Assembly: GCA_016200485.1 (NCBI GenBank)
Contig: JACQEP010000016.1
Coordinates: forward strand, 203,067-267,066
Direction of reading: 5' to 3'
Source: Gammaproteobacteria bacterium
GTDB taxonomy: Bacteria > Pseudomonadota > Gammaproteobacteria > Tenderiales > Tenderiaceae
DNA length: 64,000 nt
Of this stretch, positions 1 to 64,000 are shown in pieces; the first letter of the stretch is position 1; every line of letters begins with the position of its first letter. Both the position numbers and the translations under genes were made by a program. Under the pieces are notes generated by a model. That model was not told where the DNA came from, searched no databases, and saw only the letters and a program-made list of their open reading frames with translations.

Positions 1-220
1 GAACGTTGAAGTCGCGCGCATTCAACCGCGTGAGCAGGCCAATACCAAACGCCGCCGTCTTGCCGCTGCCGGTCTCTGCCTGGGCAATGAGGTCTGTGCC
101 CTGCAACATAATCGGTACGCTTTGCGCTTGAATCGGCGTCATTGCCTGATAACCCATGGATTCAATATTGGCCAGCAAGGCGGAGTCTAAGCCCAGTGTA
201 GAGAAAGATGTTGTAGTCAT
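1..220 (-). CDS. dbpA: ATP-dependent RNA helicase, DbpA type (5' part only)
   Basis: Only the first 73 codons are in the window; the rest lies beyond base 1. The translated start carries the Q motif (TPIQAQSVPIML) and a Walker A motif AETGSGKT followed by AAFGIGLL, the wording typical of DbpA, a DEAD-box helicase that acts on 23S rRNA during large-subunit assembly. The ATG at 220 follows a weak AGG-type ribosome site. It is the first of three genes read leftwards (rpmE, nuclease, helicase). Family assignment to DEAD-box is certain. DbpA rather than another DEAD protein is inferred from the Walker A region only, because the RNA-binding C-terminus is not visible. Confidence 0.8.
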   Translation of the reverse strand, partial: MTTTSFSTLGLDSALLANIESMGYQAMTPIQAQSVPIMLQGTDLIAQAETGSGKTAAFGIGLLTRLNARDFNV

Positions 221-277
221 AGCGGTTACCTGAGGAGCCTCGAATGAATGCACAGGGCGTACGCCCTCAAGCACGTG

Positions 278-1072
278 TTATTTAATAATCTCGACCGTCG
301 CCGGATGCTGCAATCGCATCTGCAACTTTCCTTCCTTGCGTGACATCCAGCCACGCACGCGCAAGGTTTTGCCCCGCAACTGCTCCGGCTGCCATTTGTC
401 TTTAAAGAAGCGCAGGTCCCTTGACTCGATGCGTGCCACCACGGAACCCGGGAACTCTAAATACATGTCCCGCTTCCGATTGCTGACACGCTCTACCTTG
501 CCTTCTATCACTTGAAAGCCAGGGCCGAGCTTGGGGTCGGTGGTGGCCAGACCCCGATACCGCGGCAGCGACCAAATACCTTTTTTCTCGGCGCGCGCCG
601 TCTGTTCTGCCGCATGGTAACAATCAAGATTCAAGTCATTGGGTGGCACTACGATCGCCGCGCCCAACCCATCCGCCAACAACCGTTCTTCGACCGTGCG
701 CCGGTCTGGCAAATAGACATGGGCGAGGGTGCGGCCGTAACGATCACGCCGTTCCTGGTCATAGCGCAACCCAACCTGCGGATTTTCAGCCAGCATTTTG
801 GTCAGGCTGACCCTGGCCTCGTCGCCAAAACGTTCGGCGGGCTTGCCCTGCCGCTCCAGCTCCGGCGTATTGACCCCGATCAGCCGCACGCTGCGGCCAT
901 CGACCAATTTGAAAGTATCGCCATCATGCACATGGTCGACCTCGACCCACTCGTCGACTAGATACGGGGCACATACTGTCGCGGCGGCGGCCGCGATCCC
1001 GCTGGCACCGCACCATAAAACAAAAAGGGCGCCCCACTGGGACGCCCTTTTCGGACTGATTACTGACAGCAT
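278..1072 (-). CDS. Secreted SNase-like (thermonuclease-fold) nuclease
   Basis: 264 residues. After a positively charged start and a hydrophobic stretch ending in an Ala run (about residues 1-30, signal peptide) comes a staphylococcal-nuclease fold: VHDGDTFKLVDGRSVRLIGV with TPE (about residues 47-70) and then DRYGRTLAHVYL. These carry the Asp/Arg/Glu positions used for calcium binding and phosphodiester cleavage in the family. A C-terminal OB-like domain (about 185-264) follows, as in many envelope SNase proteins. It probably acts in the periplasm or outside the cell. The ATG at 1072 is chosen because the upstream extension to 1177 runs into rpmE. The codons for residues 8-16 coincide with the rpmE terminator hairpin, so expression may be low or need readthrough. 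Confidence 0.8.
   Translation of the reverse strand: MLSVISPKRASQWGALFVLWCGASGIAAAAATVCAPYLVDEWVEVDHVHDGDTFKLVDGRSVRLIGVNTPELERQGKPAERFGDEARVSLTKMLAENPQVGLRYDQERRDRYGRTLAHVYLPDRRTVEERLLADGLGAAIVVPPNDLNLDCYHAAEQTARAEKKGIWSLPRYRGLATTDPKLGPGFQVIEGKVERVSNRKRDMYLEFPGSVVARIESRDLRFFKDKWQPEQLRGKTLRVRGWMSRKEGKLQMRLQHPATVEIIK
1018..1051 (-). terminator. Rho-independent terminator of rpmE, inside the nuclease gene start
   Basis: Read on the minus strand: a 13-bp stem AAAAGGGCGTCCC / GGGGCGCCCTTTT with one G-U pair, loop AGT, then a T-rich tail. It begins 30 bases after the rpmE stop and lies within codons of the nuclease signal peptide. Confidence 0.75.
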
Positions 1073-1080
1073 TACGGGAT

Positions 1081-1287
1081 TTACTTCTTCCCGTACTTCT
1101 GACGGAATTTGTCGACGCGGCCAGCGGTATCCACCATCTTTTGCTTGCCGGTGAAGAACGGATGGCAGCTGGAGCATACATCCAGGTGCAAATCTTTACG
1201 ACCCAAGGTGGAACGGGTTTCAAAGGCGGCGCCGCAGCTGCAATTCACCTTAACCGTTTCATAATTGGGATGAATACCTTCTTTCAT
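1081..1287 (-). CDS. rpmE: 50S ribosomal protein L31, zinc-binding type
   Basis: 68 residues, full length for L31. The sequence has the start [10 protein letters not shown], the CSC pair near residue 17 and the CSSC pair near residue 38 that form the zinc site of the C+ form, and HPFFTGKQK, which is diagnostic of L31. The product sits in the central protuberance of the 50S subunit and helps bridge the subunits. It is followed by a strong terminator that overlaps the next gene. The C+ form is the version normally replaced by a C- paralogue under zinc limitation; no paralogue is visible here. Confidence 0.97.
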
Positions 1288-1597
1288 AACTCGACCTCTC
1301 GTACCTAGGATGTTGGTTCCCGCACCGGGAATCCGCGAAATAGCCGCGCATCATACAAAAATCCACCCCTTACAGCAAGCCCTGCGCCGGGGCCGGGACT
1401 GGCATTCCCGCCATTTACAAAATAACCGATTGATTATTATGTGAAAAATATCCACCCATCAGCCTTGAAGTGATGACAATCTTTTACATTCGTCGACAAG
1501 ACTGTGATTCGCAACCCGCCACAACTCCACTAAAGTCTAGTTCGTCGGGGATTTCCCGATTTGTATCGAATCAACATCATCACCTGGAGAATAGTTT
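1288..1597. other. Intergenic region between rpmE and the small secreted protein
   Basis: 310 bases between divergent genes, so it must hold promoters for both directions. I see no convincing -35/-10 pair. A small hairpin TCGGG-GATTT-CCCGA lies at 1545-1559, and a GGAG ribosome site precedes the ATG at 1598. No gene is evident. Confidence 0.5.
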
Positions 1598-1822
1598 ATG
1601 AAGAAGATTGTTGCATTTGCCTCTGCCGCCGCCCTGCTGTCTATGTTCGCTATGCCTGGCATGGCCGCCGACAAGGCCGCTGAGAAGAAGACCCCTGAAG
1701 AAATGTGTAAAGCCATGGCTGAGAAAGACAAGGTTTCTGCTGACAAGATGGACGCTTACATCAAAACCTGCGTCGAGAAGCATACCAAGGCTAGCGCTCC
1801 TGCGAAGCCGGCTGGCAAGTAA
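1598..1822 (+). CDS. Small secreted two-cysteine protein, PsiF-like (copy 1)
   Basis: 74 residues. A clear signal peptide (about residues 1-23, MKKIVAFASAAALLS... ending AMA-like) is followed by a short charged domain with two cysteines: EEMCKAMAEKD, then SADKMDAYIKTCVEKH. The spacing and the C...DKM..Y.K.CV pattern resemble the PsiF repeat (phosphate-starvation protein family of unknown function), but the match is by eye only. A GGAG ribosome site precedes the ATG and a terminator follows. A paralogue lies 236 bases downstream. The two cysteines probably form a disulfide in the periplasm. Function unknown. Confidence 0.75.
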   Translation: MKKIVAFASAAALLSMFAMPGMAADKAAEKKTPEEMCKAMAEKDKVSADKMDAYIKTCVEKHTKASAPAKPAGK

Positions 1823-1865
1823 ATTAAGCGTTTTACGCATAGTTGTTGTTCCTCGTGTGTCTTGA

Positions 1866-1891
1866 CCCCGCTATCACTGGCGGGGTTTTTT
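1866..1891 (+). terminator. Rho-independent terminator
   Basis: CCCCGC / GCGGGG stem with an 8-base loop followed by six T, 43 bases after the stop of the first small secreted protein. Confidence 0.8.
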
Positions 1892-2058
1892 CCTGGCCAG
1901 ATCGGCGGATCGATTGCCACGGGGCATCCACGCAACTTAGCGTTTTGTCGCAGCAATGACTTTCACTTAGTCTTCGCAATCGATGCCGTGATGCCCGTTC
2001 TCATACACGGTTTCTGCCGCGAACTAATATCGTACCCAACCCAGTAAAGGAGTAATTC

Positions 2059-2277
2059 ATGAAAAAAATCATCGCCCTGGTATCTGCCGCTGCTCTATTA
2101 TCCGCGTTCGCTATGCCGACCATGGCTGCCCCGAAAAAATCAGCGGAAGAAGTCTGCAAGACTCGCGCAGAGAAAAAGCAAATCGCTGCCGACAAAATGG
2201 ACGAATTTGTTAAGTCCTGTGTCGAAAAACACAATAAGAGTCATCACAAAGCCAAGCATAACGCTCCGGCCAACTGA
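2059..2277 (+). CDS. Small secreted two-cysteine protein, PsiF-like (copy 2)
   Basis: 72 residues, a tandem paralogue of the gene at 1598. The signal peptide is nearly the same (MKKIIALVSAAALLSAFAMP), and the mature domain keeps both cysteines and the core ADKMDEFVKSCVEKH. The C-terminus differs, being rich in His and Lys (HNKSHHKAKHN), which might bind metal or anions; that is a guess. An AAGGAG ribosome site lies 8 bases before the ATG. It has its own terminator, so the two copies are separate transcription units. Function unknown. Confidence 0.75.
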   Translation: MKKIIALVSAAALLSAFAMPTMAAPKKSAEEVCKTRAEKKQIAADKMDEFVKSCVEKHNKSHHKAKHNAPAN

Positions 2278-2305
2278 TCTGCTGATCTAACGTAAGAATA
2301 AGCTC

Positions 2306-2334
2306 AAATCCCCGCCTCTGGCTGGGATTTTTTT
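2306..2334 (+). terminator. Rho-independent terminator
   Basis: AAATCCC / GGGATTT outer stem with an inner GCC / GGC pairing (one mismatch between them), loop TCT and a run of seven T. It ends just before the first possible ATG of the kinase ORF, which argues against that upstream start. Confidence 0.75.
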
Positions 2335-2400
2335 ATGCGCTACACTACACACAACGCCTCACCCCTAGGATGCTTTCGTTTGCGTCACTCAGATTCCGCC

Positions 2401-3957
2401 ATGCATGCCATTACTGCGCCTTCCACCAGCCGCAGCCGGTTGCGCATGCGCACCTCCATCACCTTGCTCAGTGCAATGCTGCTGGCGATGTTGGCGCTGG
2501 CGGGATTCACCTTCCAGCTGCTGAAAAATCAGCGTCATCTACTCGAACAGACCTTGCGCGAATCACAATCGCAAACAGTCGCCTTGCTTGCCAGCCGCAT
2601 CGAACAGGCGCTGATCGGCGCCATGCGCCCTCCTTTTTTAGGGCTGAAAAACATTCCGATCGACCGCGTTGAGGCTAATCGTTTACAGCAAATCGCCAAG
2701 ACTTATCCCGAAGTCAGGGAAATCATTCTGCTGGGCAATGATATGCGGATTCGTCATAGCTTTCCTCTGGCCACAACACCTGAACAAATCGCTTTGACGC
2801 ACTGGATGGCCGACAGGGCTGCGCTTGAACACACCAAAACCAAGGATTCAAACGCGCTGTGGCGTGTTTTCGCTGAGCAAATCGATGGACAACTGGCGAT
2901 TTTCGCCATTCAGCGGGTTAACGAACTGGATCATGACGAAGGCTGGATTCTGATGCATTTTGACGCCAGCGTGATGTTCGCTCGCTATATCGATCCGATG
3001 TTGCAGGAGTTCAATCATAAACAACCGGGCACGATTACACTGGCGGGGCCGGACTCGCCGTGGGACGACGATGCCCTCAACTGGCCGGTGAATCGCGCCT
3101 TGCCAGGCTGGACACTGGTTTTTAAGGCCAATCCCGCACTACAAGCTGAAAATCTGCGTCGCGATCAAACCCTGGTGCTGATGATTACCACCGCGGTAAT
3201 CATCACCTTGATGATTACTACGTTTGCCGTTTGGCGTGAGTTAATGCGCGAACATGCCTTGGTCAATTTGCGGAATCGTTTTATTGCCAATGTTTCGCAC
3301 GAACTCAAAACGCCATTGGCATTGATCCGCATGTTTGCCGAGACGCTTTATCTGCGCCGTCTGGCCGACCCTGACAAGCAACACGAATATCATCGCACCA
3401 TTCTGCGCGAATCCGAACGGCTCAGCGATATGATCGACAACGTACTCAATTTCTCCCGCCAAACTCGCCAGACGCCCTTGTATCAACTCAATGATATTGA
3501 CCTTGCAACGACTGTCGGGGGCGTGATTGCCGACTATCGTTACCGGCTCGATGACATGGGACTGGCGTTACACATCAACTGCGACAACTCGCTACCCGCT
3601 GTCGCGCATGATCGTGGCGGCATCCGACAGATTCTGCTCAATCTGCTTGATAACGCCATCAAGTTTGGCCAACAAGGCGGGCGTATCGAAATCGGCCTCC
3701 ATACCAAGGATGATACTGTAGAGTTGAGCGTGTCTGATTACGGCCCAGGCATCCCGGTTTCCGAACGCGATCGTCTGCGGCAACCCTTCGAGCGCGGCCA
3801 TAGCCTCCCCCCTGACAGCGGCAGCGGCCTTGGGTTGGCGGTGGTCGATCAGATTGCACAGGCTCATAATGCGAATTTCCTGCTTGAGCATGCCGCCGGG
3901 AACCAGGGACTACGGGCTACGGTCATATTTCCAGTGAAACAACCTACTTCGCCATGA
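2401..3957 (+). CDS. Membrane sensor histidine kinase
   Basis: 518 residues from the ATG at 2401; the earlier in-frame ATG at 2335 lies in the preceding terminator. TM helix about residues 18-42, a periplasmic sensing domain of about 215 residues without a family I recognise, a second TM (LVLMITTAVIITLMITTF, about 258-278), then HisKA with phosphoacceptor His300 (NVSHELKTPL) and an HATPase_c domain with N box LLDNAIKFG, G1 DYGPGIP and G2 GSGLGLAV. There is no clear HAMP linker. It overlaps the response regulator gene by 4 bases (ATGA), so the two form a cognate pair. The signal is unknown. Confidence 0.92.
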   Translation: MHAITAPSTSRSRLRMRTSITLLSAMLLAMLALAGFTFQLLKNQRHLLEQTLRESQSQTVALLASRIEQALIGAMRPPFLGLKNIPIDRVEANRLQQIAKTYPEVREIILLGNDMRIRHSFPLATTPEQIALTHWMADRAALEHTKTKDSNALWRVFAEQIDGQLAIFAIQRVNELDHDEGWILMHFDASVMFARYIDPMLQEFNHKQPGTITLAGPDSPWDDDALNWPVNRALPGWTLVFKANPALQAENLRRDQTLVLMITTAVIITLMITTFAVWRELMREHALVNLRNRFIANVSHELKTPLALIRMFAETLYLRRLADPDKQHEYHRTILRESERLSDMIDNVLNFSRQTRQTPLYQLNDIDLATTVGGVIADYRYRLDDMGLALHINCDNSLPAVAHDRGGIRQILLNLLDNAIKFGQQGGRIEIGLHTKDDTVELSVSDYGPGIPVSERDRLRQPFERGHSLPPDSGSGLGLAVVDQIAQAHNANFLLEHAAGNQGLRATVIFPVKQPTSP

Positions 3958-4664
3958 AAACACCTGCCATCCTGATTGTTGAAGATGACCGTGGCCTGCT
4001 CACTGGATTGAAGGACAATCTCGAAATCGAAGGCTATCGGGTACTCACCGCAGGCACAGCCAAAGAGGGACGTGACCAGGCGCTGGCCCACCGGCCGGAT
4101 TTGATCCTGCTGGATGTGATGCTGCCCGATGGCGACGGCATCAGCCTCTGCCGCCAATTGCGGCGTCATGGCCTTCGCCAACCCATCATCATGCTCACTG
4201 CTCGCGGTGAGGAGCACGACAAGCTGCTGGGCTTCGAGGTTGGCGCTGACGATTACGTCGTTAAACCCTTTAGTTTGCGCGAGTTGTTGGCCCGCATCCA
4301 CGCCCGTCTGCGCGTGCTCGAATCACCGCCGACGGGGGGCATCATGGTCGGCGTGGCGATGGTCGACTTCGAGCGCCACACCTTGATGCGCAACCACCAG
4401 CCCCTTGAGATCAGCGCCAAGGAATTGGAATTATTGCGCTACCTGACCGAGCATCGCGGCCAGGTGGTTTCACGCGACGATCTGCTAAACCATGTCTGGG
4501 GCCACCAGGGAGAAATCACTACCCGCACCATTGATAATTTCATCGTCCGCCTGCGCAAGAAGATCGAACCGGACCCCGCCAATCCCCTTTATTTAATTAC
4601 TGTTTATGGCAGCGGTTATAAACTTGTTGAGCAATCCGCCGCCACAATCTCTCACACCCTTTAA
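3954..4664 (+). CDS. OmpR/PhoB-family response regulator
   Basis: 236 residues. Receiver domain (about 5-118) with the acidic pair EDD near the start, phosphorylated Asp54 in LLDVMLPDGDG, the conserved Thr in MLTARG and Lys in VVKPF. A winged-helix DNA-binding domain (about 132-228) ends in TIDNFIVRLRKKIEPDPANP and YGSGYKL. It is translationally coupled to the histidine kinase just upstream and would act as its transcription factor. The next gene is glycogen phosphorylase, 111 bases away on the same strand, but no evidence ties the system to glycogen. Confidence 0.95.
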   Translation: MKTPAILIVEDDRGLLTGLKDNLEIEGYRVLTAGTAKEGRDQALAHRPDLILLDVMLPDGDGISLCRQLRRHGLRQPIIMLTARGEEHDKLLGFEVGADDYVVKPFSLRELLARIHARLRVLESPPTGGIMVGVAMVDFERHTLMRNHQPLEISAKELELLRYLTEHRGQVVSRDDLLNHVWGHQGEITTRTIDNFIVRLRKKIEPDPANPLYLITVYGSGYKLVEQSAATISHTL

Positions 4665-4775
4665 GCAACAATCGTTTACATTAAAGCCTGCTATTAATCA
4701 GCCGCTTATCTAAACATCATCTCTGTCCTATAGTGAGTAGTGAAAGGACGAACAAAGATCCGCATTGGGGACCCT

Positions 4776-7290
<2,515 letters not shown>

Positions 7291-7292
<2 letters not shown>

Positions 7293-7325
7293 AAAAGCGG
7301 CGCTGTCTCCAGCGCCGCTTTTTTT
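7291..7325. terminator. Bidirectional terminator between glgP and rho
   Basis: Stem AGCGGCGCT / AGCGCCGCT with loop GTCTCC, flanked by six A on the left and seven T on the right, so it works in both directions for the convergent genes. Confidence 0.9.
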
Positions 7326-7336
7326 GATTTTCCGAA

Positions 7337-8596
7337 TTATCCGCGTTTCATCGCATCAAAGAATTCAGCATTGGTCTTGGTATCCTTCAGCTTGTCGAGC
7401 AGGAACTCCATCGCCGCCAGCTCATCCATCGAGTGCAGCAGCTTGCGCAGGATCCACATCTTTTGCAAATCTTCCGTACTGGTGAGCAATTCCTCGCGGC
7501 GAGTGCCGGAGCGATTGATATTGATGGCTGGATAAATGCGTTTCTCGGCGATCCGGCGCTCCAGGTGCAACTCCATGTTACCGGTACCTTTGAACTCTTC
7601 GTAAATCACATCGTCCATACGCGAACCGGTTTCGATCAGCGCCGTGGCGATGATCGTCAGCGAACCACCTTCTTCGATGTTACGTGCAGCGCCGAAAAAG
7701 CGCTTCGGCCGATGCAATGCATTGGCATCGACACCGCCGGTCAGTACCTTGCCCGATGATGGAATCACGGTGTTATACGCACGCGCCAGACGGGTAATCG
7801 AATCCAGCAGAATCACCACGTCGCGCTTGTGCTCGACCAGACGTTTGGCCTTTTCAATGACCATTTCCGCCACTTGAACGTGACGGCTGGCCGGTTCGTC
7901 GAACGTCGACGACACCACTTCGCCACGCACCGAGCGCTGCATTTCGGTCACTTCTTCCGGACGCTCGTCGATCAGCAACACGATGAGATAACACTCCGGA
8001 TGCTTGGCCGCGATGGACTGGGCAATGTTCTGCAACATCATCGTCTTACCCGCCTTGGGCGGCGACACAATCATGCCGCGCTGACCTTTACCGATCGGCG
8101 ACACCAATTCGATGACGCGAGCAGTCAAGTCTTCGGTTGAACCATTCCCCTGCTCCATGGAAAAACGCTTGGTCGCAAACAAGGGCGTCAGATTTTCAAA
8201 CAACACCTTGTTCTTGGCATTTTCTGGCGGCTCAAAATTGATTTCATCGACCTTCAGCAGCGCGAAATAACGCTCGCCTTCTTTCGGCGGGCGAATCTTG
8301 CCGGCAACGGTGTCACCCGTCCGCAGGTTAAAGCGGCGGATCTGACTGGGCGAGACATAGATGTCGTCAGGGCCGGCCAGGTACGAACTATCGGCGGAAC
8401 GCAGGAACCCAAATCCATCCTGGAGGATTTCCAGGACACCATCACCAAAAATGGATTCACCCTTCTTGGCATGGCCCTTGAGGATGGCAAAAATGACATC
8501 CTGTTTGCGCATGCGGGCCATGCCTTCAAGGCCCATGGATTCTGCGAGTTCGATTAGTTCAACGACGGGTTTTTGTTTCAGTTCAGTCAGATTCAT
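7337..8596 (-). CDS. rho: Transcription termination factor Rho
   Basis: 419 residues, the same size as E. coli Rho. Domains: N-terminal helix bundle ([19 protein letters not shown]), the OB-type cold-shock RNA-binding domain (about 50-120, with DGFGFLRS and [10 protein letters not shown]), then the RecA-type ATPase with Walker A SPPKAGKT, Walker [12 protein letters not shown], the Q loop and the secondary RNA-binding R loop. It acts as a homohexamer ring that pulls RNA from RNA polymerase. The 247-base leader to trxA probably carries the autoregulated attenuation seen for rho in other bacteria (inference). The trxA-rho order is the usual gammaproteobacterial one. Confidence 0.98.
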
Positions 8597-8843
8597 ATTT
8601 TTTGAGTTGGCTACCAGAAAAAGAATATTGAGGAGGTTTACAGATGCGGGCCGCCAGGCCCGACAGGAATTTGTTGGATTGAGTGGTCCGATGCCCGAGG
8701 GACAAGAAATTCTTTGTAACTAATTTCCTGCACCCTACCACATCTAATTCGACCGCGTCCAGCGTAACTTTAGGGGAAGCTCCAAAAATCTACTGATTTT
8801 TCAGAAGCCCCCTCGCCGGACACAGCCCCCTTCGAGTTTTATC

Positions 8844-9170
8844 TCAGATATTGCTATCGAGAAAAGCAGTCAATTGCGATTTGGACACCGCGCCCACCTT
8901 GGTCGCTTCGACATTGCCATCCTTGAACAGCATTAACGTTGGGATACCGCGAATTCCGAATTTAGGTGGCGTGCCTGGATTTTCATCGATATTGAGTTTG
9001 GCAATTTTTACCTTGCCCTCATATTCGGTCGCAATTTCATCCAGAATCGGCGCAATCATTTTGCACGGGCCACACCAGTCGGCCCAGAAATCCACCAACA
9101 CTGGCCCGCCCGCCTTAAGTACATCGCCATCGAAACTGGCATCGGTCACATATACAATATTACCACTCAC
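8844..9170 (-). CDS. trxA: Thioredoxin 1
   Basis: 108 residues. Classic thioredoxin with active site WCGPCK (Cys33 and Cys36), [16 protein letters not shown], the cis-proline loop [10 protein letters not shown] and a C-terminal helix. It is a cytoplasmic disulfide reductase serving ribonucleotide reductase, methionine sulfoxide reductase and others. It is divergent from rhlB and upstream of rho, conserved synteny. The divergent region contains a perfect 13-bp inverted repeat. Confidence 0.98.
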
Positions 9171-9230
9171 TTACATTACCTCCACGTCAGGCGTGGGCGT
9201 AAAACGCCCCTAAACCCGGGTTAAATTACA

Positions 9231-9289
9231 GAATTCTACAGACAGCCTGAGAAAGCCAGTGTTTTTATTACCGATAGTCTGTAGAATTC
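9231..9289. promoter_or_regulatory. 13-bp inverted repeat in the trxA/rhlB divergent promoter region
   Basis: Left arm GAATTCTACAGAC (9231-9243) and right arm GTCTGTAGAATTC (9277-9289) are perfect inverted copies with 33 bases between. Each arm starts or ends with the palindrome GAATTC. The placement between two divergent genes suggests a paired operator or a long-loop hairpin; which of these is unknown. Confidence 0.5.
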
Positions 9290-9349
9290 AAGCTCAAACC
9301 GAGACATATTGCAAGCCCCCCTGGTCAACGCCAGGCATTAAAGACACCG

Positions 9350-10669
9350 ATGGCCGTAGAACATTTATCCACAACCCGATTCCAGGAACTCGCCTTACCT
9401 GAAGCCCTGCAAGCGGATTTACGCAATGCCGGCTTTGAGTTTTGCACCCCGATCCAGGCCAAATCCTTGCCGCTTTTATTGCAGGGTCACGACGTTGCGG
9501 GCCAGGCCCAGACTGGGACGGGCAAGACCATTGCCTTTCTGGTCGCCACCATTACCCGCTTGGTCACACAGCCTGCCACGCCTCGGCGCCGCACCAACCA
9601 GCCGCGCGCCCTGATTCTGGCCCCGACCCGCGAGCTGGCGGTGCAGATCCACAAGGATGCTGAACCCCTGGTCCGACAGGCCGGGCTGAGCGTCGGCGTC
9701 GTGTATGGTGGCGCCAATTATGACAAACAGCGCCAAATGCTGGAACAGGGCGTGGATATCGTAATCGGCACCCCGGGGCGCCTGATCGACTACTTTAACC
9801 AAAAAATATTCGATCTCCAGGCCATCCAGGTGATGGTGCTCGACGAAGCCGATCGCATGTTTGATCTGGGTTTTATCAAGGACGTGCGCTTTATGTTCCG
9901 CCGCATGCCTAAACCAGAACATCGATTGAGCATGTTGTTCTCGGCCACGCTCTCGCACCGCGTGATCGAACTTGCCTACGAGCACATGAACAATCCGGAA
10001 CTCGTCAAAATCGAAAGTGATTCCATTACCTCTGCCAACGTCACCGAATGCGTTTATTACGTCGCCAATGACGAAAAGATTCCGCTATTGCTCGGCCTGA
10101 TGAAACAGCTGCAACCACCACGGACCATGATTTTCGCCAACACCAAACGTTCTGTCGAATTAGTTTGGGGATTTCTGGAAGGCAACGGTTTTCGCGCCGG
10201 ATTGTTATCAGGCGATATTCCGCAAAATAAACGCCTGCGGCTGCTGGAACAATTTACCCAGGGCGAGCTTCCCACTCTGGTCGCCACCGATGTTGCTGCG
10301 CGTGGCCTGCACGTGGCCGACGTCACGCATGTGTTTAATTTTGATCTGCCGCAAAATGCCGAGGACTACGTGCATCGCATCGGCCGTACAGCACGCGCGG
10401 GCTGCAGCGGTGAAGCCATCAGCTTCGCCTGTGAGGAATATGCCTTCCATTTACCCGAGATCGAAGAATTCATCGGTCACAAAATCGCCTCGCAGCAGGT
10501 AAAAGCCGAATTACTAGTGACGCCCGCACCGCGGGTGCGGATTGATAAATCCGAGCGCGTACAAAAGCGTCCTGACAGCGGCCGACGCGGACCGCCGCGC
10601 AGCGATAGCCAAAAACGTGGCTCAGGTGGTAGCAGTGGCCGCGCTCGGCGCAGTCCAAAACCAAAATAG
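9350..10669 (+). CDS. rhlB: ATP-dependent RNA helicase RhlB
   Basis: 439 residues, a DEAD-box helicase very like E. coli RhlB over the core. Q motif [10 protein letters not shown], Walker A AQTGTGKT (residues 53-60), [34 protein letters not shown] and [10 protein letters not shown]. The basic C-terminal tail from about residue 395 is rich in Arg, Gly and Ser. RhlB is the helicase of the RNA degradosome, bound by RNase E, and unwinds mRNA for PNPase. The trxA-rho neighbourhood supports the identity. No frame damage. Confidence 0.93.
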
Positions 10670-10679
10670 GTAAATTGAC

Positions 10680-11348
10680 GTGGCACTTGGCTTCAATGAT
10701 CTGCCGCAACGAGAAGCCCTCGCCGCCATTGCGCGCGATTTTCACGGGCGCGGCTGGATGGCGGGTACTGCGGGTAACCTCAGCACTCGGTGCGGCGACG
10801 ATGAAAACAATTTCTGGATCACTGCCAGCGGTCTGCCCAAGGGAAATCTCGACGAACGCGACTTGATCCTGATTCAGGTTAAAAGCGGCGAGGTGATAGA
10901 GCGTCTGCGCCCCGAAGCCAAACCTTCGGCCGAAACCAGCATTCATCAAGTCATTTACCGTCTGTTTCCCGAGGCTCGCGCCTGTCTCCATGTCCACACC
11001 GTCGATGCCTGCCTGGCCACTGCACGTGCACCGCGCAATGCGCTCGACATGCGCCTGCCGCCATTGGAAATGATCAAAGGCCTGAATATCTGGGAAGAAG
11101 ATCCCGTCGTCGAGTTGCCGCTCTTCGATAACTGGCTGGACGTGCCGAGCATCGCTCGCGAAATCGAACGCCGCTTCCGCAGTCAGTCACCACAAGTGCC
11201 GGCACTGATGGTCCGCAACCATGGCATCACCGTTTGGGGCAACAGCCCGCAGCAGGCCTACAACCGGGTCGAGATCGTCGAATTCATCATGAGTTATCTG
11301 GCACGCCCAACTTGGCCAGGATCTTGTCCATCAAACACCAATTGGTAA
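10680..11348 (+). CDS. mtnB: Methylthioribulose-1-phosphate dehydratase
   Basis: 222 residues from a GTG preceded by AGG. A class II aldolase/MtnB fold: GTAGNLSTR, the Glu in SAETSIHQ, metal-binding HVH (His104 and His106) and a later NHG. MtnB removes water from methylthioribulose 1-phosphate in the methionine salvage pathway. No other salvage gene (mtnA, mtnC, mtnD) is nearby, so a related short-chain-sugar aldolase role cannot be excluded. The last 20 or so residues lie antisense to the 3' end of the DUF2892 gene and do not look like the family C-terminus, suggesting the original end was replaced. Confidence 0.82.
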   Translation: MALGFNDLPQREALAAIARDFHGRGWMAGTAGNLSTRCGDDENNFWITASGLPKGNLDERDLILIQVKSGEVIERLRPEAKPSAETSIHQVIYRLFPEARACLHVHTVDACLATARAPRNALDMRLPPLEMIKGLNIWEEDPVVELPLFDNWLDVPSIAREIERRFRSQSPQVPALMVRNHGITVWGNSPQQAYNRVEIVEFIMSYLARPTWPGSCPSNTNW

Positions 11349-11496
11349 TCCCGCTCTGAAACAGATTAGCGCCCACAAAGACAGTGAGCCATAACCAGTT
11401 GCTGGACTGGAACAACGGACTCGCTTCCACCCCCAAGACCAGAGACAGCAGAATAAAAGTACCCGCAATAGTGCGCACAACACGATTAATCGTCAT
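11287..11496 (-). CDS. Small inner-membrane protein, DUF2892 / YgaP-like transmembrane domain
   Basis: 69 residues with two hydrophobic helices (about 7-24 and 33-52). The start MTINRVVRTIAGTFILLSL and the later FVGANLFQSGITNWCLM match the DUF2892 pattern, the membrane domain also found fused to a rhodanese in YgaP and often tied to sulfur or persulfide handling. The conserved Cys is in NWCLM. A good ribosome site (AAGGAG) precedes the ATG, and a 20-bp palindrome covers its putative promoter. The gene overlaps the 3' end of mtnB by 62 bases on the opposite strand. Confidence 0.75.
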   Translation of the reverse strand: MTINRVVRTIAGTFILLSLVLGVEASPLFQSSNWLWLTVFVGANLFQSGITNWCLMDKILAKLGVPDNS

Positions 11497-11527
11497 GACC
11501 AGACTCCTTCCTGTAATTTAGGTCAAA

Positions 11528-11556
11528 ATATTAGAGAATTCTAATATACCATACAA
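11528..11556 (-). promoter_or_regulatory. Promoter and overlapping palindromic operator of the DUF2892 gene
   Basis: On the minus strand a -35 TTGTAT (11556-11551) and a -10 TAATAT (11533-11528) are 17 bases apart. A perfect interrupted palindrome, ATATTAGA-GAAT-TCTAATAT on the plus strand (11528-11547), covers the -10 and most of the spacer. This is a classic repressor layout. AT-rich palindromes of this kind serve ArsR-family sulfur-responsive repressors of DUF2892 genes in other bacteria, so that type is my guess for the regulator. Confidence 0.6.
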
Positions 11557-11600
11557 GCCCCCCACCACCGTACCAAATTCGCTCGAAATATCCCTCATTC

Positions 11601-11629
11601 TTGACACTCTCATTGGGGCATGGCATAAA
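11601..11629 (+). promoter_or_regulatory. Sigma-70-type promoter of the cytochrome c gene
   Basis: TTGACA at 11601-11606, 17 bases, then CATAAA at 11624-11629. The -35 is consensus. It lies about 165 bases before the cytochrome ATG, giving a long untranslated leader. Confidence 0.6.
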
Positions 11630-11792
11630 CTCCTTTCGGTACCGTTGCGTGAGGGGGTAGGGGTTTCAACTCAGCAACCAACGGTTTCGATAGCTCGGCA
11701 ATCGCATACCGCTTTGGGGGATTCTCAGCGGACGAAATGCCGACGGAACAGCGTCTGCTGTTTTACCCTAATAACGAATCAAGGAGACTTAC

Positions 11793-12125
11793 ATGAAAGC
11801 ACGTTGGTTGAGCGTTTCTGCTGCAGCTCTGCTGCTGATGGCTGCTGGCCAAGCCAGCGCTGAAGAAGGTCTGGAACTGGCTAAAAAAAGCGGTTGCCTG
11901 GCTTGCCATAGCGTTGAAAAGAAAGTTGTCGGTCCAGCTTGGAAAGACGTTTCTGCCAAGTACAAGGGTAATGCCGGTGCCAAAGCTGCCCTGGTAGCCA
12001 AGGTTAAGGCTGGCGGTAAAGGCAACTGGACTGAAGTCACTGGTGGCGTTCCAATGCCTCCCTACTCGCCGCGCGTTGCTGACGCCGACATCGAGAAGCT
12101 GGTTGACTTCGTTCTGGCTCTGTAA
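11793..12125 (+). CDS. Periplasmic class I cytochrome c (c551/c8 type)
   Basis: 110 residues. Signal peptide 1-23 (cleaved after ASA), haem-binding CLACH (Cys35, Cys38, His39) and axial Met88 in GGVPMPPYSP. Size and the WTEVTGGVPMPPY segment fit the small mono-haem cytochromes c551/c8 that carry electrons in the periplasm to terminal oxidases, nitrite reductase or from the bc1 complex. It has its own promoter, an AAGGAG ribosome site and a terminator, so it is a single-gene unit. It is a plausible partner for the electron-transfer locus at 43-50 kb, but nothing in the sequence proves it. Confidence 0.93.
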   Translation: MKARWLSVSAAALLLMAAGQASAEEGLELAKKSGCLACHSVEKKVVGPAWKDVSAKYKGNAGAKAALVAKVKAGGKGNWTEVTGGVPMPPYSPRVADADIEKLVDFVLAL

Positions 12126-12148
12126 TTTTGAGACTACGATCGCCACAC

Positions 12149-12180
12149 AAAAGCCAGCCTCCGGGCTGGCTTTTGTTTTT
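12149..12180 (+). terminator. Rho-independent terminator of the cytochrome c gene
   Basis: Stem AAAAGCCAGCC / GGCTGGCTTTT, loop TCCG, then a T-rich tail, 24 bases after the stop codon. Confidence 0.9.
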
Positions 12181-12278
12181 ATACGAGCCTCTTTCACCAC
12201 AGAGGCACGGAGGGCGCAGGCATTCTGAACGAGGGCAGTCAATCCATGTGCCCGGTGGTGAATAATTATTTCTCGCAA

Positions 12279-12800
12279 TTATAAGTTTTTTTCCAAAATC
12301 TCCACCTTAAGACCCGCGATCTTTTGCCTGCCCATCACAGCGGGCAATATGAATTCTTGCGCGATTCCTACGCGCTGATAACCACGACGTTCATAAAATG
12401 CGATCAACTCGTGGCGCACATTGATCACTTTCATCTGCATTTTGCTTACCTTCCATGCGCTCCGAACCTGACGCTCGGCTGCCATCAACATTTGTTTGCC
12501 AATGCCGGTAGATTGTGAACGCGGATTTACGGCAAACATTCCTAGAAAGGCAGAATCTGCATTTTTTTGTAAATGTACGGAAGCAACAATCTCTGCATCC
12601 CTGATGCCCACCAAAATCGTTGAATCCTGATCGTCAAGGATCGCCATGATTTCGGCGCTATCGGTCCTGATCCCCTCGAGCAAATCGGCCTCTGTCGTCC
12701 ACCCCAAGCGGCTGCTGTCGCCGCGATAGGCCGCATTGACCAGCGCCACTATCTGCGGCGTGTCGTCGTTAACGGCTTTGCGGATCATTAATTCTGTCAC
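12279..12800 (-). CDS. GNAT-family N-acetyltransferase
   Basis: 173 residues. GNAT fold with the acetyl-CoA binding segment SQSTGIGKQMLMAAE (motif A, around residue 97), the preceding strand FLGMFAVNP and a late FYERRGYQRVG (motif B). It transfers an acetyl group to an amine; the substrate cannot be predicted. Transcribed on its own, between the cytochrome c gene and rubredoxin. The 150 bases after its stop hold a fragment (CACCACAGAGGCACGGAGG at 12195) of a short repeat type common in bacterial intergenic regions. Confidence 0.85.
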   Translation of the reverse strand: MTELMIRKAVNDDTPQIVALVNAAYRGDSSRLGWTTEADLLEGIRTDSAEIMAILDDQDSTILVGIRDAEIVASVHLQKNADSAFLGMFAVNPRSQSTGIGKQMLMAAERQVRSAWKVSKMQMKVINVRHELIAFYERRGYQRVGIAQEFILPAVMGRQKIAGLKVEILEKNL

Positions 12801-12813
12801 GTCGGATCTGCGC

Positions 12814-12990
12814 TTAAATTTCGATCATCTCGAATTCATCTTTCATGGCGCCGCAGTCGGGGCAGCTCCAGGTGATGGGCAGATCTTCCCAGCGCGTCCC
12901 CGGCGCAATGCCCTCTTCGGGGCGGCCTTGGGCCTCATCATAGATGAAGCCACAGATGACACACATGTATTTACGCATCGGTCGTGTCAC
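12814..12990 (-). CDS. Rubredoxin
   Basis: 58 residues if it starts at the GTG at 12990, which has GGAG 8 bases upstream; the ATG at 12978 would give 54 residues with a poorly spaced site. The two iron-binding pairs are CVICG and CPDCG, with the usual YDEAQG, the W in the core (TRWEDLP) and a short acidic tail. It is a one-iron cytoplasmic electron carrier, for example for alkane hydroxylases, rubredoxin:oxygen reductases or rubrerythrin. It is divergent from thiD, an arrangement seen in other gammaproteobacteria. The partner reductase is not in the window. Confidence 0.95.
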
Positions 12991-13113
12991 TTACCATTCT
13001 CCTTTCGCTTGATTCCAACGGATGCAATCCGCCCTAAGAATGCTAAAATCCAAATGCATCCCTGCACATGAATTATATAGGCGGCGCGGCCGATTTCGGG
13101 CGCAAATTCAAAA

Positions 13114-13926
13114 ATGACTAAACCCTACAGTGTTCCTGTTGTGATGACGTTTTCGGGCAGCGATCCCACGGGCGGCGCCGGCATTCAGGCCGATATCGAA
13201 ACCCTGGCCAGCATGGGCTGCCACTGTGCGCCGGTGATTACCGCGATTACCGTACAGGACACACGTGGTGTGATACGTTTTCAGGCCACTGAGCCCAGCC
13301 TGCTGATCGAACAGGCGCGGGCGGTACTGGAAGACATGCCGGTCAAGGCCTTCAAAATTGGAATGATCGGTTCGGTGCAAAATGTCGAGTGCATCCATAC
13401 GCTGTTACTGGATTACCCCGATCTGCCGGTGGTGCTGGATCCGGTACTCGCCGGCGGCGGGGGCGGCCATCTGACCACCGAGGAAATCATCGCCGCCATT
13501 TCAACCCTGCTGTTGCCGCAAACTACGGTGTTAACTCCTAACAGCCAGGAGGCACGGATTCTGGCGCCGGAGGCCGACACCCTCGACGCCTGTGGCCACG
13601 AATTACTGGAGCTGGGCTGCGAATTTGTGCTGATCACCGGCACCCACGAGAACACGCCCCAGGTGGAAAACCGCCTCTATGCGGAACATCGCCGCCTTGA
13701 AACCTTCACCTGGCAACGATTACCACACAACTATCACGGCTCCGGCTGCACGCTTGCCTCTGCGATCGCGGGCCTGTTGGCGCAAGGAATCGAACCCTTC
13801 GCCGCCATCCATGAGGCCCAGGAGTATGCCTGGCAGACGCTGAATCATGGTTATCGAAGCGGCATGGGGCAGCTCTTACCCAACCGTTTGTTTTGGGCAC
13901 GGAGCGACGAGACCACGGAAGATTAG
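13114..13926 (+). CDS. thiD: Hydroxymethylpyrimidine / phosphomethylpyrimidine kinase
   Basis: 270 residues. Ribokinase-type fold with SGSDPTGGAGIQAD near residue 14, the KIGMIG strand, VLDPVL, LTPNSQEA and the ATP/anion-hole segment HGSGCTLASAIA near residue 210. It phosphorylates HMP to HMP-P and HMP-PP in thiamine synthesis in the cytoplasm. thiE follows after 2 bases, forming a thiD-thiE unit. No TPP riboswitch is evident in the 120-base leader. Confidence 0.96.
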   Translation: MTKPYSVPVVMTFSGSDPTGGAGIQADIETLASMGCHCAPVITAITVQDTRGVIRFQATEPSLLIEQARAVLEDMPVKAFKIGMIGSVQNVECIHTLLLDYPDLPVVLDPVLAGGGGGHLTTEEIIAAISTLLLPQTTVLTPNSQEARILAPEADTLDACGHELLELGCEFVLITGTHENTPQVENRLYAEHRRLETFTWQRLPHNYHGSGCTLASAIAGLLAQGIEPFAAIHEAQEYAWQTLNHGYRSGMGQLLPNRLFWARSDETTED

Positions 13927-13928
13927 TG

Positions 13929-14591
13929 ATGCGTGGTCTGTATGCCATCACCGACGACCGGCTAACGGCTGGCGAACAATTGCTGCCCAAAGTCGAACAA
14001 GCGCTGCTCGGTGGCGCGCGGCTGATCCAGTATCGCAACAAGACGTTGTCGCCGGTTGTAGGGGCACGGCGCGCCGTGCCCCTACTAGCACTATGTCGCC
14101 GTTATGGCGTGCCGCTAATCATCAATGACGACCTGGAACTGGCACTGACCATCGGCGCCGATGGCGTGCATCTGGGCCGCGACGATGGTGATTTGCACGC
14201 TGCGCGCGCCCGGCTCCAGCCCGGCGGCATCCTCGGCGTATCCTGCTACAATGACTGGGCGAATGCTGTCGCCGCCGTCCGCGCCGGTGCCGATTACGTC
14301 GCCTTTGGTGCCTTTTTTCCGTCAGCGACCAAACCGCAGGCCGCGCGCGCCACGCCGGATCTGATTCGACGCGCAAAACAAGAACTGACGATCCCGGTGG
14401 TGGCGATTGGTGGTATCACACCCGACAATGGCGCGGCGCTGATTGATGCAGGCGCCGACATGCTGGCGGTGATCACAGCGGTTTTCGATCAAGACGATGT
14501 CACTGGTGCGGCGCGACAGTTTGGGAAATTATTTGAAGATTTAAAATCCAACGCGGAGGCGCAGAGGCGCAAAGAAAGACAAAAGCGGTAA
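13929..14591 (+). CDS. thiE: Thiamine-phosphate synthase with repeat-derived segments
   Basis: 220 residues from the ATG at 13929. TIM-barrel enzyme joining HMP-PP and thiazole phosphate. Conserved blocks: MRGLYAITDD, LIQYRNKT, IINDDLELAL, GADGVHLGRDDG, SCYNDW and VAIGGI. Two parts come from mobile repeats. Residues about 44-52 (VVGARRAVP) are encoded by a 28-bp palindrome found elsewhere in the window. The tail NAEAQRRKE is the familiar translation of an AACGCGGAGGCGCAGAGG-type repeat. The spacing between QYRNK and CRRYG equals that of normal ThiE, so the enzyme may still work. I call it intact but modified. Confidence 0.88.
   Translation: MRGLYAITDDRLTAGEQLLPKVEQALLGGARLIQYRNKTLSPVVGARRAVPLLALCRRYGVPLIINDDLELALTIGADGVHLGRDDGDLHAARARLQPGGILGVSCYNDWANAVAAVRAGADYVAFGAFFPSATKPQAARATPDLIRRAKQELTIPVVAIGGITPDNGAALIDAGADMLAVITAVFDQDDVTGAARQFGKLFEDLKSNAEAQRRKERQKR
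14058..14085. repeat. 28-bp palindrome (GTAGGGGC family) inside thiE
   Basis: A perfect palindrome with half-site GTAGGGGCACGGCG. Identical copies lie at 37679-37706 and 40452-40479, with variants elsewhere. It is read in frame through thiE. Confidence 0.9.
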
Positions 14592-14690
14592 ACTTGCGAG
14601 CGCTATGTAGCCCGGATGGAATCCGAAGCGGCCTGTGTGTGAAATCATTCTCGCAATTCTCCGCGTCTCTGCGCCTCCGCGTTGGATTTT
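14543..14690. repeat. 24-bp inverted repeat pair spanning the thiE 3' end
   Basis: Left arm at 14543-14566 (AAAATCCAACGCGGAGGCGC then AGAG) and an exact inverted copy at 14667-14690, 100 bases apart. The right arm is followed by more T, so the hairpin could end thiE transcription. Both arms belong to the AACGCGGAGGCGCAGAGG repeat type; the left arm codes for the ThiE tail. Confidence 0.8.
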
Positions 14691-14734
14691 TTAAAACACA
14701 TTTAGCCAAGACAGCATGAGAAGGACAACAGCTT

Positions 14735-16015
14735 ATGACGCGCTCACACGAACTTTTTAAAGCCGCTCAACATCATATTCCCGGCGGGGTAAACTCGCCG
14801 GTACGCGCCTTTCGCGGCGTGGGCGGCGAACCCATTTTTTTCAAGCGTGGCCAGGGCGCCTATCTCTGGGATGAAGACAACAATAAGTACATCGATTATG
14901 TCGCCTCCTGGGGTCCGATGATCCTGGGGCATGCGCATCCAAAAGTCATCGCTGCCGTTGAAGAAGCCATCAAGAATGGATTAAGTTTCGGCGCGCCGAC
15001 CGCGCTGGAAACGATGATGGCCGACAAGGTCTGCGAGATCATGCCCTCGATTGAAATGATCCGCATGGTCAATTCCGGCACCGAAGCGACGATGAGCGCC
15101 ATTCGCTTGGCACGCGGTTTCACGGGTCGCGACAAGATTGTTAAGTTTGAAGGCTGTTATCACGGCCACGCCGATTCGTTGCTGGTCAAGGCAGGTTCCG
15201 GTGCATTGACGCTGGGCGTACCCACTTCACCGGGCGTGCCCGTAGCGCTGGCGGAACATACGATTACGCTCGCCTACAACGATCTGGAACAGGTGCGGCA
15301 GACGTTTGCCCATGTTGGCGGCCAAATCGCGTGCATCATTGTCGAGCCTGTTGCCGGAAACATGAATTGTATTCCACCGGCTCCGGGTTTTCTCGAAGGT
15401 CTGCGCAAGATTTGCGATGAATATGAATCGGTATTGATTTTCGATGAAGTGATGACCGGTTTTCGTGTTGCCCTGGGCGGCGCGCAGGCTTATTACAAGG
15501 TTAACCCCGATCTGACAACACTGGGCAAGGTCATCGGCGGCGGCATGCCGGTCGGCGCCTTCGGCGGCAGCCGCGAGATCATGGAACAAATCGCACCGTT
15601 GGGCCCGATTTATCAAGCGGGCACCCTCTCCGGTAATCCGGTGGCGATGGCGGCGGGCCTCGCCAATCTCGAAGAAATCTCCAAGCCCGGTTTCTACGAA
15701 GCACTCAGCGAAAAGACCGCGCGGCTGGTGCAAGGTTTAGTGACCCGCGCCCGCGCCTTCGACATACCATTCACCGAGAATCACGTCGGCGGCATGTTCG
15801 GTATTTTCTTTTCCGATGAGGCCAAGGTTGAAAACTTCAATCAAGTGACCCAGTGCAACATCGACCGCTTTAAACTCTTCTTCCATGGCATGCTGGCGGA
15901 AGGTATATATCTTGCACCTTCGGCCTATGAAGCAGGCTTTGTCTCGGCAGCACACAGTGATGGCGATATCAAAAATACATTGATCGCCGCTGAAAAGGTG
16001 TTCTCAACTCTATAA
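14735..16015 (+). CDS. hemL: Glutamate-1-semialdehyde 2,1-aminomutase
   Basis: 426 residues, full length. Class III aminotransferase fold with the pyridoxal phosphate lysine in [26 protein letters not shown], the start [13 protein letters not shown] and the family marker [13 protein letters not shown]. It makes 5-aminolevulinate, the tetrapyrrole precursor, through the C5 pathway. Demand for haem should be high here given the multihaem cytochromes. An aldo-keto reductase gene follows after 11 bases. AGAAGGACA precedes the ATG region. Confidence 0.98.
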
Positions 16016-16026
16016 GGAGATTGCGC

Positions 16027-17067
16027 GTGGAATATCGTCGCCTCGGCTGGACGGAACTCAAGGTCAGTTGCCTGTGTTTGGGTACCATGACCTTTGGCGA
16101 ACAAAATAGCGAGGCCGATGCCCACGCCCAACTCGATCGCGCCATGGCGGCGGGCATTAATTTCATCGACACGGCGGAACTATATCCCGTGCCGCCGCAC
16201 GCCGAGACGTATGGCCGCACCGAAGAATACATCGGCACCTGGCTCAAGGCGCGCGGCAATCGCGATCAAGTCATTCTTGCGAGTAAAATCGCCGGCCCCG
16301 ACGAACATCTGGCTTATATCCGGGGCGGGAAAACACGCTTTGACCGCAAACATATTGAAGCGGCATTGAATGCCAGCTTGAAGCGTTTGCAAACCGACAC
16401 CATCGATCTTTATCAGCTGCACTGGCCGGAACGCAGCACCAATTATTTTGGCCAATTGGGTTATGTGCACAATCCCAACGAACAATGTATGCCGATTGAA
16501 GAAACGTTGCGCGTACTCGGCGATCAAATCAAAGCGGGCAAGATCCGCTACATCGGCCTGTCAAATGAAACGCCGTGGGGCGTGATGCATGCCCTTAGCG
16601 TCGCTGCTAATTTGAAATTGCCGCGCGTGGTGAGCATCCAAAATCCCTACAGCCTGCTTAACCGCAGCTTTGAGGTGGGACTGGCCGAGATTGCACATCG
16701 CGAACTGACCGGGTTACTGGCCTATTCGCCGCTGGGCTTTGGTGTGTTGAGCGGTAAATATCTCAACGGTGCCCACCCTGAAGGTGCGCGTTTGACGCTA
16801 TTCGAACGCTTCAGCCGCTATAACAATTCGCAAGCCCAAGCTGCCACTCAAGCCTATGTCGAACTGGCGCGCCACCATGGTATATCGCCCACGCAAATGG
16901 CACTGGCCTTTGTCACTAGCCGTCCGTTTCTGACCAGCAACATCATCGGCGCTACTACGCTAGCACAACTGGATGAGAACATCGCCAGCGCGGATATCAC
17001 ACTGTCACGTGAAGTACTGGATGGTATTGAAGACATCCATCGGCGATTTACCATTCCTTGCCCCTAA
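16027..17067 (+). CDS. tas: Aldo-keto reductase, Tas type
   Basis: 346 residues from the GTG at 16027, chosen because AAGGAG lies 7 bases before it and the protein then aligns with the E. coli Tas start. Highly Tas-like blocks: LGTMTFGEQNSEADAHAQLD, then ID.AE.YPVPP, and YIGLSNETPWGV. The catalytic tetrad (Asp in FIDTAELY, Tyr, Lys in ILASK, His in QLHWPE) is visible. It is an NADP(H)-dependent cytoplasmic reductase of carbonyl compounds; the physiological substrate is not known. It is probably co-transcribed with hemL (11-base gap). Confidence 0.9.
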   Translation: MEYRRLGWTELKVSCLCLGTMTFGEQNSEADAHAQLDRAMAAGINFIDTAELYPVPPHAETYGRTEEYIGTWLKARGNRDQVILASKIAGPDEHLAYIRGGKTRFDRKHIEAALNASLKRLQTDTIDLYQLHWPERSTNYFGQLGYVHNPNEQCMPIEETLRVLGDQIKAGKIRYIGLSNETPWGVMHALSVAANLKLPRVVSIQNPYSLLNRSFEVGLAEIAHRELTGLLAYSPLGFGVLSGKYLNGAHPEGARLTLFERFSRYNNSQAQAATQAYVELARHHGISPTQMALAFVTSRPFLTSNIIGATTLAQLDENIASADITLSREVLDGIEDIHRRFTIPCP

Positions 17068-20000
17068 ATGTTAAAAATGTCATTTCCAAGTTACCGGATT
17101 CTGTCGTTAGGCTGCTGCAGCCTGGGATTATTGTTGTCCTTCACAACACAGGCTGCCATCCCGCTTGAGCCTGGTGTTGTCGGTTATGGCAAAGATACCT
17201 CCATCACACTGCATCTGAACCCGGGGCAAACGCTGCGCGAGGTAACGTTAAGCCCTGGCGGCCCGCAGTCTTTGCAAAGAATCCCGCTTCCTTCTGCTGC
17301 TCAGTCTATTACTCAAAGCGGACAATTCCTGTTGATTGGCACCGAGGATGGACTCCATGTTTTGGACACCGCCAGCAATACTCTGATTAGCCAGATCGCT
17401 CACGCAGGCGGATTCAAACAAATTTTAGCTCGCGACACCGCGGCGCTGGCGCTCGACAGCAACAACACATTACTACTGATCGATCTTTCAACACCGGCGC
17501 AGCCCCGCATTGGGGAGGAAATTAAAGCTGATCGAATCATCACCAGCTTGGGTATAAGCAATGGTGTTTTTTTTGCGACACTCAAGGATTCAAAAATTGC
17601 CCGGGTAGTGGTGGGCAACCGCGATTCATTGACACTTGAGATTTTGCCTGTGCCATCGGCCACTATTCACGCCATCACTGGCGATGGCGACAACCTGTAT
17701 TTTGCCGATGACCAAGGTTTTCTGGTCGGCACGATTGAAAACAATGCGCTCCGCATTCTAGGACGCTATTATTGCAATTCACCTGCCACCTCGGTCGCCA
17801 TCAATAATGGCTTGGCGCTAATCAATTGCAATGGCATCACTGTCGTCGATGTCTCAGACCCCAGCCTGCCACTTTGGCTCGGCAGCCACCAGCAACTTGG
17901 CAATGTGATTCAGATTGTCAGCGATGGCGCGCAACCTCTGGCACTGACCGACAACGGTTTATTATTTCGCCTGACCATCGACAATCCCGCCGAACCCTCC
18001 ATCACGAATAGCTGGCGTAGCGCTGAACCTCTGCGCGGCGCTATTGACCATGGCGACAAGATTTATGCATTAACTGCCAATGCCATTGAATTGATCGACG
18101 CCGCTCCCGCCGTTCCGCAACTGAGTAACGAGGCGCTCAATTTCGGTCAGGGAGTGAATCTTGGCGGAGAGCGCCGCGTTTTTGTTAGCGATCATCTGGC
18201 CTATGTTGCCGATTGGTTTTCGGGCATTCATATCTATGACATTCAACACCCAGAGCGCCCCAGCCTGCTTTCCAGCATGCATACACCTGGTTCTCCCAAA
18301 GGCATAATTGTCCGCAATAACATCGCCTATGTCGCAGATGATGATCACGGACTACAAGTGATTGATGTTCGCGATCCAGGCAAGCCGAAGCAAATCACAT
18401 CATTGGCCACTTCCGGGCTGGCATACACTCCCAAGCTTTCCGGCAACCATCTGTATCTCGCCAGTCATCGCGGTGGTTTTCAGATCATCGACATCAGCGA
18501 TCCACAAACACCGCGTTTGATTACCGATTACGATACGCCGGGCAAGGCTTGGTCACTCGAGGTGCGAGGGCATCTGCTTTATGTCGCCGATGATGACAGT
18601 GGATTGCTGATTTTCGATGTCGAGGATTCAACCCATCCGCGGCTGATCGGCCAATTTACCCCCGGTGGCGCTGCCGAAGAAGTGGTGGTTCGCGACAATA
18701 TCGCCTTCGTGGCTTTTTTTAATGACGGCCTTTACATACTCGACGTCAGCGATCCCGCTCAGCCCAATGTCATTTCACATCTTGCCCTCCCCGGCAATGC
18801 GCGCGGTCTGGATATCATTGGCGATCGCGCCTACGTTGCGGATTGGCTGGCGGGAATTCAGATTGTCGACATCTCTAAACTCGAACAGCCGCAACTGATC
18901 GGCACCCTTGACACACCTGGCGCCAGCTGGGGCGTAAAGGTTAACGGCGATAACGCCCTCGTCATGGATTGGTGGGGCGGCTTTACCGTGGTTGATATTC
19001 GTGATCCCCGGCAACTGCGCACACTCGGCAGCTATCACCGTCGTGGCCAGGTACATAACAGCAAAGTTCGCGGCAATTATTTATTTGTCGCCGACGGCAC
19101 CCACGGCTTGCAGGTATTCGACATCAAAAATCCGTTGAATCCCACCTGGATCACGGGTGCCGATTTCGCGGGCCATGCCTACGATCTCGCACTTAGTCAC
19201 AACGAAGTGCTGGTCGCCGCAGGTAGTGAAGGCATTATCCGGATTGAAGCCTCCGATCCCTTTAATGTCCGCGTTCAAGAATCATTGCGTGGACTGGTCG
19301 ATGTCCGCCAACTTACCTCCTTTAACAACATTGTCTTTGCTCTGGACCAGGGACATGCCTTGTTGGCGTTGGATCGATCCCAACCCGGCACACTTCAAAT
19401 TCTTGATCGCCTTGAAATCGCTGCCCAACAATTTTTGCTCCTTGGCCACCAGTTGTTGCTTGCCACCGATAATGGATTGGCGCTGATTGCATTTGAGCAA
19501 GCGCGTGGTTTTGGCACTGTCACCATGCTGAGTGGTAACTATGTGCCCGAGCATTTACTGAGCCTCGACCAAGGCAAGATGTTTATTTCCGCCGTCGGCC
19601 AACAGCTGAGACTGCATTCAATCGAGGGCACGCAATTAACTACACTGAGCCAACTTGATGTTGGCGCCAGAATTCGTGCCTTGAGTGTTGACGAAAACAC
19701 GCTTTACGTTGCCACAGATACCGAATTTACCTTCTATCGCCTTGAGAATACTCAATTTGAAAAAACCGCCAGCTATCCACTACTGATGAGTCCGCAGAGC
19801 ATCACTTTACACAACGGGACGGCTTATCTCGGCGGCGGTGAAACCCCAGTGGCGATTCGTTTGCTGCCCGCGCTCGCCGCCACTCCTTCCAACGATTCAA
19901 CGGCGGCGATCACCGTCCCCGGCTCACTGCCGGTAGGCAACTACCATCTGCAACTGCGCTTTGACGACAACACCAGTATCACGCTGCGCAATGCCCTGCG

Positions 20001-20109
20001 TGTTGACATGCCCGCCTTTGGCAAACCCAAAATGAGCCTTGATCAATTCAAGCAGCTCTTGGAGCAGAAAAAAGGCACCGATCTCTTTGTTCAACCCCCT
20101 AATCCTTAG
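17068..20109 (+). CDS. Large secreted LVIVD-repeat beta-propeller protein
   Basis: 1013 residues with a signal peptide (about 1-30, ending TTQA). The middle holds at least eight LVIVD-type repeats of about 42 residues, each with a D-x-x-x-P core: IHIYDIQHPERP, LQVIDVRDPGKP, FQIIDISDPQTP, LLIFDVEDSTHP, LYILDVSDPAQP, IQIVDISKLEQP, and FTVVDIRDP. Repeats outside this block are more diverged. Such repeats form beta-propellers on exported proteins of unknown function. The C-terminus (about 940-985) reads like an IPT/Ig strand region (GSLPVGNYHLQLRF). It starts directly after the tas stop and is followed 12 bases later by a helical periplasmic protein. Probably a surface or periplasmic scaffold; function unknown. 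Confidence 0.85.
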   Translation: MLKMSFPSYRILSLGCCSLGLLLSFTTQAAIPLEPGVVGYGKDTSITLHLNPGQTLREVTLSPGGPQSLQRIPLPSAAQSITQSGQFLLIGTEDGLHVLDTASNTLISQIAHAGGFKQILARDTAALALDSNNTLLLIDLSTPAQPRIGEEIKADRIITSLGISNGVFFATLKDSKIARVVVGNRDSLTLEILPVPSATIHAITGDGDNLYFADDQGFLVGTIENNALRILGRYYCNSPATSVAINNGLALINCNGITVVDVSDPSLPLWLGSHQQLGNVIQIVSDGAQPLALTDNGLLFRLTIDNPAEPSITNSWRSAEPLRGAIDHGDKIYALTANAIELIDAAPAVPQLSNEALNFGQGVNLGGERRVFVSDHLAYVADWFSGIHIYDIQHPERPSLLSSMHTPGSPKGIIVRNNIAYVADDDHGLQVIDVRDPGKPKQITSLATSGLAYTPKLSGNHLYLASHRGGFQIIDISDPQTPRLITDYDTPGKAWSLEVRGHLLYVADDDSGLLIFDVEDSTHPRLIGQFTPGGAAEEVVVRDNIAFVAFFNDGLYILDVSDPAQPNVISHLALPGNARGLDIIGDRAYVADWLAGIQIVDISKLEQPQLIGTLDTPGASWGVKVNGDNALVMDWWGGFTVVDIRDPRQLRTLGSYHRRGQVHNSKVRGNYLFVADGTHGLQVFDIKNPLNPTWITGADFAGHAYDLALSHNEVLVAAGSEGIIRIEASDPFNVRVQESLRGLVDVRQLTSFNNIVFALDQGHALLALDRSQPGTLQILDRLEIAAQQFLLLGHQLLLATDNGLALIAFEQARGFGTVTMLSGNYVPEHLLSLDQGKMFISAVGQQLRLHSIEGTQLTTLSQLDVGARIRALSVDENTLYVATDTEFTFYRLENTQFEKTASYPLLMSPQSITLHNGTAYLGGGETPVAIRLLPALAATPSNDSTAAITVPGSLPVGNYHLQLRFDDNTSITLRNALRVDMPAFGKPKMSLDQFKQLLEQKKGTDLFVQPPNP

Positions 20110-20121
20110 GAAGTTTCGCTA

Positions 20122-20985
20122 ATGAAGTACAGCGCCATCGTTTTTATTTTTGCCATCACCACCGCCATCGCCTATCCCTCTTTTGCCGCACCGCGCGATG
20201 TTTCGGCCTCAACCTCGATCGAGGTGCGTCTCGACTATGTAGAAAAACTCATGCAATCGCGTAGCGGCCAACGCCTGCAAACGCACAAGGGTGGCAAGGC
20301 TTATAAAGACGCGCAAAAACTCATTGCCGCCGCCCGCGCGGCCTTGCAACAGAATCAGCGTGACAAGGCCGATAAACTCACCCGACAGGGTCTGACCACC
20401 TTCATGGCCGGTGTCCGCGACATGCCCGACGACCCGGAAGAAATCGAGCGCATGAAAAATCGTTTTAATAACTTGCGCACCGGCCTGGAGAAATTCGTCT
20501 ATGCCCAAACCGACAATCGGCAACGCATCGCCAGCGAGAAGGGTGTGTCCAGCCCTGACTACAATAAATCCAAGGTTGCCGAGCTGATGTCCTACGCCGA
20601 CATCGATGCCGCCGAGGGTGATTACGAAAAGGCCATTGCCCGCCTGACCGAGGCCCAGACCATTGTCACTGCCTCCATCCAGGGCATGCTCAACCACTCA
20701 ACGTTGGTCAGCGAACTCGACGTCAGCACCCCCGAGAAAGAATATTTCTACGAACTGCGGCGTTATCTGGGCTACGAGGAATTGATTCCGGTCGCGATCG
20801 AGGTTAAACGCCCTGCCGCACCGCTGGCGGAGCAAATGAAAAGTATGGGCGAAAAGGCCAAATGGATGGCCGAACAGGCGCGCCTGAAGGCCATCGAAAA
20901 AAACTACCCGGTCGCGATTCGAATGATGCTGGATGCCACCAGCGTAGTGCGTGAAGCGCTAAAAATGGCCGACGTCGACATGTGA
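20122..20985 (+). CDS. Periplasmic helical protein of unknown function
   Basis: 287 residues. A signal peptide (about 1-23, YPSFAA) is followed by an almost wholly alpha-helical, charged sequence (SIEVRLDYVEKLMQSRSGQR, then long Ala/Lys/Glu helices) with likely TPR-like or coiled-coil packing. It ends with helices AEQMKSMGEKAKWMAEQARL. I recognise no enzyme motif. It lies 12 bases after the LVIVD-repeat gene, so the two are probably co-expressed and may form one envelope complex. Confidence 0.7.
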   Translation: MKYSAIVFIFAITTAIAYPSFAAPRDVSASTSIEVRLDYVEKLMQSRSGQRLQTHKGGKAYKDAQKLIAAARAALQQNQRDKADKLTRQGLTTFMAGVRDMPDDPEEIERMKNRFNNLRTGLEKFVYAQTDNRQRIASEKGVSSPDYNKSKVAELMSYADIDAAEGDYEKAIARLTEAQTIVTASIQGMLNHSTLVSELDVSTPEKEYFYELRRYLGYEELIPVAIEVKRPAAPLAEQMKSMGEKAKWMAEQARLKAIEKNYPVAIRMMLDATSVVREALKMADVDM

Positions 20986-21130
20986 TCTTGCGCCAAAATA
21001 AATGTGGAGCATTCTCTTTCCAATTTTCCATATTAATCAGACGACTATTTAATGATAGATGGGTGCGATTAGCGATTACCCTATTGTATTTTCCTTTTTC
21101 TCCCTCCATAGTGAGCAATGGGGGAGTTGT

Positions 21131-22054
21131 ATGATTCGCTTATATTCCAGATTACGCTACTTGCTCATTTTCGTCCTCTGCATGATGGCGGCACCGGCCT
21201 TTTCCGCCCCCAAAATCCTGGTATTGCATCCCGACTTGACCGCTGTTTATGGCCGGGTATTTGAAGAAATTCTTTCCGGTATAGAATCCACCCCCGGCGT
21301 TGAAATCTCCACCCGCGTCGTGACTGAACAAACCTCGCTCGCAGAAATCACCACCCTAATCCAACAGCGCCGTTTCGATGGCGTGATTGCGCTGGGGCAA
21401 TCCTCCCACGAATTAGGCTACCTCCTCAAAGATCAACTATCTGTGGTCCATGGCGGGCTATTCCTCAACCCCAATGGCCACAGCGGCATCAGCCTGGCGG
21501 GGTCACCGCATCAATTTTATGCCGCATTGAATGTCGTGGCACCACAGGTTAAACGGGTATTAACGGTCTATAACGAGAAGAATAGCGGCTGGCTGATCGA
21601 TGTCGCCCGCAAGGAGGCTGCCGCCAGTGGCATTATCCTGGAAGCGCTGGCCGCCTCGGATGTTCGCGAAGCTGCACAGCAATTTCAGGTCATCCTGGAT
21701 CGCGCCAGAGGCCCGCAGGACGCCATCTGGCTCCTGCTTGACAATGTGATCCCGGACAAAACCGTACTGCCAGTAATACTCGATGTCGCCTGGCGCAAAA
21801 AAGTGGTCCTGTTTTCAAACAATCCTTTACATTCCAAGCGCGGCGCCCTGTTTGCGTTGTTTCCTGACCATCCCCGCCTGGGCGCCAACCTCATGGAGAT
21901 GGTGTTGAAGCAGATTCGCAGCGATCACCAACCGACCGTTATCCCACTTAGCAGACTCAAGGTTTCGGTTAACGAGCGCACCGCCACCCATCTGGGCCTG
22001 AATTATTCCATTGAGCGACTAAATCAATTTGACCTCGTCTACTCACAACAATAG
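21131..22054 (+). CDS. Solute-binding protein of the ABC_sub_bind type, likely kinase sensor partner
   Basis: 307 residues from the ATG at 21131, which follows a GGGGGAG ribosome site. Signal peptide about 1-25 (APAFSA). The fold APKILVLHPD, RRFDGVIALGQSS, VLTVYNEKNSGWLID, IWLLLDNVIPD and VLFSNNPLHSKRGALFALFPD fits the two-lobed ABC_sub_bind family. There is no permease or ATPase gene nearby. The gene instead overlaps the downstream histidine kinase by 26 bases, so a role as periplasmic ligand sensor for that kinase is more likely than transport (inference). The ligand is unknown. Confidence 0.8.
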   Translation: MIRLYSRLRYLLIFVLCMMAAPAFSAPKILVLHPDLTAVYGRVFEEILSGIESTPGVEISTRVVTEQTSLAEITTLIQQRRFDGVIALGQSSHELGYLLKDQLSVVHGGLFLNPNGHSGISLAGSPHQFYAALNVVAPQVKRVLTVYNEKNSGWLIDVARKEAAASGIILEALAASDVREAAQQFQVILDRARGPQDAIWLLLDNVIPDKTVLPVILDVAWRKKVVLFSNNPLHSKRGALFALFPDHPRLGANLMEMVLKQIRSDHQPTVIPLSRLKVSVNERTATHLGLNYSIERLNQFDLVYSQQ

Positions 22055-23651
22055 CGCCACCGCGCTTATAGACAGTGGTATTGGTGTTGGAAATACCAAC
22101 AACGCCCACTCCACCAGTTTTCGTTCCCAATTAACCAAAATCGTCGCCGCAGGCATCCTGACTCTGGCGGTCACCACCGCGCTCACCTCCGCCTGGGTCA
22201 CGACCAATAATATTCGCTCGCAATTCATTGCCGATGGTGTTCAGGTGACCGAATCGCTTGCCGAACAATCGGTGCTCGCCCTGCTTTATGCCAGCCCGGA
22301 GAACGCTGAAGAGGCGTCTTCGGCGGCGCTTGGCTTCCCTTCCATTACCGGTGTTAGTATTTTAACGCCCGACCGCCGCCCCCTGCTCGCGCGTGGCGAA
22401 GTCATTGCCGTCGTCGCAGGCATTAAACCCGCGACCCGCACCGCACTTCTGGTCGAAAACAGTTTCAAGCGCTGGACATTCATGGCACCGGTCTATAGTT
22501 CCACGCATGACGGCACAGCGGAGGGTGACATGCTTTCGCTACCCGCGCGGGCGCCGGAATTGCTGGGCTATGTCCTGGTCAACAAGAGCAAGGAAAAACT
22601 CAACGAAGTACTGATCGATACCATTGTTAACAACCTGGTGATCGGACTGATTATTGCGATGGGCTTTATTTTTGTCATCCGCCGCGCCTTTTCGCGGCTG
22701 ATGACACCCGTTGACCGCCTGACCCAGGTCATGAGCCTTGCCGAACAGGGTAATGCTCAGGTTCGTGCCGAGGTTGATGGCCCCAAGGAAGTGGCCAAGA
22801 TTGCCCGCGCCTTTAATAAAATGATCGAAGCCCTGGCCGAGCGTGACGCCCAACTGCGCAGTCACAATGAATTATTGGAGTATGAAGTGGCGGAACGCAC
22901 CCAGGATCTGGTTTACGCCCGCGACATGGCCGTACAAGCCAACCGCAACAAATCCAGCTTCCTCTCCAGCGTCAGTCACGAGCTGCGCACCCCGCTGCAA
23001 GGCATCATCGGCTACAGCGATTTATTGCTCGACTCGCTGCCCCATGATATGCCCGGCGAACGCCACGACATTGAAACCATACTCAAAAATGCCCAACATC
23101 TGCTGACAATGATCAACTCCATCCTTGATATCGCCAAGATTGAGTCCGGTCGCATCACCATCGAATCGCACCCCACCCAGCTGCTCGATCTCATCGAAAA
23201 CATCACCCAAACCGTGCGCCCGATGATGGACAAAAATCAAAACCAGTTCGACACCGAGCTTTATCTTCAAGACAGCGAAGTGATTATCGACGACGCCAAA
23301 TTGCGGCAGTCCATCCTCAATTTGCTCAGCAATGCCGCTAAATTCACCCATCAAGGACACGTATTATTGAAAATCACGCAACAACACCGGCAACTGATCA
23401 TCAACGTAGAAGACACCGGCATCGGCCTGCAGGCAGAAGATCTGATCCACATCTTTGAACCGTTCTACCAAGCGGACAGCGGCATTACCCGCCACTATCA
23501 AGGCACGGGCCTGGGACTGGCCATCACCAAGCAGTTTTGTCTGGCCATGGGTGGAGATGTTACCGTCACCAGCCAACCCGGCAAGGGTTCCTGCTTTACC
23601 ATTACCCTGCCTTTAAAAGATCAAGATTCAGCGAGAACATCCGACATATAA
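22029..23651 (+). CDS. Membrane sensor histidine kinase with HAMP domain
   Basis: 540 residues. No ATG lies near the start; the TTG at 22029 is the first available start and overlaps the upstream gene by 26 bases. TM about 36-57, a periplasmic double-CACHE/PAS-like region without clear family, TM about 198-217, HAMP ([20 protein letters not shown], about 222-270), a short coiled coil, HisKA with His317 ([10 protein letters not shown]) and HATPase_c with [15 protein letters not shown] and GTGLGLAIT. It probably signals together with the binding protein upstream and the diguanylate cyclase/phosphodiesterase-like protein downstream. Confidence 0.9.
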
Positions 23652-23722
23652 ACAAATACCCATGGCACTGGCAGCTGATTTTTAGTACAGTATTTTTCGG
23701 GATACCGAGCGGGGGCAAGGCG

Positions 23723-26239
23723 TTGGGCTCAGCGAAGCAAATACTTGTTTATTTTAAAGATTCTGAGGCCCGCAAGTCGATTCTAAGCGCTTTGGGCCAA
23801 GATCAGCGCCTTGATCTGAATGCGGTGGGTGATAGCGTTTCTGCGCTTAAAGCCCTAAGCTCACCCTCGATCAGCGCCGTCATCTGCGATGTCGAACTCG
23901 GCGAACTCGATGGCTGGCGCTTTGCCCGCCTGATACGCTCCGGCGCCCTGGCGGTCAACGCTAACCTCCCGATCATCATGGTCTCCCGCAGTCATAGCGC
24001 CCGCATCGCCAACGCCACAGCCAAGACGTTCCAGATCAACCATTATGTCGCCTTCGATCAGCTGCACACCCTGCCCGATATCGTTCAGGGCGCACTCGAC
24101 CCTCATCAAAAAGGTCTTTCCAAACCCAGGCTGCTGGTCATTGAAGACTACAGCGATACTGTCGTCTTGATTACCCGGGTACTCAGTGACCGCTTCGAAA
24201 TCGATATCGCCGCTAATGGCCTGGCCGGGCTTGAAACCTGGAAAAAGCGCCGCCATGAACTGGTATTGCTGGATGTGATGCTCCCAGGCATGTCGGGCAT
24301 TGATGTCCTGAAGGAGATTCTCAAACTCTCACCGGCACAATCGGTGGTGATGATGACCGCCCACTCTTCTGCCGAACGCGCCAGTGAACTTATTCTGGCA
24401 GGCGCCGTCGATTTTATTCCCAAACCCTTTCGCGCCGAACAATTGCGCCGAGTATGTGACATTGCCGAGCAGCGGCAAGACTTTATTGTCAGCAATCAGG
24501 AATTCGCGCAGCGGCAAGATGCGCTGTTTCGGGAAAAGGAATTGGCGCAAACAACGTTGCAATCCATTGCTGACGGTGTCATCACCACCAATCTCGATGG
24601 CATTATTGAATACCTAAACCCCGTCGCCGTGTTACTCTCCGGCTGGTCGTTGGCTGAGGCACGTGGCAAAACATTGAATCAGATTTTAAAAATTGGCGAT
24701 GAAATGCTGCAATTGCAAAACTCCGATGCCATCGCCGCCTGCCTGGCCTCAGGCCATGTCATCCAAGGCGTGCATGCCGCCACATTTCTCAATCGCGACG
24801 GACGAGAACTGAAACTCGATTATATTGTCTCCCCGATTCGCGATCGGCGCGAGCGAGTTGTTGGCGCCGTCATCGTGTTACGCGACGTCAGCGAAGCCTT
24901 CGTGCTGGAAACAAAACTGGAATACCAGGCCAAGCACGACGCCCTTACCGGCTTGACCAATCGCTCCGCCTTTGAAGACCGCCTGCAACTGGCGCTCGAT
25001 GAGCGCAACCGTGAGAGCGGCGCCTTTTCACTTTGTTATATCGACCTCGATCAATTCAAGATCGTCAACGATACCTGCGGCCACGCCGCTGGCGACCAAC
25101 TCCTGCGCCAGATCAAGACCATCATGCTGAGCAAAATCCGGCGTCACCGCGATACCCTCTCTCGTTTTGGTGGTGATGAATTTGTTCTGCTGCTCGAAGA
25201 CTGCCCTCAGGAACAGGCCACGAAGGTGGCACAACACATCATCGATGCCTTACAGGAGCATCGTTTTTCCTATGCGGGCAAGACATTCAGCATCGGCGCC
25301 AGCATTGGCGTGGTACCGATCTCCGAAGAATTTAATGATGTGAATGAAATCCTGCGCGCTGCCGACAACGCCTGCTATATCGCCAAAGAGAAAGGGCGTG
25401 GCCGGGTACATGTTTATCATGCCCAAGACCAGGAACTGATCAAACGCCACAGCGAAATGAACGTCGTAGCGCGCATCAACAAAGCGCTGGAAGAGGATGG
25501 CCTGGGCCTGTTTTATCAAACCATCGCCCCACTTGCTGCCTCGTCCAAGGGGCTGCATATCGAAATCCTCATCCGCATGCGCGATGAAAATGGCGCCTGG
25601 GTCACGCCCGGTTTCTTTCTGCCCGCCGCAGAGCGCTATAACATCGCACCCAAGATCGATCGCTGGGTCATCGCAAACACCCTGAGCACCTTCGCCAGCA
25701 GACCAGAGTTATTTTCTCAAATTGAATTATGCTCAATCAATCTGTCAGGCGTCAGCTTCCGCGACGAACATTTTATTAAATTCATCGGCCAGCAATTTAA
25801 GGTCTCCGGCCTGCCCGCGAACAAATTCTGCTTTGAAGTGACAGAAACCGCCGCCATCAGCAATCTCGATCAAGCGACCGATTTCATCAGCCAGATTAAA
25901 TCACTGGGCTGCCAGTTCGCACTCGATGACTTTGGTAGCGGCATGTCCTCTTATGCCTACCTAAAAGCACTGCCCGTCGATTACTTAAAGATTGACGGCA
26001 TGTTCATCCGCGGCATCCTCGACGACCCCGTCGATCATGCCATGGTGCGCTCAATCAATGAAATCGGTCATGTGCTCGGCCTGCAAACCATCGCCGAGTT
26101 TGTGGAAACGCAAGCCATCATTGACGCCTTAAAACTCATCGAAGTGGATTTTGTGCAAGGCTATGGCATTCATAAGCCGGCACATATTGATACGCTTGCT
26201 GATGCCAATCCAAAAAAGCGATTGAAATTAGGAACCTAA
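23723..26239 (+). CDS. REC-REC-PAS-GGDEF-EAL cyclic-di-GMP signalling protein
   Basis: About 838 residues from the TTG at 23723 (AAGG just upstream); the upstream extension overlaps the kinase and is not protein-like. Order: a first receiver (about 5-120), a second canonical receiver with LLDVMLPGMSG and PKPF (about 135-250), PAS (about 275-395), GGDEF (about 405-565) with RFGGDEF at 483-487 and an RxxD inhibitory site five residues before it, then EAL (about 580-825). In EAL the signature is EIL (residues 614-616) not EAL, but INLSG, DDFGSG, YLKID, E-FVE and QGYGIHKP are kept. It may make and/or break cyclic-di-GMP under control of the upstream kinase. Confidence 0.88.
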   Translation: MGSAKQILVYFKDSEARKSILSALGQDQRLDLNAVGDSVSALKALSSPSISAVICDVELGELDGWRFARLIRSGALAVNANLPIIMVSRSHSARIANATAKTFQINHYVAFDQLHTLPDIVQGALDPHQKGLSKPRLLVIEDYSDTVVLITRVLSDRFEIDIAANGLAGLETWKKRRHELVLLDVMLPGMSGIDVLKEILKLSPAQSVVMMTAHSSAERASELILAGAVDFIPKPFRAEQLRRVCDIAEQRQDFIVSNQEFAQRQDALFREKELAQTTLQSIADGVITTNLDGIIEYLNPVAVLLSGWSLAEARGKTLNQILKIGDEMLQLQNSDAIAACLASGHVIQGVHAATFLNRDGRELKLDYIVSPIRDRRERVVGAVIVLRDVSEAFVLETKLEYQAKHDALTGLTNRSAFEDRLQLALDERNRESGAFSLCYIDLDQFKIVNDTCGHAAGDQLLRQIKTIMLSKIRRHRDTLSRFGGDEFVLLLEDCPQEQATKVAQHIIDALQEHRFSYAGKTFSIGASIGVVPISEEFNDVNEILRAADNACYIAKEKGRGRVHVYHAQDQELIKRHSEMNVVARINKALEEDGLGLFYQTIAPLAASSKGLHIEILIRMRDENGAWVTPGFFLPAAERYNIAPKIDRWVIANTLSTFASRPELFSQIELCSINLSGVSFRDEHFIKFIGQQFKVSGLPANKFCFEVTETAAISNLDQATDFISQIKSLGCQFALDDFGSGMSSYAYLKALPVDYLKIDGMFIRGILDDPVDHAMVRSINEIGHVLGLQTIAEFVETQAIIDALKLIEVDFVQGYGIHKPAHIDTLADANPKKRLKLGT

Positions 26240-26298
26240 TCTACAAACATCGACGTTACCCGCTTTTACTCATCATTTAAATTCAATAGGAGAAATCC

Positions 26299-27330
26299 AT
26301 GGAACCATTTGCCCACGTATCACCCTCTTTACAAGTTAATGACAAGGTCGTGTGGGACATCATTTGTGGCATGATTGGATTTCCTGCCATCTTCGTTGCT
26401 CATGAACTCAAGCTATTTTCTCTGTTGGATTGTGAACCACAAACCACGTCACACATCTGCGCCACATTGCATACTGATCGCCGCGCCACTGAGGCGATGC
26501 TCACCGTATGCGCCGCGCTGGGATTAATTGAACAGGTAGATCAGCGCTATCGGCTAACCGCCACCGCCAATGCTTATCTACTGGAATCCAGCCCGACTTA
26601 TATGGGGGGCTTTCTTGATTTAATTATCGGCAACCACGCATCCATCTCCATTGATAGCCTGCGAAATGCCATGAAAAGTGGCGCAACCCAGGCGTATGGA
26701 GGTGGCGATATTTTTGAATCTCATGCCGAAATGGATGAACGCGCGCGCGTGTTCACACGCGCCATGCATAGCGCGAGCGTTGCGCCAGCCCAACATTGGC
26801 CACAACATTTGGATTTATCCACCTATCACACCATGCTTGATATTGGCGGCGGTTCAGGCGCACATACCATTGGCGCACTCAAACAATGGCCACAACTGCA
26901 AGGCATCGTCTTTGATATTCCACCGGTTTGTGACGTAGCGGGGGAAATTGCCGCCGCAAACGACCTTGGCAACCGCATCTCGACGCATAATGGCGATCTC
27001 TGGAACAGCGATTTCCCGACGGCTGATATTCACTTTTATTCTCAGATCTACCATGACTGGCCGGAAGATAAATGCCGCTTTCTAACAGAAAAGAGTTTCA
27101 AGGCTCTCAACAGTGGCGGGCGCATCATCATTCATGAAATGCTTTATGACAATAACAAGTCCGGCCCCTTCGTCGCCGCTGCATCCAGCATTGGCATGTT
27201 GTTATGGACACAGGGCCGTCAATATTCAGGGATGGAGCTTTCGCAAATCCTATCTGACGCCGGCTTCAAGGATATCAAGATCATTCCAACACACAGTTAC
27301 TGGAGCATCGTAACCGCTGTAAAATCTTAA
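26299..27330 (+). CDS. SAM-dependent O-methyltransferase (Methyltransf_2 family)
   Basis: 343 residues. N-terminal dimerisation winged helix (FPAIFVAHELKLFSLLDCEP, about 28-100), then a Rossmann methyltransferase with LDIGGGSGAHTIGAL for SAM and the catalytic His in YHDWPEDKC. These are features of the plant-type/bacterial Methyltransf_2 group that methylates hydroxyl groups of polyketides, phenazines, carotenoids and similar metabolites. A GGAG ribosome site precedes the ATG. It converges on the minus-strand ThDP/TonB operon, which suggests a shared secondary-metabolite role (inference). Substrate unknown. Confidence 0.88.
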   Translation: MEPFAHVSPSLQVNDKVVWDIICGMIGFPAIFVAHELKLFSLLDCEPQTTSHICATLHTDRRATEAMLTVCAALGLIEQVDQRYRLTATANAYLLESSPTYMGGFLDLIIGNHASISIDSLRNAMKSGATQAYGGGDIFESHAEMDERARVFTRAMHSASVAPAQHWPQHLDLSTYHTMLDIGGGSGAHTIGALKQWPQLQGIVFDIPPVCDVAGEIAAANDLGNRISTHNGDLWNSDFPTADIHFYSQIYHDWPEDKCRFLTEKSFKALNSGGRIIIHEMLYDNNKSGPFVAAASSIGMLLWTQGRQYSGMELSQILSDAGFKDIKIIPTHSYWSIVTAVKS

Positions 27331-27424
27331 TCTTCTCTACACAACATACCCCGGCGTATGCCGGAGACGGTATACACCCTAATGACAAAGGCGCTCGATG
27401 CGCCTCATGGTATTTATTACACGA

Positions 27425-28150
27425 CTATGCGCCCGCTCCGCCATCGACATGCCAAATAGATGCAGTGACATAGGTCGCTTCAATTTGCGCCAGGATCACA
27501 TGTGCCACCTCTTCCGGCCTGCCATAACGATGCATAGGAATCAACGTTTGTTCCTGGTGAGCTTTAACAGCAGCAATCTGCTCAGGTGGTATTCCAAGTT
27601 TTTGGATAATAGGTGTATCAATTGCGCCTGGTGAAACCACGTTCACACGCACGTTGTCGGCCGCTAATTCAATTGCCAAGCTTCTCGTAAACGCATCAAT
27701 TGCCCCTTTGGTAGCAGCATATAAACTCGCGTTAGGCAAACCATTATTACAACAGCCGATGAAACATTGGTGATCGCCCCCTGCCTCATCTTGAGCGCTG
27801 GTAACAATAACTGAGTCAGGACCATCGGCCCCCTGACATTGATACTAAAAAATTCTTCAAAATCCTTCAGCGTATGTGCTTCTAAAGGCATAAAATTTGG
27901 CAATAGCGGCATTGTTTACTAGCGCATCCAAGCCACTATCAAATTGACCGGCAATTGCCTGGATATCTTCTATACGTCCTAAGTCTGCCACCAAACCACA
28001 TACCTTCAAAGCATCTGCGGCACGATCAACCTTTTCAGGATCACGGCCTACAATGGTTACATCGTAACCCTTTGCTTTGCACAATTCTGCCGTCGCATAG
28101 CCTATGCCAGAGTTACCGCCTGTTATAAGTATTTTTTTCATTCGCCTCAC
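27425..28150 (-). pseudogene. Short-chain dehydrogenase/reductase, broken by two frameshifts
   Basis: Three reading-frame pieces together make one SDR of about 240 residues: ILITGGNSGIGYATAE (NAD(P)-binding, TGxxxGIG), LVNNAAIAKF (NNAA) in frame one; then FEEFFSINVRGPMVLTQLL and TNVSSA in frame two; then LYAATKGAIDAFTRSLAIEL (catalytic Tyr and Lys in YxxxK) and NVVSPGAIDTP in frame three. The first shift falls at a TTTT run after codons for AIAK (near 27893), the second near AATAATGG (about 27743). Both could be natural indels or consensus errors. It is the last gene of the minus-strand operon, 24 bases after the citrate-synthase-like gene. Confidence 0.8.
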
Positions 28151-28174
28151 CTTAGAAATTTTTGACCACCTTTA

Positions 28175-29020
28175 TCACACCGGAACCGGCCTGTGAGCCT
28201 TCCCCTGATAATCAATATCATTACAACACAGGGGCAAAAATGACTCCGGCGGCTGATCACGATATTCAGCATAGCAAGCATGGACACCACTGCTTACCCA
28301 TGTGCTGTATATTCTCGTTATCTCGTCAACGCTGAATCCTTGATCAACAAGGAACGCCACGCTATATCCCAGCATGTTTATGCTTTCATTTTGCAAATTG
28401 CGAATTTCGGCTTCTATTTCATACGCCAACTCAAGATGGCCGCCTATTTCGAACCCAAGTTCTTTACTAACACGTTCCATTGCCGGAACACGTTCGTCAC
28501 CTGTTGCAATCGGCCTCGCATAACCCATGATTACAGCGCTGTCTTTACCACCACGCTTCTTTTTTGCCAGCGCTGAAGAAATTATGTCTCTAATGGAAAC
28601 TCCTCGTTGTCGTGCCTTGCGGGCCTGAATGATAAATTCTGCTCCTTCCCTCAAAGCGCCCGCACCATACATACGCGAGTCAGCTGCCAGAATCCCCATA
28701 CTTGCGGCAGCTACCGGCGAGCATTGCATGGTGCCCGCATAAGCGCCCATTTTATTGCACCAGATTCTTGGATCAGGCCAGCTTAGACAAATAAAGCTCG
28801 CTTCGATCCAATCAGCAAGCCGTTTCTCAGGGAGCCGGCCTGTTATATTTAAAAGGAGAACCTGGAAATAGGAGTTATATCCTACCAAGTCGTCCATCAT
28901 CGAATAACCGTGATTATAAACAGCTTCACCAATTATCCAACCGCCTCTGCGATTGCGGATTACTCCCCTTCTTTCATCCCAGAAGCGCGTTTTATCTTGG
29001 CGTGAGTTCATCGATGACAT
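28175..29020 (-). CDS. Citrate synthase / citryl-CoA lyase-like protein B, catalytic residues absent
   Basis: 281 residues. The helical pattern and segments such as NHGYSMMDDLVGYNSYFQVLL, SRMYGAGALREGAEFI and ELGFEIGGHLELAYEIEAEI follow the small domain plus core of citrate synthase-like proteins. The usual second active-site His (in a PGFGHR-type loop) is replaced: here the loop is MGYARPIATGDERVP. It overlaps its sister gene by 29 bases, so the two are probably translated together and may form a heterodimer. A citryl- or acyl-CoA type condensation or cleavage with unusual chemistry is possible, but no function can be assigned. Confidence 0.6.
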   Translation of the reverse strand: MSSMNSRQDKTRFWDERRGVIRNRRGGWIIGEAVYNHGYSMMDDLVGYNSYFQVLLLNITGRLPEKRLADWIEASFICLSWPDPRIWCNKMGAYAGTMQCSPVAAASMGILAADSRMYGAGALREGAEFIIQARKARQRGVSIRDIISSALAKKKRGGKDSAVIMGYARPIATGDERVPAMERVSKELGFEIGGHLELAYEIEAEIRNLQNESINMLGYSVAFLVDQGFSVDEITRIYSTWVSSGVHACYAEYRDQPPESFLPLCCNDIDYQGKAHRPVPV

Positions 29021-29825
29021 AATGTTCTTGATCTATGAATGGAATCGCTGTCAGTGGCCGCCCAGCCATCTCGACGCCATGTGCCAACAATCCTGGCGCA
29101 CTTATGAGTTGAAATAAGCCAACGCCTGCACTCGGTTTAAAGCCTAAATCAGTCAGTACCGCCGCCGCAATACCTGGACTCAGCCAACCTTGGCCGACAC
29201 AGCCCAATTCCTCTACGAATTCCTGAGCCCATTTCATTGTGACGCCTGCCGCTGGCAGTTTTAAGAGCTCTAACGCAATTTTTTGGCATAATATATCAAT
29301 ATCGCCATACCGGCTGCCAAAGCCGGGCGCGATATGATTATCGCCTTGGGGACGAGGCCGATACGTCCTCATTAGCGCCGCAGCTACTTCTCGGGCTGAG
29401 CTTTGTACATGCTCGACAAGAAAACGCATTGCCAGTTCGACCTCTTTGCCACCGAGATAGCTACCGCCCTGAATTGATAGGGCGATAGGCAATATATGCG
29501 CGTAATCAACCTTGCTTACTCCAGCATTCATCGCTGCTTGCGTCGCTGGGTGACGTGGCCCTGGATTGATTAACCCAATGAACAATGACTCCAGCAGTTT
29601 AGATTGGCCTGAGTTAGGCAGCTCGCTACGGAACAAGAGGTACAACACGTCTATAAAACTGCGATGTCTTACCAAATCCAGCAAGTCATACCCGTGACAT
29701 CGCGCATCAGTAGCAACATATGGATTATCTGATGCGGGGATCTCCTGCCAAATCTCGGTCGAAATACGATCGGCAAAGGCCTCTTTACGGAGGCTAACTT
29801 TGGATGATGACTTAGTCTCGCTCAC
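28992..29825 (-). CDS. Citrate synthase / citryl-CoA lyase-like protein A, catalytic residues absent
   Basis: 277 residues from a GTG. The fold is more clearly citrate-synthase-like than its sister: CHGYDLLDLVRHRSFIDVLYLL, FRSELP, PGPRHPATQAAMNAG, LGGKEVELAMRFL, PGFGSRYGDIDILCQKIALEL, SPGIAAAVLTDLGF and ISAPGLLAHGVE. In active enzymes the positions read HGG, PGFGHR and VDG/VDF; here they read QGG, PGFGSR and LSPG, so all three catalytic residues appear to be lost. It starts 9 bases after the TonB receptor gene and overlaps protein B. Either a non-catalytic partner or a new activity. Confidence 0.7.
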   Translation of the reverse strand: MSETKSSSKVSLRKEAFADRISTEIWQEIPASDNPYVATDARCHGYDLLDLVRHRSFIDVLYLLFRSELPNSGQSKLLESLFIGLINPGPRHPATQAAMNAGVSKVDYAHILPIALSIQGGSYLGGKEVELAMRFLVEHVQSSAREVAAALMRTYRPRPQGDNHIAPGFGSRYGDIDILCQKIALELLKLPAAGVTMKWAQEFVEELGCVGQGWLSPGIAAAVLTDLGFKPSAGVGLFQLISAPGLLAHGVEMAGRPLTAIPFIDQEHYVIDELTPR

Positions 29826-29834
29826 ATCAAAACG

Positions 29835-32000
29835 TTATTCAAAATGATATCGGGCTTCTAGATATCCACCACGGCCTTCAAGGGGATAATCATCCGGGAT
29901 TGAACCATTGCTGGGTTCACGTGCATCTTGGTCAAACAGGTTGCGTATCCCTGCTGCCAATTCCCAGGAATTGTTGACCGGCGCATATCGTAGCGCGGCA
30001 TCTACGGTCGTATAATCGCCGATTTCTGCACGAGCAGGTGTTTCGGTAGCACGCGCCCGATCTGCCACCCAATTGACCTGCCCAGACATTATCCAGGCGG
30101 GTATAAATTTCCAAACGGCCGCCACATTCGCGTGTCGCCGTGGCGCATCAATCACTATTGCGCCCGTCTTTTTGTCTTCCGAATGTTGAAACGCCATATT
30201 ACCTTTAACTGTTAAGGCCTGTGTCGCTTGCCAGGTCAACTCAATCTCTATCCCTCGACCTTTTTGGCTTCTGGCATTTTGTGCCACATTATTACTGTCA
30301 AATTCAATCAAACGATCCACGTCATAACCGTATAAACTCCACACCGTTTGCAATTCAAAAGAAGGCCGGTAATCGAAAGCCAGCTCTATCATATCAATGA
30401 TTTCTGGTTCAAGATTTCGATTGCCACTTATCGCCGGATTATTCTGAAAATAGAGATCTGTCACGCTCGGTGCGCGGAAGGCACGGCCATAAAGCAATTT
30501 GGTCGTGAGGTTGTAGTCCGTCGCCCACACTAATGCTAAGCGTGGATTAGTCGTGTTGCCAAAATCGCTGTAATTGTCATGGCGTACGCCTGCCGTCAAC
30601 TCCCAATCCGGTGCCACCCGCCATTCGTCTTGTAGCGATAGATAATGCACACTTCTTGTCACATCCGGGGAGAAAATAACGGCGGACCTTCCTGTAACAT
30701 CCGTTAATGCGCCACTAATTGGACTAACAGTGCCGTCGATGATACCCGGACCGAAGTTCTGGGTTGCTCGCGCCTCGAACTCACTCCTATTGTATCCAAG
30801 CGCCATTCTCAGCAGATGATTATCGATGCCATCATAATTAACCACCGCTTCTAAATAGGTATTTTTCTCTGTACCCCCGGGGTTGCCAAACATGCCTTCG
30901 GGAAAGCTCACCATACACACCGGCCCAAACACTGGGTGATTCGTCGGTACGACGCACGCGACCGGCGTTGTCAACAGATTGCCGTCAGCACCAATGGGAA
31001 GACTGGCGCCTGGCGGGAACAATCGAAAATTTTCATCCTGATCCATGATGCGATAGGACATATGCGCATCGAGCTTCCAATGTGGCGCAAGCTCAGCGCC
31101 CGAGTAATCTACTTTTCCGCTATATTGGCCTACATCCTGCCAGCCATAAGTATCCAATGCCTGCGCTGCGCCCGGGCCAACGCCGGCGTCGCCCAAATTC
31201 CAGCTGTTAAACCAGATATTCCAGTGGTCATTGCTGACAGTGATGGACGTGTTCAGCAATTCGTAGCGAGTTTCCAATGGACCCGGAGTCAGGCTGGCAT
31301 GGGTGCCAAATAGAGTATCAAACGTTTTTTGCAAATCCGACTTTACGATGCGCCCACGGTCGCCATCACTGTGGCTATATTCCATACTGAGCGCGACATC
31401 CCATAGACCTAACTTGATACCATCCTGCACCCAGACATCTTTGGTATCAAATGAACCCGCCCGCGCCCCTACCTGAATTCCTCCAATATCAGAGGCCTCT
31501 TTGGTAATCACATTGATGACACCGGCAAAGGCATCCGCCCCAAACACGGCGGAACCGGGGCCACGAATCACTTCGATACGAGCGATATTCTCTACTGGCA
31601 ATTTAAATAATGGTGGGCGACCGCCGGTAAGAATGTCATTAAATTGCAACCCATTTACCAACAAAAGAACCTGTGGGTTCTGGCCAGTATGAATCCCACG
31701 TATCGAATAAAGACTGTTGTTTCGATTAAATGATCGCGACACATGCAGCCCTGGCACAGATTCTAACGCTTCATCCAGCGTGCGCCAGCCCATGGCTTTA
31801 ATTTCTTTGGCGGTGATGACGCTGGCAACGGAGGGAGCGAGGTGTATCGGTTTGGCGGTGCCTGTTGCGATTTCTACGACTTCTTCGTTTTCGTAGAGCA
31901 GCATCAAGTCGGGTTCGGCGGCGGCGAGCATCTCCGCCGCTGCAGCCTGCACCCCGAGCCCCATGATTACCACCGGCAATAATCGCGCGTACCTTGGCAT
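29835..32000 (-). CDS. TonB-dependent outer-membrane receptor
   Basis: 721 residues from the ATG at 32000, which follows a strong GGGGGAG ribosome site. Signal peptide about 1-23 (VQAAAA). A possible TonB box (EEVVEIATG) is followed by the plug domain (about 55-175, with VASVITAKEIKAMGWRTLDE and IARIEVIRGPGSAVFGADAF), then the 22-strand barrel, ending with NLFDQDAREP and the terminal aromatic motif ARYHFE. It imports a ligand across the outer membrane using TonB energy. Its place in an operon with a ThDP enzyme and two citrate-synthase-like genes suggests that it takes up the product or a complex of it. No Fur box was identified by eye. Confidence 0.93.
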   Translation of the reverse strand: MPRYARLLPVVIMGLGVQAAAAEMLAAAEPDLMLLYENEEVVEIATGTAKPIHLAPSVASVITAKEIKAMGWRTLDEALESVPGLHVSRSFNRNNSLYSIRGIHTGQNPQVLLLVNGLQFNDILTGGRPPLFKLPVENIARIEVIRGPGSAVFGADAFAGVINVITKEASDIGGIQVGARAGSFDTKDVWVQDGIKLGLWDVALSMEYSHSDGDRGRIVKSDLQKTFDTLFGTHASLTPGPLETRYELLNTSITVSNDHWNIWFNSWNLGDAGVGPGAAQALDTYGWQDVGQYSGKVDYSGAELAPHWKLDAHMSYRIMDQDENFRLFPPGASLPIGADGNLLTTPVACVVPTNHPVFGPVCMVSFPEGMFGNPGGTEKNTYLEAVVNYDGIDNHLLRMALGYNRSEFEARATQNFGPGIIDGTVSPISGALTDVTGRSAVIFSPDVTRSVHYLSLQDEWRVAPDWELTAGVRHDNYSDFGNTTNPRLALVWATDYNLTTKLLYGRAFRAPSVTDLYFQNNPAISGNRNLEPEIIDMIELAFDYRPSFELQTVWSLYGYDVDRLIEFDSNNVAQNARSQKGRGIEIELTWQATQALTVKGNMAFQHSEDKKTGAIVIDAPRRHANVAAVWKFIPAWIMSGQVNWVADRARATETPARAEIGDYTTVDAALRYAPVNNSWELAAGIRNLFDQDAREPSNGSIPDDYPLEGRGGYLEARYHFE

Positions 32001-32116
32001 CAACTCCCCCGCTGAGTTAGTCCATCGCCACAAACCTGTGATCAATCCAGTTGTTAATATAGCCTAAAAATATTTATCACGTTTGTTATATATAATCCAC
32101 TGCCTCTTTATAAGAA

Positions 32117-33958
32117 TCACGCTAAGCTATTATTACGGCGAAGCGTCTTAACTCGCACCCCCATCGGCGGCACCTCTTCGGGATCGATATAGATATCGAG
32201 TACGCATGGCACTGTGGTCTGATACCGCGCATTCAAATCGAGTTGGGCAAAGTCTTCTGGCGTTTTAACGGTATACCCAACCGCTCCCATTGCACGCGCC
32301 ATGGCTGCAAAATCCACCGGCGGCAATTCATAACCAATGGGTTCCGCACCACCCAGGCGCTGACCATGCTTGACCATGCCTAACGCTTGATCATTGAGCA
32401 CGATAAAAATTACTGGCAGACGTTCCTGAATTGCTGTCGTCAACTCTTGCCCGCTCATCAGCCAACTGCCATCGCCGGTAATGCACACTACTGGCTCGCC
32501 GGGACAACCCAATGCTGTTCCCACTGCTGCGCCAATCGCCCAGCCCATGGCGCCAAAGCCAAAGCCAATCCGCTGCATACCGGTGCTGCGCAGCAGCAAA
32601 TAATGGGTTGCCCACGCCCAGGCATTGCCGGCATCGATGATATAACGCGTATTTTTGGGCAGTCGCTGCGCCAATTCGCGCATGACGCGTTGTGGCTTTA
32701 AAGGAACAGCATCGGAATCACATTGCGCGGGATCTCGCAGCTCAACCGTTTCTGGCATATAATTTTTTTGATTATTACTGTTATCGCCAACCTCAATGTG
32801 ACGCATTCGCTTTGGGCTGGTAATCAATAAGTCTTTTTGCAGATTGGCAAATAGCGCACGCACGTCACTCAATACGTGCAGACATGCCATTGGTGAGCGT
32901 GAAAAGTCTTCCAGCGTTCCCGTAATATGGACCAGCTTGTGATTGAGCAGCCGCCGATCCCAGCTTGCCGTTGATAATTCACTCAGCGACGTGCCCACCG
33001 CAATCACCAGATCGACATCATTATCCATCAAGGTATCAAAAGCACTGGCATGGCCTGCAAACCCAAAAACACCGCGATAGAGCGGATGATAAGCATTGAC
33101 CCAGGACTTACCCGCTGGCGTTGTAATCATGGGAATATGATTGTGTTCAGCAAGTGAAACAATGATATCTATCGCGTGGCGGCTACCCGCGCCCAGAAAG
33201 AAAACAGGGTTACGCGCGGCCTTGATTGCTGACAACAGCGCATCGTATGAACTCTCGTCAATCGCCTTAGGCTGGCGGAAGAGGTGCGCCAGTTGGTAGG
33301 CAGTGATATCCGTTTCCAGCGGCGTATTCATGATATCCATTGGAATACTCAAATGCACCGGGCCGCGCGGCCGTCGAAACGCATGCAGCAGCGCCATATT
33401 GAGCTTGCCTTCAACCTGCTCTGGGTGTGACACCAGACTGTTATAGCGCGTGCAGTGCTCGAACATGCCAACGATATCGACGGCATCACTGGAAGACTCC
33501 TGCAAACCCAGCTTGCCGAAGTTCGGCAACGCCGTTTGTGGCGTGATCACCAGCATTGGTATGCGGTCAGCATAAGCTGATGCCACGCCGGTGATGAGAT
33601 TGGTCGCGCCTGGCCCGGTGGTGGCGCAACACACACCGATCTTGCCGGTTTCACGGGCATAACCATCGGCCATGAAGGCAGCCCCGCTTTCATGGCGGGC
33701 GATGACTGCCTGAATGGAACGTGAGGTTCGCCGCTGGCGTAACGGAATCATCGAATTCTTTTTCTTTTGGTGTGCACTATCCTCCAGCGGCGAGCGCATT
33801 TGCCTGGCGATGGCGTTATACAGCGGCTCAATCGCGCCGCCCGGCACGCCAAAGATATAGCCTGCGTCTATTTCGATGAGATAGCTTAAAATCAGATCCG
33901 CATAGGTGTACTGGCCAATGCTGCCCGACGATTCGACACTGATCGCGCTTTTGGTCAT
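32117..33958 (-). CDS. Thiamine diphosphate-dependent enzyme, acetolactate synthase-like
   Basis: 613 residues from the ATG at 33958 (AGGGA 6 bases upstream; an ATG at 33979 is possible). Three-domain ThDP enzyme: N-terminal PYR domain with the catalytic Glu in RHESGAAFMADGYAR and GPGATNLITG, a central Rossmann-like domain (VFFLGAGSRHA), and the PP domain with GDGSWLMSGQELTTA and the Asn in IVLNDQALGM. Most like acetolactate synthase large subunit/acyloin-forming enzymes, but no small subunit is nearby. An insertion around residues 58-80 (HQKKKNSMIPLRQRRTSRS) is unusual for the family. First gene of the accessory operon. Confidence 0.85.
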   Translation of the reverse strand: MTKSAISVESSGSIGQYTYADLILSYLIEIDAGYIFGVPGGAIEPLYNAIARQMRSPLEDSAHQKKKNSMIPLRQRRTSRSIQAVIARHESGAAFMADGYARETGKIGVCCATTGPGATNLITGVASAYADRIPMLVITPQTALPNFGKLGLQESSSDAVDIVGMFEHCTRYNSLVSHPEQVEGKLNMALLHAFRRPRGPVHLSIPMDIMNTPLETDITAYQLAHLFRQPKAIDESSYDALLSAIKAARNPVFFLGAGSRHAIDIIVSLAEHNHIPMITTPAGKSWVNAYHPLYRGVFGFAGHASAFDTLMDNDVDLVIAVGTSLSELSTASWDRRLLNHKLVHITGTLEDFSRSPMACLHVLSDVRALFANLQKDLLITSPKRMRHIEVGDNSNNQKNYMPETVELRDPAQCDSDAVPLKPQRVMRELAQRLPKNTRYIIDAGNAWAWATHYLLLRSTGMQRIGFGFGAMGWAIGAAVGTALGCPGEPVVCITGDGSWLMSGQELTTAIQERLPVIFIVLNDQALGMVKHGQRLGGAEPIGYELPPVDFAAMARAMGAVGYTVKTPEDFAQLDLNARYQTTVPCVLDIYIDPEEVPPMGVRVKTLRRNNSLA

Positions 33959-34073
33959 AACATCCCTATCAATTATCATGCAATCGAGGTGGTTAAGTTA
34001 TCGGTTAATTGTTAATTAGGTTTAACACTTTACTCAGGCATACTCCAAATTATCTATCATTATACTCGGGAAT

Positions 34074-34108
34074 AAAAAATCCCAGCCATGTTGCCCTGGC
34101 TGGGATTT
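34074..34108 (-). terminator. Terminator of fbp
   Basis: Stem AAATCCCAGCC / GGCTGGGATTT with a 10-base loop; on the minus strand it is followed by a run of T. It lies 27 bases past the fbp stop. Confidence 0.85.
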
Positions 34109-34135
34109 ATCATGCATCAAAAAATGCGGTGTTGT

Positions 34136-35137
34136 TTACTTGTGGTAAGAAACCACACGCTCAACTTCAGTCTTGGAGCCCAAGATCACCGGCACGCGCT
34201 GGTGAATACCCTTCGGCTTCATACTCATGATGCGCTCATGGCCGGTGCTGGAGACACCGCCCGCTTGCTCAACGATGAACGACATGGGGTTGGCTTCGTA
34301 CATCAGACGCAGCTTGCCGCCCTTGTCTTTCATCTTGCTGTCCAGCGGATACATGAAGATGCCGCCGCGCGTCAGGATGCGATGAACTTCAGCGACCATT
34401 GAGGCGACCCAACGCATGTTGAAGTCCTTGCCGCGAGGGCCGTCTTTACCTTGCAGGCATTCTTCGACATAGCGTTGCACGGGTTTTTCCCAGAACCGCT
34501 GATTCGAGGCATTGATGGCGAATTCTTTAGTCTCTTCTGGAATGCGCATATTCGGATGCGTCAGAATAAATTCACCGACGTTGCGATCGAGCGTGAAGCC
34601 ATTCGCGCCGTTACCGGTGGTCAACACCAGCATGGTGGACGGCCCATACAGCGCGTAACCGGCGCAGATTTGTTGCGTGCCGGGCTGCAGAAAATCTTCA
34701 ACCTTCGGATCGGTCACGCCTTCGGGGCAACGCAGGATCGAGAAGATGGTGCCAACGGAAATGTTAACGTCGATGTTGGAAGAACCATCGAGCGGATCGA
34801 ACAGCATCAGATATTTGCCACGCGGATATTGCGGCGGAATCGGATAGATGTCGTCCATTTCTTCGGAGGCCATCGCCGCCAGGTGACCGGCCCATTCGTT
34901 GGACTTGAGCACCACTTCATTGGTAATCACGTCCAGTTTCTTCTGCGTTTCGCCTTGAACGTTTTCGCTCTCGGCCGAACCCAGCACGCCAATCAGTGCG
35001 CCTTTGTTGACCGCATTCGAAATCACCTTGCAGGCGGTGACGATGTCGTTAAGCAGCGAGGTGAAGTCGCCAGTGGCGTTGGGCAGGCGGCGCTGCTCCT
35101 CGATGATGAACTGTGTCAGTGATACCCCGTTGTGCAT
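34136..35137 (-). CDS. fbp: Fructose-1,6-bisphosphatase class I
   Basis: 333 residues from the ATG at 35137, which has AAGGA 8 bases upstream; the much longer reading frame to 35443 runs into repeat DNA. The metal-binding signature is intact ([16 protein letters not shown]), as are MASEEMDD and the substrate-binding [20 protein letters not shown]. It hydrolyses fructose 1,6-bisphosphate to fructose 6-phosphate in gluconeogenesis and, where present, the Calvin cycle. No other Calvin-cycle gene is in the window. Single-gene unit with its own terminator. Confidence 0.97.
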
Positions 35138-35555
35138 ACTGTGTTCCTTATATTTAGAGACTAGAAATCGGGTCAGAATCTGTGTGAGCCCGCTATTATA
35201 AGGAGAACCGGGGGACGGGGAAAGTAAAGCCGGCTGCCAAAGCACTGAAAAAATCTCTACCCCCTCCTCCTTGAAGGAGGAGGGGTGCCCCGAAAGGGTG
35301 CGAATGCATGGATGCACGAGGTAGGGCAACGCAGGGAGCGGTGCCGAGGGTGGTGGTTTTAAAAGTTCAAACCACCCCGGCGCTACGCGCCACATCCCGC
35401 CCAGGGTGCGCACGCGCACCCGTTCGTCGGGAAAAAAGTCCACCGGACCTTTTTCTTTCCCTCCTCACCCTTATCCAAGGAGGGGATAAACACCGGTTTT
35501 TCTAACCCCGCTTTCCCCTTTCATCTTTTCCCTTTTCCCTTTACCCTAGCCACCC
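35138..35555. other. Repeat-rich intergenic region between fbp and rlmI
   Basis: 418 bases with no plausible gene. It contains a hairpin near 35262-35287 (CCCCTCCTCC / GGAGGAGGGG around TTGAA), GGGTGCG-type short inverted repeats near 35410-35430, and a pyrimidine-rich stretch at about 35511-35545 that is repeated upstream of lgt. It looks like stacked small dispersed elements. Confidence 0.6.
35511..35545 (+). repeat. Pyrimidine-rich repeat upstream of rlmI
   Basis: Carries the core CCCTTTCATCTTTTCCCTTT. A second copy at 36842-36873 sits upstream of the lgt start, and an inverted relative lies near 36764-36788. The strand shown lacks a Shine-Dalgarno sequence before either start codon. Confidence 0.6.
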
Positions 35556-36749
35556 ATGAGCCTACCCCCACTCCAACTCAAGCGTAACGAAGGTCGCCGC
35601 CTGCGCGCCGGCCACCTCTGGGTATTCAGCAATGAGATCGATACCACCCGCACGCCGTTATCTGCCTTCGAGCCTGGCCAGGACGTGGAACTCATTGATG
35701 ATTCTGGCAAATTCCTGGGCCATGCCTATGTCAACCCAAACTCTTTGATCTGCGCCCGCATCGTTTCGCGCGAGCGGGATTACCCGGCTTCCGCCAGCTT
35801 GATCACGCACCGGCTCAACATCGCCCTGTCGCTGCGCGAGCGCCTGTTCGCCCATCCTTATTACCGGCTGGTGTATGGGGAAGGCGATGGCCTACCCGGC
35901 TTGGTCGTCGATCGTTTTGGCGATGTACTTAGCGTCCAGATCACCACCTTTGGCATGGAAAAGCGGCGCGATGAAATCATTGCTTGCCTCGACAAGCTGC
36001 TGCGACCCAAGGCGATCATTTTGCGCAATGACAGCTCGATCCGCGAAATGGAAGGCTTGCCACGTTACGTGGAGGTCGCCCACGGCACAGCGCCGGAGTT
36101 GCTGGATGTCATCGAAAACGACTGCCGTTTTCAGGCTCCTGCACAAACCGGCCAGAAAACCGGCTGGTTTTATGATCATCGCCTGAACCGCGGCCGATTA
36201 ACACATTATGTGAAAGATTTGCGGGTGCTGGATGTGTTCAGCTATATGGGCGGCTGGGGCATCCCGGCGGCAGTGGCCGGTGCGCGCGAAGTGCTGTGCA
36301 TCGACGAATCCAATCTCGCCATCGATCAAATCCATAACAATGCGGCCTTGAATAATGTCGGTGACCGCGTCGCCACTTTGCATGGCGATGCCTTTGATGC
36401 GCTCAAGCAGTTGCGCGCCGAGCGCGAGCATTTCGATGTCATCGTCCTCGACCCGCCGGCCTTTATCAAACGCAAAAAAGATATTGCCAAGGGCACTGAG
36501 GCCTATCGCCGCCTGAATCAAATGGCGATGCAGGTGCTGAGCAAGGACGGCATTCTGGTCTCCGCCTCCTGTTCCTATCACATGGATCGTGATGAGCTGC
36601 GGCAGCAGGTGTTGCAGGCGGCGCGCCATATCGACCGCAACGTGGTGATACTCGAACAGGGCCATCAGGGGCCGGACCATCCGGTGCATCCGGCCATCCC
36701 GGAGACGGATTATTTGAAGGCGTTTATTTGCCGAGTCACGCCGATTTAA
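35556..36749 (+). CDS. rlmI: 23S rRNA m5C1962 methyltransferase
   Basis: 397 residues. N-terminal PUA-type RNA-binding domain ([16 protein letters not shown], about 1-75), a linker domain with [18 protein letters not shown], and a Rossmann methyltransferase with [24 protein letters not shown] (SAM site), [15 protein letters not shown] and the cysteine in SASCSYHM. The order and signature loops are those of RlmI, which methylates cytosine 1962 of 23S rRNA. No Shine-Dalgarno sequence precedes the ATG; a pyrimidine-rich repeat is there instead. Confidence 0.92.
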
Positions 36750-36841
36750 GTCAGGGCCGAAAGGGAAAGATACAAGGGAAAAGGGAATGAGCGCGCATTG
36801 CGCGCTAAATATTTTTAACCGTCGGCCTTCGGCCGACTCAT

Positions 36842-36873
36842 CCCCTTTACCCTTTCATCTTTTCCCTTTTCCC
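36842..36873 (+). repeat. Pyrimidine-rich repeat upstream of lgt
   Basis: Second copy of the CCCTTTCATCTTTTCCCTTT element, ending 15 bases before the lgt ATG. The 36757-36788 stretch holds a related sequence in inverted orientation (AAAGGGAAAGATACAAGGG). Confidence 0.6.
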
Positions 36874-36888
36874 GAGTATCCTACGCCC

Positions 36889-37665
36889 ATGCTGACCTAT
36901 CCCCAAATCGACCCCGTCGCCCTTCATCTCGGCCCGCTCAAAGTTCACTGGTACGGCTTGATGTACCTAATCGGCTTTGCCGCCGCCTGGTGGTTGGGAC
37001 AATACCGCGCCCGCAAGCCTGGCGCCATTTTGCAGCCGGAACAAATCAGTGACCTGATATTCTATTGCGCCCTGGGCGCGGTGCTTGGCGGCCGTATCGG
37101 CTATGTGCTGTTTTATGATCTCGGCGTTTACCTGGAACACCCCGCCAATATCTTTAAAGTCTGGGAAGGTGGCATGTCGTTCCACGGCGGGATGATCGGC
37201 GTGATTACGGCGATGCTGATCTATGGCCGCAAGGTGCAGCGCGGATTTTTTGAACTGATGGATTTCGTCGCACCATTGGTGCCGATTGGCTTAGGTGCCG
37301 GCCGCATCGGTAATTTCATCAACGGCGAACTCTGGGGCAAGGTCACTGATGTGCCGTGGGCGATGATCTTTCCCCACGGCGGGCCACTGCCACGCCACCC
37401 GTCGCAGTTATATCAGGCCTTTCTCGAAGGCGCGGTTCTGTTCCTGATTCTCTGGTTTTATTCGCGTAAACCAAGACCCACCATGGCCGTGTCTGGACTC
37501 TTTCTGCTGTGCTATGGTGTGTTTCGATTTGCGGTGGAATTTGCCCGCCAACCCGACGCCCAGCTCGGTTATCTCGCCTTCGGCTGGCTAACCATGGGCC
37601 AGGTGTTATCGACGCCGATGATCCTCGGCGGTGTCGGTTTGATGGTGTGGGCGTATCGGCGATAA
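36889..37665 (+). CDS. lgt: Prolipoprotein diacylglyceryl transferase
   Basis: 258 residues from the ATG at 36889; the extension to 36787 is repeat DNA. Seven-TM inner-membrane enzyme with the Lgt signature [17 protein letters not shown] and the essential [16 protein letters not shown] and [13 protein letters not shown] segments. It moves a diacylglyceryl group from phosphatidylglycerol to the lipobox cysteine of prolipoproteins; the M48 protease at 39.6 kb is a likely client. A 28-bp palindrome begins 14 bases after its stop. Confidence 0.97.
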
Positions 37666-37678
37666 GGGAAATGAACCC

Positions 37679-37706
37679 GTAGGGGCACGGCGCGCCGTGC
37701 CCCTAC
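37679..37706. repeat. 28-bp palindrome (GTAGGGGC family) between lgt and thyA
   Basis: Perfect palindrome, identical to the copies inside thiE and at the end of the ankyrin gene. Confidence 0.9.
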
Positions 37707-37786
37707 CAAATGCCGTCTGGCACCATAATTTTAGAGTCGATACAAATATTTGCAGTTATCATCAAATTTATAGCCGGATATAAAAC

Positions 37787-38581
37787 ATGCAGCAATACCT
37801 TGATTTAATGAGACATGTGCATCAGCACGGCACCCGCAAGGAAGATCGCACCGGTACCGGCACCGTCAGCGTCTTTGGTTATCAAATGCGCTTCGACCTG
37901 GCCCAGGGCTTCCCGCTGGTCACCACCAAGAAGCTGCACCTGCGCTCCATCATCCATGAACTGCTCTGGTTCCTGAAGGGCGAAACCAACACCCGTTACC
38001 TGAAAGATAACGGCGTCAGCATCTGGGATGAGTGGGCTGATGCCGACGGCGAACTGGGGCCAGTGTATGGTTATCAGTGGCGGTCATGGCCGACAGCCGA
38101 TGGCCGTCACATCGACCAGATCAACCAAGTGGTTGAGCAGATCAAGCGCACGCCCGACTCGCGGCGGCTGATCGTCAGCGCCTGGAATGTGGGCGAGATC
38201 GAGCACATGGCGCTGCCACCGTGTCATGCCTTCTTCCAGTTCTATGTTGCTGAGGGTCGATTGTCCTGCCAGCTCTATCAACGCAGCGCCGACATCTTTC
38301 TCGGCGTGCCGTTCAACATCGCTTCCTATGCCCTGCTCACCTTAATGGTGGCGCAGGTCACTGGGCTCAAGCCGGGCGAGTTTATCCATACCCTGGGTGA
38401 CGCCCATTTGTATTCCAATCACCTGGAACAGGTGCAAACCCAACTGGCGCGTGAACCCTATCCGCTGCCGAAAATGAAACTCAATCCGGCGGTGAACAGT
38501 ATCTTCGATTTTAAATTTGAGGACTTTGAGCTGGTGGATTATCAGTGCCATCCGCATATCAAGGCACCGGTGGCGGTGTGA
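37787..38581 (+). CDS. thyA: Thymidylate synthase
   Basis: 264 residues, the same length as E. coli Thy[19 protein letters not shown], the catalytic cysteine in [13 protein letters not shown] (about residue 146), [20 protein letters not shown] and HIKAPVAV at the C-terminus. It makes dTMP from dUMP using methylene-tetrahydrofolate, which is oxidised to dihydrofolate; folA downstream restores it. lgt-thyA-folA order is common in gammaproteobacteria. Between thyA and folA lies a CTCACCCCAACCCTCTCCC-type intergenic repeat hairpin. Confidence 0.98.
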
Positions 38582-38592
38582 TTTTGTATTAA

Positions 38593-38681
38593 GGTTCCTT
38601 CTCCCTCTGGGAGAAGGCCAGGATGAGGGAATATTAATTTCCCCCCTCACCCCAACCCTCTCCCGGAGGGAGAGGGGGACA
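38593..38681. repeat. Intergenic repeat between thyA and folA
   Basis: Two complementary elements: CTTCTCCCTCTGGGAGAAGG (about 38595-38614) and CCCTCTCCC / GGGAGAGGG (about 38658-38680). The second is the CTCACCCCAACCCTCTCCC type often seen in bacterial intergenic DNA. It may fold in the thyA-folA transcript. Confidence 0.6.
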
Positions 38682-38699
38682 ATCGGTAAAGGTAACAGA

Positions 38700-39182
38700 A
38701 TGATTATCTCCCTCATCGCCGCCATGGCCGACAACCGCGTCATCGGCATCGAAAACCGCCTGCCCTGGAACTTGCCCGCGGACATGAAATGGTTCCGCCA
38801 ACACACACTTGGTAAACCGGTGCTGATGGGGCGCAAGACCTTCGAGTCGATCGGCAAACCGCTGCCCAACCGCACCAACATCGTCGTCACCCGCGATGCA
38901 GGCTGGACGGCGGCAGGTTGTGTGGTGGTCAAAGACATCGACGCCGCCTTGCGCGCGGCGAGTGATGCGCCGGAAGTGATGGTCATCGGCGGCGCCTCGT
39001 TCTACGCCCAAATGCTGCCGAAAGCCCAGCGCTTATACCTGACGCTGGTCCACACCGAGATCGAAGGCGATGCCTGGTTTCCGGAAATCAATTTCGCAGA
39101 GTGGCGGGAAATTGAACGGCATGATTATCCGGCGGATGAGGTCAATGGTTACCCCTACAGTTTTGTAATCTACCAACGGTAG
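38700..39182 (+). CDS. folA: Dihydrofolate reductase
   Basis: 160 residues from the ATG at 38700; the frame upstream is repeat DNA and thyA. DHFR blocks: SLIAAMADNRVIG, LPWNLPADMKWFRQHT (with the substrate-binding Asp), VLMGRKTFESIGKPLPNR, VMVIGGASFYAQML. It reduces dihydrofolate to tetrahydrofolate with NADPH. The stop codon TAG is the TAG within the first bases (GTAGGGGC) of a repeat palindrome, so the gene ends inside the element. Confidence 0.97.
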   Translation: MIISLIAAMADNRVIGIENRLPWNLPADMKWFRQHTLGKPVLMGRKTFESIGKPLPNRTNIVVTRDAGWTAAGCVVVKDIDAALRAASDAPEVMVIGGASFYAQMLPKAQRLYLTLVHTEIEGDAWFPEINFAEWREIERHDYPADEVNGYPYSFVIYQR

Positions 39183-39258
39183 GGGCACGGTATGCCCCAC
39201 AACACGCCATATCCAACAACCCACCGTAGGGGCACGGCACACCGTACCCCAACGGTGG
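39179..39258. repeat. Two imperfect GTAGGGGC-family palindromes
   Basis: First copy 39179-39200 (GTAGGGGCA ... TGCCCCAC); second 39221-39258 with arms CCACCGTAGGGGCACGG / CCGTACCCCAACGGTGG around CACA. They lie directly 5' of the transposase remnant; the first supplies the folA stop codon. Confidence 0.8.
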
Positions 39259-39506
39259 AACAATTTGGTCGTCCCGTTTCCGGGTCACTTCCTACCATTG
39301 TCCGATCATTCAAATCCGCCGTTACAAAACGCGTCAACGAATTGCAACAAACACCTGGTGCCACATTATGGCAACGCAATTACTGGGAACGCATCATTCG
39401 CAATGAATCGGAATTGAATCTCATCCGGGAATACATCCGCAATAATCCGGCGCAATGGGAATTGGATCGTCTTTATGTGAACGAACACGACATACCGTTG
39501 GAATGC
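39255..39506 (+). pseudogene. REP-associated tyrosine transposase (RAYT) remnant, C-terminal part
   Basis: About 84 codons translate to a typical RAYT C-terminus: GSLPTIVRSFKSAVTKRVNE, then TPGATLWQRNYWERIIRNE and LIREYIRNNPAQWELD. The N-terminal part with the HUH metal-binding histidines is missing, and the frame runs on through a palindrome and antisense to the M48 gene, so it cannot be a working protein. GTAGGGGC-family palindromes lie on both sides (39179-39258 and 39518-39545), the normal arrangement of a RAYT with its REP sequences. This is the probable origin of the palindrome family, or of part of it. Confidence 0.75.
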
Positions 39507-39517
39507 ACCCCGCACCC

Positions 39518-39604
39518 GTACGGGCACGGCACGCCGTGCCCGTACCAAATCATGCCCTGCACCCCAACATCATGCCCTGCACCCCAACAACACCATGCCC
39601 CTAC
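39518..39604. repeat. REP-like palindrome followed by short direct repeats and a half-palindrome
   Basis: 39518-39545 is a near-perfect palindrome with arms GTACGGGCACGGC / GCCGTGCCCGTAC. From 39551 the unit CATGCCCTGCACCCCAACA is repeated twice. A half-site ATGCCCCTAC ends at 39604 and contains, on the minus strand, the TAG stop codon of the M48 gene. Confidence 0.8.
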
Positions 39605-40386
39605 CGACCGGCCTGTTGATATAACGGCATCATTTGCGGCACTAGCCCGGACAAGGTTTCCATGCGCTTACCCGGCGCCGGATGGGTGCTGAGAAAATCA
39701 AAACGCTCGCTGCCGCCGGTCTTCTCCATCTTCTGCCATAACGTCACCGCGGCATGCGGATCGTAACCGGCGCGCGCGGCCAGTTCGATGCCGATGCGAT
39801 CGGCTTCAGTTTCGGCCTCGCGGCTGTTGGGCAATTTAACGGCCAGCGTTGCCGCCAGTGCGGCGCCTTGCAACGCAGCGCCTGAGTTTTTGCTGGCGGC
39901 GGCGATGGAACCGAGCGCCAGATCCGAGGCCATGGCGACGGACATCTTCTCTGCGGTGTGATTAGACAAAGCGTGAGCAATCTCGTGGCCCATTACCTGC
40001 GCCAGTTCGTCATCTGTTGGTTTGATCTGCTGTATAAGGCCGGTATACACCGCCATTCGGCCACCCGCCATGCAAAAGGCATTGACGGTCTGCGGGTCGT
40101 CAATCACTTTCACCGTCCATTCCCATTGTTCGGTCTCGGGCCGGAAGCGGATCGCCTGCGCGACCAGTTTGCTGGTGATTTTATCAATGCGGGCTTTTAA
40201 TGCCTTATCGCTATCGATCTTGCCGTCTTTCTCAAGTGGGCTCATCATCTGCACATAGGCTTCTTTCGAGGCGGCGATGGCTTGGCTCTCGGGGACGATC
40301 ATGAATTGTTTGCGGCCAGTAACGGGATTGGTAGCACAACTGGCGACTAAAACTGCACAGGCGGCGATAGTGAGAAGACGTTTCAT
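39601..40386 (-). CDS. M48-family metalloprotease lipoprotein
   Basis: 261 residues from the ATG at 40386. Lipoprotein signal with lipobox LVASC (Cys17), so the protein is a periplasm-facing lipoprotein. M48 (Oma1/BepA-like) zinc site: HEIAH near residue 132 and the third ligand in EAETEADRIG. It ends soon after LSTHPAPGKRMETL, a common M48 C-terminal motif. Related proteins handle outer-membrane protein quality control. The stop codon TAG comes from a GTAGGGGC half-palindrome. Convergent to folA. Confidence 0.92.
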   Translation of the reverse strand: MKRLLTIAACAVLVASCATNPVTGRKQFMIVPESQAIAASKEAYVQMMSPLEKDGKIDSDKALKARIDKITSKLVAQAIRFRPETEQWEWTVKVIDDPQTVNAFCMAGGRMAVYTGLIQQIKPTDDELAQVMGHEIAHALSNHTAEKMSVAMASDLALGSIAAASKNSGAALQGAALAATLAVKLPNSREAETEADRIGIELAARAGYDPHAAVTLWQKMEKTGGSERFDFLSTHPAPGKRMETLSGLVPQMMPLYQQAGR

Positions 40387-40451
40387 GGGGAGCTCCAATG
40401 TGATCCGGCATATTGCGCGATTATACCGGAATTACCCTCACGTACCCGTAC

Positions 40452-40479
40452 GTAGGGGCACGGCGCGCCGTGCCCCTAC
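40452..40479. repeat. 28-bp palindrome (GTAGGGGC family) at the end of the ankyrin gene
   Basis: Perfect palindrome. On the minus strand its first TAG (40478-40476) is the stop codon of the ankyrin-repeat gene. Preceded by a short CGTACCCGTACG-like stretch. Confidence 0.9.
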
Positions 40480-42443
40480 AATAATCCAAACAACCGTTTC
40501 TTTTGCCCGGGTTGAGCATCGAGCAGATTGACGATGTCCGTCCGCTGCCGGGATTGAGCAAGGTCGCGGGCGCTTTCACGTTTTTGATTGCGCAGGCCGC
40601 TGTCGGCACCGGCGGGGAGCAATACCTTAATGACTTCAGCATTGCCAGCACGCGCAGCGATAAGTAGCGCGGTGTCGCCAACACCATTTTGCGTATTTAC
40701 CGCAGCACCGGCTTGCAGCAAGGCGTTCACTGCCTCGGCATTGCCGGCGGCGCTGGCGAGCGTGAGGGCGGTGTCACGATTACGCGCCGCCAATCCCGGT
40801 TGTGCCTTTGCCCGCAGCAACAGGCTTACAACCTGAGCACTGCCGCGCCGGGCGGCGCGCATGAGCGGTGTGTAGCCCTCGCTATCGGCATAATCAACAG
40901 CCGCGCCTTGTTTAAGCAAACGTGCGGTCAGCTCGGCGTTACCGCGATCGGCAACCAGCCATAATGCGCTGCGTCCCTGGCGATCGGCGTCATTGACCGA
41001 CGCACCACCGGCAAGCAACGCATCGAGCAAGGCAGGATCATCACGGCGCAAGGCGGCGAGCAGTGGTGTCATGCCTTCATTGTTGGCACGACTGGCGTCG
41101 GCGCCGCTTTTCAGCAACGCGGCGGCGATGCTTGCATGACCACTCTGTGCGGCATGCCAGAGTGCAGTGGCACCACTTTTATCGCGCGTGTTAATTTCCA
41201 CGCCGGCATTAAGCAGTACCTGCACAGCTTCAAGCTTATTTGCGACAGCGGCCAGTATCAGCGGCGTGCGGCCGTCGCCATCGCGCGGATCAAGCTGGGC
41301 TTTGGCCTTCACTAACAAATCGACGGCCTCTGTATCGCCAGCCGTCGCGGCGAACGCGAGGGCTGTCATTCCCTTGGTATCGTGTTCGTTCACATCAACA
41401 CCCTGCGCCAACAGTGAACGCACCATCGCCGACTGACCGCGTGCGGCGGCGATCATTAAGTTACTCCAACCAACATAAAGTTGCTTGTCGGCAAGATTGG
41501 CATCGGCTTTCACCACCGTGTTTGCCGTCGCTGTTGTGGGTTCATCGCGCACTCCAGCGGCGATTAAACTTTGTTCCACTTGTTTTTGGCCATGATCACG
41601 CGCAGCCTGCACTACACTACGCCCTTTGGCGTCATTGGCCTTGAGATCGGCACCCGCAGCAATTAATTGCTTGATGATATCGACATCGCCATGCTCAATG
41701 GCTTCATGCAACACCGGATTACCGCTACCATCTCGTGTGTTGGGATTAGCCTTACCCGCTAGTAGCGCGCTTATTAATTTACTATCGCCACGGCGCACTG
41801 CAAGCAACAAGGCATCGTCCTGATATTTATCCTTGTGCTTTGGATCGGCGCCCTGTGTCAACAAGAATTTCGCCATCTCGATTTGTCCAGCAGAAATCGC
41901 CGCCAGTAATGGTGTACTGCCTTGTTGATCGGGGACATTAACATCATTATTTTGCACCAACAATTGTCGGACTCGCGCCAGATCACCTTTGGTCACCGCA
42001 CGATACAATTCTTCATTGGACTCCGTCGGCGTTTTCGCCATCGGTGCCAACAATGTTAGCCGTTGCCGGGCAAGCGCGTGCCCTTGTGCCGCGGCCTTTA
42101 CATACCAGGCGCGCGCCTGATCGACATTTAGCGGCGTGGCGGTGCCTGACTCGTACATCGTTGCCAAATTATATTGTGCCTTGTCATAGCCTTGCTCCGC
42201 CGCACGCTGCAGTAATTCGAAGGCTTTTTTATCATCACTCGCCACACCCTGGCCAGAACGATACAACACAGCGAGTTGATACTGTGCTGCGCGATCACCT
42301 TGTTGTGCCAAGGGCTTGAGCAGTTGCACGGCCTGAGTAAAATCTTTTTTGCGGATTGCACCGGCAACATCGTCCATGTCAGCGGCCTGAGCCATACTGA
42401 TCGACGCCGCAAGACAAATGGCAAGTCTGCTACGCCGTGCCAT
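40476..42443 (-). CDS. Periplasmic Sel1- and ankyrin-repeat protein
   Basis: 655 residues from the ATG at 42443. Start is uncertain: TTG codons at 42455 and 42461 are possible, and all starts overlap the upstream oxidoreductase gene. Signal peptide about 1-20 (ISMAQA). Three or so Sel1 (TPR-like) repeats (AAQYQLAVLYRSGQGV, KAQYNLATMYESGT) up to about residue 130, then about a dozen ankyrin repeats of 33 residues (GSTPLLAAISAGQIEMAKFL, GRTPLILAAVANKLEAVQVL, GYTPLMRAARRGSAQVVSLL). It is a protein-binding scaffold, probably in the periplasm. Its coupling to the Fe-S/FAD oxidoreductase suggests a link with the electron-transfer locus (inference). Confidence 0.88.
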   Translation of the reverse strand: MARRSRLAICLAASISMAQAADMDDVAGAIRKKDFTQAVQLLKPLAQQGDRAAQYQLAVLYRSGQGVASDDKKAFELLQRAAEQGYDKAQYNLATMYESGTATPLNVDQARAWYVKAAAQGHALARQRLTLLAPMAKTPTESNEELYRAVTKGDLARVRQLLVQNNDVNVPDQQGSTPLLAAISAGQIEMAKFLLTQGADPKHKDKYQDDALLLAVRRGDSKLISALLAGKANPNTRDGSGNPVLHEAIEHGDVDIIKQLIAAGADLKANDAKGRSVVQAARDHGQKQVEQSLIAAGVRDEPTTATANTVVKADANLADKQLYVGWSNLMIAAARGQSAMVRSLLAQGVDVNEHDTKGMTALAFAATAGDTEAVDLLVKAKAQLDPRDGDGRTPLILAAVANKLEAVQVLLNAGVEINTRDKSGATALWHAAQSGHASIAAALLKSGADASRANNEGMTPLLAALRRDDPALLDALLAGGASVNDADRQGRSALWLVADRGNAELTARLLKQGAAVDYADSEGYTPLMRAARRGSAQVVSLLLRAKAQPGLAARNRDTALTLASAAGNAEAVNALLQAGAAVNTQNGVGDTALLIAARAGNAEVIKVLLPAGADSGLRNQKRESARDLAQSRQRTDIVNLLDAQPGQKKRLFGLL

Positions 42444-43743
42444 ATTTAGTTTCAACTTCAATCCCTATGCTTTTCAAAAAGGGTGTCGGCAACACGCCGC
42501 CGGCACAGACAATGACGGCATCGTTGGCGACCTCTATCTCCTGATCGCCCTTTGCAATCCGCACTCGCTTGGCGCTGATCTCGCGCACCTGCGATTCAAG
42601 CAATACCTGTAACTTCCCGGTCTCCTGCGCTGCCTGCACTTCATTGCGATTCTTGGCCTTGGCGCGAGCGAAGGCTTCACCGCGATATGACAGAGTGACT
42701 TTTGTTCCGGGTTGCGCGGCGATGGTCCATGCCGCTTCCAGCGCACTGTCGCCACCACCAACGATCAAGACATGCTGGCCACGATACTGTTCGGCGTCGA
42801 TCAGGCGATACACCACTTTGGGCAACTCTTCACCCGGCACTTCGAGCTTGCGCGGCGTACCGCGGCGACCGATGGCCAGCAATACGCTGCGAACGCGATA
42901 TTGCGCTTGACTGGTGGCGACGACAAAGCCATCACCCTCGACCGTCATCGTCTCCATGCGCTCATTGAAACGCATTTGCAACTGATGCTGCTCGCGCACC
43001 TGCTGCCAGAATTCGAGCAGCGATTCCTTGCTGGTTTCACGAAATTGCACCTTGCCCACCAAAGGCAGCTCCACCGGCCGCGTCAACACCAGTTTGCCGC
43101 GCGGGAAGTGTGCCACTGTGCCGCCAAAAGACTCTTGCTCAATGACAACATAGCTGAGACCGGCTTGCTTCGCGGCCAGGGCGGCGGCGAAACCGGCCGG
43201 TCCGGCACCGACGATCAATACATCGAGACGATCATCATGGCCGCGGCCGCGTTGCGCAATCGCCATCATCGCCTGCCGCCCCTGCTCGATGGCATTGCCG
43301 ATCAGGCCCATGCCACCCAGTTCGCCAGCAATGAATACGCCTGGCACACTGGTTTCGAATTCTGGACTCAACAATGGAATGTCGACACCACGCTTTTCAG
43401 TGCCAAATACCAGCGTGATGCACTGCGACGGACATGCCCGCGCACAAGCACCGTGACCAATGCAGGCGCTGGGCGTGACCAGGTGCGCCTTGCCACCGAT
43501 CAAGCCAAGCACCGACTTCTCGGGGCAGGCATCGATGCATGAGCCGCAGCCAATACAGCAGGCGTGGTCGACCACCGGGTGCAATGACGCTGGCTCGGCC
43601 AATCCGGCGTCACGTGCATCGTTCAACAACGCCTGGCTGCGACGACTCACGCGGCGGCGGCGCCAGCCATAGATCGTCCAGATTAATGCCATCGCGCCGC
43701 CATACAGCGCCGTGATCGCCAGTGATTCGCTACTCATACTCAT
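42430..43743 (-). CDS. Membrane-anchored ferredoxin-type Fe-S / FAD / NAD(P) oxidoreductase, apparently permuted
   Basis: 437 residues. TM helix about 8-26, then a 2[4Fe-4S]-type ferredoxin domain: CIGCGSCIDACP and CIGHGACARACP, where the second motif has His in place of the usual second Cys. Then comes VPGVFIAGELGGMGL, a segment normally at the C-terminus of thioredoxin-reductase-like flavoproteins, before the FAD motif VLIVGAGPAGFAAAL and the NAD(P) motif VLIVGGGDSALEAAW. The C-terminus ends where that segment would usually follow. No redox CxxC is present, so it is not a thioredoxin reductase. Probably moves electrons between NAD(P)H and the membrane system. Divergent from the cytochrome operon. 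Confidence 0.82.
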   Translation of the reverse strand: MSMSSESLAITALYGGAMALIWTIYGWRRRRVSRRSQALLNDARDAGLAEPASLHPVVDHACCIGCGSCIDACPEKSVLGLIGGKAHLVTPSACIGHGACARACPSQCITLVFGTEKRGVDIPLLSPEFETSVPGVFIAGELGGMGLIGNAIEQGRQAMMAIAQRGRGHDDRLDVLIVGAGPAGFAAALAAKQAGLSYVVIEQESFGGTVAHFPRGKLVLTRPVELPLVGKVQFRETSKESLLEFWQQVREQHQLQMRFNERMETMTVEGDGFVVATSQAQYRVRSVLLAIGRRGTPRKLEVPGEELPKVVYRLIDAEQYRGQHVLIVGGGDSALEAAWTIAAQPGTKVTLSYRGEAFARAKAKNRNEVQAAQETGKLQVLLESQVREISAKRVRIAKGDQEIEVANDAVIVCAGGVLPTPFLKSIGIEVETKYGTA

Positions 43744-43818
43744 GATCTTCGGTATTTGCTGGGCGGATTTTATACCGATTCAAGCAACTTGCTGCGCAGT
43801 TCTCAAAATCCGTCTCGA

Positions 43819-43840
43819 ATTTGCGACAGATTGCGCAAAT
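43819..43840. promoter_or_regulatory. Inverted repeat in the divergent promoter region of the electron-transfer locus
   Basis: ATTTGCG - 8 bases - CGCAAAT, a perfect 7-bp dyad, in the 215-base region between the oxidoreductase and the cytochrome operon. A candidate regulator site for both directions; no match to a named consensus is claimed. Confidence 0.4.
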
Positions 43841-43958
43841 CGATAGTTACCCCATCGTCTAATTGTAATGAATGGCCGATAATATCCACATACAAGTACA
43901 GTCTTCCATTAGCTAAAATTAAATTACGCACTATGTAATAGTGCCAGGGTTAAATATC

Positions 43959-44816
43959 GTGAGCAGTGTCAATACCAGCATCCGAGGCAATCTGGAGCCC
44001 TCGCCGGCCAAAACTACCCGTAACAGCAGCGATGGCAAAACGCGCGCCAGTTTCACCGGCACGTTGATCTTTTTTCTACTGGTGACCATTCTGCTCTATG
44101 ACGGCTGGCTGAATCGATTCAACAAAGACATCACCGCCGAGCATGGCATCGGCTACTGGCTGGGGATTATCGGTGGCAGTCTGATGCTACTGCTGTTGCT
44201 TTATCCGCTGCGCAAACGCTGGGGTGCGATGCGCAAGCTGGGGGCGGTAAAACACTGGTTCCGTTTTCATATGGCACTGGGCGTGCTCGGGCCCACGGCA
44301 ATTCTTTATCACTCGAATTTTCAGCTCGGCGCGCTTAACAGTAATATCGCGCTGTCCTGCATGTTGATCGTCGCCAGCAGCGGTCTGCTCGGCCGATATT
44401 TTTACGCCAAGATTCACCATGGTCTCTATGGCCGTCAAGCCACGCTCGAAGAACTCAATGCCGCGCTGTCGGCACAAGAAAACATTCTGCTGGGCGATTC
44501 AGCGGTAGCCACCAGGATGAGCGAGCGTCTGGCGCGTTATCACTCCCTAGCGCAACCGCCAAGCAGTCTCGCGCAATCCTTAGCCCGTGTATTGGCGCTT
44601 GCCATCCATACGCGCAGTGACTACTGGCGCATCCGGCGCGGATATAGCCGTGAACTGCGCCGCCATCTGGCCGATTATTTTTCCGCCATCCGCCACGTTG
44701 CCGAGTATTCACTCTATACCCGTCTATTCGCACTTTGGCACATACTACATCTACCATTGTTTGTAATGATGCTGATTACCGGCATCGTGCATGTCATCGC
44801 CGTTCACGTGTATTGA
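43959..44816 (+). CDS. Inner-membrane cytochrome b-like protein of the electron-transfer operon
   Basis: 285 residues from the GTG at 43959 (AGGG 9 bases upstream; a GTG at 43941 is also possible). About five TM helices (34-48, 67-84, 103-118, 127-147, 258-282). Histidines in or near the membrane segments (His99, His104, His118, His261, His264, His278) could bind two b-type haems, as in cytochrome b561/ferric-reductase-like proteins. I could not place it in a named family. First gene of a four-gene operon; 6 bases separate it from the 21-haem cytochrome. Likely quinol-side entry or exit point for electrons. Confidence 0.7.
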   Translation: MSSVNTSIRGNLEPSPAKTTRNSSDGKTRASFTGTLIFFLLVTILLYDGWLNRFNKDITAEHGIGYWLGIIGGSLMLLLLLYPLRKRWGAMRKLGAVKHWFRFHMALGVLGPTAILYHSNFQLGALNSNIALSCMLIVASSGLLGRYFYAKIHHGLYGRQATLEELNAALSAQENILLGDSAVATRMSERLARYHSLAQPPSSLAQSLARVLALAIHTRSDYWRIRRGYSRELRRHLADYFSAIRHVAEYSLYTRLFALWHILHLPLFVMMLITGIVHVIAVHVY

Positions 44817-44822
44817 TTTTTT

Positions 44823-46364
44823 ATGCGTGCGGTCTGGTGGTGTTTATTCCTGACGTTATGGTCCAGTATTGCCACAGCAACGCTGGAGACACTGGTGATG
44901 CCCGGCAAGTTGGCCAGCGCCCATGCCAAATACGAAGAACAATGCGCCAAATGCCACACGCCGTTGCGCGACACACCGCAAAAAACGCTCTGCCTCGATT
45001 GCCATAAGGAGGTTGCTGCTGACATTAAGGCAAATCGCGGTCTGCATGGGCTCGATCCACAACTCATTAAAACCGACTGCAAAACGTGTCACACCGATCA
45101 CAAGGGACGTGGCGCCGATATCGTGCAATTCAATCAAACGCAATTCAATCATGCCCACACCAATTTTCCGCTCAAGGGCGCGCATCAATCGACACTCTGC
45201 GGCGCCTGTCACCGGACCGGCGATCCCTACCGCAAAGCGCCAAGCCGCTGTCTGGATTGCCACAAACAGGACGACCGCCACGCCGGAAAATTAGGCCCGC
45301 AATGCGATAAATGCCACACCCAGGATCAATGGCGTGATTCCCGCTTTGATCACAGCAAGACAAACTATCCGCTCACTGGCAAACACCGCCAGGTGGATTG
45401 CGCGCTGTGTCACCCCGGCCAAAAGTACAAGGATGTACCGCAGCAATGCGTCGCCTGCCACGGCATCAACGACGTGCACCAGAATCGTTATGGTGATAAC
45501 TGCAAGCGTTGCCACTCGACGCAGGGCTGGAAGGGCACCGCCTTTGATCATGATCGCGACACGCACTACAAGCTGCTGGGGCGGCATGCAACGACGCCTT
45601 GTCAAAGTTGCCACAACGCCGATTTCAAAACCAAACTGGCAACCGATTGTTACGGCTGTCATCGTGCCGATGATGAACATCAGGGCCGTTATGGCAAACA
45701 ATGCCAAAGCTGCCATACGCCTGAGCGCTGGGCCAAGAAACAGTTTGATCACGATAAAGCGACCAAATTTCCGCTGCGTGGCAAGCATCGGGACGTCATC
45801 TGTGGCGCCTGCCACAAGGGTCCGGCGAGCAATGAAAAAAATAAAACCGCCTGTCGGCAGTGTCATGCCAGCGCTGATATCCACCGCGGTAGCCAGGGTG
45901 ACAAGTGCGAGCGTTGTCATAGCGAAGCTGGATGGCGTGATCGCGTTGTTTTCGATCATGACACCACTCGCTTCCCATTAATCGGCTTGCATGCCGCAGC
46001 CACCTGCGCCGATTGTCATCCCACATCTGAATATAAGGGAATCAAGTCGAATTGCCTGGCATGTCATAGTGCACAGGACAAACACAAAGGCAGGCTCGGC
46101 GAAAAATGCGAAGCCTGCCACAACCCCAACGATTGGCGCTTTTGGCAATTTGATCATAGTCAGGAGACCAAATTCTCACTGCGCGAGGCGCATGCCAAAT
46201 TACGCTGTGATGATTGTCACCGTTCGGCGACTAACAATCTGAAGATTTCTTCAGCCTGCGGCGATTGTCATCGCGCGGATGACGTTCATGACGGCGAATT
46301 TGGTCAGCGTTGTGAACGCTGTCACAGCGAGCGTAGCTTCAAAGATATTACGATAAAAAGATAG
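44823..46364 (+). CDS. Periplasmic 21-haem cytochrome c
   Basis: 513 residues, signal peptide about 1-20. I count 21 CxxCH motifs, evenly spread, about one per 24 residues: CAKCH, CLDCH, CKTCH, CGACH and so on to CERCH. Between them runs a repeating pattern FDH-x(6-8)-FPL-x-G-x-H, supplying distal haem ligands in the style of cytochrome c7/NrfB-like modules. It contains no other domain, so electron conduction is its likely only job. Its place between the membrane cytochrome and the outer-membrane porin suggests a periplasm-spanning wire. Confidence 0.93.
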   Translation: MRAVWWCLFLTLWSSIATATLETLVMPGKLASAHAKYEEQCAKCHTPLRDTPQKTLCLDCHKEVAADIKANRGLHGLDPQLIKTDCKTCHTDHKGRGADIVQFNQTQFNHAHTNFPLKGAHQSTLCGACHRTGDPYRKAPSRCLDCHKQDDRHAGKLGPQCDKCHTQDQWRDSRFDHSKTNYPLTGKHRQVDCALCHPGQKYKDVPQQCVACHGINDVHQNRYGDNCKRCHSTQGWKGTAFDHDRDTHYKLLGRHATTPCQSCHNADFKTKLATDCYGCHRADDEHQGRYGKQCQSCHTPERWAKKQFDHDKATKFPLRGKHRDVICGACHKGPASNEKNKTACRQCHASADIHRGSQGDKCERCHSEAGWRDRVVFDHDTTRFPLIGLHAAATCADCHPTSEYKGIKSNCLACHSAQDKHKGRLGEKCEACHNPNDWRFWQFDHSQETKFSLREAHAKLRCDDCHRSATNNLKISSACGDCHRADDVHDGEFGQRCERCHSERSFKDITIKR

Positions 46365-46372
46365 GGGCTTAT

Positions 46373-48604
46373 ATGAAACGCATTGCTTCACTATTCATCT
46401 TGATCGCCGGACTTATGTTCGGCCTGTCCGCAATAGCCGCGGGTACTGGCTCGCAGCAGCGCTTTGATCACTCCATGACGGCCTTTCCGCTCACCGGTGG
46501 CCATGCCACGGTAAATTGCGCGGCTTGCCACCCACGCGGGGTATTTAAGGGCGCGCCGCGTACCTGTCAGGGCTGCCATGGTGCCAGTGCCAGCATTAAT
46601 GCGACACGCAAAAATTCGCGCCACATCGTCTCTAGCAGTACCTGCGATGCCTGCCATAGCGTATATACCTGGACGCCGGCAAAACGAATGGATCATGCCG
46701 AGGTCAGTAGCGATTGCTTTAAATGCCACAATGGCCGCACTGCACCTGGCAAACCAGCCAAACACATTCAAACCAATAGTCAGTGCGATAATTGCCATAT
46801 CAGTGGCAGCTGGACGCCTGCCGTCTTTGATCATCGTCAGGTGAGTGGAAGTTGCGCGAGTTGTCACAACGGCACTTCTGCTATGGGTAAGTCGGCAAAT
46901 CACGTGTTAACAACTCTTGATTGCAATAGTTGTCACATAACGCTGTCATGGACGCCAGCGCATTTTAATCACAGCAACGTGACCGGCAGTTGTTCGACCT
47001 GCCATAACGGCACGTCAGCAGCGGGCAAGAAGGTCTCGCACATCACCACGACCCAGGACTGCGGCATATGCCATACCACCAATGCCTGGTTACCCGCGGG
47101 GGTTGATCATTCCACCGCAGGTACTAATTGCTCAAGCTGCCACAACGGGTCTAACGCTACCGGCAAAACCGCAACACACGTTGCGACGACACAGCAATGC
47201 GGCACGTGTCATAGCACGACTGCTTGGAAACCCGCTAACTTCAATCACCTCGGTGCGACGGCGGCCTGCACCACATGCCACAATGGAACGAGCGCTACAG
47301 GCAAGACAGCGACGCATATCGTCACCACGTTGCAATGCAATAGTTGCCATACTACGACTGCCTGGAAGCCCGCGACCTTTAGCCACAGTGGCATTACTGC
47401 GGCCTGCTCCACCTGTCACAATGGCAGCAGTGCGACCGGCAAGACAACGACGCACATTGTCACCACCTTGCAGTGCGACAGCTGCCATACCACTCGCGCC
47501 TGGAAACCTGCGGCCGTCAATCATTCGCTGGTCGGCACGACTTGCTCAAGCTGTCACAATGGCACCACCGCCACCGGTAAAACAGCTGCTCATATTCCGA
47601 CTACGTTACAATGCGGAACTTGTCATAATACAGGTGCATGGTTACCGGCCAATTTCAACCACACCGGAGCCACTGGGACCTGTGCCACGTGCCACAATGG
47701 TTCAACCGCCACAGGCAAATCAACCTCACACATTGTTACTACGCTGGCGTGTGATACGTGCCATGCCACCACTGCTTGGAAACCTGCAAGCGTCAATCAT
47801 TCGCTCGTCGGTACAAACTGCTCAAGCTGTCACAATGGCAGCAGCGCTATCGGCAAAACGGTAACGCACATAGCGACAACCTTGCAATGCAACAGTTGTC
47901 ACACCACCAACGCCTGGCTGCCGGCGACATTTAGTCATTCGGGGGTGACTGCCGCCTGTTCCACTTGCCATAACGGCACCAGCGCTACTGGCAAATCGGC
48001 CTCACACATTGTCACCACCTTGACCTGTGATAGTTGCCACACCACCGCAGCGTGGAGACCTGCGACCGTCAATCATTCACTGGTCGGCACGAATTGTTCC
48101 ACCTGTCACAACGGTACCAGCGCTACCGGCAAGTCAGCAACGCACATAGCGACAACCTTGCAATGCAACAGTTGCCACACCACTGTTGCCTGGCTGCCGG
48201 CGACGTTTAGTCATTCGGGGGTGACCGCCGCTTGTTCCACTTGCCATAACGGCGTCAGTGCAACCGGTAAACCGACTGGGCATTTCTCAGGCGAATGCAG
48301 CAGCTGTCACGTCACTCTCGCCTGGCGACCGGTCAGCACCTATTCGCATACCTCGGCTAAGTACCCCGGCAATCACCGCGCGCCATTGACGTGTAACAGC
48401 AGCCGTTGTCACAGCACCTTAAGCAACGCAGTGAATTGGCCATATCCAGCTTATCAACCCGACTGCGGCGCCTGTCATGCTGGTAATTTCAAACAGGGCC
48501 CGCACGATGAAACGGTCAGTCAATTGCGCAACTGTAGCGGTAGCTGCCACGTACAGGGAGTGGCGCGCAGCGGCCAACATCATATAACGGATGCGGAATT
48601 CTAA
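46373..48604 (+). CDS. Tandem-repeat multihaem cytochrome c (28 CxxCH plus two variant motifs)
   Basis: 743 residues, signal peptide about 1-22. I count 28 CxxCH motifs plus CNSSRCH (Cx4CH) and CSGSCH (Cx3CH) near the C-terminus. The middle is built of 46-residue modules with two haems each, pattern CxxCHNG-x-SATGK-x(3)-HI-x-TTL-x-CxxCHTT-x-AW-x-PA-x-F-x-H. The last modules are nearly identical in DNA with a 276-bp (two-module) period, for example 47867 versus 48143. A Ser/Thr/Asn-rich surface and the place before the porin gene suggest an exported, perhaps extracellular wire. An AGGGG site precedes its ATG. Confidence 0.92.
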   Translation: MKRIASLFILIAGLMFGLSAIAAGTGSQQRFDHSMTAFPLTGGHATVNCAACHPRGVFKGAPRTCQGCHGASASINATRKNSRHIVSSSTCDACHSVYTWTPAKRMDHAEVSSDCFKCHNGRTAPGKPAKHIQTNSQCDNCHISGSWTPAVFDHRQVSGSCASCHNGTSAMGKSANHVLTTLDCNSCHITLSWTPAHFNHSNVTGSCSTCHNGTSAAGKKVSHITTTQDCGICHTTNAWLPAGVDHSTAGTNCSSCHNGSNATGKTATHVATTQQCGTCHSTTAWKPANFNHLGATAACTTCHNGTSATGKTATHIVTTLQCNSCHTTTAWKPATFSHSGITAACSTCHNGSSATGKTTTHIVTTLQCDSCHTTRAWKPAAVNHSLVGTTCSSCHNGTTATGKTAAHIPTTLQCGTCHNTGAWLPANFNHTGATGTCATCHNGSTATGKSTSHIVTTLACDTCHATTAWKPASVNHSLVGTNCSSCHNGSSAIGKTVTHIATTLQCNSCHTTNAWLPATFSHSGVTAACSTCHNGTSATGKSASHIVTTLTCDSCHTTAAWRPATVNHSLVGTNCSTCHNGTSATGKSATHIATTLQCNSCHTTVAWLPATFSHSGVTAACSTCHNGVSATGKPTGHFSGECSSCHVTLAWRPVSTYSHTSAKYPGNHRAPLTCNSSRCHSTLSNAVNWPYPAYQPDCGACHAGNFKQGPHDETVSQLRNCSGSCHVQGVARSGQHHITDAEF

Positions 48605-50344
48605 ATGAATAGCACACATACTTTTCGCTGGTCCTTATTATTGTGCGCATTCTTATTGCCGCCGCGCGTCTTTTCTGCGGCTGATATACCCGTCACGCCT
48701 GAGACGCCACCGCCACCGGGTGAATCGCTCGCTGAGTTGCCGGAAGACCCGTTGGCAGCGACCATGGAACAAGCGCGTCGCGCATTTAGCTCGGGCGATT
48801 ACTCACGCGCGGCTCAACTCTATACTAAGGCGCTCGATAGCAAGGATAAACGTTTTGCTCAGGTAGCACTCGAAATGCTTGGTGTCGTCCGTGAACGCAA
48901 TGGCCAGTACGCACAGGCAAAGGCGGTATACGAGCAGTATTTGTCACGCTTTCCCAAAGGCGAAGGTGCAGTTCGTGTGCGGCAGCGACTTGCAGGCCTA
49001 GTAACTGCGGAATGGAAACCAAAAGAGACCGTGCCTGAAACGAAGCCCGTTGCGAAACAAGAGAAGGGATCCGAGTTCTATGGATCGTTCGGTCAGACCT
49101 ATCGCCATTTCTCAACTTCAACGGCCACGTCTTCATCTGATCAAAGTTCGCTCTTGTCATCCATTGATCTGAATGCCCGCGGTCATAGCAGCAATCTTGA
49201 CATCAAAGGTCGTATTAACGCCGGCCATCTTGCAGATATCACTTCGAATAAGGATAAAGACTATTTGTATTTTGCTTATCTCGATCTGAGCGGCCAAAGC
49301 CCATTCGGTGCGCGTATCGGCCGCCAAACTCAATATGACAGCGGTATTTTTGGCCGCTTCGACGGGCTAAATCTCCGCATGCGCTTGCCGGGTGGAAATT
49401 CGGTAAAGCTTGCTGGCGGATCACCGGTCGAATCGTCGTCACACACTCGTGTCGATCCGCTTCGTCATTTCGTTAGTTTGAGTCTCGATACTCAAACCAG
49501 TGATCGTCTCTGGAATTTTAATGGCTATCTAATCAATCAAACTGCCGAGAGTCTTAACGACCGACGTGCTATCGGCCTAGAGTCACGCTACTACAGCGAA
49601 ACGCAGACGTTTGCCGGGTTGGTGGATTATGATGTCGGCTATCATGCCCTCAACATTTTAATGGCCCAGGGCACCTTGACGCTTGCGGATCAAAACATCG
49701 TTAATTACGCGATCGATTATCGCAGTAGTCCGCTGCTCGCCACGCGTAACGCGATCATCGGGCAGCCCGTCACCAAACTGGACGAGCTGCGGCAACTGTT
49801 TACCGAATCCGAGATCCGCGATTTGGCGGCAGATCGCACTGCGACTAGCCGCATTGTGATGCTCGGAATTTCACATCCCTTCAGCAGCCGCTGGCGGGGC
49901 GATCTCGATTATAGCGCCAGCGATCTTTCGGCAACGCCCGCCTCTGGCGGCGTTGCCGCGACCGACAGTACGGGTATCGAACATTCGATCAGCGGACGGC
50001 TGGTTGGCAATGGCATCGGTTGGCCTCAGGATTACACAACATTCGCGCTCCGACTTGCCACTGCTCAAAATATCGATCAAACCACTTTTAATGCGAATCA
50101 CCGACACGTCACTACGGATGGTTGGCGCATCAATCCAGGGATGCGCCTGAACTATCGCCGTTACAACGATCGCGCCGATACACAATGGGATGCCGCGCCA
50201 AATTTAAAAGTCGACTATCTCTGGGGCAAGCGCTTCTACTTCGAACTGGAGGCCGGTTACGAACGCTCACATCTCAATACCTGGCCACAAGCGATTGATA
50301 CTGACACCACTTACCTCTACGCCGGTTATCGCGTGAATTTTTGA
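48605..50344 (+). CDS. TPR / outer-membrane beta-barrel porin of the electron-transfer operon
   Basis: 579 residues. Signal peptide about 1-25, a proline-rich linker, two TPR-like helices pairs (AFSSGDYSRAAQLYTKALDS and AQAKAVYEQYLSRFPKGEGA, about 55-130), then a long beta-barrel region (from about 155) of alternating amphipathic strands with FGARIGRQTQYDSG and WRGDLDYSAS, ending YLYAGYRVNF with the C-terminal Phe expected for BAM-inserted barrels. It starts directly at the stop of the preceding cytochrome gene (TAAATG). Likely the sheath through which a multihaem cytochrome crosses the outer membrane, with the TPR region holding the periplasmic partner. Confidence 0.88.
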   Translation: MNSTHTFRWSLLLCAFLLPPRVFSAADIPVTPETPPPPGESLAELPEDPLAATMEQARRAFSSGDYSRAAQLYTKALDSKDKRFAQVALEMLGVVRERNGQYAQAKAVYEQYLSRFPKGEGAVRVRQRLAGLVTAEWKPKETVPETKPVAKQEKGSEFYGSFGQTYRHFSTSTATSSSDQSSLLSSIDLNARGHSSNLDIKGRINAGHLADITSNKDKDYLYFAYLDLSGQSPFGARIGRQTQYDSGIFGRFDGLNLRMRLPGGNSVKLAGGSPVESSSHTRVDPLRHFVSLSLDTQTSDRLWNFNGYLINQTAESLNDRRAIGLESRYYSETQTFAGLVDYDVGYHALNILMAQGTLTLADQNIVNYAIDYRSSPLLATRNAIIGQPVTKLDELRQLFTESEIRDLAADRTATSRIVMLGISHPFSSRWRGDLDYSASDLSATPASGGVAATDSTGIEHSISGRLVGNGIGWPQDYTTFALRLATAQNIDQTTFNANHRHVTTDGWRINPGMRLNYRRYNDRADTQWDAAPNLKVDYLWGKRFYFELEAGYERSHLNTWPQAIDTDTTYLYAGYRVNF

Positions 50345-50385
50345 AGCGTCGTGATGCTGTTATCGCCTGAAACATCCCCATTCGA

Positions 50386-51840
50386 TTAAGGGCAGAACGG
50401 GCTCGCCATACAGATGTTTTGCGCGGGGTCTGCCAAGCTCCATGGGGCTTGTCCCAATTGATCGAAACCGCCTTCGACATAGGCATAGGTGCCCGGTTGG
50501 TAGATCGGAATGTAATTACCGCCGCCATCTTTGTACCAAGTGTTATTGGAATACGTGCCGCCATTGGTGTTCTTGACGGTACCGATGGCGCCGCCAGTAT
50601 AAAATTGGCGGTTATAAAATGCGCTGTAGTAAGTATCCAAACCTGCGGCGGGCGCCACCCAGCCAGCGCCCGGGGTATAACTATATTGGCTTGCCGTCAT
50701 GTGGACATGATTACCGGGTACCGAGGCACGCTCGAAGGCATCATAGTGGGCATCCGGCGCCCTTAACGGATCAGTGAACCATTGTTTCATCACGATCTCG
50801 GAGTTGGGATCATAGCTGTAATTAAACGCTTTGCCGTCCAGTGTTGAGTTACCGGAGGTGCGGGCGTTGGTACTCTTGTTCAGCGCCAATTCCCGATCAT
50901 GCGGCACGACTGGGTTCTGGCCAATGGTCAGCGCCGTGGTGTCGCTATAGGTGCGATTACGCATATCGACCTGGAAGATTGCCGAATACCCCTCGACTGG
51001 ATCATTCACACTCTGATAAATGAGTGGCTTGTGATCGATGCGATCCTTGAGAAATTCCTGATAGGCGCCAGTGGCGCTCTTGTCCACCTGGCGCATGATG
51101 ACACGGGTGGGGTTACCGGAGCCGTTACCATTCCAGCGTGGGTCGCGGTGGTTGGTAATACCCACCGCGTTGCCATTGCCGTCGGAGTTGTACAGGCCGA
51201 TCGGATCACAGCCGTTTCCGGCATATAGGGCACAGGCATCCGTGTTGAAGGCGTCCATGATGCCGGTGAAATTGTTGTTGCTGCCCACCGTGGCGCCCGT
51301 GAACCCGCCGCTGTCCGACAACGAACCTGCCGGGGTGCCGCTGGGACTCGACTTGGTTGCCAAGTCACCCCCTTGAGTGTAGGTCTGCGACCCCCCCATC
51401 TTGACGTAGGTGTCCTGCTTCCATTCGGAGTCGCGGCCGCCCAGCACCAGGTGAAACCATGTGCCATTCAGCGCTGCGTCGGCACCGGTATAGCCGCTGA
51501 CGGTGACGGCTTCGTATCGATATTCCATCTGATCGGCGATGCCGAATTTCTTGGTCTTGACGCCAGCGGTCAAAATGGATTTGTCCCAGATACACCCATT
51601 ATCCTGATAACCATAACCGGTAAAAAAGCAGGAAGACAGATGGCGGCCGCCTTGATAACCATTGGCATCGCCGGTGGTGTCGGTGACCGTGGTATTGGGC
51701 AGGAAATTTAATCCGAAATATGCGAGGGCATTTAAAGGCCAGATCACGGCCATCAGCGCCAGCAAGGCTGCGCGGCCCAGCGTGGCCTGCCCCTTGAATT
51801 TCTCACTCATCCTTGAGCCGATGTCATCTCTTTTACTCAT
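50386..51840 (-). CDS. Secreted Gly/Asn/Ser-rich protein of unknown function
   Basis: 484 residues from the ATG at 51840 (GAG-type site; an ATG at 51810 is also possible and begins nearer the signal). Hydrophobic signal LLALMAVIWPLNALA, then a polar, aromatic-rich, low-charge mature protein with many Gly, Asn, Ser, Thr and Tyr and few cysteines (SSCFFTGYGYQDNGCIWDKS). It ends NICMASPFCP. It has no haem motif and I recognise no family. It faces the cytochrome operon tail to tail, 41 bases away. It could be a surface protein; association with the electron-transfer locus is only positional. Confidence 0.7.
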   Translation of the reverse strand: MSKRDDIGSRMSEKFKGQATLGRAALLALMAVIWPLNALAYFGLNFLPNTTVTDTTGDANGYQGGRHLSSCFFTGYGYQDNGCIWDKSILTAGVKTKKFGIADQMEYRYEAVTVSGYTGADAALNGTWFHLVLGGRDSEWKQDTYVKMGGSQTYTQGGDLATKSSPSGTPAGSLSDSGGFTGATVGSNNNFTGIMDAFNTDACALYAGNGCDPIGLYNSDGNGNAVGITNHRDPRWNGNGSGNPTRVIMRQVDKSATGAYQEFLKDRIDHKPLIYQSVNDPVEGYSAIFQVDMRNRTYSDTTALTIGQNPVVPHDRELALNKSTNARTSGNSTLDGKAFNYSYDPNSEIVMKQWFTDPLRAPDAHYDAFERASVPGNHVHMTASQYSYTPGAGWVAPAAGLDTYYSAFYNRQFYTGGAIGTVKNTNGGTYSNNTWYKDGGGNYIPIYQPGTYAYVEGGFDQLGQAPWSLADPAQNICMASPFCP

Positions 51841-52426
51841 CTCGGCTCTCACTTAGATTTTCCGGTCAACCCCACAGCGATTGGCAACACTTAATGGATG
51901 ATCCGTAATTCAAAATACAACACCAAGCTGAATTGGGGCTGAAACCCACAACCAAAAAGCAACTATTGCCTGAATCAAGGTCTAACTAGGTAAATATTGT
52001 ATAATTTATATGGTTATTATCCGCCTTTGAATGCGCGCAGGTAGGCAGCCACCTGTCCGAATCCATCGAAGAAAGCCGTCATCCCATCGCACCTGGCCTC
52101 GTTACGCTTTATGCCGATATCGTCTTCGATTATGTCGATATTAAGACTGAAAAATCCTGAATTAGCGTCGATCAATGGCGGTCATCGCATAGCCTGCGCG
52201 AAGACATCGAAAATTCGAGCGCTCCGGCACCGAGTACTTCCCTATCGAACCGCCCAGGGTTGAACTGCCGGATCTCGTTAACTCCCCCCTGTTTTTTTGC
52301 CCACTGCTGCCGATCTATATACCACGGGGCGGAAGTCTTACATTGACACCTGAGTTATTAAAATCAATGGGTTAAAGCCCACCAACCTTACTGGAATTGG
52401 CGGCAGGGATGAGCAAACAGGAAACC
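51841..52426. other. Intergenic region upstream of the HDOD gene
   Basis: About 586 bases with no convincing gene. One open stretch at about 52023-52160 (VTLYADIVFDYVDIKTE) has no start codon and could be a decayed gene piece. A small dyad TGGG-TTAAAG-CCCA lies near 52367. Confidence 0.45.
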
Positions 52427-53998
52427 ATGAAACAAATTACCGCCAAGATCGAGCGTCTTGGCGATTTGCCGGTCTTTAGCGCCTCGGTGAACCATATTCA
52501 CCGCATCAGCTCCGACCCGGATTCCGATGCCATGCATCTGGCGAACGAAGTACTCAAGGACGCCAATCTCAGCACCAAGCTGCTGCGCCTGTCCAATTCA
52601 CCTTATTTCAATCGCTTCGGCGGCAAGATTAACGTGATTTCACGGGCAATTATTCTGCTCGGCTTCGATACGGTCAAAAATCTCACCCTGACCCTGAAAC
52701 TCATCGAAAATTTCCAGCACGAAAACCCCGGCATCGACATGAGCAAGCTGTTGGTACGTGCCTATATTGCCGCCGGCTTTGTGCGTGACATGGCGATTAA
52801 ATGCGGCATAGAGGATGCCGAAGAAACATACACCTGTGCCTTATTACACAATTTGGGCGAAATACTCACCGCCTACTTTTTATCCGATCGCTATCTGGAA
52901 ATACAAAAACTCAATCGCGAAGGTAACTTGGGTGCTGTCGATAATGAACGAACAATTTTGGGCATGACTGTGTCCGATGTTGGCAAGGAGGTTGCCACCA
53001 GCTGGGACTTCGCGCCGCGCATTGTTTCAACCATGGAAAGTGAATTGCCCAAAATTCAAGGCCAAATCACCAAGCCTCTGGAACTTAACCAGGCGCTGGC
53101 CGCGATCGCGTCCAAGGTCGTTGCCGGACTCTATTCTGACTATGCAGGCAAAGGTCCTTCGCAACAGGAACTCATTATGGATATGGCCAAGGCTGCGGGT
53201 CTGAGCGTGAAGCAGGTTGAAGGTTCTTTAACAAATTCATTCAAGATGTCTTGCGAACTGGCCCAGGAATATGGGCTGGACAAACGCAAGATGATGCCGG
53301 TGGTGGTGGAAACCGGCGACGATGCCCGCGACAAGCTGGCACGTCAGTTTGCCTTTTTTGCCAGCGCCACCCGTGATCAGGTGGCTCAGAATCCCAACGG
53401 CGATATCGTTGAAACTGACGATGCAACTTTATCGGATGCCGCCACGTCCATAACCACACCCGACGCAAAAACTGCCTCTAAAGCGGAAATTAATGCACAA
53501 CTTCAATTGCAATATATCCAGGAAATTACCACCCTGATCACCGACTCGGCAAAACTCAACAATGTTCTTGTCAAGGTTCTAGAGGGTGTCCATGAGGCTA
53601 TCGGCCTCAACCGAGTATTACTGTGTCTGTTATCTTTGGATCGTAGTCACTATATAGGCCGCATCGCTGTTGGTCATGACAAGGATATGCTAAAGGAATA
53701 TTTTAATTTCCCGCTTAATTCAAAATCCGATATTTTTGCCCGCATTGTTCTCGAGGGCAGCGAAATCACCGTTCAAGACGCTGCCGACTCACAGTGGAAG
53801 AATGCCCTGCCTCCAGAGTTTGAATCCAAGATCGCGGCCAAGTCCTTCGTTGCCTCTTCGCTCCGCTCCGGCTCCAAACCTATTGGATTCATTTATGCCG
53901 ATCGTGGCAAGGGCGGCAAAGGCATTACAACAGACCAGCAACGCGGCTTTATCCAGTTCGTGGCCCAAGCCCGGCTCGCATTACAGACTTGCCGGTAA
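52427..53998 (+). CDS. HDOD-domain signalling protein with C-terminal GAF domain
   Basis: 523 residues from the ATG at 52427 (AGGA 4 bases upstream; ATG at 52409 and TTG at 52397 are alternatives). HDOD domain about 5-205: LPVFSASVNHIHRISSDPD, LLRLSNSPYFNR, VISRAIILLGFDTVKNL, ALLHNLGEI. HDOD is an HD-like fold usually lacking full metal-binding residues. A linker of about 90 residues follows, then a GAF domain (about 375-520, INAQLQLQYIQEITTLI ... GFIYADRG). Such proteins relay signals in motility or c-di-GMP circuits. Monocistronic or upstream of pgl (53 bases). Confidence 0.88.
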   Translation: MKQITAKIERLGDLPVFSASVNHIHRISSDPDSDAMHLANEVLKDANLSTKLLRLSNSPYFNRFGGKINVISRAIILLGFDTVKNLTLTLKLIENFQHENPGIDMSKLLVRAYIAAGFVRDMAIKCGIEDAEETYTCALLHNLGEILTAYFLSDRYLEIQKLNREGNLGAVDNERTILGMTVSDVGKEVATSWDFAPRIVSTMESELPKIQGQITKPLELNQALAAIASKVVAGLYSDYAGKGPSQQELIMDMAKAAGLSVKQVEGSLTNSFKMSCELAQEYGLDKRKMMPVVVETGDDARDKLARQFAFFASATRDQVAQNPNGDIVETDDATLSDAATSITTPDAKTASKAEINAQLQLQYIQEITTLITDSAKLNNVLVKVLEGVHEAIGLNRVLLCLLSLDRSHYIGRIAVGHDKDMLKEYFNFPLNSKSDIFARIVLEGSEITVQDAADSQWKNALPPEFESKIAAKSFVASSLRSGSKPIGFIYADRGKGGKGITTDQQRGFIQFVAQARLALQTCR

Positions 53999-54051
53999 TC
54001 TTTTTCCATTTTCATTGACAGGGTGCAACGCGGGCGCGCTAAGATAGTGCC

Positions 54052-54798
54052 ATGAAGACGCGCATTCGCATTGAACCCGACATGGAGACCCTGTGTCGCA
54101 CTACGGCCCAGGCCATCGTGTCTCTGGCCCAGCATACGGTCGATAGCGGTCGTGATTTTTATATCGCCCTGACCGGTGGCAACACCCCGCGTCGTCTCTA
54201 TCAACTTTTAGCAAAAGCGCCACTGGCGCAACAAATGCCATGGGAACACACCCATATTTTTTTCAGTGATGAGCGCGCCGTCAGCGCTGATCATGCCGAC
54301 AGCAATTACCGGATGGCCAAAGAAGCGCTGCTGGTACATGTACCATTACCCAAGGCCCATATCCACCGCATCGTCGGCGAACATCCCATTCCTAAAATTG
54401 CCGCCGCTGAATATGATCAAACAATTTTCCGTTTTGTGCCACGCGACGCTAGCGGCCAGACCCAGTTTGATTTGATATTGCTGGGACTGGGCCCCGATGG
54501 CCATATTGCTTCCCTGTTTCCGGATACTGATGCCCTCCAGGTGACTGACAAGCGAGTAACCGCCGTGTGGGTTCAAAAGCTTGATTGCTGGCGCATTAGT
54601 GTTACGTTTCCTGTCATCAATCATGCGCGTCAGATTTGGATGTTTGTTTCGGGCGAACCCAAGGCCGATATCATTGCTGAAGTTTTAAACCGCGCGCCCA
54701 GTGTGCCGGGCTATCCGGTGGAGATGATACAACCTGAAGGCGAATTGATCTGGTGTCTGGATCAGGCCGCTGCCAGCAAACTCAAGAGTAAATCCTAA
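54052..54798 (+). CDS. pgl: 6-phosphogluconolactonase
   Basis: 248 residues. The DevB/Pgl type: ALTGGNTPRRLYQLL, HIFFSDERAVSADHADSNYRM and ILLGLGPDGHIASLFP (catalytic region), SVTFPVINHARQIWMFVSG. It hydrolyses 6-phosphogluconolactone in the oxidative pentose phosphate or Entner-Doudoroff route in the cytoplasm. Its stop overlaps the glk ATG by one base (TAATG), so both are co-translated. Glucose 6-phosphate dehydrogenase is not in the window. Confidence 0.95.
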   Translation: MKTRIRIEPDMETLCRTTAQAIVSLAQHTVDSGRDFYIALTGGNTPRRLYQLLAKAPLAQQMPWEHTHIFFSDERAVSADHADSNYRMAKEALLVHVPLPKAHIHRIVGEHPIPKIAAAEYDQTIFRFVPRDASGQTQFDLILLGLGPDGHIASLFPDTDALQVTDKRVTAVWVQKLDCWRISVTFPVINHARQIWMFVSGEPKADIIAEVLNRAPSVPGYPVEMIQPEGELIWCLDQAAASKLKSKS

Positions 54799-55793
54799 TG
54801 CGCGTACTGGCGGTTGATCTTGGCGGCACCAAGACCCTGCTTGAACTTTCCGAGTTTGACGGCACTCATTCAACGTTAATTGCCGATCAGCGTTACGCCA
54901 GCGCGGATCACGCCAGTTTCGATGGCATCATTAGCAATTTTCTGGCGCATCATCCTGGCCCTGTAGGTGCCGCATGTATCGCCGTTGCCGGGCCTGTTAC
55001 GGCCTCTTCCCATGGTGAATCTGCCGAGATTACAAATTTGCCTTGGCATCTTGATAGCCAGCAACTCGCATCTCAATTCAAAATTCAGCACGTCAAACTG
55101 ATCAATGACTTTGCCGCAGTGGCTTATGGTCTGGACGGATTGTGCGGCGATGAACTCGTTACACTACAAAATGTCAGCTGCGATGCACGTGGTGTGCGGC
55201 TTGTGCTGGGTGCGGGCACAGGCTTAGGTGTCGCCTTGATGGTGCATGATGGCCAGCGCTATAACGTGCTCGCCACAGAAGGTGGCCATGCCGGTTTTGC
55301 GCCAGCAAGCAATGATGAGCTCGTTGTTTTTAACTACTTGCGACAGACACTCGGTCATGTCTCGATCGAACATGTGCTGTCAGGACCAGGGCTGGTTAAT
55401 ATCTATTATGCGCTACACCAACTTGATCACGGTAGCGAAGAATCCCTCCTGCTCAATATCACTCATAGCGCCGATCCTGGCGCCGCCATCAGTAGCGCCG
55501 CAACTCATGGCGATAACATCGCCCATCGCACGCTGGATGTATTCACGCAAATCTATGGCAATGTGGCTGGCAATCTTGCGCTGACTTGTTTGCCGACGGG
55601 TGGGATTTTCCTCGCCGGTGGCATTGCGCCCAAAATCATTCAGCAGCTACAGAGCGATTTATTTCTGCCGGCCTTTCACCACAAAGGCAAGATGAGCGCT
55701 TTAATGCAGCGCTTTCCGATTAAGGTCGTAATGAATTCCAATATTGGCCTGATTGGCGCACGACTGATGGCGCAGCGGCTGCTTGCCCGGTAA
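54798..55793 (+). CDS. glk: Glucokinase
   Basis: 331 residues. Bacterial Glk (not ROK): AVDLGGTKTLLELSEF at the start, LINDFAAVAYGL with the catalytic Asp, LGAGTGLGVALMV, ATEGGHAGFAPAS, EHVLSGPGLVNIY, and GGIFLAGGIAPK. It phosphorylates glucose with ATP in the cytoplasm. It is translationally coupled to pgl. Glucose from glycogen debranching could be a substrate, in line with glgP elsewhere in the window. Confidence 0.95.
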   Translation: MRVLAVDLGGTKTLLELSEFDGTHSTLIADQRYASADHASFDGIISNFLAHHPGPVGAACIAVAGPVTASSHGESAEITNLPWHLDSQQLASQFKIQHVKLINDFAAVAYGLDGLCGDELVTLQNVSCDARGVRLVLGAGTGLGVALMVHDGQRYNVLATEGGHAGFAPASNDELVVFNYLRQTLGHVSIEHVLSGPGLVNIYYALHQLDHGSEESLLLNITHSADPGAAISSAATHGDNIAHRTLDVFTQIYGNVAGNLALTCLPTGGIFLAGGIAPKIIQQLQSDLFLPAFHHKGKMSALMQRFPIKVVMNSNIGLIGARLMAQRLLAR

Positions 55794-55840
55794 TTGTCAT
55801 TACGCCGGGTGCCGGCTTGATTCCGGCCCGCGACACGTAT

Positions 55841-56950
55841 TCAGCTCTTCGAAAACCGCATTAAGCGATCGATGATGGCACGCAATTGCGCATCGATTTT
55901 CAATCCCTGTTCGAAATTGTCCAACGATTTATCTACACCGGTTTGCACGACCTTCAATAACCGCTGCTCCTGGTCTTCTGTTAAACCGTAGCGCAGAAAT
56001 GATGCTTCCAGTTCCTTCATGACATCGTCCATGATCTGCATCGCCGCTTCTTTCTGTTGTTTCTGCTGAACCCCGATTTCTTGCAGCGCCTGATTGGAGT
56101 CCGCCACTAGCACGGCCAATTGCTGCGCCATTTCCAATGCCTGCAACCGGATATCAGCCCCCTCCAGCAGAATGGCGAGATGATCGCGCAAGCGGCCGCA
56201 TTTATCTTCGTCAGCCGGCATATTCTTGATCAACATCGAAACGTTGCCAAAATTGGCGATCAATCGTGCGCCGCTCGTTTTGAGCCGTCCCGCATCCTTC
56301 AACCGGGACAAGAGTTCTATCTCCAGGGGCGACATCGGGTCGGCGGTGCCGGCGTTGACGGCACCGCTGGAAGAACGGAGCTGCACGCTATTTTCCAGAC
56401 CGTAGTTTGCAGTCGCTTCGACGGCAAGCCGGGCCAAGTCCTCGATACTTTGGACAGTAAAGCTCCGGCGCATGAAGTCCACCACCACTCCCTGTTCACC
56501 CGCGTTGGAGATGGCCGTCATGGCGGTTTGCATCATCATCGACTTTTCCGCTTCCGTTTCGGTGCGGGCATCCCGGTTCTTGATCGCCAGTTTCACTTTT
56601 TGCAGAAGCTCGATGGGCTGAACCGGTTTGATGAGATAGTCGCTGCCACCGGCCTCGTAGCCGGCCAATTTTTCCTCGGTGGTATCGTGAGCGGACACGA
56701 AAACGACATCGATGCCCTGGGTCTCCGGAGTTTCCTTCAAACGGCGGCAGGTTTGATAGCCATCCATGTCCGGCATCATTACATCCATCAGGATCACATC
56801 GGGGTGAGGGCTTTTACTTGCCATTTCGAGCGCCTTTCTGCCACTGGTAGCGGCCAACACGGCGTAATCCTGCTTCAGGTTTTCCATCAAGACATGAATG
56901 TCATCCGTCGAATCATCCACGATCAAAATCCGTTTCTTGTCGTTGCTCAT
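55841..56950 (-). CDS. Response regulator with helical output region
   Basis: 369 residues. Receiver domain (about 6-125) with DDS near the start, LMDVMMPDMDGY (phosphorylated Asp near 52) and the Lys in YLIKPVQP. The remaining 240 residues are mostly helical, with a possible GAF-like or dimeric segment (VVVDFMRRSFTVQSIEDLARLAVEAT, then LEMAQQLAVLVADSNQALQE coiled coil) and no DNA-binding motif that I recognise. It lies 52 bases downstream of the giant hybrid kinase on the same strand and is likely its partner. Confidence 0.85.
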   Translation of the reverse strand: MSNDKKRILIVDDSTDDIHVLMENLKQDYAVLAATSGRKALEMASKSPHPDVILMDVMMPDMDGYQTCRRLKETPETQGIDVVFVSAHDTTEEKLAGYEAGGSDYLIKPVQPIELLQKVKLAIKNRDARTETEAEKSMMMQTAMTAISNAGEQGVVVDFMRRSFTVQSIEDLARLAVEATANYGLENSVQLRSSSGAVNAGTADPMSPLEIELLSRLKDAGRLKTSGARLIANFGNVSMLIKNMPADEDKCGRLRDHLAILLEGADIRLQALEMAQQLAVLVADSNQALQEIGVQQKQQKEAAMQIMDDVMKELEASFLRYGLTEDQEQRLLKVVQTGVDKSLDNFEQGLKIDAQLRAIIDRLMRFSKS

Positions 56951-57002
56951 GGGTTATTTCTCCTTGTGCTATCCCTAACAGCCTGTAAGTCCAAACACCT
57001 GC

Positions 57003-60000
57003 TCATACGCTTTGCAAACGCTGAACGATTTCTTTGACTGTATCGACATCGAAACTATTCAACGCGCTTGCGAGTTCTTCTATCGCGGCTGCATTCTCCG
57101 TTCCGCACGCCTGTTGTCGCAGGCTCTCAAGGCACGCTTGCGCCTCACCAAGATCAGAATCCAAATAGTTCGCCAACTGTTCCAAGCCACTGCGCCAAGC
57201 CGCCGGATCAAATGTGACACTAGCTTTTATTGCGACCTCCGGCACTAGCATTGCAAGTCCGTTGATGACTTCTTCAAGGCGGGAACGTAAGATTGGGAAC
57301 TGGGCCGTTACTCGATCTTGATTTTCTGCCCGGCAGGCCTGTTCCATCGCTGCAGCCGCCTCATATATTTTTTTGGCCCCCAGGTTGCCACCGCTACCTT
57401 TGAGGGTGTGTGCCAGCCGTGTCGCTTCCTCCCACTCATTCCGGCGAATTAAGTTTTCCAGTCTGTCTGCCGCACCAGCGTGTTTATCGCGAAAATTTTT
57501 CAATAGCCGACGGTACGTCTCCCAATTGCGCAGACGCTCCATACCGTCAGTGACATCGATACCCGGTAGCTCAGGTATGGTAATCGGCGCGGATGCTGCT
57601 GTCGTGGCCATGGCTTCACTCGGCTTTTCACTGGGCTTGATCCAGCGTGCGAGCTCCTTGAATACGGCTTCTGGATCAATCGGTTTGGTCACATGGCCGT
57701 TCATGCCCGCGGCCAGACTCTTGTCGGCGTCCCCGCTCAAGGCGTGGGCAGTCATGGCAACAATCGGCAGCGCGGTGTAGCGGCCGCCGAGCGCGCGAAT
57801 AGTTCGCGCTGCCTCGAGGCCATCCATGACCGGCATCTGGATATCCATCAACACAGCGTCATAGGTGTTGTCCTGCACGGCCTGCACGGCCTCGGCACCA
57901 TTTTCCCGGATATCAATGGCAAAACCCGCCGCACCAAGAATTTCCTGCGCGACTTCCTGATTAATGCTGTTGTCTTCCACCAGCAGCAATCTGCGGTTAC
58001 CGAACCAGCAAGTATCCCCTTCTGGGCTGGCCACGGTTCCGGATTCAGCCGACACCTGTTCGCCTACCAGCCTCATTAAACAATTATAGAACTCAGATTG
58101 CCGCAGCGGCTTGGTCAGCCAGGCATCGAGGTCTGGTGCCGGTTTATCTTGGTTAACTGCGCTGAGCATCACCAGTTTCATGCCGTTCAGTGTAGTATCG
58201 GCACGGATGCTGCGCGCCAACTCCAGTCCATGCATGCCAGGCATATTTAGATCCAGAAAAGCAATATCAAAGGGCTCACCCACAGCTACGGCAGCCCGTA
58301 ATTGTGCCAAAGCATCAGCACCGTTTTCAGCTAAACTAAGCTTGGCAACTTTCCAGCTTTCAAAAATTCTTCTTAGCAACTCTCTCAACATGGGATTGTC
58401 ATCCACTGCCAGAAAACGTAGTTTGGAAAGAGCCGGTGAAATTTGACATCGCACTTCGCTATCGTCGATGACCTCGAGCAACAGATCGAAACTAAAATCC
58501 GAACCCACGCCGGGCGCGCTGATAACTTTTATTTTGCCACCCATGGCCTCGATCAGCTTCTGACTAATGGCCAGTCCCAGGCCGGTGCCGCCGTATTTTC
58601 GGGTATGAGAGTTATCAACCTGACTGAATGCTTTGAACAATAGTTGCTGTTGCGTTTCGGACATACCGATCCCGGTGTCTCGCACGCCGAAGTGAATCAG
58701 GTTTCCTTCAAGTTTGGTGACGGACAACACAACTTCGCCTTTTGCGGTGAACTTGATGGCGTTATTAATCAAATTGGTTAATACCTGACGCAGGCGAGTC
58801 GGATCGCCCATGAGCCGGCGCGGTATGTCTGGATCCGTCAAATAAAGTAGCTCCACCCGTTTTTCATGCGCTCCTTCCGCCAGTAGCGCCACTGTTTGTT
58901 CCATCAATGCGCCCAGATCAAACGGTATGGATTCGAGTTCCAACTTGTCGGCTTCCAATTTGGAGAAGTCGAGGACATCATTGATTACCTTGAGCAGCAT
59001 CTCCCCGGAACCGATAGCGGTATCGATAAAACGCCGTTGCTGCGCGTTCAATTCCGTTTTGCCCAGGAGGTGCAACATGCCCAGCACGCCATTCATGGGG
59101 GTGCGAATCTCGTGGCTCATGGTGGCGAGGAATTGGCTCTTCGCTCTCGCCCCCACTTCGGCGGCAGCTGCCGCCTGACGCAGCTCCGACACATCGTCAT
59201 GAGCAATAACCACGCGAATGCCATTATCGGTAGCGAAGCGCGTGGCGTGGAGCATCATCCAGCGCTGGCTATAGGGGCTATGACAAGCATATTCGGCGAC
59301 AAATTTTTCACGTTCGCCGCGCAACAACTCACGCAAAGACTGGCTGATCAATCTGGCATCGGCATCGTCTCCCGCCTGATTGCAAATCTCCAGATAATTG
59401 GCGTTCAGACAGCTGTCGGAATCGCGCAGGCCGTTGCCCCGGCCAAAGTTTTTCCAGGCTTCGTTGATATAGAGTATATTGCCAATCTCATCGAGCACAC
59501 AAATACTGGAACTCAATGCATCGAGCGTCCGCTCGACAAAATGCTGCATCTGCTCAAGTTGTTCGCTTTGTTGTGCGACCCGGGCCAGTATCTGTTTGTG
59601 CTCGCTGATGTCGCGGTAAGTCCACAGATGATTGCGGTGCGTCTGACCGAGTTCATCTTCAAAAATGAGCGGCACGTAGTCCTGTTCGAAAATGCGGCCA
59701 TCGCGCAGGACGAGTTCGTGTCCGGCCACTACACCCTGGCCGTTCAGACAGTCCTGACGCTGTTGCAGGTAAGCCTTGGGATCAATGAATAGCGCCTGAT
59801 TGTGTTGGAACTCTTGTGCGCCGCCAGTACCCTCGATCATCAGCGGCAGATCACCTTTGCCGAACATGTCACAATAGGTCTGGTTTACGGTATGGATCTC
59901 GCCCATCTCGTCCTCCACCAGCAGACCTGCCTGTAGATTTTCGACCAGCCCGGCCATAAAACTGTTGGCCCGTTTCAAATCCAGCCCCGCACGCTTACGC

Positions 60001-62144
60001 TCCCGTCCCTTGTCAATGGCGTCGAAGAGTTGGGCGTAGGTGTTCATAATCGGCTGCAACAAATCGACCATCGCCTGGTCATAACCTTGTGGACGATTGG
60101 CCAAGCCTACCATACCGATCAGCCGCTCACCAAAGTAGATGGGTACGCCAAAAAAACTTTTAAGCGGCGGATGTCCCTGCGGCGTACCACCGCTACGCGG
60201 GTCATGGGCGGGATCGTTACTGATCACTATTTCGCCGCTGAGAATGACATGACCAAACAAATTATTGAGATTGCGAAACTCCAGCCCCTGGGGCGCGTTT
60301 TGCTCATAGAACGTGCGGGTAGCCTCGTCCCAGGCGATATTGGTCTGCGCATAAAACTTGAGATAAGGCTTGCCTTCCGCGTCCTGTATCGCCTCAGCGA
60401 TGAATCCAAATTCGCTCCCGGTCAGCGCCAGGATTTCCGGCAACAACTGCTCAAAAAGCTCGCGTGGATCGCCACCCCTGATAAAACGCGATTGGGCATT
60501 GTTAATCGCTTTAATCTGGTGGTGTTGCGCCGCCAATGTCGCCTCGGTCTGCTTGCGCCCGCGAACATCCCGTATAATCGCGGTGAAGAGTCGGCGGTCG
60601 CCGATGACAGCCTCACTCAACGCCAGCTCCATTGGAAATATACTGCCATCTTTGTGCTGGCCCGGCAGCTCCCGGCGAGCGACCATAGGGTTTGAGCTAT
60701 TGGTTTGGATATGACGCCTCATGTAACTTTCGTGATGGCTGCGCTCTGGCTCCGGCATTAGCATGCCTACGTTTTTGCCGATGACTTCTGCGCGCGGATA
60801 GCCGAATATGCGCTCGGCAGCGACATTAAATTCTTCTATCGTACCGCCCTCATTAATCACCACAATTCCATCGACGACATTATTGAACACTGTCGCCAGG
60901 CGGCTTTGACTGATCGCGAGTTCTTGTTCTGCGAACTTGACAGCAATCTTCTTTTTTTTGACATATAACGCTATATACAACATTAAAAGAATAGTCAATG
61001 CAGCAGTCATGCCATACATTACGCTGTCTACCCATTGGCGGTGACGGTCAAAAAAATTTGGTGGCGAGTTTATTATCGTTGCCTTCCGCAGCAAGGTGTC
61101 AGGCAGGGTAACACTAGCCTTGGCAAGTTCAGTTCCATCGAATATATATTCGTTTGGACTATCCGCTATCGGCGGAATGGCAGAGATGGGAACGCCATTT
61201 AGATGCCTGATGAGTAACGTGGCGGCATTTCTTCCCTGATTTCCGCCGCTCACGACATAACCGCCAATCACGCCAGACAACATGTAAGCGTCTTCCGTGC
61301 TGATAAATAGATGTGTTCCCGCCTGCGTAATGGCACGCAGGATTTGTGGAAGCGTGATTGAGCGCTCATTTGAATCAACCAAGGCGCCGACGGTTGTCAG
61401 GACCACGAATCGCTCTTTTCGTTGTTGTAACTCCGATACAACCTCATCGAGTCTTCGCCTTGAAATAAAGCTGGCTCGGAGCATCGGATAATTTGCAAGA
61501 TCTTCCTTGATTTCACGCTCGACGGCCTTATAGGTTTCACTGGTATCACCCACGAACAGGATATCCCGGTTTTTTGGATCAATTTGTTTTATTAGATCGA
61601 CGTTTGGAGAAAGATCTTTTCTTTCGAGAACGCCGGTGATGCGGTTGTGGTCAATATCAGCCAGGATGTACTCATCATTTACGCCCGAAAAAAAAACGGG
61701 CGCATTAGGAAAGATTGCGGTCAGGTGGGAACGGGCGAAGGATAAAGCATTGTCGTCGGTAACATAAATTGCCGCCGGCTCGACGCCGCGGTATTTTTCC
61801 TGAAGGTATTTCGCCGTGAGTTCGGCAACCTCGCGGTTATAGGGCACGCGTTTGCTATCAAGCGACTCGATAATATATGTGTATTCACGAGAAGAATCTG
61901 ACTTAAGAGCCTCTACAAACGCCTGCTGCTGCCTTTTGGTCCAGGGATATTCATAGCTATAGGAATGTAGAATGAAAATCGGGATGGACGGTTCATACGC
62001 CCATACTTTGGTGAAGAAAAGGTATAGTATCAATAATGTGAGTGACCAGATTATGTTTACCGAGTTGAGGCGCGAGTTAATTTTTGCCCTTCCCCGACAA
62101 GGAGCAGTGGTTGCAGCGCTCAAGTTGCTCTGCCAAGACATCAT
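57003..62144 (-). CDS. Giant hybrid histidine kinase: binding-protein sensor, PAS, GAF, HK, two receivers, HPt
   Basis: 1713 residues; AAGGAGG precedes the start (ATG at 62144 or 62141). Order, rough: TM 29-48; periplasmic ABC_sub_bind-like sensor 55-345 ([43 protein letters not shown]); TM 375-395; PAS 410-525; GAF 545-715; PAS 725-850; PAS 870-985; HisKA with His1011 ([12 protein letters not shown]); HATPase_c ([25 protein letters not shown]); receiver 1 ([11 protein letters not shown]); receiver 2 ([11 protein letters not shown]); HPt with His1579 ([10 protein letters not shown]). A full phosphorelay in one chain. Its sensor resembles the free binding protein at 21131. The ligand is unknown. 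Confidence 0.92.
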
Positions 62145-62753
62145 GTCCCTCCTTGGCAGATACCGTGGAGACCAGTCAACGATACCAATTTAAAAACCAC
62201 TCTATGAGATGGTAAAAACGAGACTTCGATTGTTATCAATAAATATCGACAGAAAAGGAAAATTCAATAGTATTCAGGGCCACTTTTTCTACAGGAAAAA
62301 TCCGGTAGTGATGCAAGCTCCCTATTTTAGGTACCTTGACCGACTGTTTGACGCAAAGTACTGGAGACTGAATGTCCCTGCTAATACTGGCAGATATCCT
62401 GTTACCCATGGAAGACGCATGACATGGCACACATGGACGCAACTTAGACGCATCAACAGCAAACCAACGCCGAGTACCAGAACAAAAACACAATAGGTGT
62501 TTGCCTGGTTATTTTTCAGAAATGGGCAGTCCTATCAAGCCTTTTGCGGTTTATGTGTTGCGCCACGGACTGACCTCTGCCTCTTTAATGGGCATCCGAC
62601 AGTCGCAATTATTAATCGGGCATCTGAATACATTTAAATGCCCGATTAATAATTAACAGTGTGGCGCGAAACGCCTTGTTAATTAGGTGAAATCGATATA
62701 TAAAAAGAAAGAAAAGTATCGGAGTAATTCGCACAATATATTAGGATAAAAGT
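62145..62753. other. Intergenic region between the hybrid kinase and the CheY-like gene
   Basis: 609 bases between divergent genes. It holds a perfect long hairpin (separate entry) and further partial dyads around GCGCCAC / GTGGCGC (near 62565 and 62663). An open frame at 62209-62496 has no sensible ribosome site and no recognisable protein. A usable AGGA site precedes the ATG at 62754. Confidence 0.5.
62607..62654. repeat. Perfect 17-bp inverted repeat hairpin
   Basis: Arms AATTATTAATCGGGCAT (62607-62623) and ATGCCCGATTAATAATT (62638-62654) with a 14-base loop, 99 bases upstream of the CheY-like gene. It has no T-tail of the usual kind beyond the arm, so it is either an unusual terminator, an operator or the relic of a small element. 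Confidence 0.7.
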
Positions 62754-63125
62754 ATGGCAACCATTTTGGTGGTAGACGATTCGACATCCATGCGCCAAAT
62801 GGTACACGCGATACTTAAGGACTCCGGATATGATGTGATTGAGGCGCTTGACGGACAAGACGCATTGAATAAAGCCATGGGCAGAAAATTCGACCTCGTC
62901 ATCACCGATCTCAACATGCCGCGGCTGGATGGCATCGCCTTGGTCAGGGAACTACGATCCCTGCCTGACTATAATTTTACCCCCATTCTGATGCTGACCA
63001 CGGAGAGTACGACAGAGATCAAAAAACAGGGCAAGGCCACAGGCGTCACTGGCTGGCTCGTCAAGCCATTCAATCCACAGCAGTTGTTAAACGCCGTCAA
63101 AAAAGCGCTCGGCTCCTTAAGTTAA
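62754..63125 (+). CDS. Single-domain CheY-like response regulator
   Basis: 123 residues, receiver domain only. ILVVDDSTSMRQMVHAIL at the start (Asp pair), phosphorylated Asp in VITDLNMPRLDG, Thr in MLTTES and Lys in WLVKPF. This wording is closest to chemotaxis-type CheY proteins that go with CheA-like kinases, but no che gene is in view. It stands beside the giant hybrid kinase (divergent), so it may receive phosphate from that relay. The AGGATAAAAGT leader gives a usable ribosome site. Confidence 0.93.
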   Translation: MATILVVDDSTSMRQMVHAILKDSGYDVIEALDGQDALNKAMGRKFDLVITDLNMPRLDGIALVRELRSLPDYNFTPILMLTTESTTEIKKQGKATGVTGWLVKPFNPQQLLNAVKKALGSLS

Positions 63126-63245
63126 ACCGATATTTCCATTATTGCTTTGATTGGAGTACGGCTCACTGCGCAAGAATTATCAGGGCACTGAAGAACGTGA
63201 TCATGGGCTGCGGCGCAAGGCGGTCTTTTTTGATATCGAACAACC

Positions 63246-63273
63246 GTAGGGGCGATTCATGAATCGCCCCTAC
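63246..63273. repeat. 28-bp palindrome (GTAGGGGC family, variant centre)
   Basis: Perfect palindrome with half-site GTAGGGGCGATTCA, same outer eight bases as the other copies but a different centre. It begins 4 bases after the stop codon (minus strand) of the HTH-receiver gene. Confidence 0.9.
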
Positions 63274-63276
63274 TGA

Positions 63277-63894
63277 TTACATCGCCCCCTGCAACGGCTC
63301 CGCTACCTGCAACCCGATCGCGTTCGCCAGGGTTCCGGGATCAATCGGCTTTGACAGGCATTCTTCCGCCCCTGCAGCGATAATCCGTTCCACATTCTTT
63401 TTCGATTTAAACCCGGTCATGGCGATAATACGGATGTGATTGGTCACCGGGCTCGACTTCATCCAGCGGCACACTTCATACCCATCCAACCCAGGCATCA
63501 TCAAATCCAGGAGGATCACCCCAGGCTTGAATACCTGGGCCTTCCAGCCGGCCTCAAACCCATCATGAGCCGTTTCAATCTCAATGTCCGTCGCTACCTC
63601 GGTCAGCAGATCCTTGATGACCTGACAATGAGCTGCGTCGTCATCCACAATCAGAATCCGCAGGGTAGTATTATTTTCCAGCGGCAGCATGCTCATTCCA
63701 CGTTTTCTTGCAAACAATTCAATCTGTTGCATGGTAAAACGCAGATGCCCACCCGCGGTATTCATGCCCTTGAGCAAGCCCTTCTGCACCCATTGGCGGA
63801 CCGTCACCGGTGTGACCATGAACATCTTGGCCACTTGATGCGACGTCATATAAGGACGATTTTGTGAATGTGCCACTGCAACCTCGTTATCCAT
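63277..63894 (-). CDS. Response regulator with N-terminal MerR/excisionase-type HTH
   Basis: 205 residues. Residues about 14-65 form a winged HTH of the MerR/excisionase type (MTSHQVAKMFMVTPVTVRQW, GLLKGMNTAGGHLRF), followed by a receiver domain (about 78-195: ILIVDDDAAHCQ, LLDLMMPGLDGYEVC, KPIDPGTL). The order is the reverse of ordinary response regulators, which put the DNA-binding domain last. It would bind DNA in a phosphorylation-dependent way. No dedicated kinase adjoins it, but the hybrid kinase at 57-62 kb is close. Confidence 0.9.
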   Translation of the reverse strand: MDNEVAVAHSQNRPYMTSHQVAKMFMVTPVTVRQWVQKGLLKGMNTAGGHLRFTMQQIELFARKRGMSMLPLENNTTLRILIVDDDAAHCQVIKDLLTEVATDIEIETAHDGFEAGWKAQVFKPGVILLDLMMPGLDGYEVCRWMKSSPVTNHIRIIAMTGFKSKKNVERIIAAGAEECLSKPIDPGTLANAIGLQVAEPLQGAM

Positions 63895-64000
63895 CAGACA
63901 CCCCCGTTACTCTAATATCAATACGTTTATGATTCAACTGCCCAGCATATCTGGCAAGAGATGGCAGGAAATCGCCGTTCTGAATAGCTCATACTCCGCC

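Follow-up and report, generated by a model that had tools for sequence, protein, structure and literature searches.

A conserved locus joining a ThDP enzyme, paired citryl-CoA-lyase-like proteins, a TonB receptor and a c-di-GMP sensory pathway: a candidate make-and-sense signalling system

Several described systems resemble parts of the locus presented here. In LuxP–LuxQ a periplasmic binding protein is paired with a membrane kinase for autoinducer-2, and systems of the YfiR–YfiN type provide periplasmic control of c-di-GMP. Signalling through TonB receptors of the FecA type relies on an N-terminal STN signalling domain and on FecI/FecR partners, while most known Gram-negative autoinducers, to our knowledge, pass the outer membrane without a TonB receptor. 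The locus is like LuxP–LuxQ in coupling a periplasmic binding protein to a membrane kinase and in needing no ABC permease for sensing, but its binding protein belongs to another family, and a dedicated TonB receptor, a ThDP enzyme, two proteins of the citryl-CoA-lyase fold (CSa and CSb) and a c-di-GMP regulator are encoded alongside. It recalls YfiR–YfiN in that a YfiR/HmsC domain replaces the binding protein in 15 of 43 untruncated loci, although here the association is with a TonB receptor and with enzymes that look biosynthetic. No signalling system found in our searches matches the enzymes or the gene arrangement. No description of the locus was recognised in the open-licence literature searched, which given that limit is weak evidence, and one review (PMC7695008) is on another subject.

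Two facing operons

Within the window, the whole 64-kb stretch of DNA that was analysed, the locus consists of two facing operons, ThDP–TonB–CSa–CSb–SDR on the minus strand and SBP–kinase–REC-REC-PAS-GGDEF-EAL–O-methyltransferase on the plus strand. A sequence-only reading had described positions 27425–33958 as a possible small-molecule operon, and every gene that it named is there, the O-methyltransferase lying just beyond that range. The frame was nevertheless too narrow, as the plus-strand operon falls outside it and the SBP, kinase and GGDEF-EAL genes, which recur with the enzymes, were missed.

The ThDP enzyme (620 aa; 32117–33979, minus strand; Pfam TPP_enzyme_N/M/C) shares its superfamily and domain order with acetolactate synthase, but scores 300 and 287 bits against the acetolactate synthase models, below their curated cut-offs (TIGR00118, 538; NF006187, 509), and is 27–28% identical to the genome's two other ThDP enzymes (L001 and L002), both of which pass those cut-offs. 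The housekeeping acetolactate synthase, the one identity for this enzyme that the sequence-only reading had named as fatal to its proposal, is ruled out by these scores together with the two enzymes that pass instead. Identity to its counterparts at the system's other loci is 44–63%. Its nearest solved sequences are BbmA and CsmA (PDB 8x3x and 8x3z; E = 1.3e-90 for BbmA), a likeness drawn from sequence; no paper on their function was found in the open-licence literature searched, and we know of no link between them and CSa or CSb. The ThDP enzyme is the putative C–C bond former of the pathway.

CSa (277 aa; 28992–29825) and CSb (281 aa; 28175–29020) are encoded on the minus strand by open reading frames that overlap by 29 nt. 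Their profiles match the citryl-CoA lyase of Hydrogenobacter thermophilus (PDB 6hxp) at 7.7e-27 and 3.6e-16, respectively, and their AlphaFold models (pLDDT 93.1 and 88.3) match the same structure in Foldseek at 1.5e-13 and 3.0e-10, each with a TM-score of 0.72, so that both have the citryl-CoA lyase/citrate synthase fold. In fold and length they are like this enzyme and the lyase module of ATP citrate lyase, but they are two distinct tandem paralogues in which the catalytic Asp, the second His and an Arg have been replaced. None of 85 CSa and none of 88 CSb sequences has the catalytic Asp, which 8 of 10 controls have; the second His is found in a single CSa sequence of the 85, against all 10 controls, and all 88 CSb sequences have Arg at this position. 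The lyase fold is thus retained with a non-canonical active site, which poses an enzymology puzzle, namely the role of a citryl-CoA-lyase fold whose catalytic residues have been swapped for other invariant ones. The two proteins probably form a heterodimer.

The TonB-dependent outer-membrane receptor (736 aa; 29835–32045, minus strand) has a plug (Pfam, 1.3e-23) and a barrel (4.8e-42), is nearest to the CirA/BtuB/heme types and has CirA and BtuB as its best PDB matches. It is unlike FecA-type receptors: Pfam gives plug and barrel families only, with no N-terminal signalling domain of the STN kind found, and no FecI/FecR partner recurs in the 81 loci whose neighbourhoods were compared. On the plus strand, the periplasmic binding protein (SBP; 21059–22054) belongs to the ABC_sub_bind family (PF04392), has a hydrophobic N-terminus by hydropathy, and its family profile matches PDB 3lft at 1.6e-13. 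No permease or ATPase lies beside it in the window, and the permease and ATPase of an ABC importer are likewise absent from the recurrent neighbours of the 81 loci, though they may be encoded elsewhere in the genomes. It is followed by a membrane histidine kinase (HAMP-HisKA-HATPase by Pfam; 22029–23651) and a REC-REC-PAS-GGDEF-EAL response regulator (Pfam; longest open reading frame 23537–26239, the real start being probably downstream), whose architecture is repeated at three other loci (L040, L073 and L036).

Recurrence across genomes

In a phylum-wide draw of 398 genomes, 10 genomes from 5 family groups have the ThDP enzyme (E ≤ 1e-100), and CSb (>250 bits) is found in these 10 and in no others. 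CSb has some match in 24 genomes of the draw, 14 of them weak (≤65.4 bits), and these weak matches were dropped as members of the system because the partner genes are absent. The sequence-only reading had also staked its proposal on the homologous genes occurring together, and on this point it holds, the unit being conserved. In a plasmid collection CSb matches 6 records, the annotated ones as citryl-CoA lyase; since all six matches are weak (≤25.4% identity), the system is not seen there.

The gene set recurs across the best 80 loci of the 177 relatives found, with 81 loci in the counts, which are not independent because these 80 are best matches and mutually related. Among the 43 untruncated loci the TonB receptor is present in 41, the c-di-GMP protein in 38, the kinase in 37 and the ThDP enzyme in 37. 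A periplasmic sensor is found in 38 of them, either the SBP (23) or a YfiR domain (15, fused to the kinase in 11), with both together in none, so that the two sensors are interchangeable. Fourteen control loci, centred on weak solitary citryl-CoA-lyase/citrate-synthase-like matches, have no TonB, c-di-GMP, SBP, YfiR or ThDP gene, and 4 have a kinase; with the recurrence in relatives, this argues that the association is not due to chance. Fusions also join the parts: ThDP enzyme to CSa (L032), CSb to SDR (L084) and, in place of the adjoining kinase and REC-GGDEF-EAL genes of the window, a single kinase-REC-Hpt-REC-GGDEF-EAL protein (L037), while at L043 the SBP adjoins a membrane HAMP-GGDEF-EAL protein. 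Within about 10 kb, 6 of the 43 loci lack the ThDP enzyme, 6 the kinase, 5 the c-di-GMP protein and 5 a recognised sensor; such loci count against a make-and-sense reading. No family beyond those listed here is found in more than 9 of the 81 loci, and there is therefore no recurrent inner-membrane importer. Hosts, by name, include Gallionella, Sideroxyarcus, Desulfuromonadales, Cellvibrio, Colwellia, Neptuniibacter, Malonomonas, Desulfuromusa and Teredinibacter. Isolates that carry the complete locus include Neptuniibacter pectenicola LFT 1.8, Colwellia sp. RSH04 and Cellvibrio mixtus J3-8.

The two halves are also found apart. In family f137, four genomes have the order TonB–CSa–CSb–ThDP–SBP(–HK), with the enzyme cassette inside the TonB–SBP–kinase operon, and other genomes have TonB–SBP–HK without it; the SBP occurs without CSb in 7 of the 11 SBP-bearing genomes. 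In two listen-only genomes (G150 and G177), in neither of which CSb was found, the receptors are 63–71%, the SBPs 53–63% and the kinases 53–60% identical to those of the full f137 loci. Two further genomes (G190 and G147) have a strong SBP match and no enzymes, an arrangement that eavesdropping and the sensing of an external compound fit equally. Family f145 has the enzymes without TonB receptor or SBP; in the one of three cases that was examined, their neighbours are a LuxR-type regulator and a large sensor kinase of the cytoplasm.

A make-and-sense reading and its alternatives

Because the sensory half of SBP, kinase and GGDEF-EAL protein recurs with the enzymes, we favour, at a probability of roughly 0.58, the reading that the locus is a self-contained signalling system which makes a signal, returns it through the TonB receptor, senses it through the SBP and kinase and responds through c-di-GMP. 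In the cytoplasm the ThDP enzyme would join building blocks by C–C bond formation and CSa and CSb would process its product, which, where these are present, the SDR may reduce and the O-methyltransferase decorate. The product would leave the cell and be brought through the TonB receptor to the periplasm, where the SBP would bind it, a part that a YfiR-type domain would play in other lineages; the ligand-bound sensor would then switch the histidine kinase, which would phosphorylate the REC-GGDEF-EAL protein and so change c-di-GMP. By gene neighbourhood, a candidate synthase and a dedicated receptor are encoded together, as in autoinducer systems, and we infer that the ligand of receptor and sensor is the product of the enzymes. 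Neighbourhood is no guide to the product of the synthase or the ligand of the receptor. Also against the signalling reading is the TonB receptor itself, an unusual component for a signal when most Gram-negative autoinducers that are known require none.

An unlikely alternative is a nutrient locus, in which the TonB receptor would import an environmental compound, to be sensed by the SBP and kinase and broken down in the cytoplasm by the ThDP enzyme, CSa and CSb. The SBPs that occur without CSb in f137, G190 and G147 are as expected for an external ligand, and citryl-CoA lyase and 2-hydroxyacyl-CoA lyase are C–C-cleaving members of the two folds; but the lyase's catalytic Asp is absent from CSa and CSb, the f145 enzymes have neither receptor nor SBP, no inner-membrane importer recurs in the 81 loci, and it is a c-di-GMP protein, not a catabolic operon, that recurs nearby (38 of 43 untruncated loci).

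A metallophore or redox-mediator locus, whose enzymes would produce a metal or electron carrier for secretion, with re-import by the TonB receptor and a report of its return by the kinase, is improbable. The CirA/BtuB/heme-type receptor and several hosts iron- or metal-associated by name (Gallionella, Sideroxyarcus, Desulfuromonadales) would suit it, whereas Cellvibrio, Colwellia and Neptuniibacter are hosts as well, the SBP lacks an ABC permease, no Fur box was found in the window at ≤3 mismatches, and siderophore, ferric-reductase and permease families do not recur in the 81 loci. A siderophore system proper is rejected for want of a Fur box in the window and of recurrent siderophore genes. 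The earlier proposal of a metal-binding or signal molecule, made and re-imported, therefore survives in its second form, the signal being the better idea, and loses the first to these absences and that of an inner-membrane importer.

We would be surprised if two independent modules merely travelled together, a TonB–SBP–kinase–GGDEF sensor and ThDP–CSa–CSb enzymes with an intracellular product: the halves do occur apart, in the listen-only genomes (G150, G177, G190 and G147) and in f145, but enzymes and sensor kinases remain neighbours through changes of kinase type (f145 and L084), and the f137 cassette is embedded in the sensor operon.

It is an even bet that the locus represents a new autoinducer class, with a three-enzyme synthase (the ThDP enzyme and repurposed CSa and CSb), a TonB-returned family of signals, interchangeable periplasmic sensors setting c-di-GMP, and listen-only relatives. 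If so, the few autoinducer classes known in bacteria would gain another, made by a synthase chemistry of its own and offering a concrete example of a signal requiring active outer-membrane transport. It would reach isolates of Neptuniibacter, Colwellia, Cellvibrio, Malonomonas, Desulfuromusa and Teredinibacter as well as uncultured iron- and electrode-associated groups, for which we know of no cell–cell signal, and the make-and-listen and listen-only arrangements would be natural material on cheating or eavesdropping.

Accessory genes and other features of the window

The gene set that the sequence-only reading took as a unit is conserved, but two of its members, the SDR (20 of 81 loci) and the O-methyltransferase (3 of 81), are accessory. 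The latter (26299–27330, plus strand) is of the Methyltransf_2 family by Pfam. An SDR gene is present at 27425–28150 on the minus strand, as had been claimed, but has no single open frame in this genome: its two ends share a frame and the roughly 50 aa between them are read from a different one, indicating two opposite frameshifts, and alignment to the intact SDR of L024 (239 aa) runs end to end with internal stops. It is intact in relatives, and here it is either a recent pseudogene or the result of sequence errors.

No known RNA families or tRNA genes were found in the 64 kb, and promoter-like sites are not in excess (7, against a shuffle mean of 11.1). Terminator-like sites number 10 against a shuffle mean of 7.7, the longest being a 12-pair site behind an FBP-like gene (34108–34077).

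Genes of the window locus

All of the genes that the sequence-only reading had named are present in the window, which lies on one contig, C16, of a genome totalling 3.06 Mb across 25 contigs: a ThDP enzyme, a TonB receptor, the citryl-CoA-lyase-fold paralogues CSa and CSb and an SDR on the minus strand, with an O-methyltransferase on the plus strand. What that reading overlooked is a set of sensory genes directly past the O-methyltransferase, also on the plus strand, which encode a periplasmic binding protein (SBP, ABC_sub_bind family), a histidine kinase with a HAMP domain and a regulator with REC-REC-PAS-GGDEF-EAL architecture. The SDR gene (27425-28150, minus strand) carries a pair of opposite frameshifts and the rest of the operon is intact. 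A strong terminator-like site of an upstream FBP-like gene (named by eye) precedes the ThDP gene, and a second such site lies downstream of the SDR. The highest early hydrophobicity values were 1.55 for ThDP, 0.15 for CSa and 1.11 for CSb, and 1.99-2.33 for the SBP, TonB and kinase; because of these less hydrophobic N-termini the three enzymes are taken as cytoplasmic. The genome has 21 GGDEF matches in its 3.06 Mb, or about 0.14 per 20 kb.

Two further gene sets were seen ahead of the SBP gene. thiD- and thiE-like ORFs, read by eye, lie about 6.5 kb ahead of it (13114-14591), and similarly placed genes recur in three relatives (loci L023, L025 and L028), possibly by chance or as cofactor supply for the ThDP enzyme. 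A 1013 aa LVIVD-repeat beta-propeller and a 287 aa protein without a Pfam match (17068-20985) also precede the SBP in several of the family's genomes.

Active sites of CSa, CSb and the ThDP enzyme

The citryl-CoA lyase fold of CSa and CSb is supported both by sequence and by the predicted model. Residues were counted in 85 CSa and 88 CSb and compared with 10 generic lyase/synthase-like sequences at five positions that we take to be catalytic. The first His is kept in 42/85 CSa and is Tyr in the window CSa; in CSb the position is Tyr in the window (Y118) and invariant among 48 aligned sequences. The second His occurs in 1/85 CSa and 0/88 CSb, the lyase Asp in neither (0/85 and 0/88) and the lyase Arg in 4/85 and 0/88, while the last His is retained in 73/85 CSa and replaced by Cys in all 88 CSb. 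The titles of PDB entries for Asp-mutant ATP citrate lyase are consistent with the importance of the Asp. CSb has invariant residues of its own, including R169, P170, D175, E176, R177, N215 and C249, and because this set is kept the protein is, on sequence grounds, repurposed rather than decayed.

The ThDP enzyme scores under the acetolactate synthase cut-offs, whereas the two other ThDP enzymes of the genome pass theirs; on these scores it is not the housekeeping acetolactate synthase. Its nearest solved relatives are BbmA and CsmA, for which no paper was found in the open-licence literature. Two features with presumed catalytic roles do not vary among 13 ThDP sequences: the glutamate E97 of the RHE motif and the GDG...N cofactor motif.

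Distribution and neighbourhood

A protein search matched CSa in 22 of 114 genomes, counting the window's own; among the 22 are nine of the ten other genomes of its family. An alignment scan of named genomes for CSb gave 177 relatives, including loci from Gammaproteobacteria, Gallionellaceae, Thiobacillus and Desulfuromonadales, and from MAGs labelled Nitrospirota, Polarisedimenticolaceae and Chloroflexi. The best 80 of the 177 were fetched and, with the window, make up 81 loci, many of which end at contig ends. These hold CSb (80), CSa (74), ThDP (63), SDR (20) and O-methyltransferase (3) among the enzymes, and TonB (75), c-di-GMP domains (57), kinase (56), SBP (37) and the periplasmic sensor domain YfiR (19) among the receptor, sensor and output genes; no unlabelled gene family occurs in more than nine of the 81. 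A common order is SBP-HK-TonB-CSa-CSb, opposite ThDP and GGDEF. CSa and CSb are same-strand neighbours in 74/81 loci and their longest reading frames overlap in 72 of these 74 pairs. This hints that the two are translationally coupled and form a complex.

Several components are fused in relatives: ThDP-CSa (886 aa, L032), CSb-SDR (530 aa, L084; CSb by profile, SDR by Pfam), and a 1501 aa protein of L037 that combines a kinase, receivers, Hpt, GGDEF and EAL. The SBP of L043 adjoins a membrane HAMP-PAS-GGDEF-EAL protein. Among 43 untruncated loci the sensor is an SBP in 23 and YfiR in 15 (11 kinase-fused), never both, with neither recognised in five.

In an even draw of 398 genomes across the phylum, CSb exceeded 250 bits in 10, and the remaining 14 matching genomes reached at best 65.4 bits. 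Once fetched, the loci of all 14 weak matches lacked ThDP, TonB, SBP, YfiR and c-di-GMP genes nearby; a kinase was near four. A separate ThDP alignment search (E<=1e-100) returned exactly the same 10 genomes as CSb. CSa was called beside CSb in nine of these; in the exception, G194, a longer opposite-strand frame masked CSa in gene calling.

Individual loci hold additional genes. An extra ThDP gene, 51-53% identical to that of the window, is present in L024 (6077-7987) and L020 (5607-7487), and extra TonB genes in L024 and L022. In L067, from a Thiotrichaceae MAG, an Aldolase_II-SDR fusion (13314-15302) adjoins the TonB gene; in this position L059, L069, L085 and L074 have genes of 663 or 578 aa. 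An asparagine-synthase-like gene immediately behind CSb (L095, 8800-10713) and an isocitrate-lyase/PEP-mutase-like gene after GGDEF (L040, 15498-17099; L048 has a 536 aa gene there) are possible tailoring or precursor enzymes.

Proposed production and sensing

Cytoplasmic-looking enzymes combined with a receptor in the outer membrane, a sensor in the periplasm and a kinase/c-di-GMP regulator, and the lack of any recurrent importer in the inner membrane, would suit a molecule produced inside the cell and sensed in the periplasm on re-entry. The main rival, less likely but plausible, is that the locus takes up an outside compound and breaks it down. As to the ligand, we would guess at an aromatic one, since the SBP family profile is closest to 3lft and 3lkv, which we take to be amino-acid-bound structures, and since aromatic pyruvates are substrates of ScyA-like ThDP enzymes.

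A locus of family f145 (L189, genome G174) shows that ThDP, CSa and CSb retain a neighbouring sensor kinase also where TonB and SBP are absent: next to ThDP-CSa-CSb come a Ser/Thr-kinase-AAA-GAF-histidine-kinase of 1727 aa and a response regulator of LuxR type. In L190 and L156 genes of 1730 and 1771 aa, putative counterparts of this kinase, lie in the equivalent place.

The SBP family reached at least 78 bits in 15/398 genomes, with CSb in six of them. Within another family, f137 (74 genomes), 11 genomes have such an SBP and four of these CSb, and none of the 74 has CSb without SBP. The four full f137 loci (L153, L154, L191 and L192) have the order TonB-CSa-CSb-ThDP-SBP, with a scored kinase after the SBP in three and unflagged in L154. 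Listen-only loci show that TonB-SBP-kinase is retained as a unit without the enzymes, as these genes are contiguous, albeit with low kinase scores, in L182, L183, L184, L186, L187 and the truncated contig L181; L185 begins at the SBP. Against the full loci, G150 and G177 are 63-71% identical in TonB, 53-63% in SBP and 53-60% in HK, and G240, G189, G213 and G311 have a second receptor type (25-33%). By identity G150 and G177 fall outside the producers, and a single gain of the enzyme cassette in f137 would therefore be as simple as losses. L179 and L180, which come from two further families of the phylum, have a strong SBP match in the order SBP-kinase-REC/HK-TonB without ThDP, CSa or CSb, and we read them as listen-only or differently supplied.

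Follow-up and report, generated by a model that had tools for sequence, protein, structure and literature searches.

A PCC3-type porin-cytochrome cluster with a permuted iron-sulfur flavoprotein as its putative inner end

The window, i.e., the whole stretch of 64,000 nucleotides that was analyzed, contains a group of genes for multihaem cytochromes and membrane proteins (Table 1). A check of the open reading frames confirmed four co-directional genes at 43941-50344, separated by gaps of 6, 8, and 0 bases, and a flavoprotein gene at 42430-43743 that diverges from them, as an earlier reading made from the letters alone (the sequence-only reading) had described. The interval given there, 42430-50344, holds for these five genes but omits a gene for a protein with Sel1 and ankyrin repeats at 40476-42461, which is part of the locus and shares 32 bases with the flavoprotein gene. 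Promoter and terminator scans at the locus gave signals no higher than those in shuffled sequences.

Table 1. Genes of the locus, with positions in the window and the basis of each assignment
Product	Position	Strand	Basis
Secreted (predicted periplasmic) Sel1 and ankyrin-repeat protein, 661 aa	40476..42461	-	Pfam Sel1, Ank
Circularly permuted TrxR/YpdA-like flavoprotein (FeS-FAD), 437 aa, predicted membrane anchor, 2[4Fe-4S]-type domain	42430..43743	-	Pfam/NCBIfam, permutation, motifs
PCC3 inner-membrane protein (IMP), 291 aa, GTG start, predicted di-haem b	43941..44816	+	Motifs, topology
Predicted periplasmic 21-haem cytochrome c, 513 aa	44823..46364	+	CxxCH count, N-terminal signal-like segment
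Predicted extracellular cytochrome c, 743 aa	46373..48604	+	Motif count and spacing, Pfam
PCC3 porin, 579 aa, signal peptide, TPR, and beta barrel	48605..50344	+	Pfam, AlphaFold2, fold matches

The 513-aa protein contains 21 CxxCH motifs, while residue shuffles reached at most 2, and the 743-aa protein contains 28, with at most 3 in shuffles, together with one CX4CH variant (CNSSRCH), one CX3CH variant (CSGSCH), and a 23-residue repeat; the haem-motif counts are those of the sequence-only reading. Pfam recognized essentially only cytochrome c7/c3-type repeats in both proteins, those of the 743-aa cytochrome being cytochrome C7/MtrC-MtrF-like, and a PDB sequence search with the 28-haem protein returned no usable match. 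The IMP has five predicted transmembrane helices, two WX3HX13H motifs (WFRFH...H at 106-124 and WHILH...H at 266-284), and an SGLLG sequence at 147. No Pfam family matched it, including the ferric reductase/NOX domain profile, and nothing usable was found among PDB sequences. Both WX3HX13H motifs are present in 48 of 49 homologs, the family alignment has no conserved cysteine, and the protein is predicted to carry two b haems. Based on the positive loops, its long charged TM4-TM5 loop is predicted to point to the cytoplasm.

Clusters of the PCC3 type are defined by a porin, extracellular and periplasmic multihaem cytochromes, and an IMP about 300 aa long that has five helices and bears WX3HX13H in both TM3 and TM5 and SGXXG in TM4 (He et al., 2017; PMC5566968). 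In the same work the periplasmic cytochrome has 21-27 haems (median 21) and the extracellular cytochrome 10-85 (median 34), at a residue-to-haem ratio of 22-39. At our locus the porin gene lies directly beside the multihaem cytochrome genes (gap 0) and its product is modeled as a barrel; the cytochrome predicted to be periplasmic has 21 CxxCH; the cytochrome predicted to be surface-exposed has 28 CxxCH and two variants; the 291-aa IMP has W106...H124, W266...H284, and S147GLLG; and the ratios of residues to haem are 24.4 (513/21) and 26.5 (743/28), both within the published range. Since these features of He et al. (2017) are all present, the locus is, by every sequence-level feature tested, a member of the known PCC3 kind, and the name suggested by the sequence-only reading was the right one. 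With about 50 haems (21 + 28) it is of ordinary, unexceptional size for PCC3; 28 haems are listed for extracellular PCC3 cytochromes of Gallionellaceae, in which counts of 21 as well as 28 are found (Hoover et al., 2023; PMC10734462), and the PCC3 pair of Sideroxydans ES-1 has 24 and 28 haems (PMC8788666). In our set of loci, 34 of 43 have 21 CxxCH in the first cytochrome that follows the IMP; counts for the second complete cytochrome range from 13 to 67 (median 23), and one ORF with an open end reaches 81.

Related systems differ from the locus in several respects. MtrCAB, MtoAB, and PioAB share the general plan of a barrel with multihaem cytochromes, whereas here the IMP is different, the cytochromes have 21 and 28 haems with no decahaem MtrA-type protein, and PF11854 (the MtrB/PioB family) has no match in the porin or in the whole genome. 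PCC4 resembles the locus in the histidine spacing of its IMP and in having other redox genes nearby, but it lacks an extracellular cytochrome, and its three periplasmic cytochromes carry 4, 5, and 10 haems (He et al., 2017), in contrast to the two found here, with 21 and 28.

In the 579-aa protein, Pfam placed a TPR stretch at about residues 49-136, and an AlphaFold2 model with a mean pLDDT of 64 showed a barrel at residues ~154-579, its roughly 22 strands lying between 155 and 578. Foldseek matches of this model were outer-membrane barrels, which aligned in VIA-align with Z of 15 to 17.7 over ~253-366 residues (rmsd 4.1-6.7). MtrB of the Mtr complex (6r2q_B) was among them, with a Z of 15.2 that was no higher than for other barrels; because many barrels reached similar values, the model indicates a barrel and not kinship with MtrB. 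When a porin sequence profile was run against the PDB, the only convincing matches were TPR-type proteins, and no PCC porin was found. The modeling supports the assignment of the 579-aa protein as an outer-membrane barrel. Porin homologs occur at PCC3 loci, and most of the other PCC3 loci that are covered by sufficient sequence also have a porin gene; in comparison with these, the porin studied here fuses TPR to the barrel, and a small extra ORF that precedes the porin gene in ~17 other loci is missing. For the sequence-only reading, a 579-residue protein without a barrel, or cytochromes accompanied only by periplasmic enzymes in all homologous loci, would have spoken against a conduit; the AlphaFold2 model and its fold matches show a barrel, and the homologous loci carry a porin and a membrane protein. 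Its central proposal, that the components of a conduit with about 50 haems lie in one operon, agrees with the motif counts and the barrel model. Charge storage has been suggested for PCC3 (PMC10734462), and the cytochromes might accordingly form a periplasmic haem capacitor or a detoxification system instead of an outer-membrane conduit; however, a porin gene that abuts the second cytochrome gene here and is kept in most sufficiently long PCC3 loci, together with the supported barrel model, makes this highly improbable.

The divergently encoded flavoprotein consists, in order, of a hydrophobic anchor, a two-cluster ferredoxin domain, the C-terminal FAD segment of the TrxR fold, and the FAD and NAD(P) Rossmann domains. 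Its best matches in NCBIfam and among PDB sequences belong to the group of YpdA, thioredoxin reductase, and TrxR-like ferredoxin-NADP reductase. When the FAD segment was moved to the C-terminus, the alignment to the YpdA model extended from 1-264 to 1-310 of 316 positions and that to the TrxR model from 2-246 to 2-297 of 300, while the scores of both models rose only slightly. These near-complete alignments confirm the circular permutation that had been noticed in the sequence-only reading. The protein thus shares the FAD and NAD(P) Rossmann folds with YpdA and TrxR but differs from them in its permuted order, membrane anchor, Fe-S domain, and lack of a redox CxxC. The Fe-S ligand positions are kept among 52 homologs, with two peculiarities: the second-cluster motif, CxGHGAC, has a histidine, invariant in 52 of 52, where a second cysteine is usual, and cysteine 66 of the first-cluster motif is replaced by serine or threonine in 8 of the 52. 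The CxxC that thioredoxin reductases carry in the NADPH domain is absent from the flavin part of all 52 homologs, and a role as thiol reductase was for this reason rejected. An AlphaFold2 model built from three sequences had a mean pLDDT of 43, too low for a fold search. Lysine and arginine are more frequent after the anchor than before it in 46 of 49 flavoproteins, and the protein is probably anchored with its ferredoxin domain on the cytoplasmic side. From this distribution of positive residues and the orientation of the IMP loop, we infer that the flavoprotein and the IMP would meet at the cytoplasmic side, where the two may be in contact.

To ascertain how regularly the two proteins occur together, 369 genomes of the host's class were searched, with a cut-off of E < 1e-40 for the IMP, set after seeing the gap between 5.7e-47 and 4.5e-17, and of E up to 1e-80 for the flavoprotein. 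The results showed each protein in 43 of the 369 genomes: 42 had both, one had the IMP only, one the flavoprotein only, and 325 neither. Both exceptions look like fragments: in G194, which has the IMP only, a 115-aa portion of the flavoprotein adjoins the IMP, and in G104, which has the flavoprotein only, its gene sits on a contig of 3.5 kb together with ORFs that contain haem motifs. The Fisher p of 4e-53 ignores shared ancestry and is best read simply as strong. Copy numbers largely run in parallel, with two IMPs and two flavoproteins in each of four genomes (G041, G044, G105, and G297) and one IMP with two flavoproteins in a fifth (G375). The distance matrices of the two families correlate with r = 0.72, whereas none of 2000 permutations exceeded 0.35; the observed correlation contains the species phylogeny. 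Eight further genomes of the class had weak IMP matches (E 1e-11 to 1e-17) and no flavoprotein at the cut-off; these proteins were set aside as distant membrane relatives and not PCC3. Among 288 genomes from another class of the phylum, IMP and flavoprotein were found in the same three genomes, and the remaining IMP matches were weak.

The neighborhood was compared in loci taken around the IMP gene in 39 genomes of the class, with extra flavoprotein loci and relatives in named genomes added. The flavoprotein gene lies upstream of and divergent from the IMP gene in 41 of the 45 loci that hold both. Outside the phylum, the Bacteroidota are represented by a single plasmid, NC_018749.1 of Emticicia oligotrophica, with a flavoprotein homolog of 45% identity. 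It is encoded there in a one-direction operon in the order IMP-like protein, flavoprotein, 23-haem cytochrome, 40-haem cytochrome, and candidate barrel gene, and the IMP-like protein has two WX3HX13H motifs and SGVVG. A CcsA gene starts this operon. Taken over these genomes, the flavoprotein co-occurs with the IMP almost without exception and is apparently a near-obligatory PCC3 partner.

The flavoprotein and the IMP could alternatively feed reducing power not into respiration but into the maturation of periplasmic cytochromes, at CxxCH thiols or haem irons. Apocytochromes of this very large size need much thiol and haem reduction, and the position of the CcsA gene in Emticicia would suit such a role. 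The missing CxxC in the flavin part of the 52 flavoproteins and the lack of a conserved IMP cysteine speak against it, as does the fact that other large cytochromes mature without any such flavoprotein, and we consider this explanation very unlikely.

The gene for the ankyrin/Sel1 protein is directly downstream of the flavoprotein gene on the same strand, usually overlapping it, in 30 of 50 loci with room, and within 2.5 kb of it in 39 of 53, where contig ends inflate the number of misses. This partner is less constant than the flavoprotein. A hydrophobic N-terminal segment in 35 of 36 of these proteins indicates that they are probably exported; that they act as a scaffold or in assembly in the periplasm is a guess. 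The main texts of the PCC3 papers that were searched contain no PCC3-related mention of either partner, and the published four-gene cluster differs in this respect from the one described here. Among cultured strains, four-gene PCC3 loci are found in Sideroxydans ES-1, at Slit_0867-0870 and Slit_1446-1449, and in Leptothrix. The sequence-only reading had taken both partners to be new; they turned out to be conserved neighbors of PCC3 and not local novelties, although they are apparently unreported in this connection. It is thus the link of PCC3 with the flavoprotein as such that seems new, the type of wire being already known.

Taken as a whole, the locus probably encodes a PCC3-type trans-envelope conduit with a so far unreported and apparently obligatory inner end, the flavoprotein, and electron transfer across the envelope is predicted to proceed as follows. 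The FAD and the two Fe-S clusters of the membrane-anchored flavoprotein would exchange electrons with a carrier in the cytoplasm, for which NAD(P)H/NAD(P)+ is the most likely candidate; nicotinamide is a plausible partner of this protein. The flavoprotein would communicate with the pair of b haems by which the IMP spans the inner membrane, these with the 21-haem cytochrome across the periplasm, and this in turn with the 28-30-haem cytochrome in or at the ~22-strand porin, from which electrons could pass to or from a mineral, an electrode, a humic, or a partner cell outside. A supporting role in the periplasm, as scaffold or in assembly, may fall to the Sel1/ankyrin protein. PCC3 occurs in many proteobacteria, iron oxidizers included, and the flavoprotein would be its fifth component, going with the IMP in nearly every genome. 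It offers a soluble-domain target for studying where PCC3 electrons enter or leave, and we suggest it as a marker to tell true PCC3 loci from other large cytochromes.

The arrangement resembles that of ferric reductases and NADPH oxidases, in which HX13H occurs twice, on helix 3 and on helix 5, as in the IMP, and which have a cytoplasmic pyridine-nucleotide flavoprotein, to which the flavoprotein described here may correspond. The latter is, however, TrxR-like, carries Fe-S clusters, and is separately encoded, and only the histidine spacing of the IMP is shared, its sequence giving no match to the family profile. More tentatively, and at somewhat less than an even chance, the permuted Fe-S flavoprotein, whose cluster motif unusually includes a histidine, might combine with the di-haem b IMP into a split transmembrane NAD(P)H dehydrogenase of a new kind, which would drive the ~50-haem wire outward or take electrons from a low-potential donor in to NAD(P)+. 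PCC3 would on this account be a nicotinamide-linked system and not primarily a quinone-linked system of Fe(II) oxidation.

The published PCC3 model, which has no place for the flavoprotein, links the IMP to the quinone pool (PMC5566968). Electrons from a donor outside the cell, e.g., Fe(II), flow inward in it by way of the cytochromes and the IMP to the quinones, and the flavoprotein would have to be added as a side partner, i.e., a regulator or maturation helper. We consider this account rather unlikely. It has the quinone-linked proposal of He et al. (2017; PMC5566968) behind it, as well as the occurrence of PCC3 in iron oxidizers, the apparently autotrophic host with its Uet-like cluster, and expression data from Sideroxydans CL21 (PMC12442390), but the near-perfect co-occurrence of flavoprotein and IMP across classes exceeds what a side partner would lead one to expect, and the PCC3 clusters of ES-1 go down on Fe(II) (PMC8788666).

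With the flavoprotein as the putative inner end, the layout of a cytoplasmic NAD(P)H flavoprotein with a di-haem b protein, as in ferric reductases and NADPH oxidases, leans toward outward flow. Energetics lean the same way, since outward flow is helped by the membrane potential and Fe(II) at neutral pH is too weak to reduce NAD(P)+ unaided. The expression data point both ways: in Sideroxydans ES-1 the two PCC3 clusters had lower expression on Fe(II) (PMC8788666), which counts for outward flow, while Sideroxydans CL21 raised expression of the IMP gene in one of its PCC3 copies when the cells were able to oxidize iron (PMC12442390), an argument for inward flow. The remark of the sequence-only reading that direction cannot be read from sequence was fair; we slightly favor outward flow, with about half of our belief, give less to inward flow, and leave the rest to flow in both directions. 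The host genome has two RuBisCO large-subunit genes and, elsewhere, a Uet-like electron-uptake cluster; the host looks like an autotroph, and this combination fits electron uptake. The known carriers of PCC3 include iron oxidizers.

The genome from which the window comes (G000) carries, in addition to the PCC3 locus, a cluster whose haem proteins are an undecahaem protein of 939 aa with 11 CxxCH, three trihaem cytochromes and one tetrahaem protein; it also encodes two NHL proteins, one PPIase and a candidate barrel of 590 aa. Since this gene content matches the composition reported for the electron-uptake (Uet) cluster of Tenderiales and Gallionella (PMC10734462), we label it Uet-like, and the genome thus holds two different predicted conduits. 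The same genome encodes two RuBisCO large subunits, and a search of it for MtrB/PioB, the barrel family of MtrAB/MtoAB/PioAB conduits, returned none.

Locations of the features described in this section
Feature	Source	Coordinates
LVIVD beta-propeller protein, 1013 aa	window	17068-20109
PCC3 flavoprotein	window	42430-43743 (-)
488-aa protein	window	50386-51852
Uet-like cluster	G000:C24, locus L109	654-13189
Extra pre-porin ORF	PCC3 locus L042	5231-5794
Extra pre-porin ORF	PCC3 locus L044	14356-14901
CcsA gene	Emticicia oligotrophica plasmid NC_018749.1, locus L081	5052-8138

In the flavoprotein and its homologues, the histidine of the second Fe-S motif, CxGHGAC, is invariant (52/52), and Cys66 of the first motif is replaced by Ser or Thr in 8 of the 52; from these residue patterns, a histidine-ligated cluster is possible.

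Many other PCC3 loci (L042, L044 and about 15 besides) have an exported-looking ORF of 140-200 aa preceding the porin; longer porin models match this ORF with their N-terminal part. The ORF is absent from the window's PCC3 locus, and the two tested gave no Pfam match. Convergent with the window's porin gene lies the gene for the 488-aa protein, which has a hydrophobic segment at its N-terminus, matched nothing in Pfam or NCBIfam and was not seen at the other PCC3 loci examined.

On the Emticicia plasmid, the first gene of a PCC3-like operon is the cytochrome c maturation gene CcsA, which suggests a plasmid-borne, self-contained conduit. Elsewhere in the window, sensor kinase and GGDEF/EAL genes lie downstream of the LVIVD beta-propeller gene.
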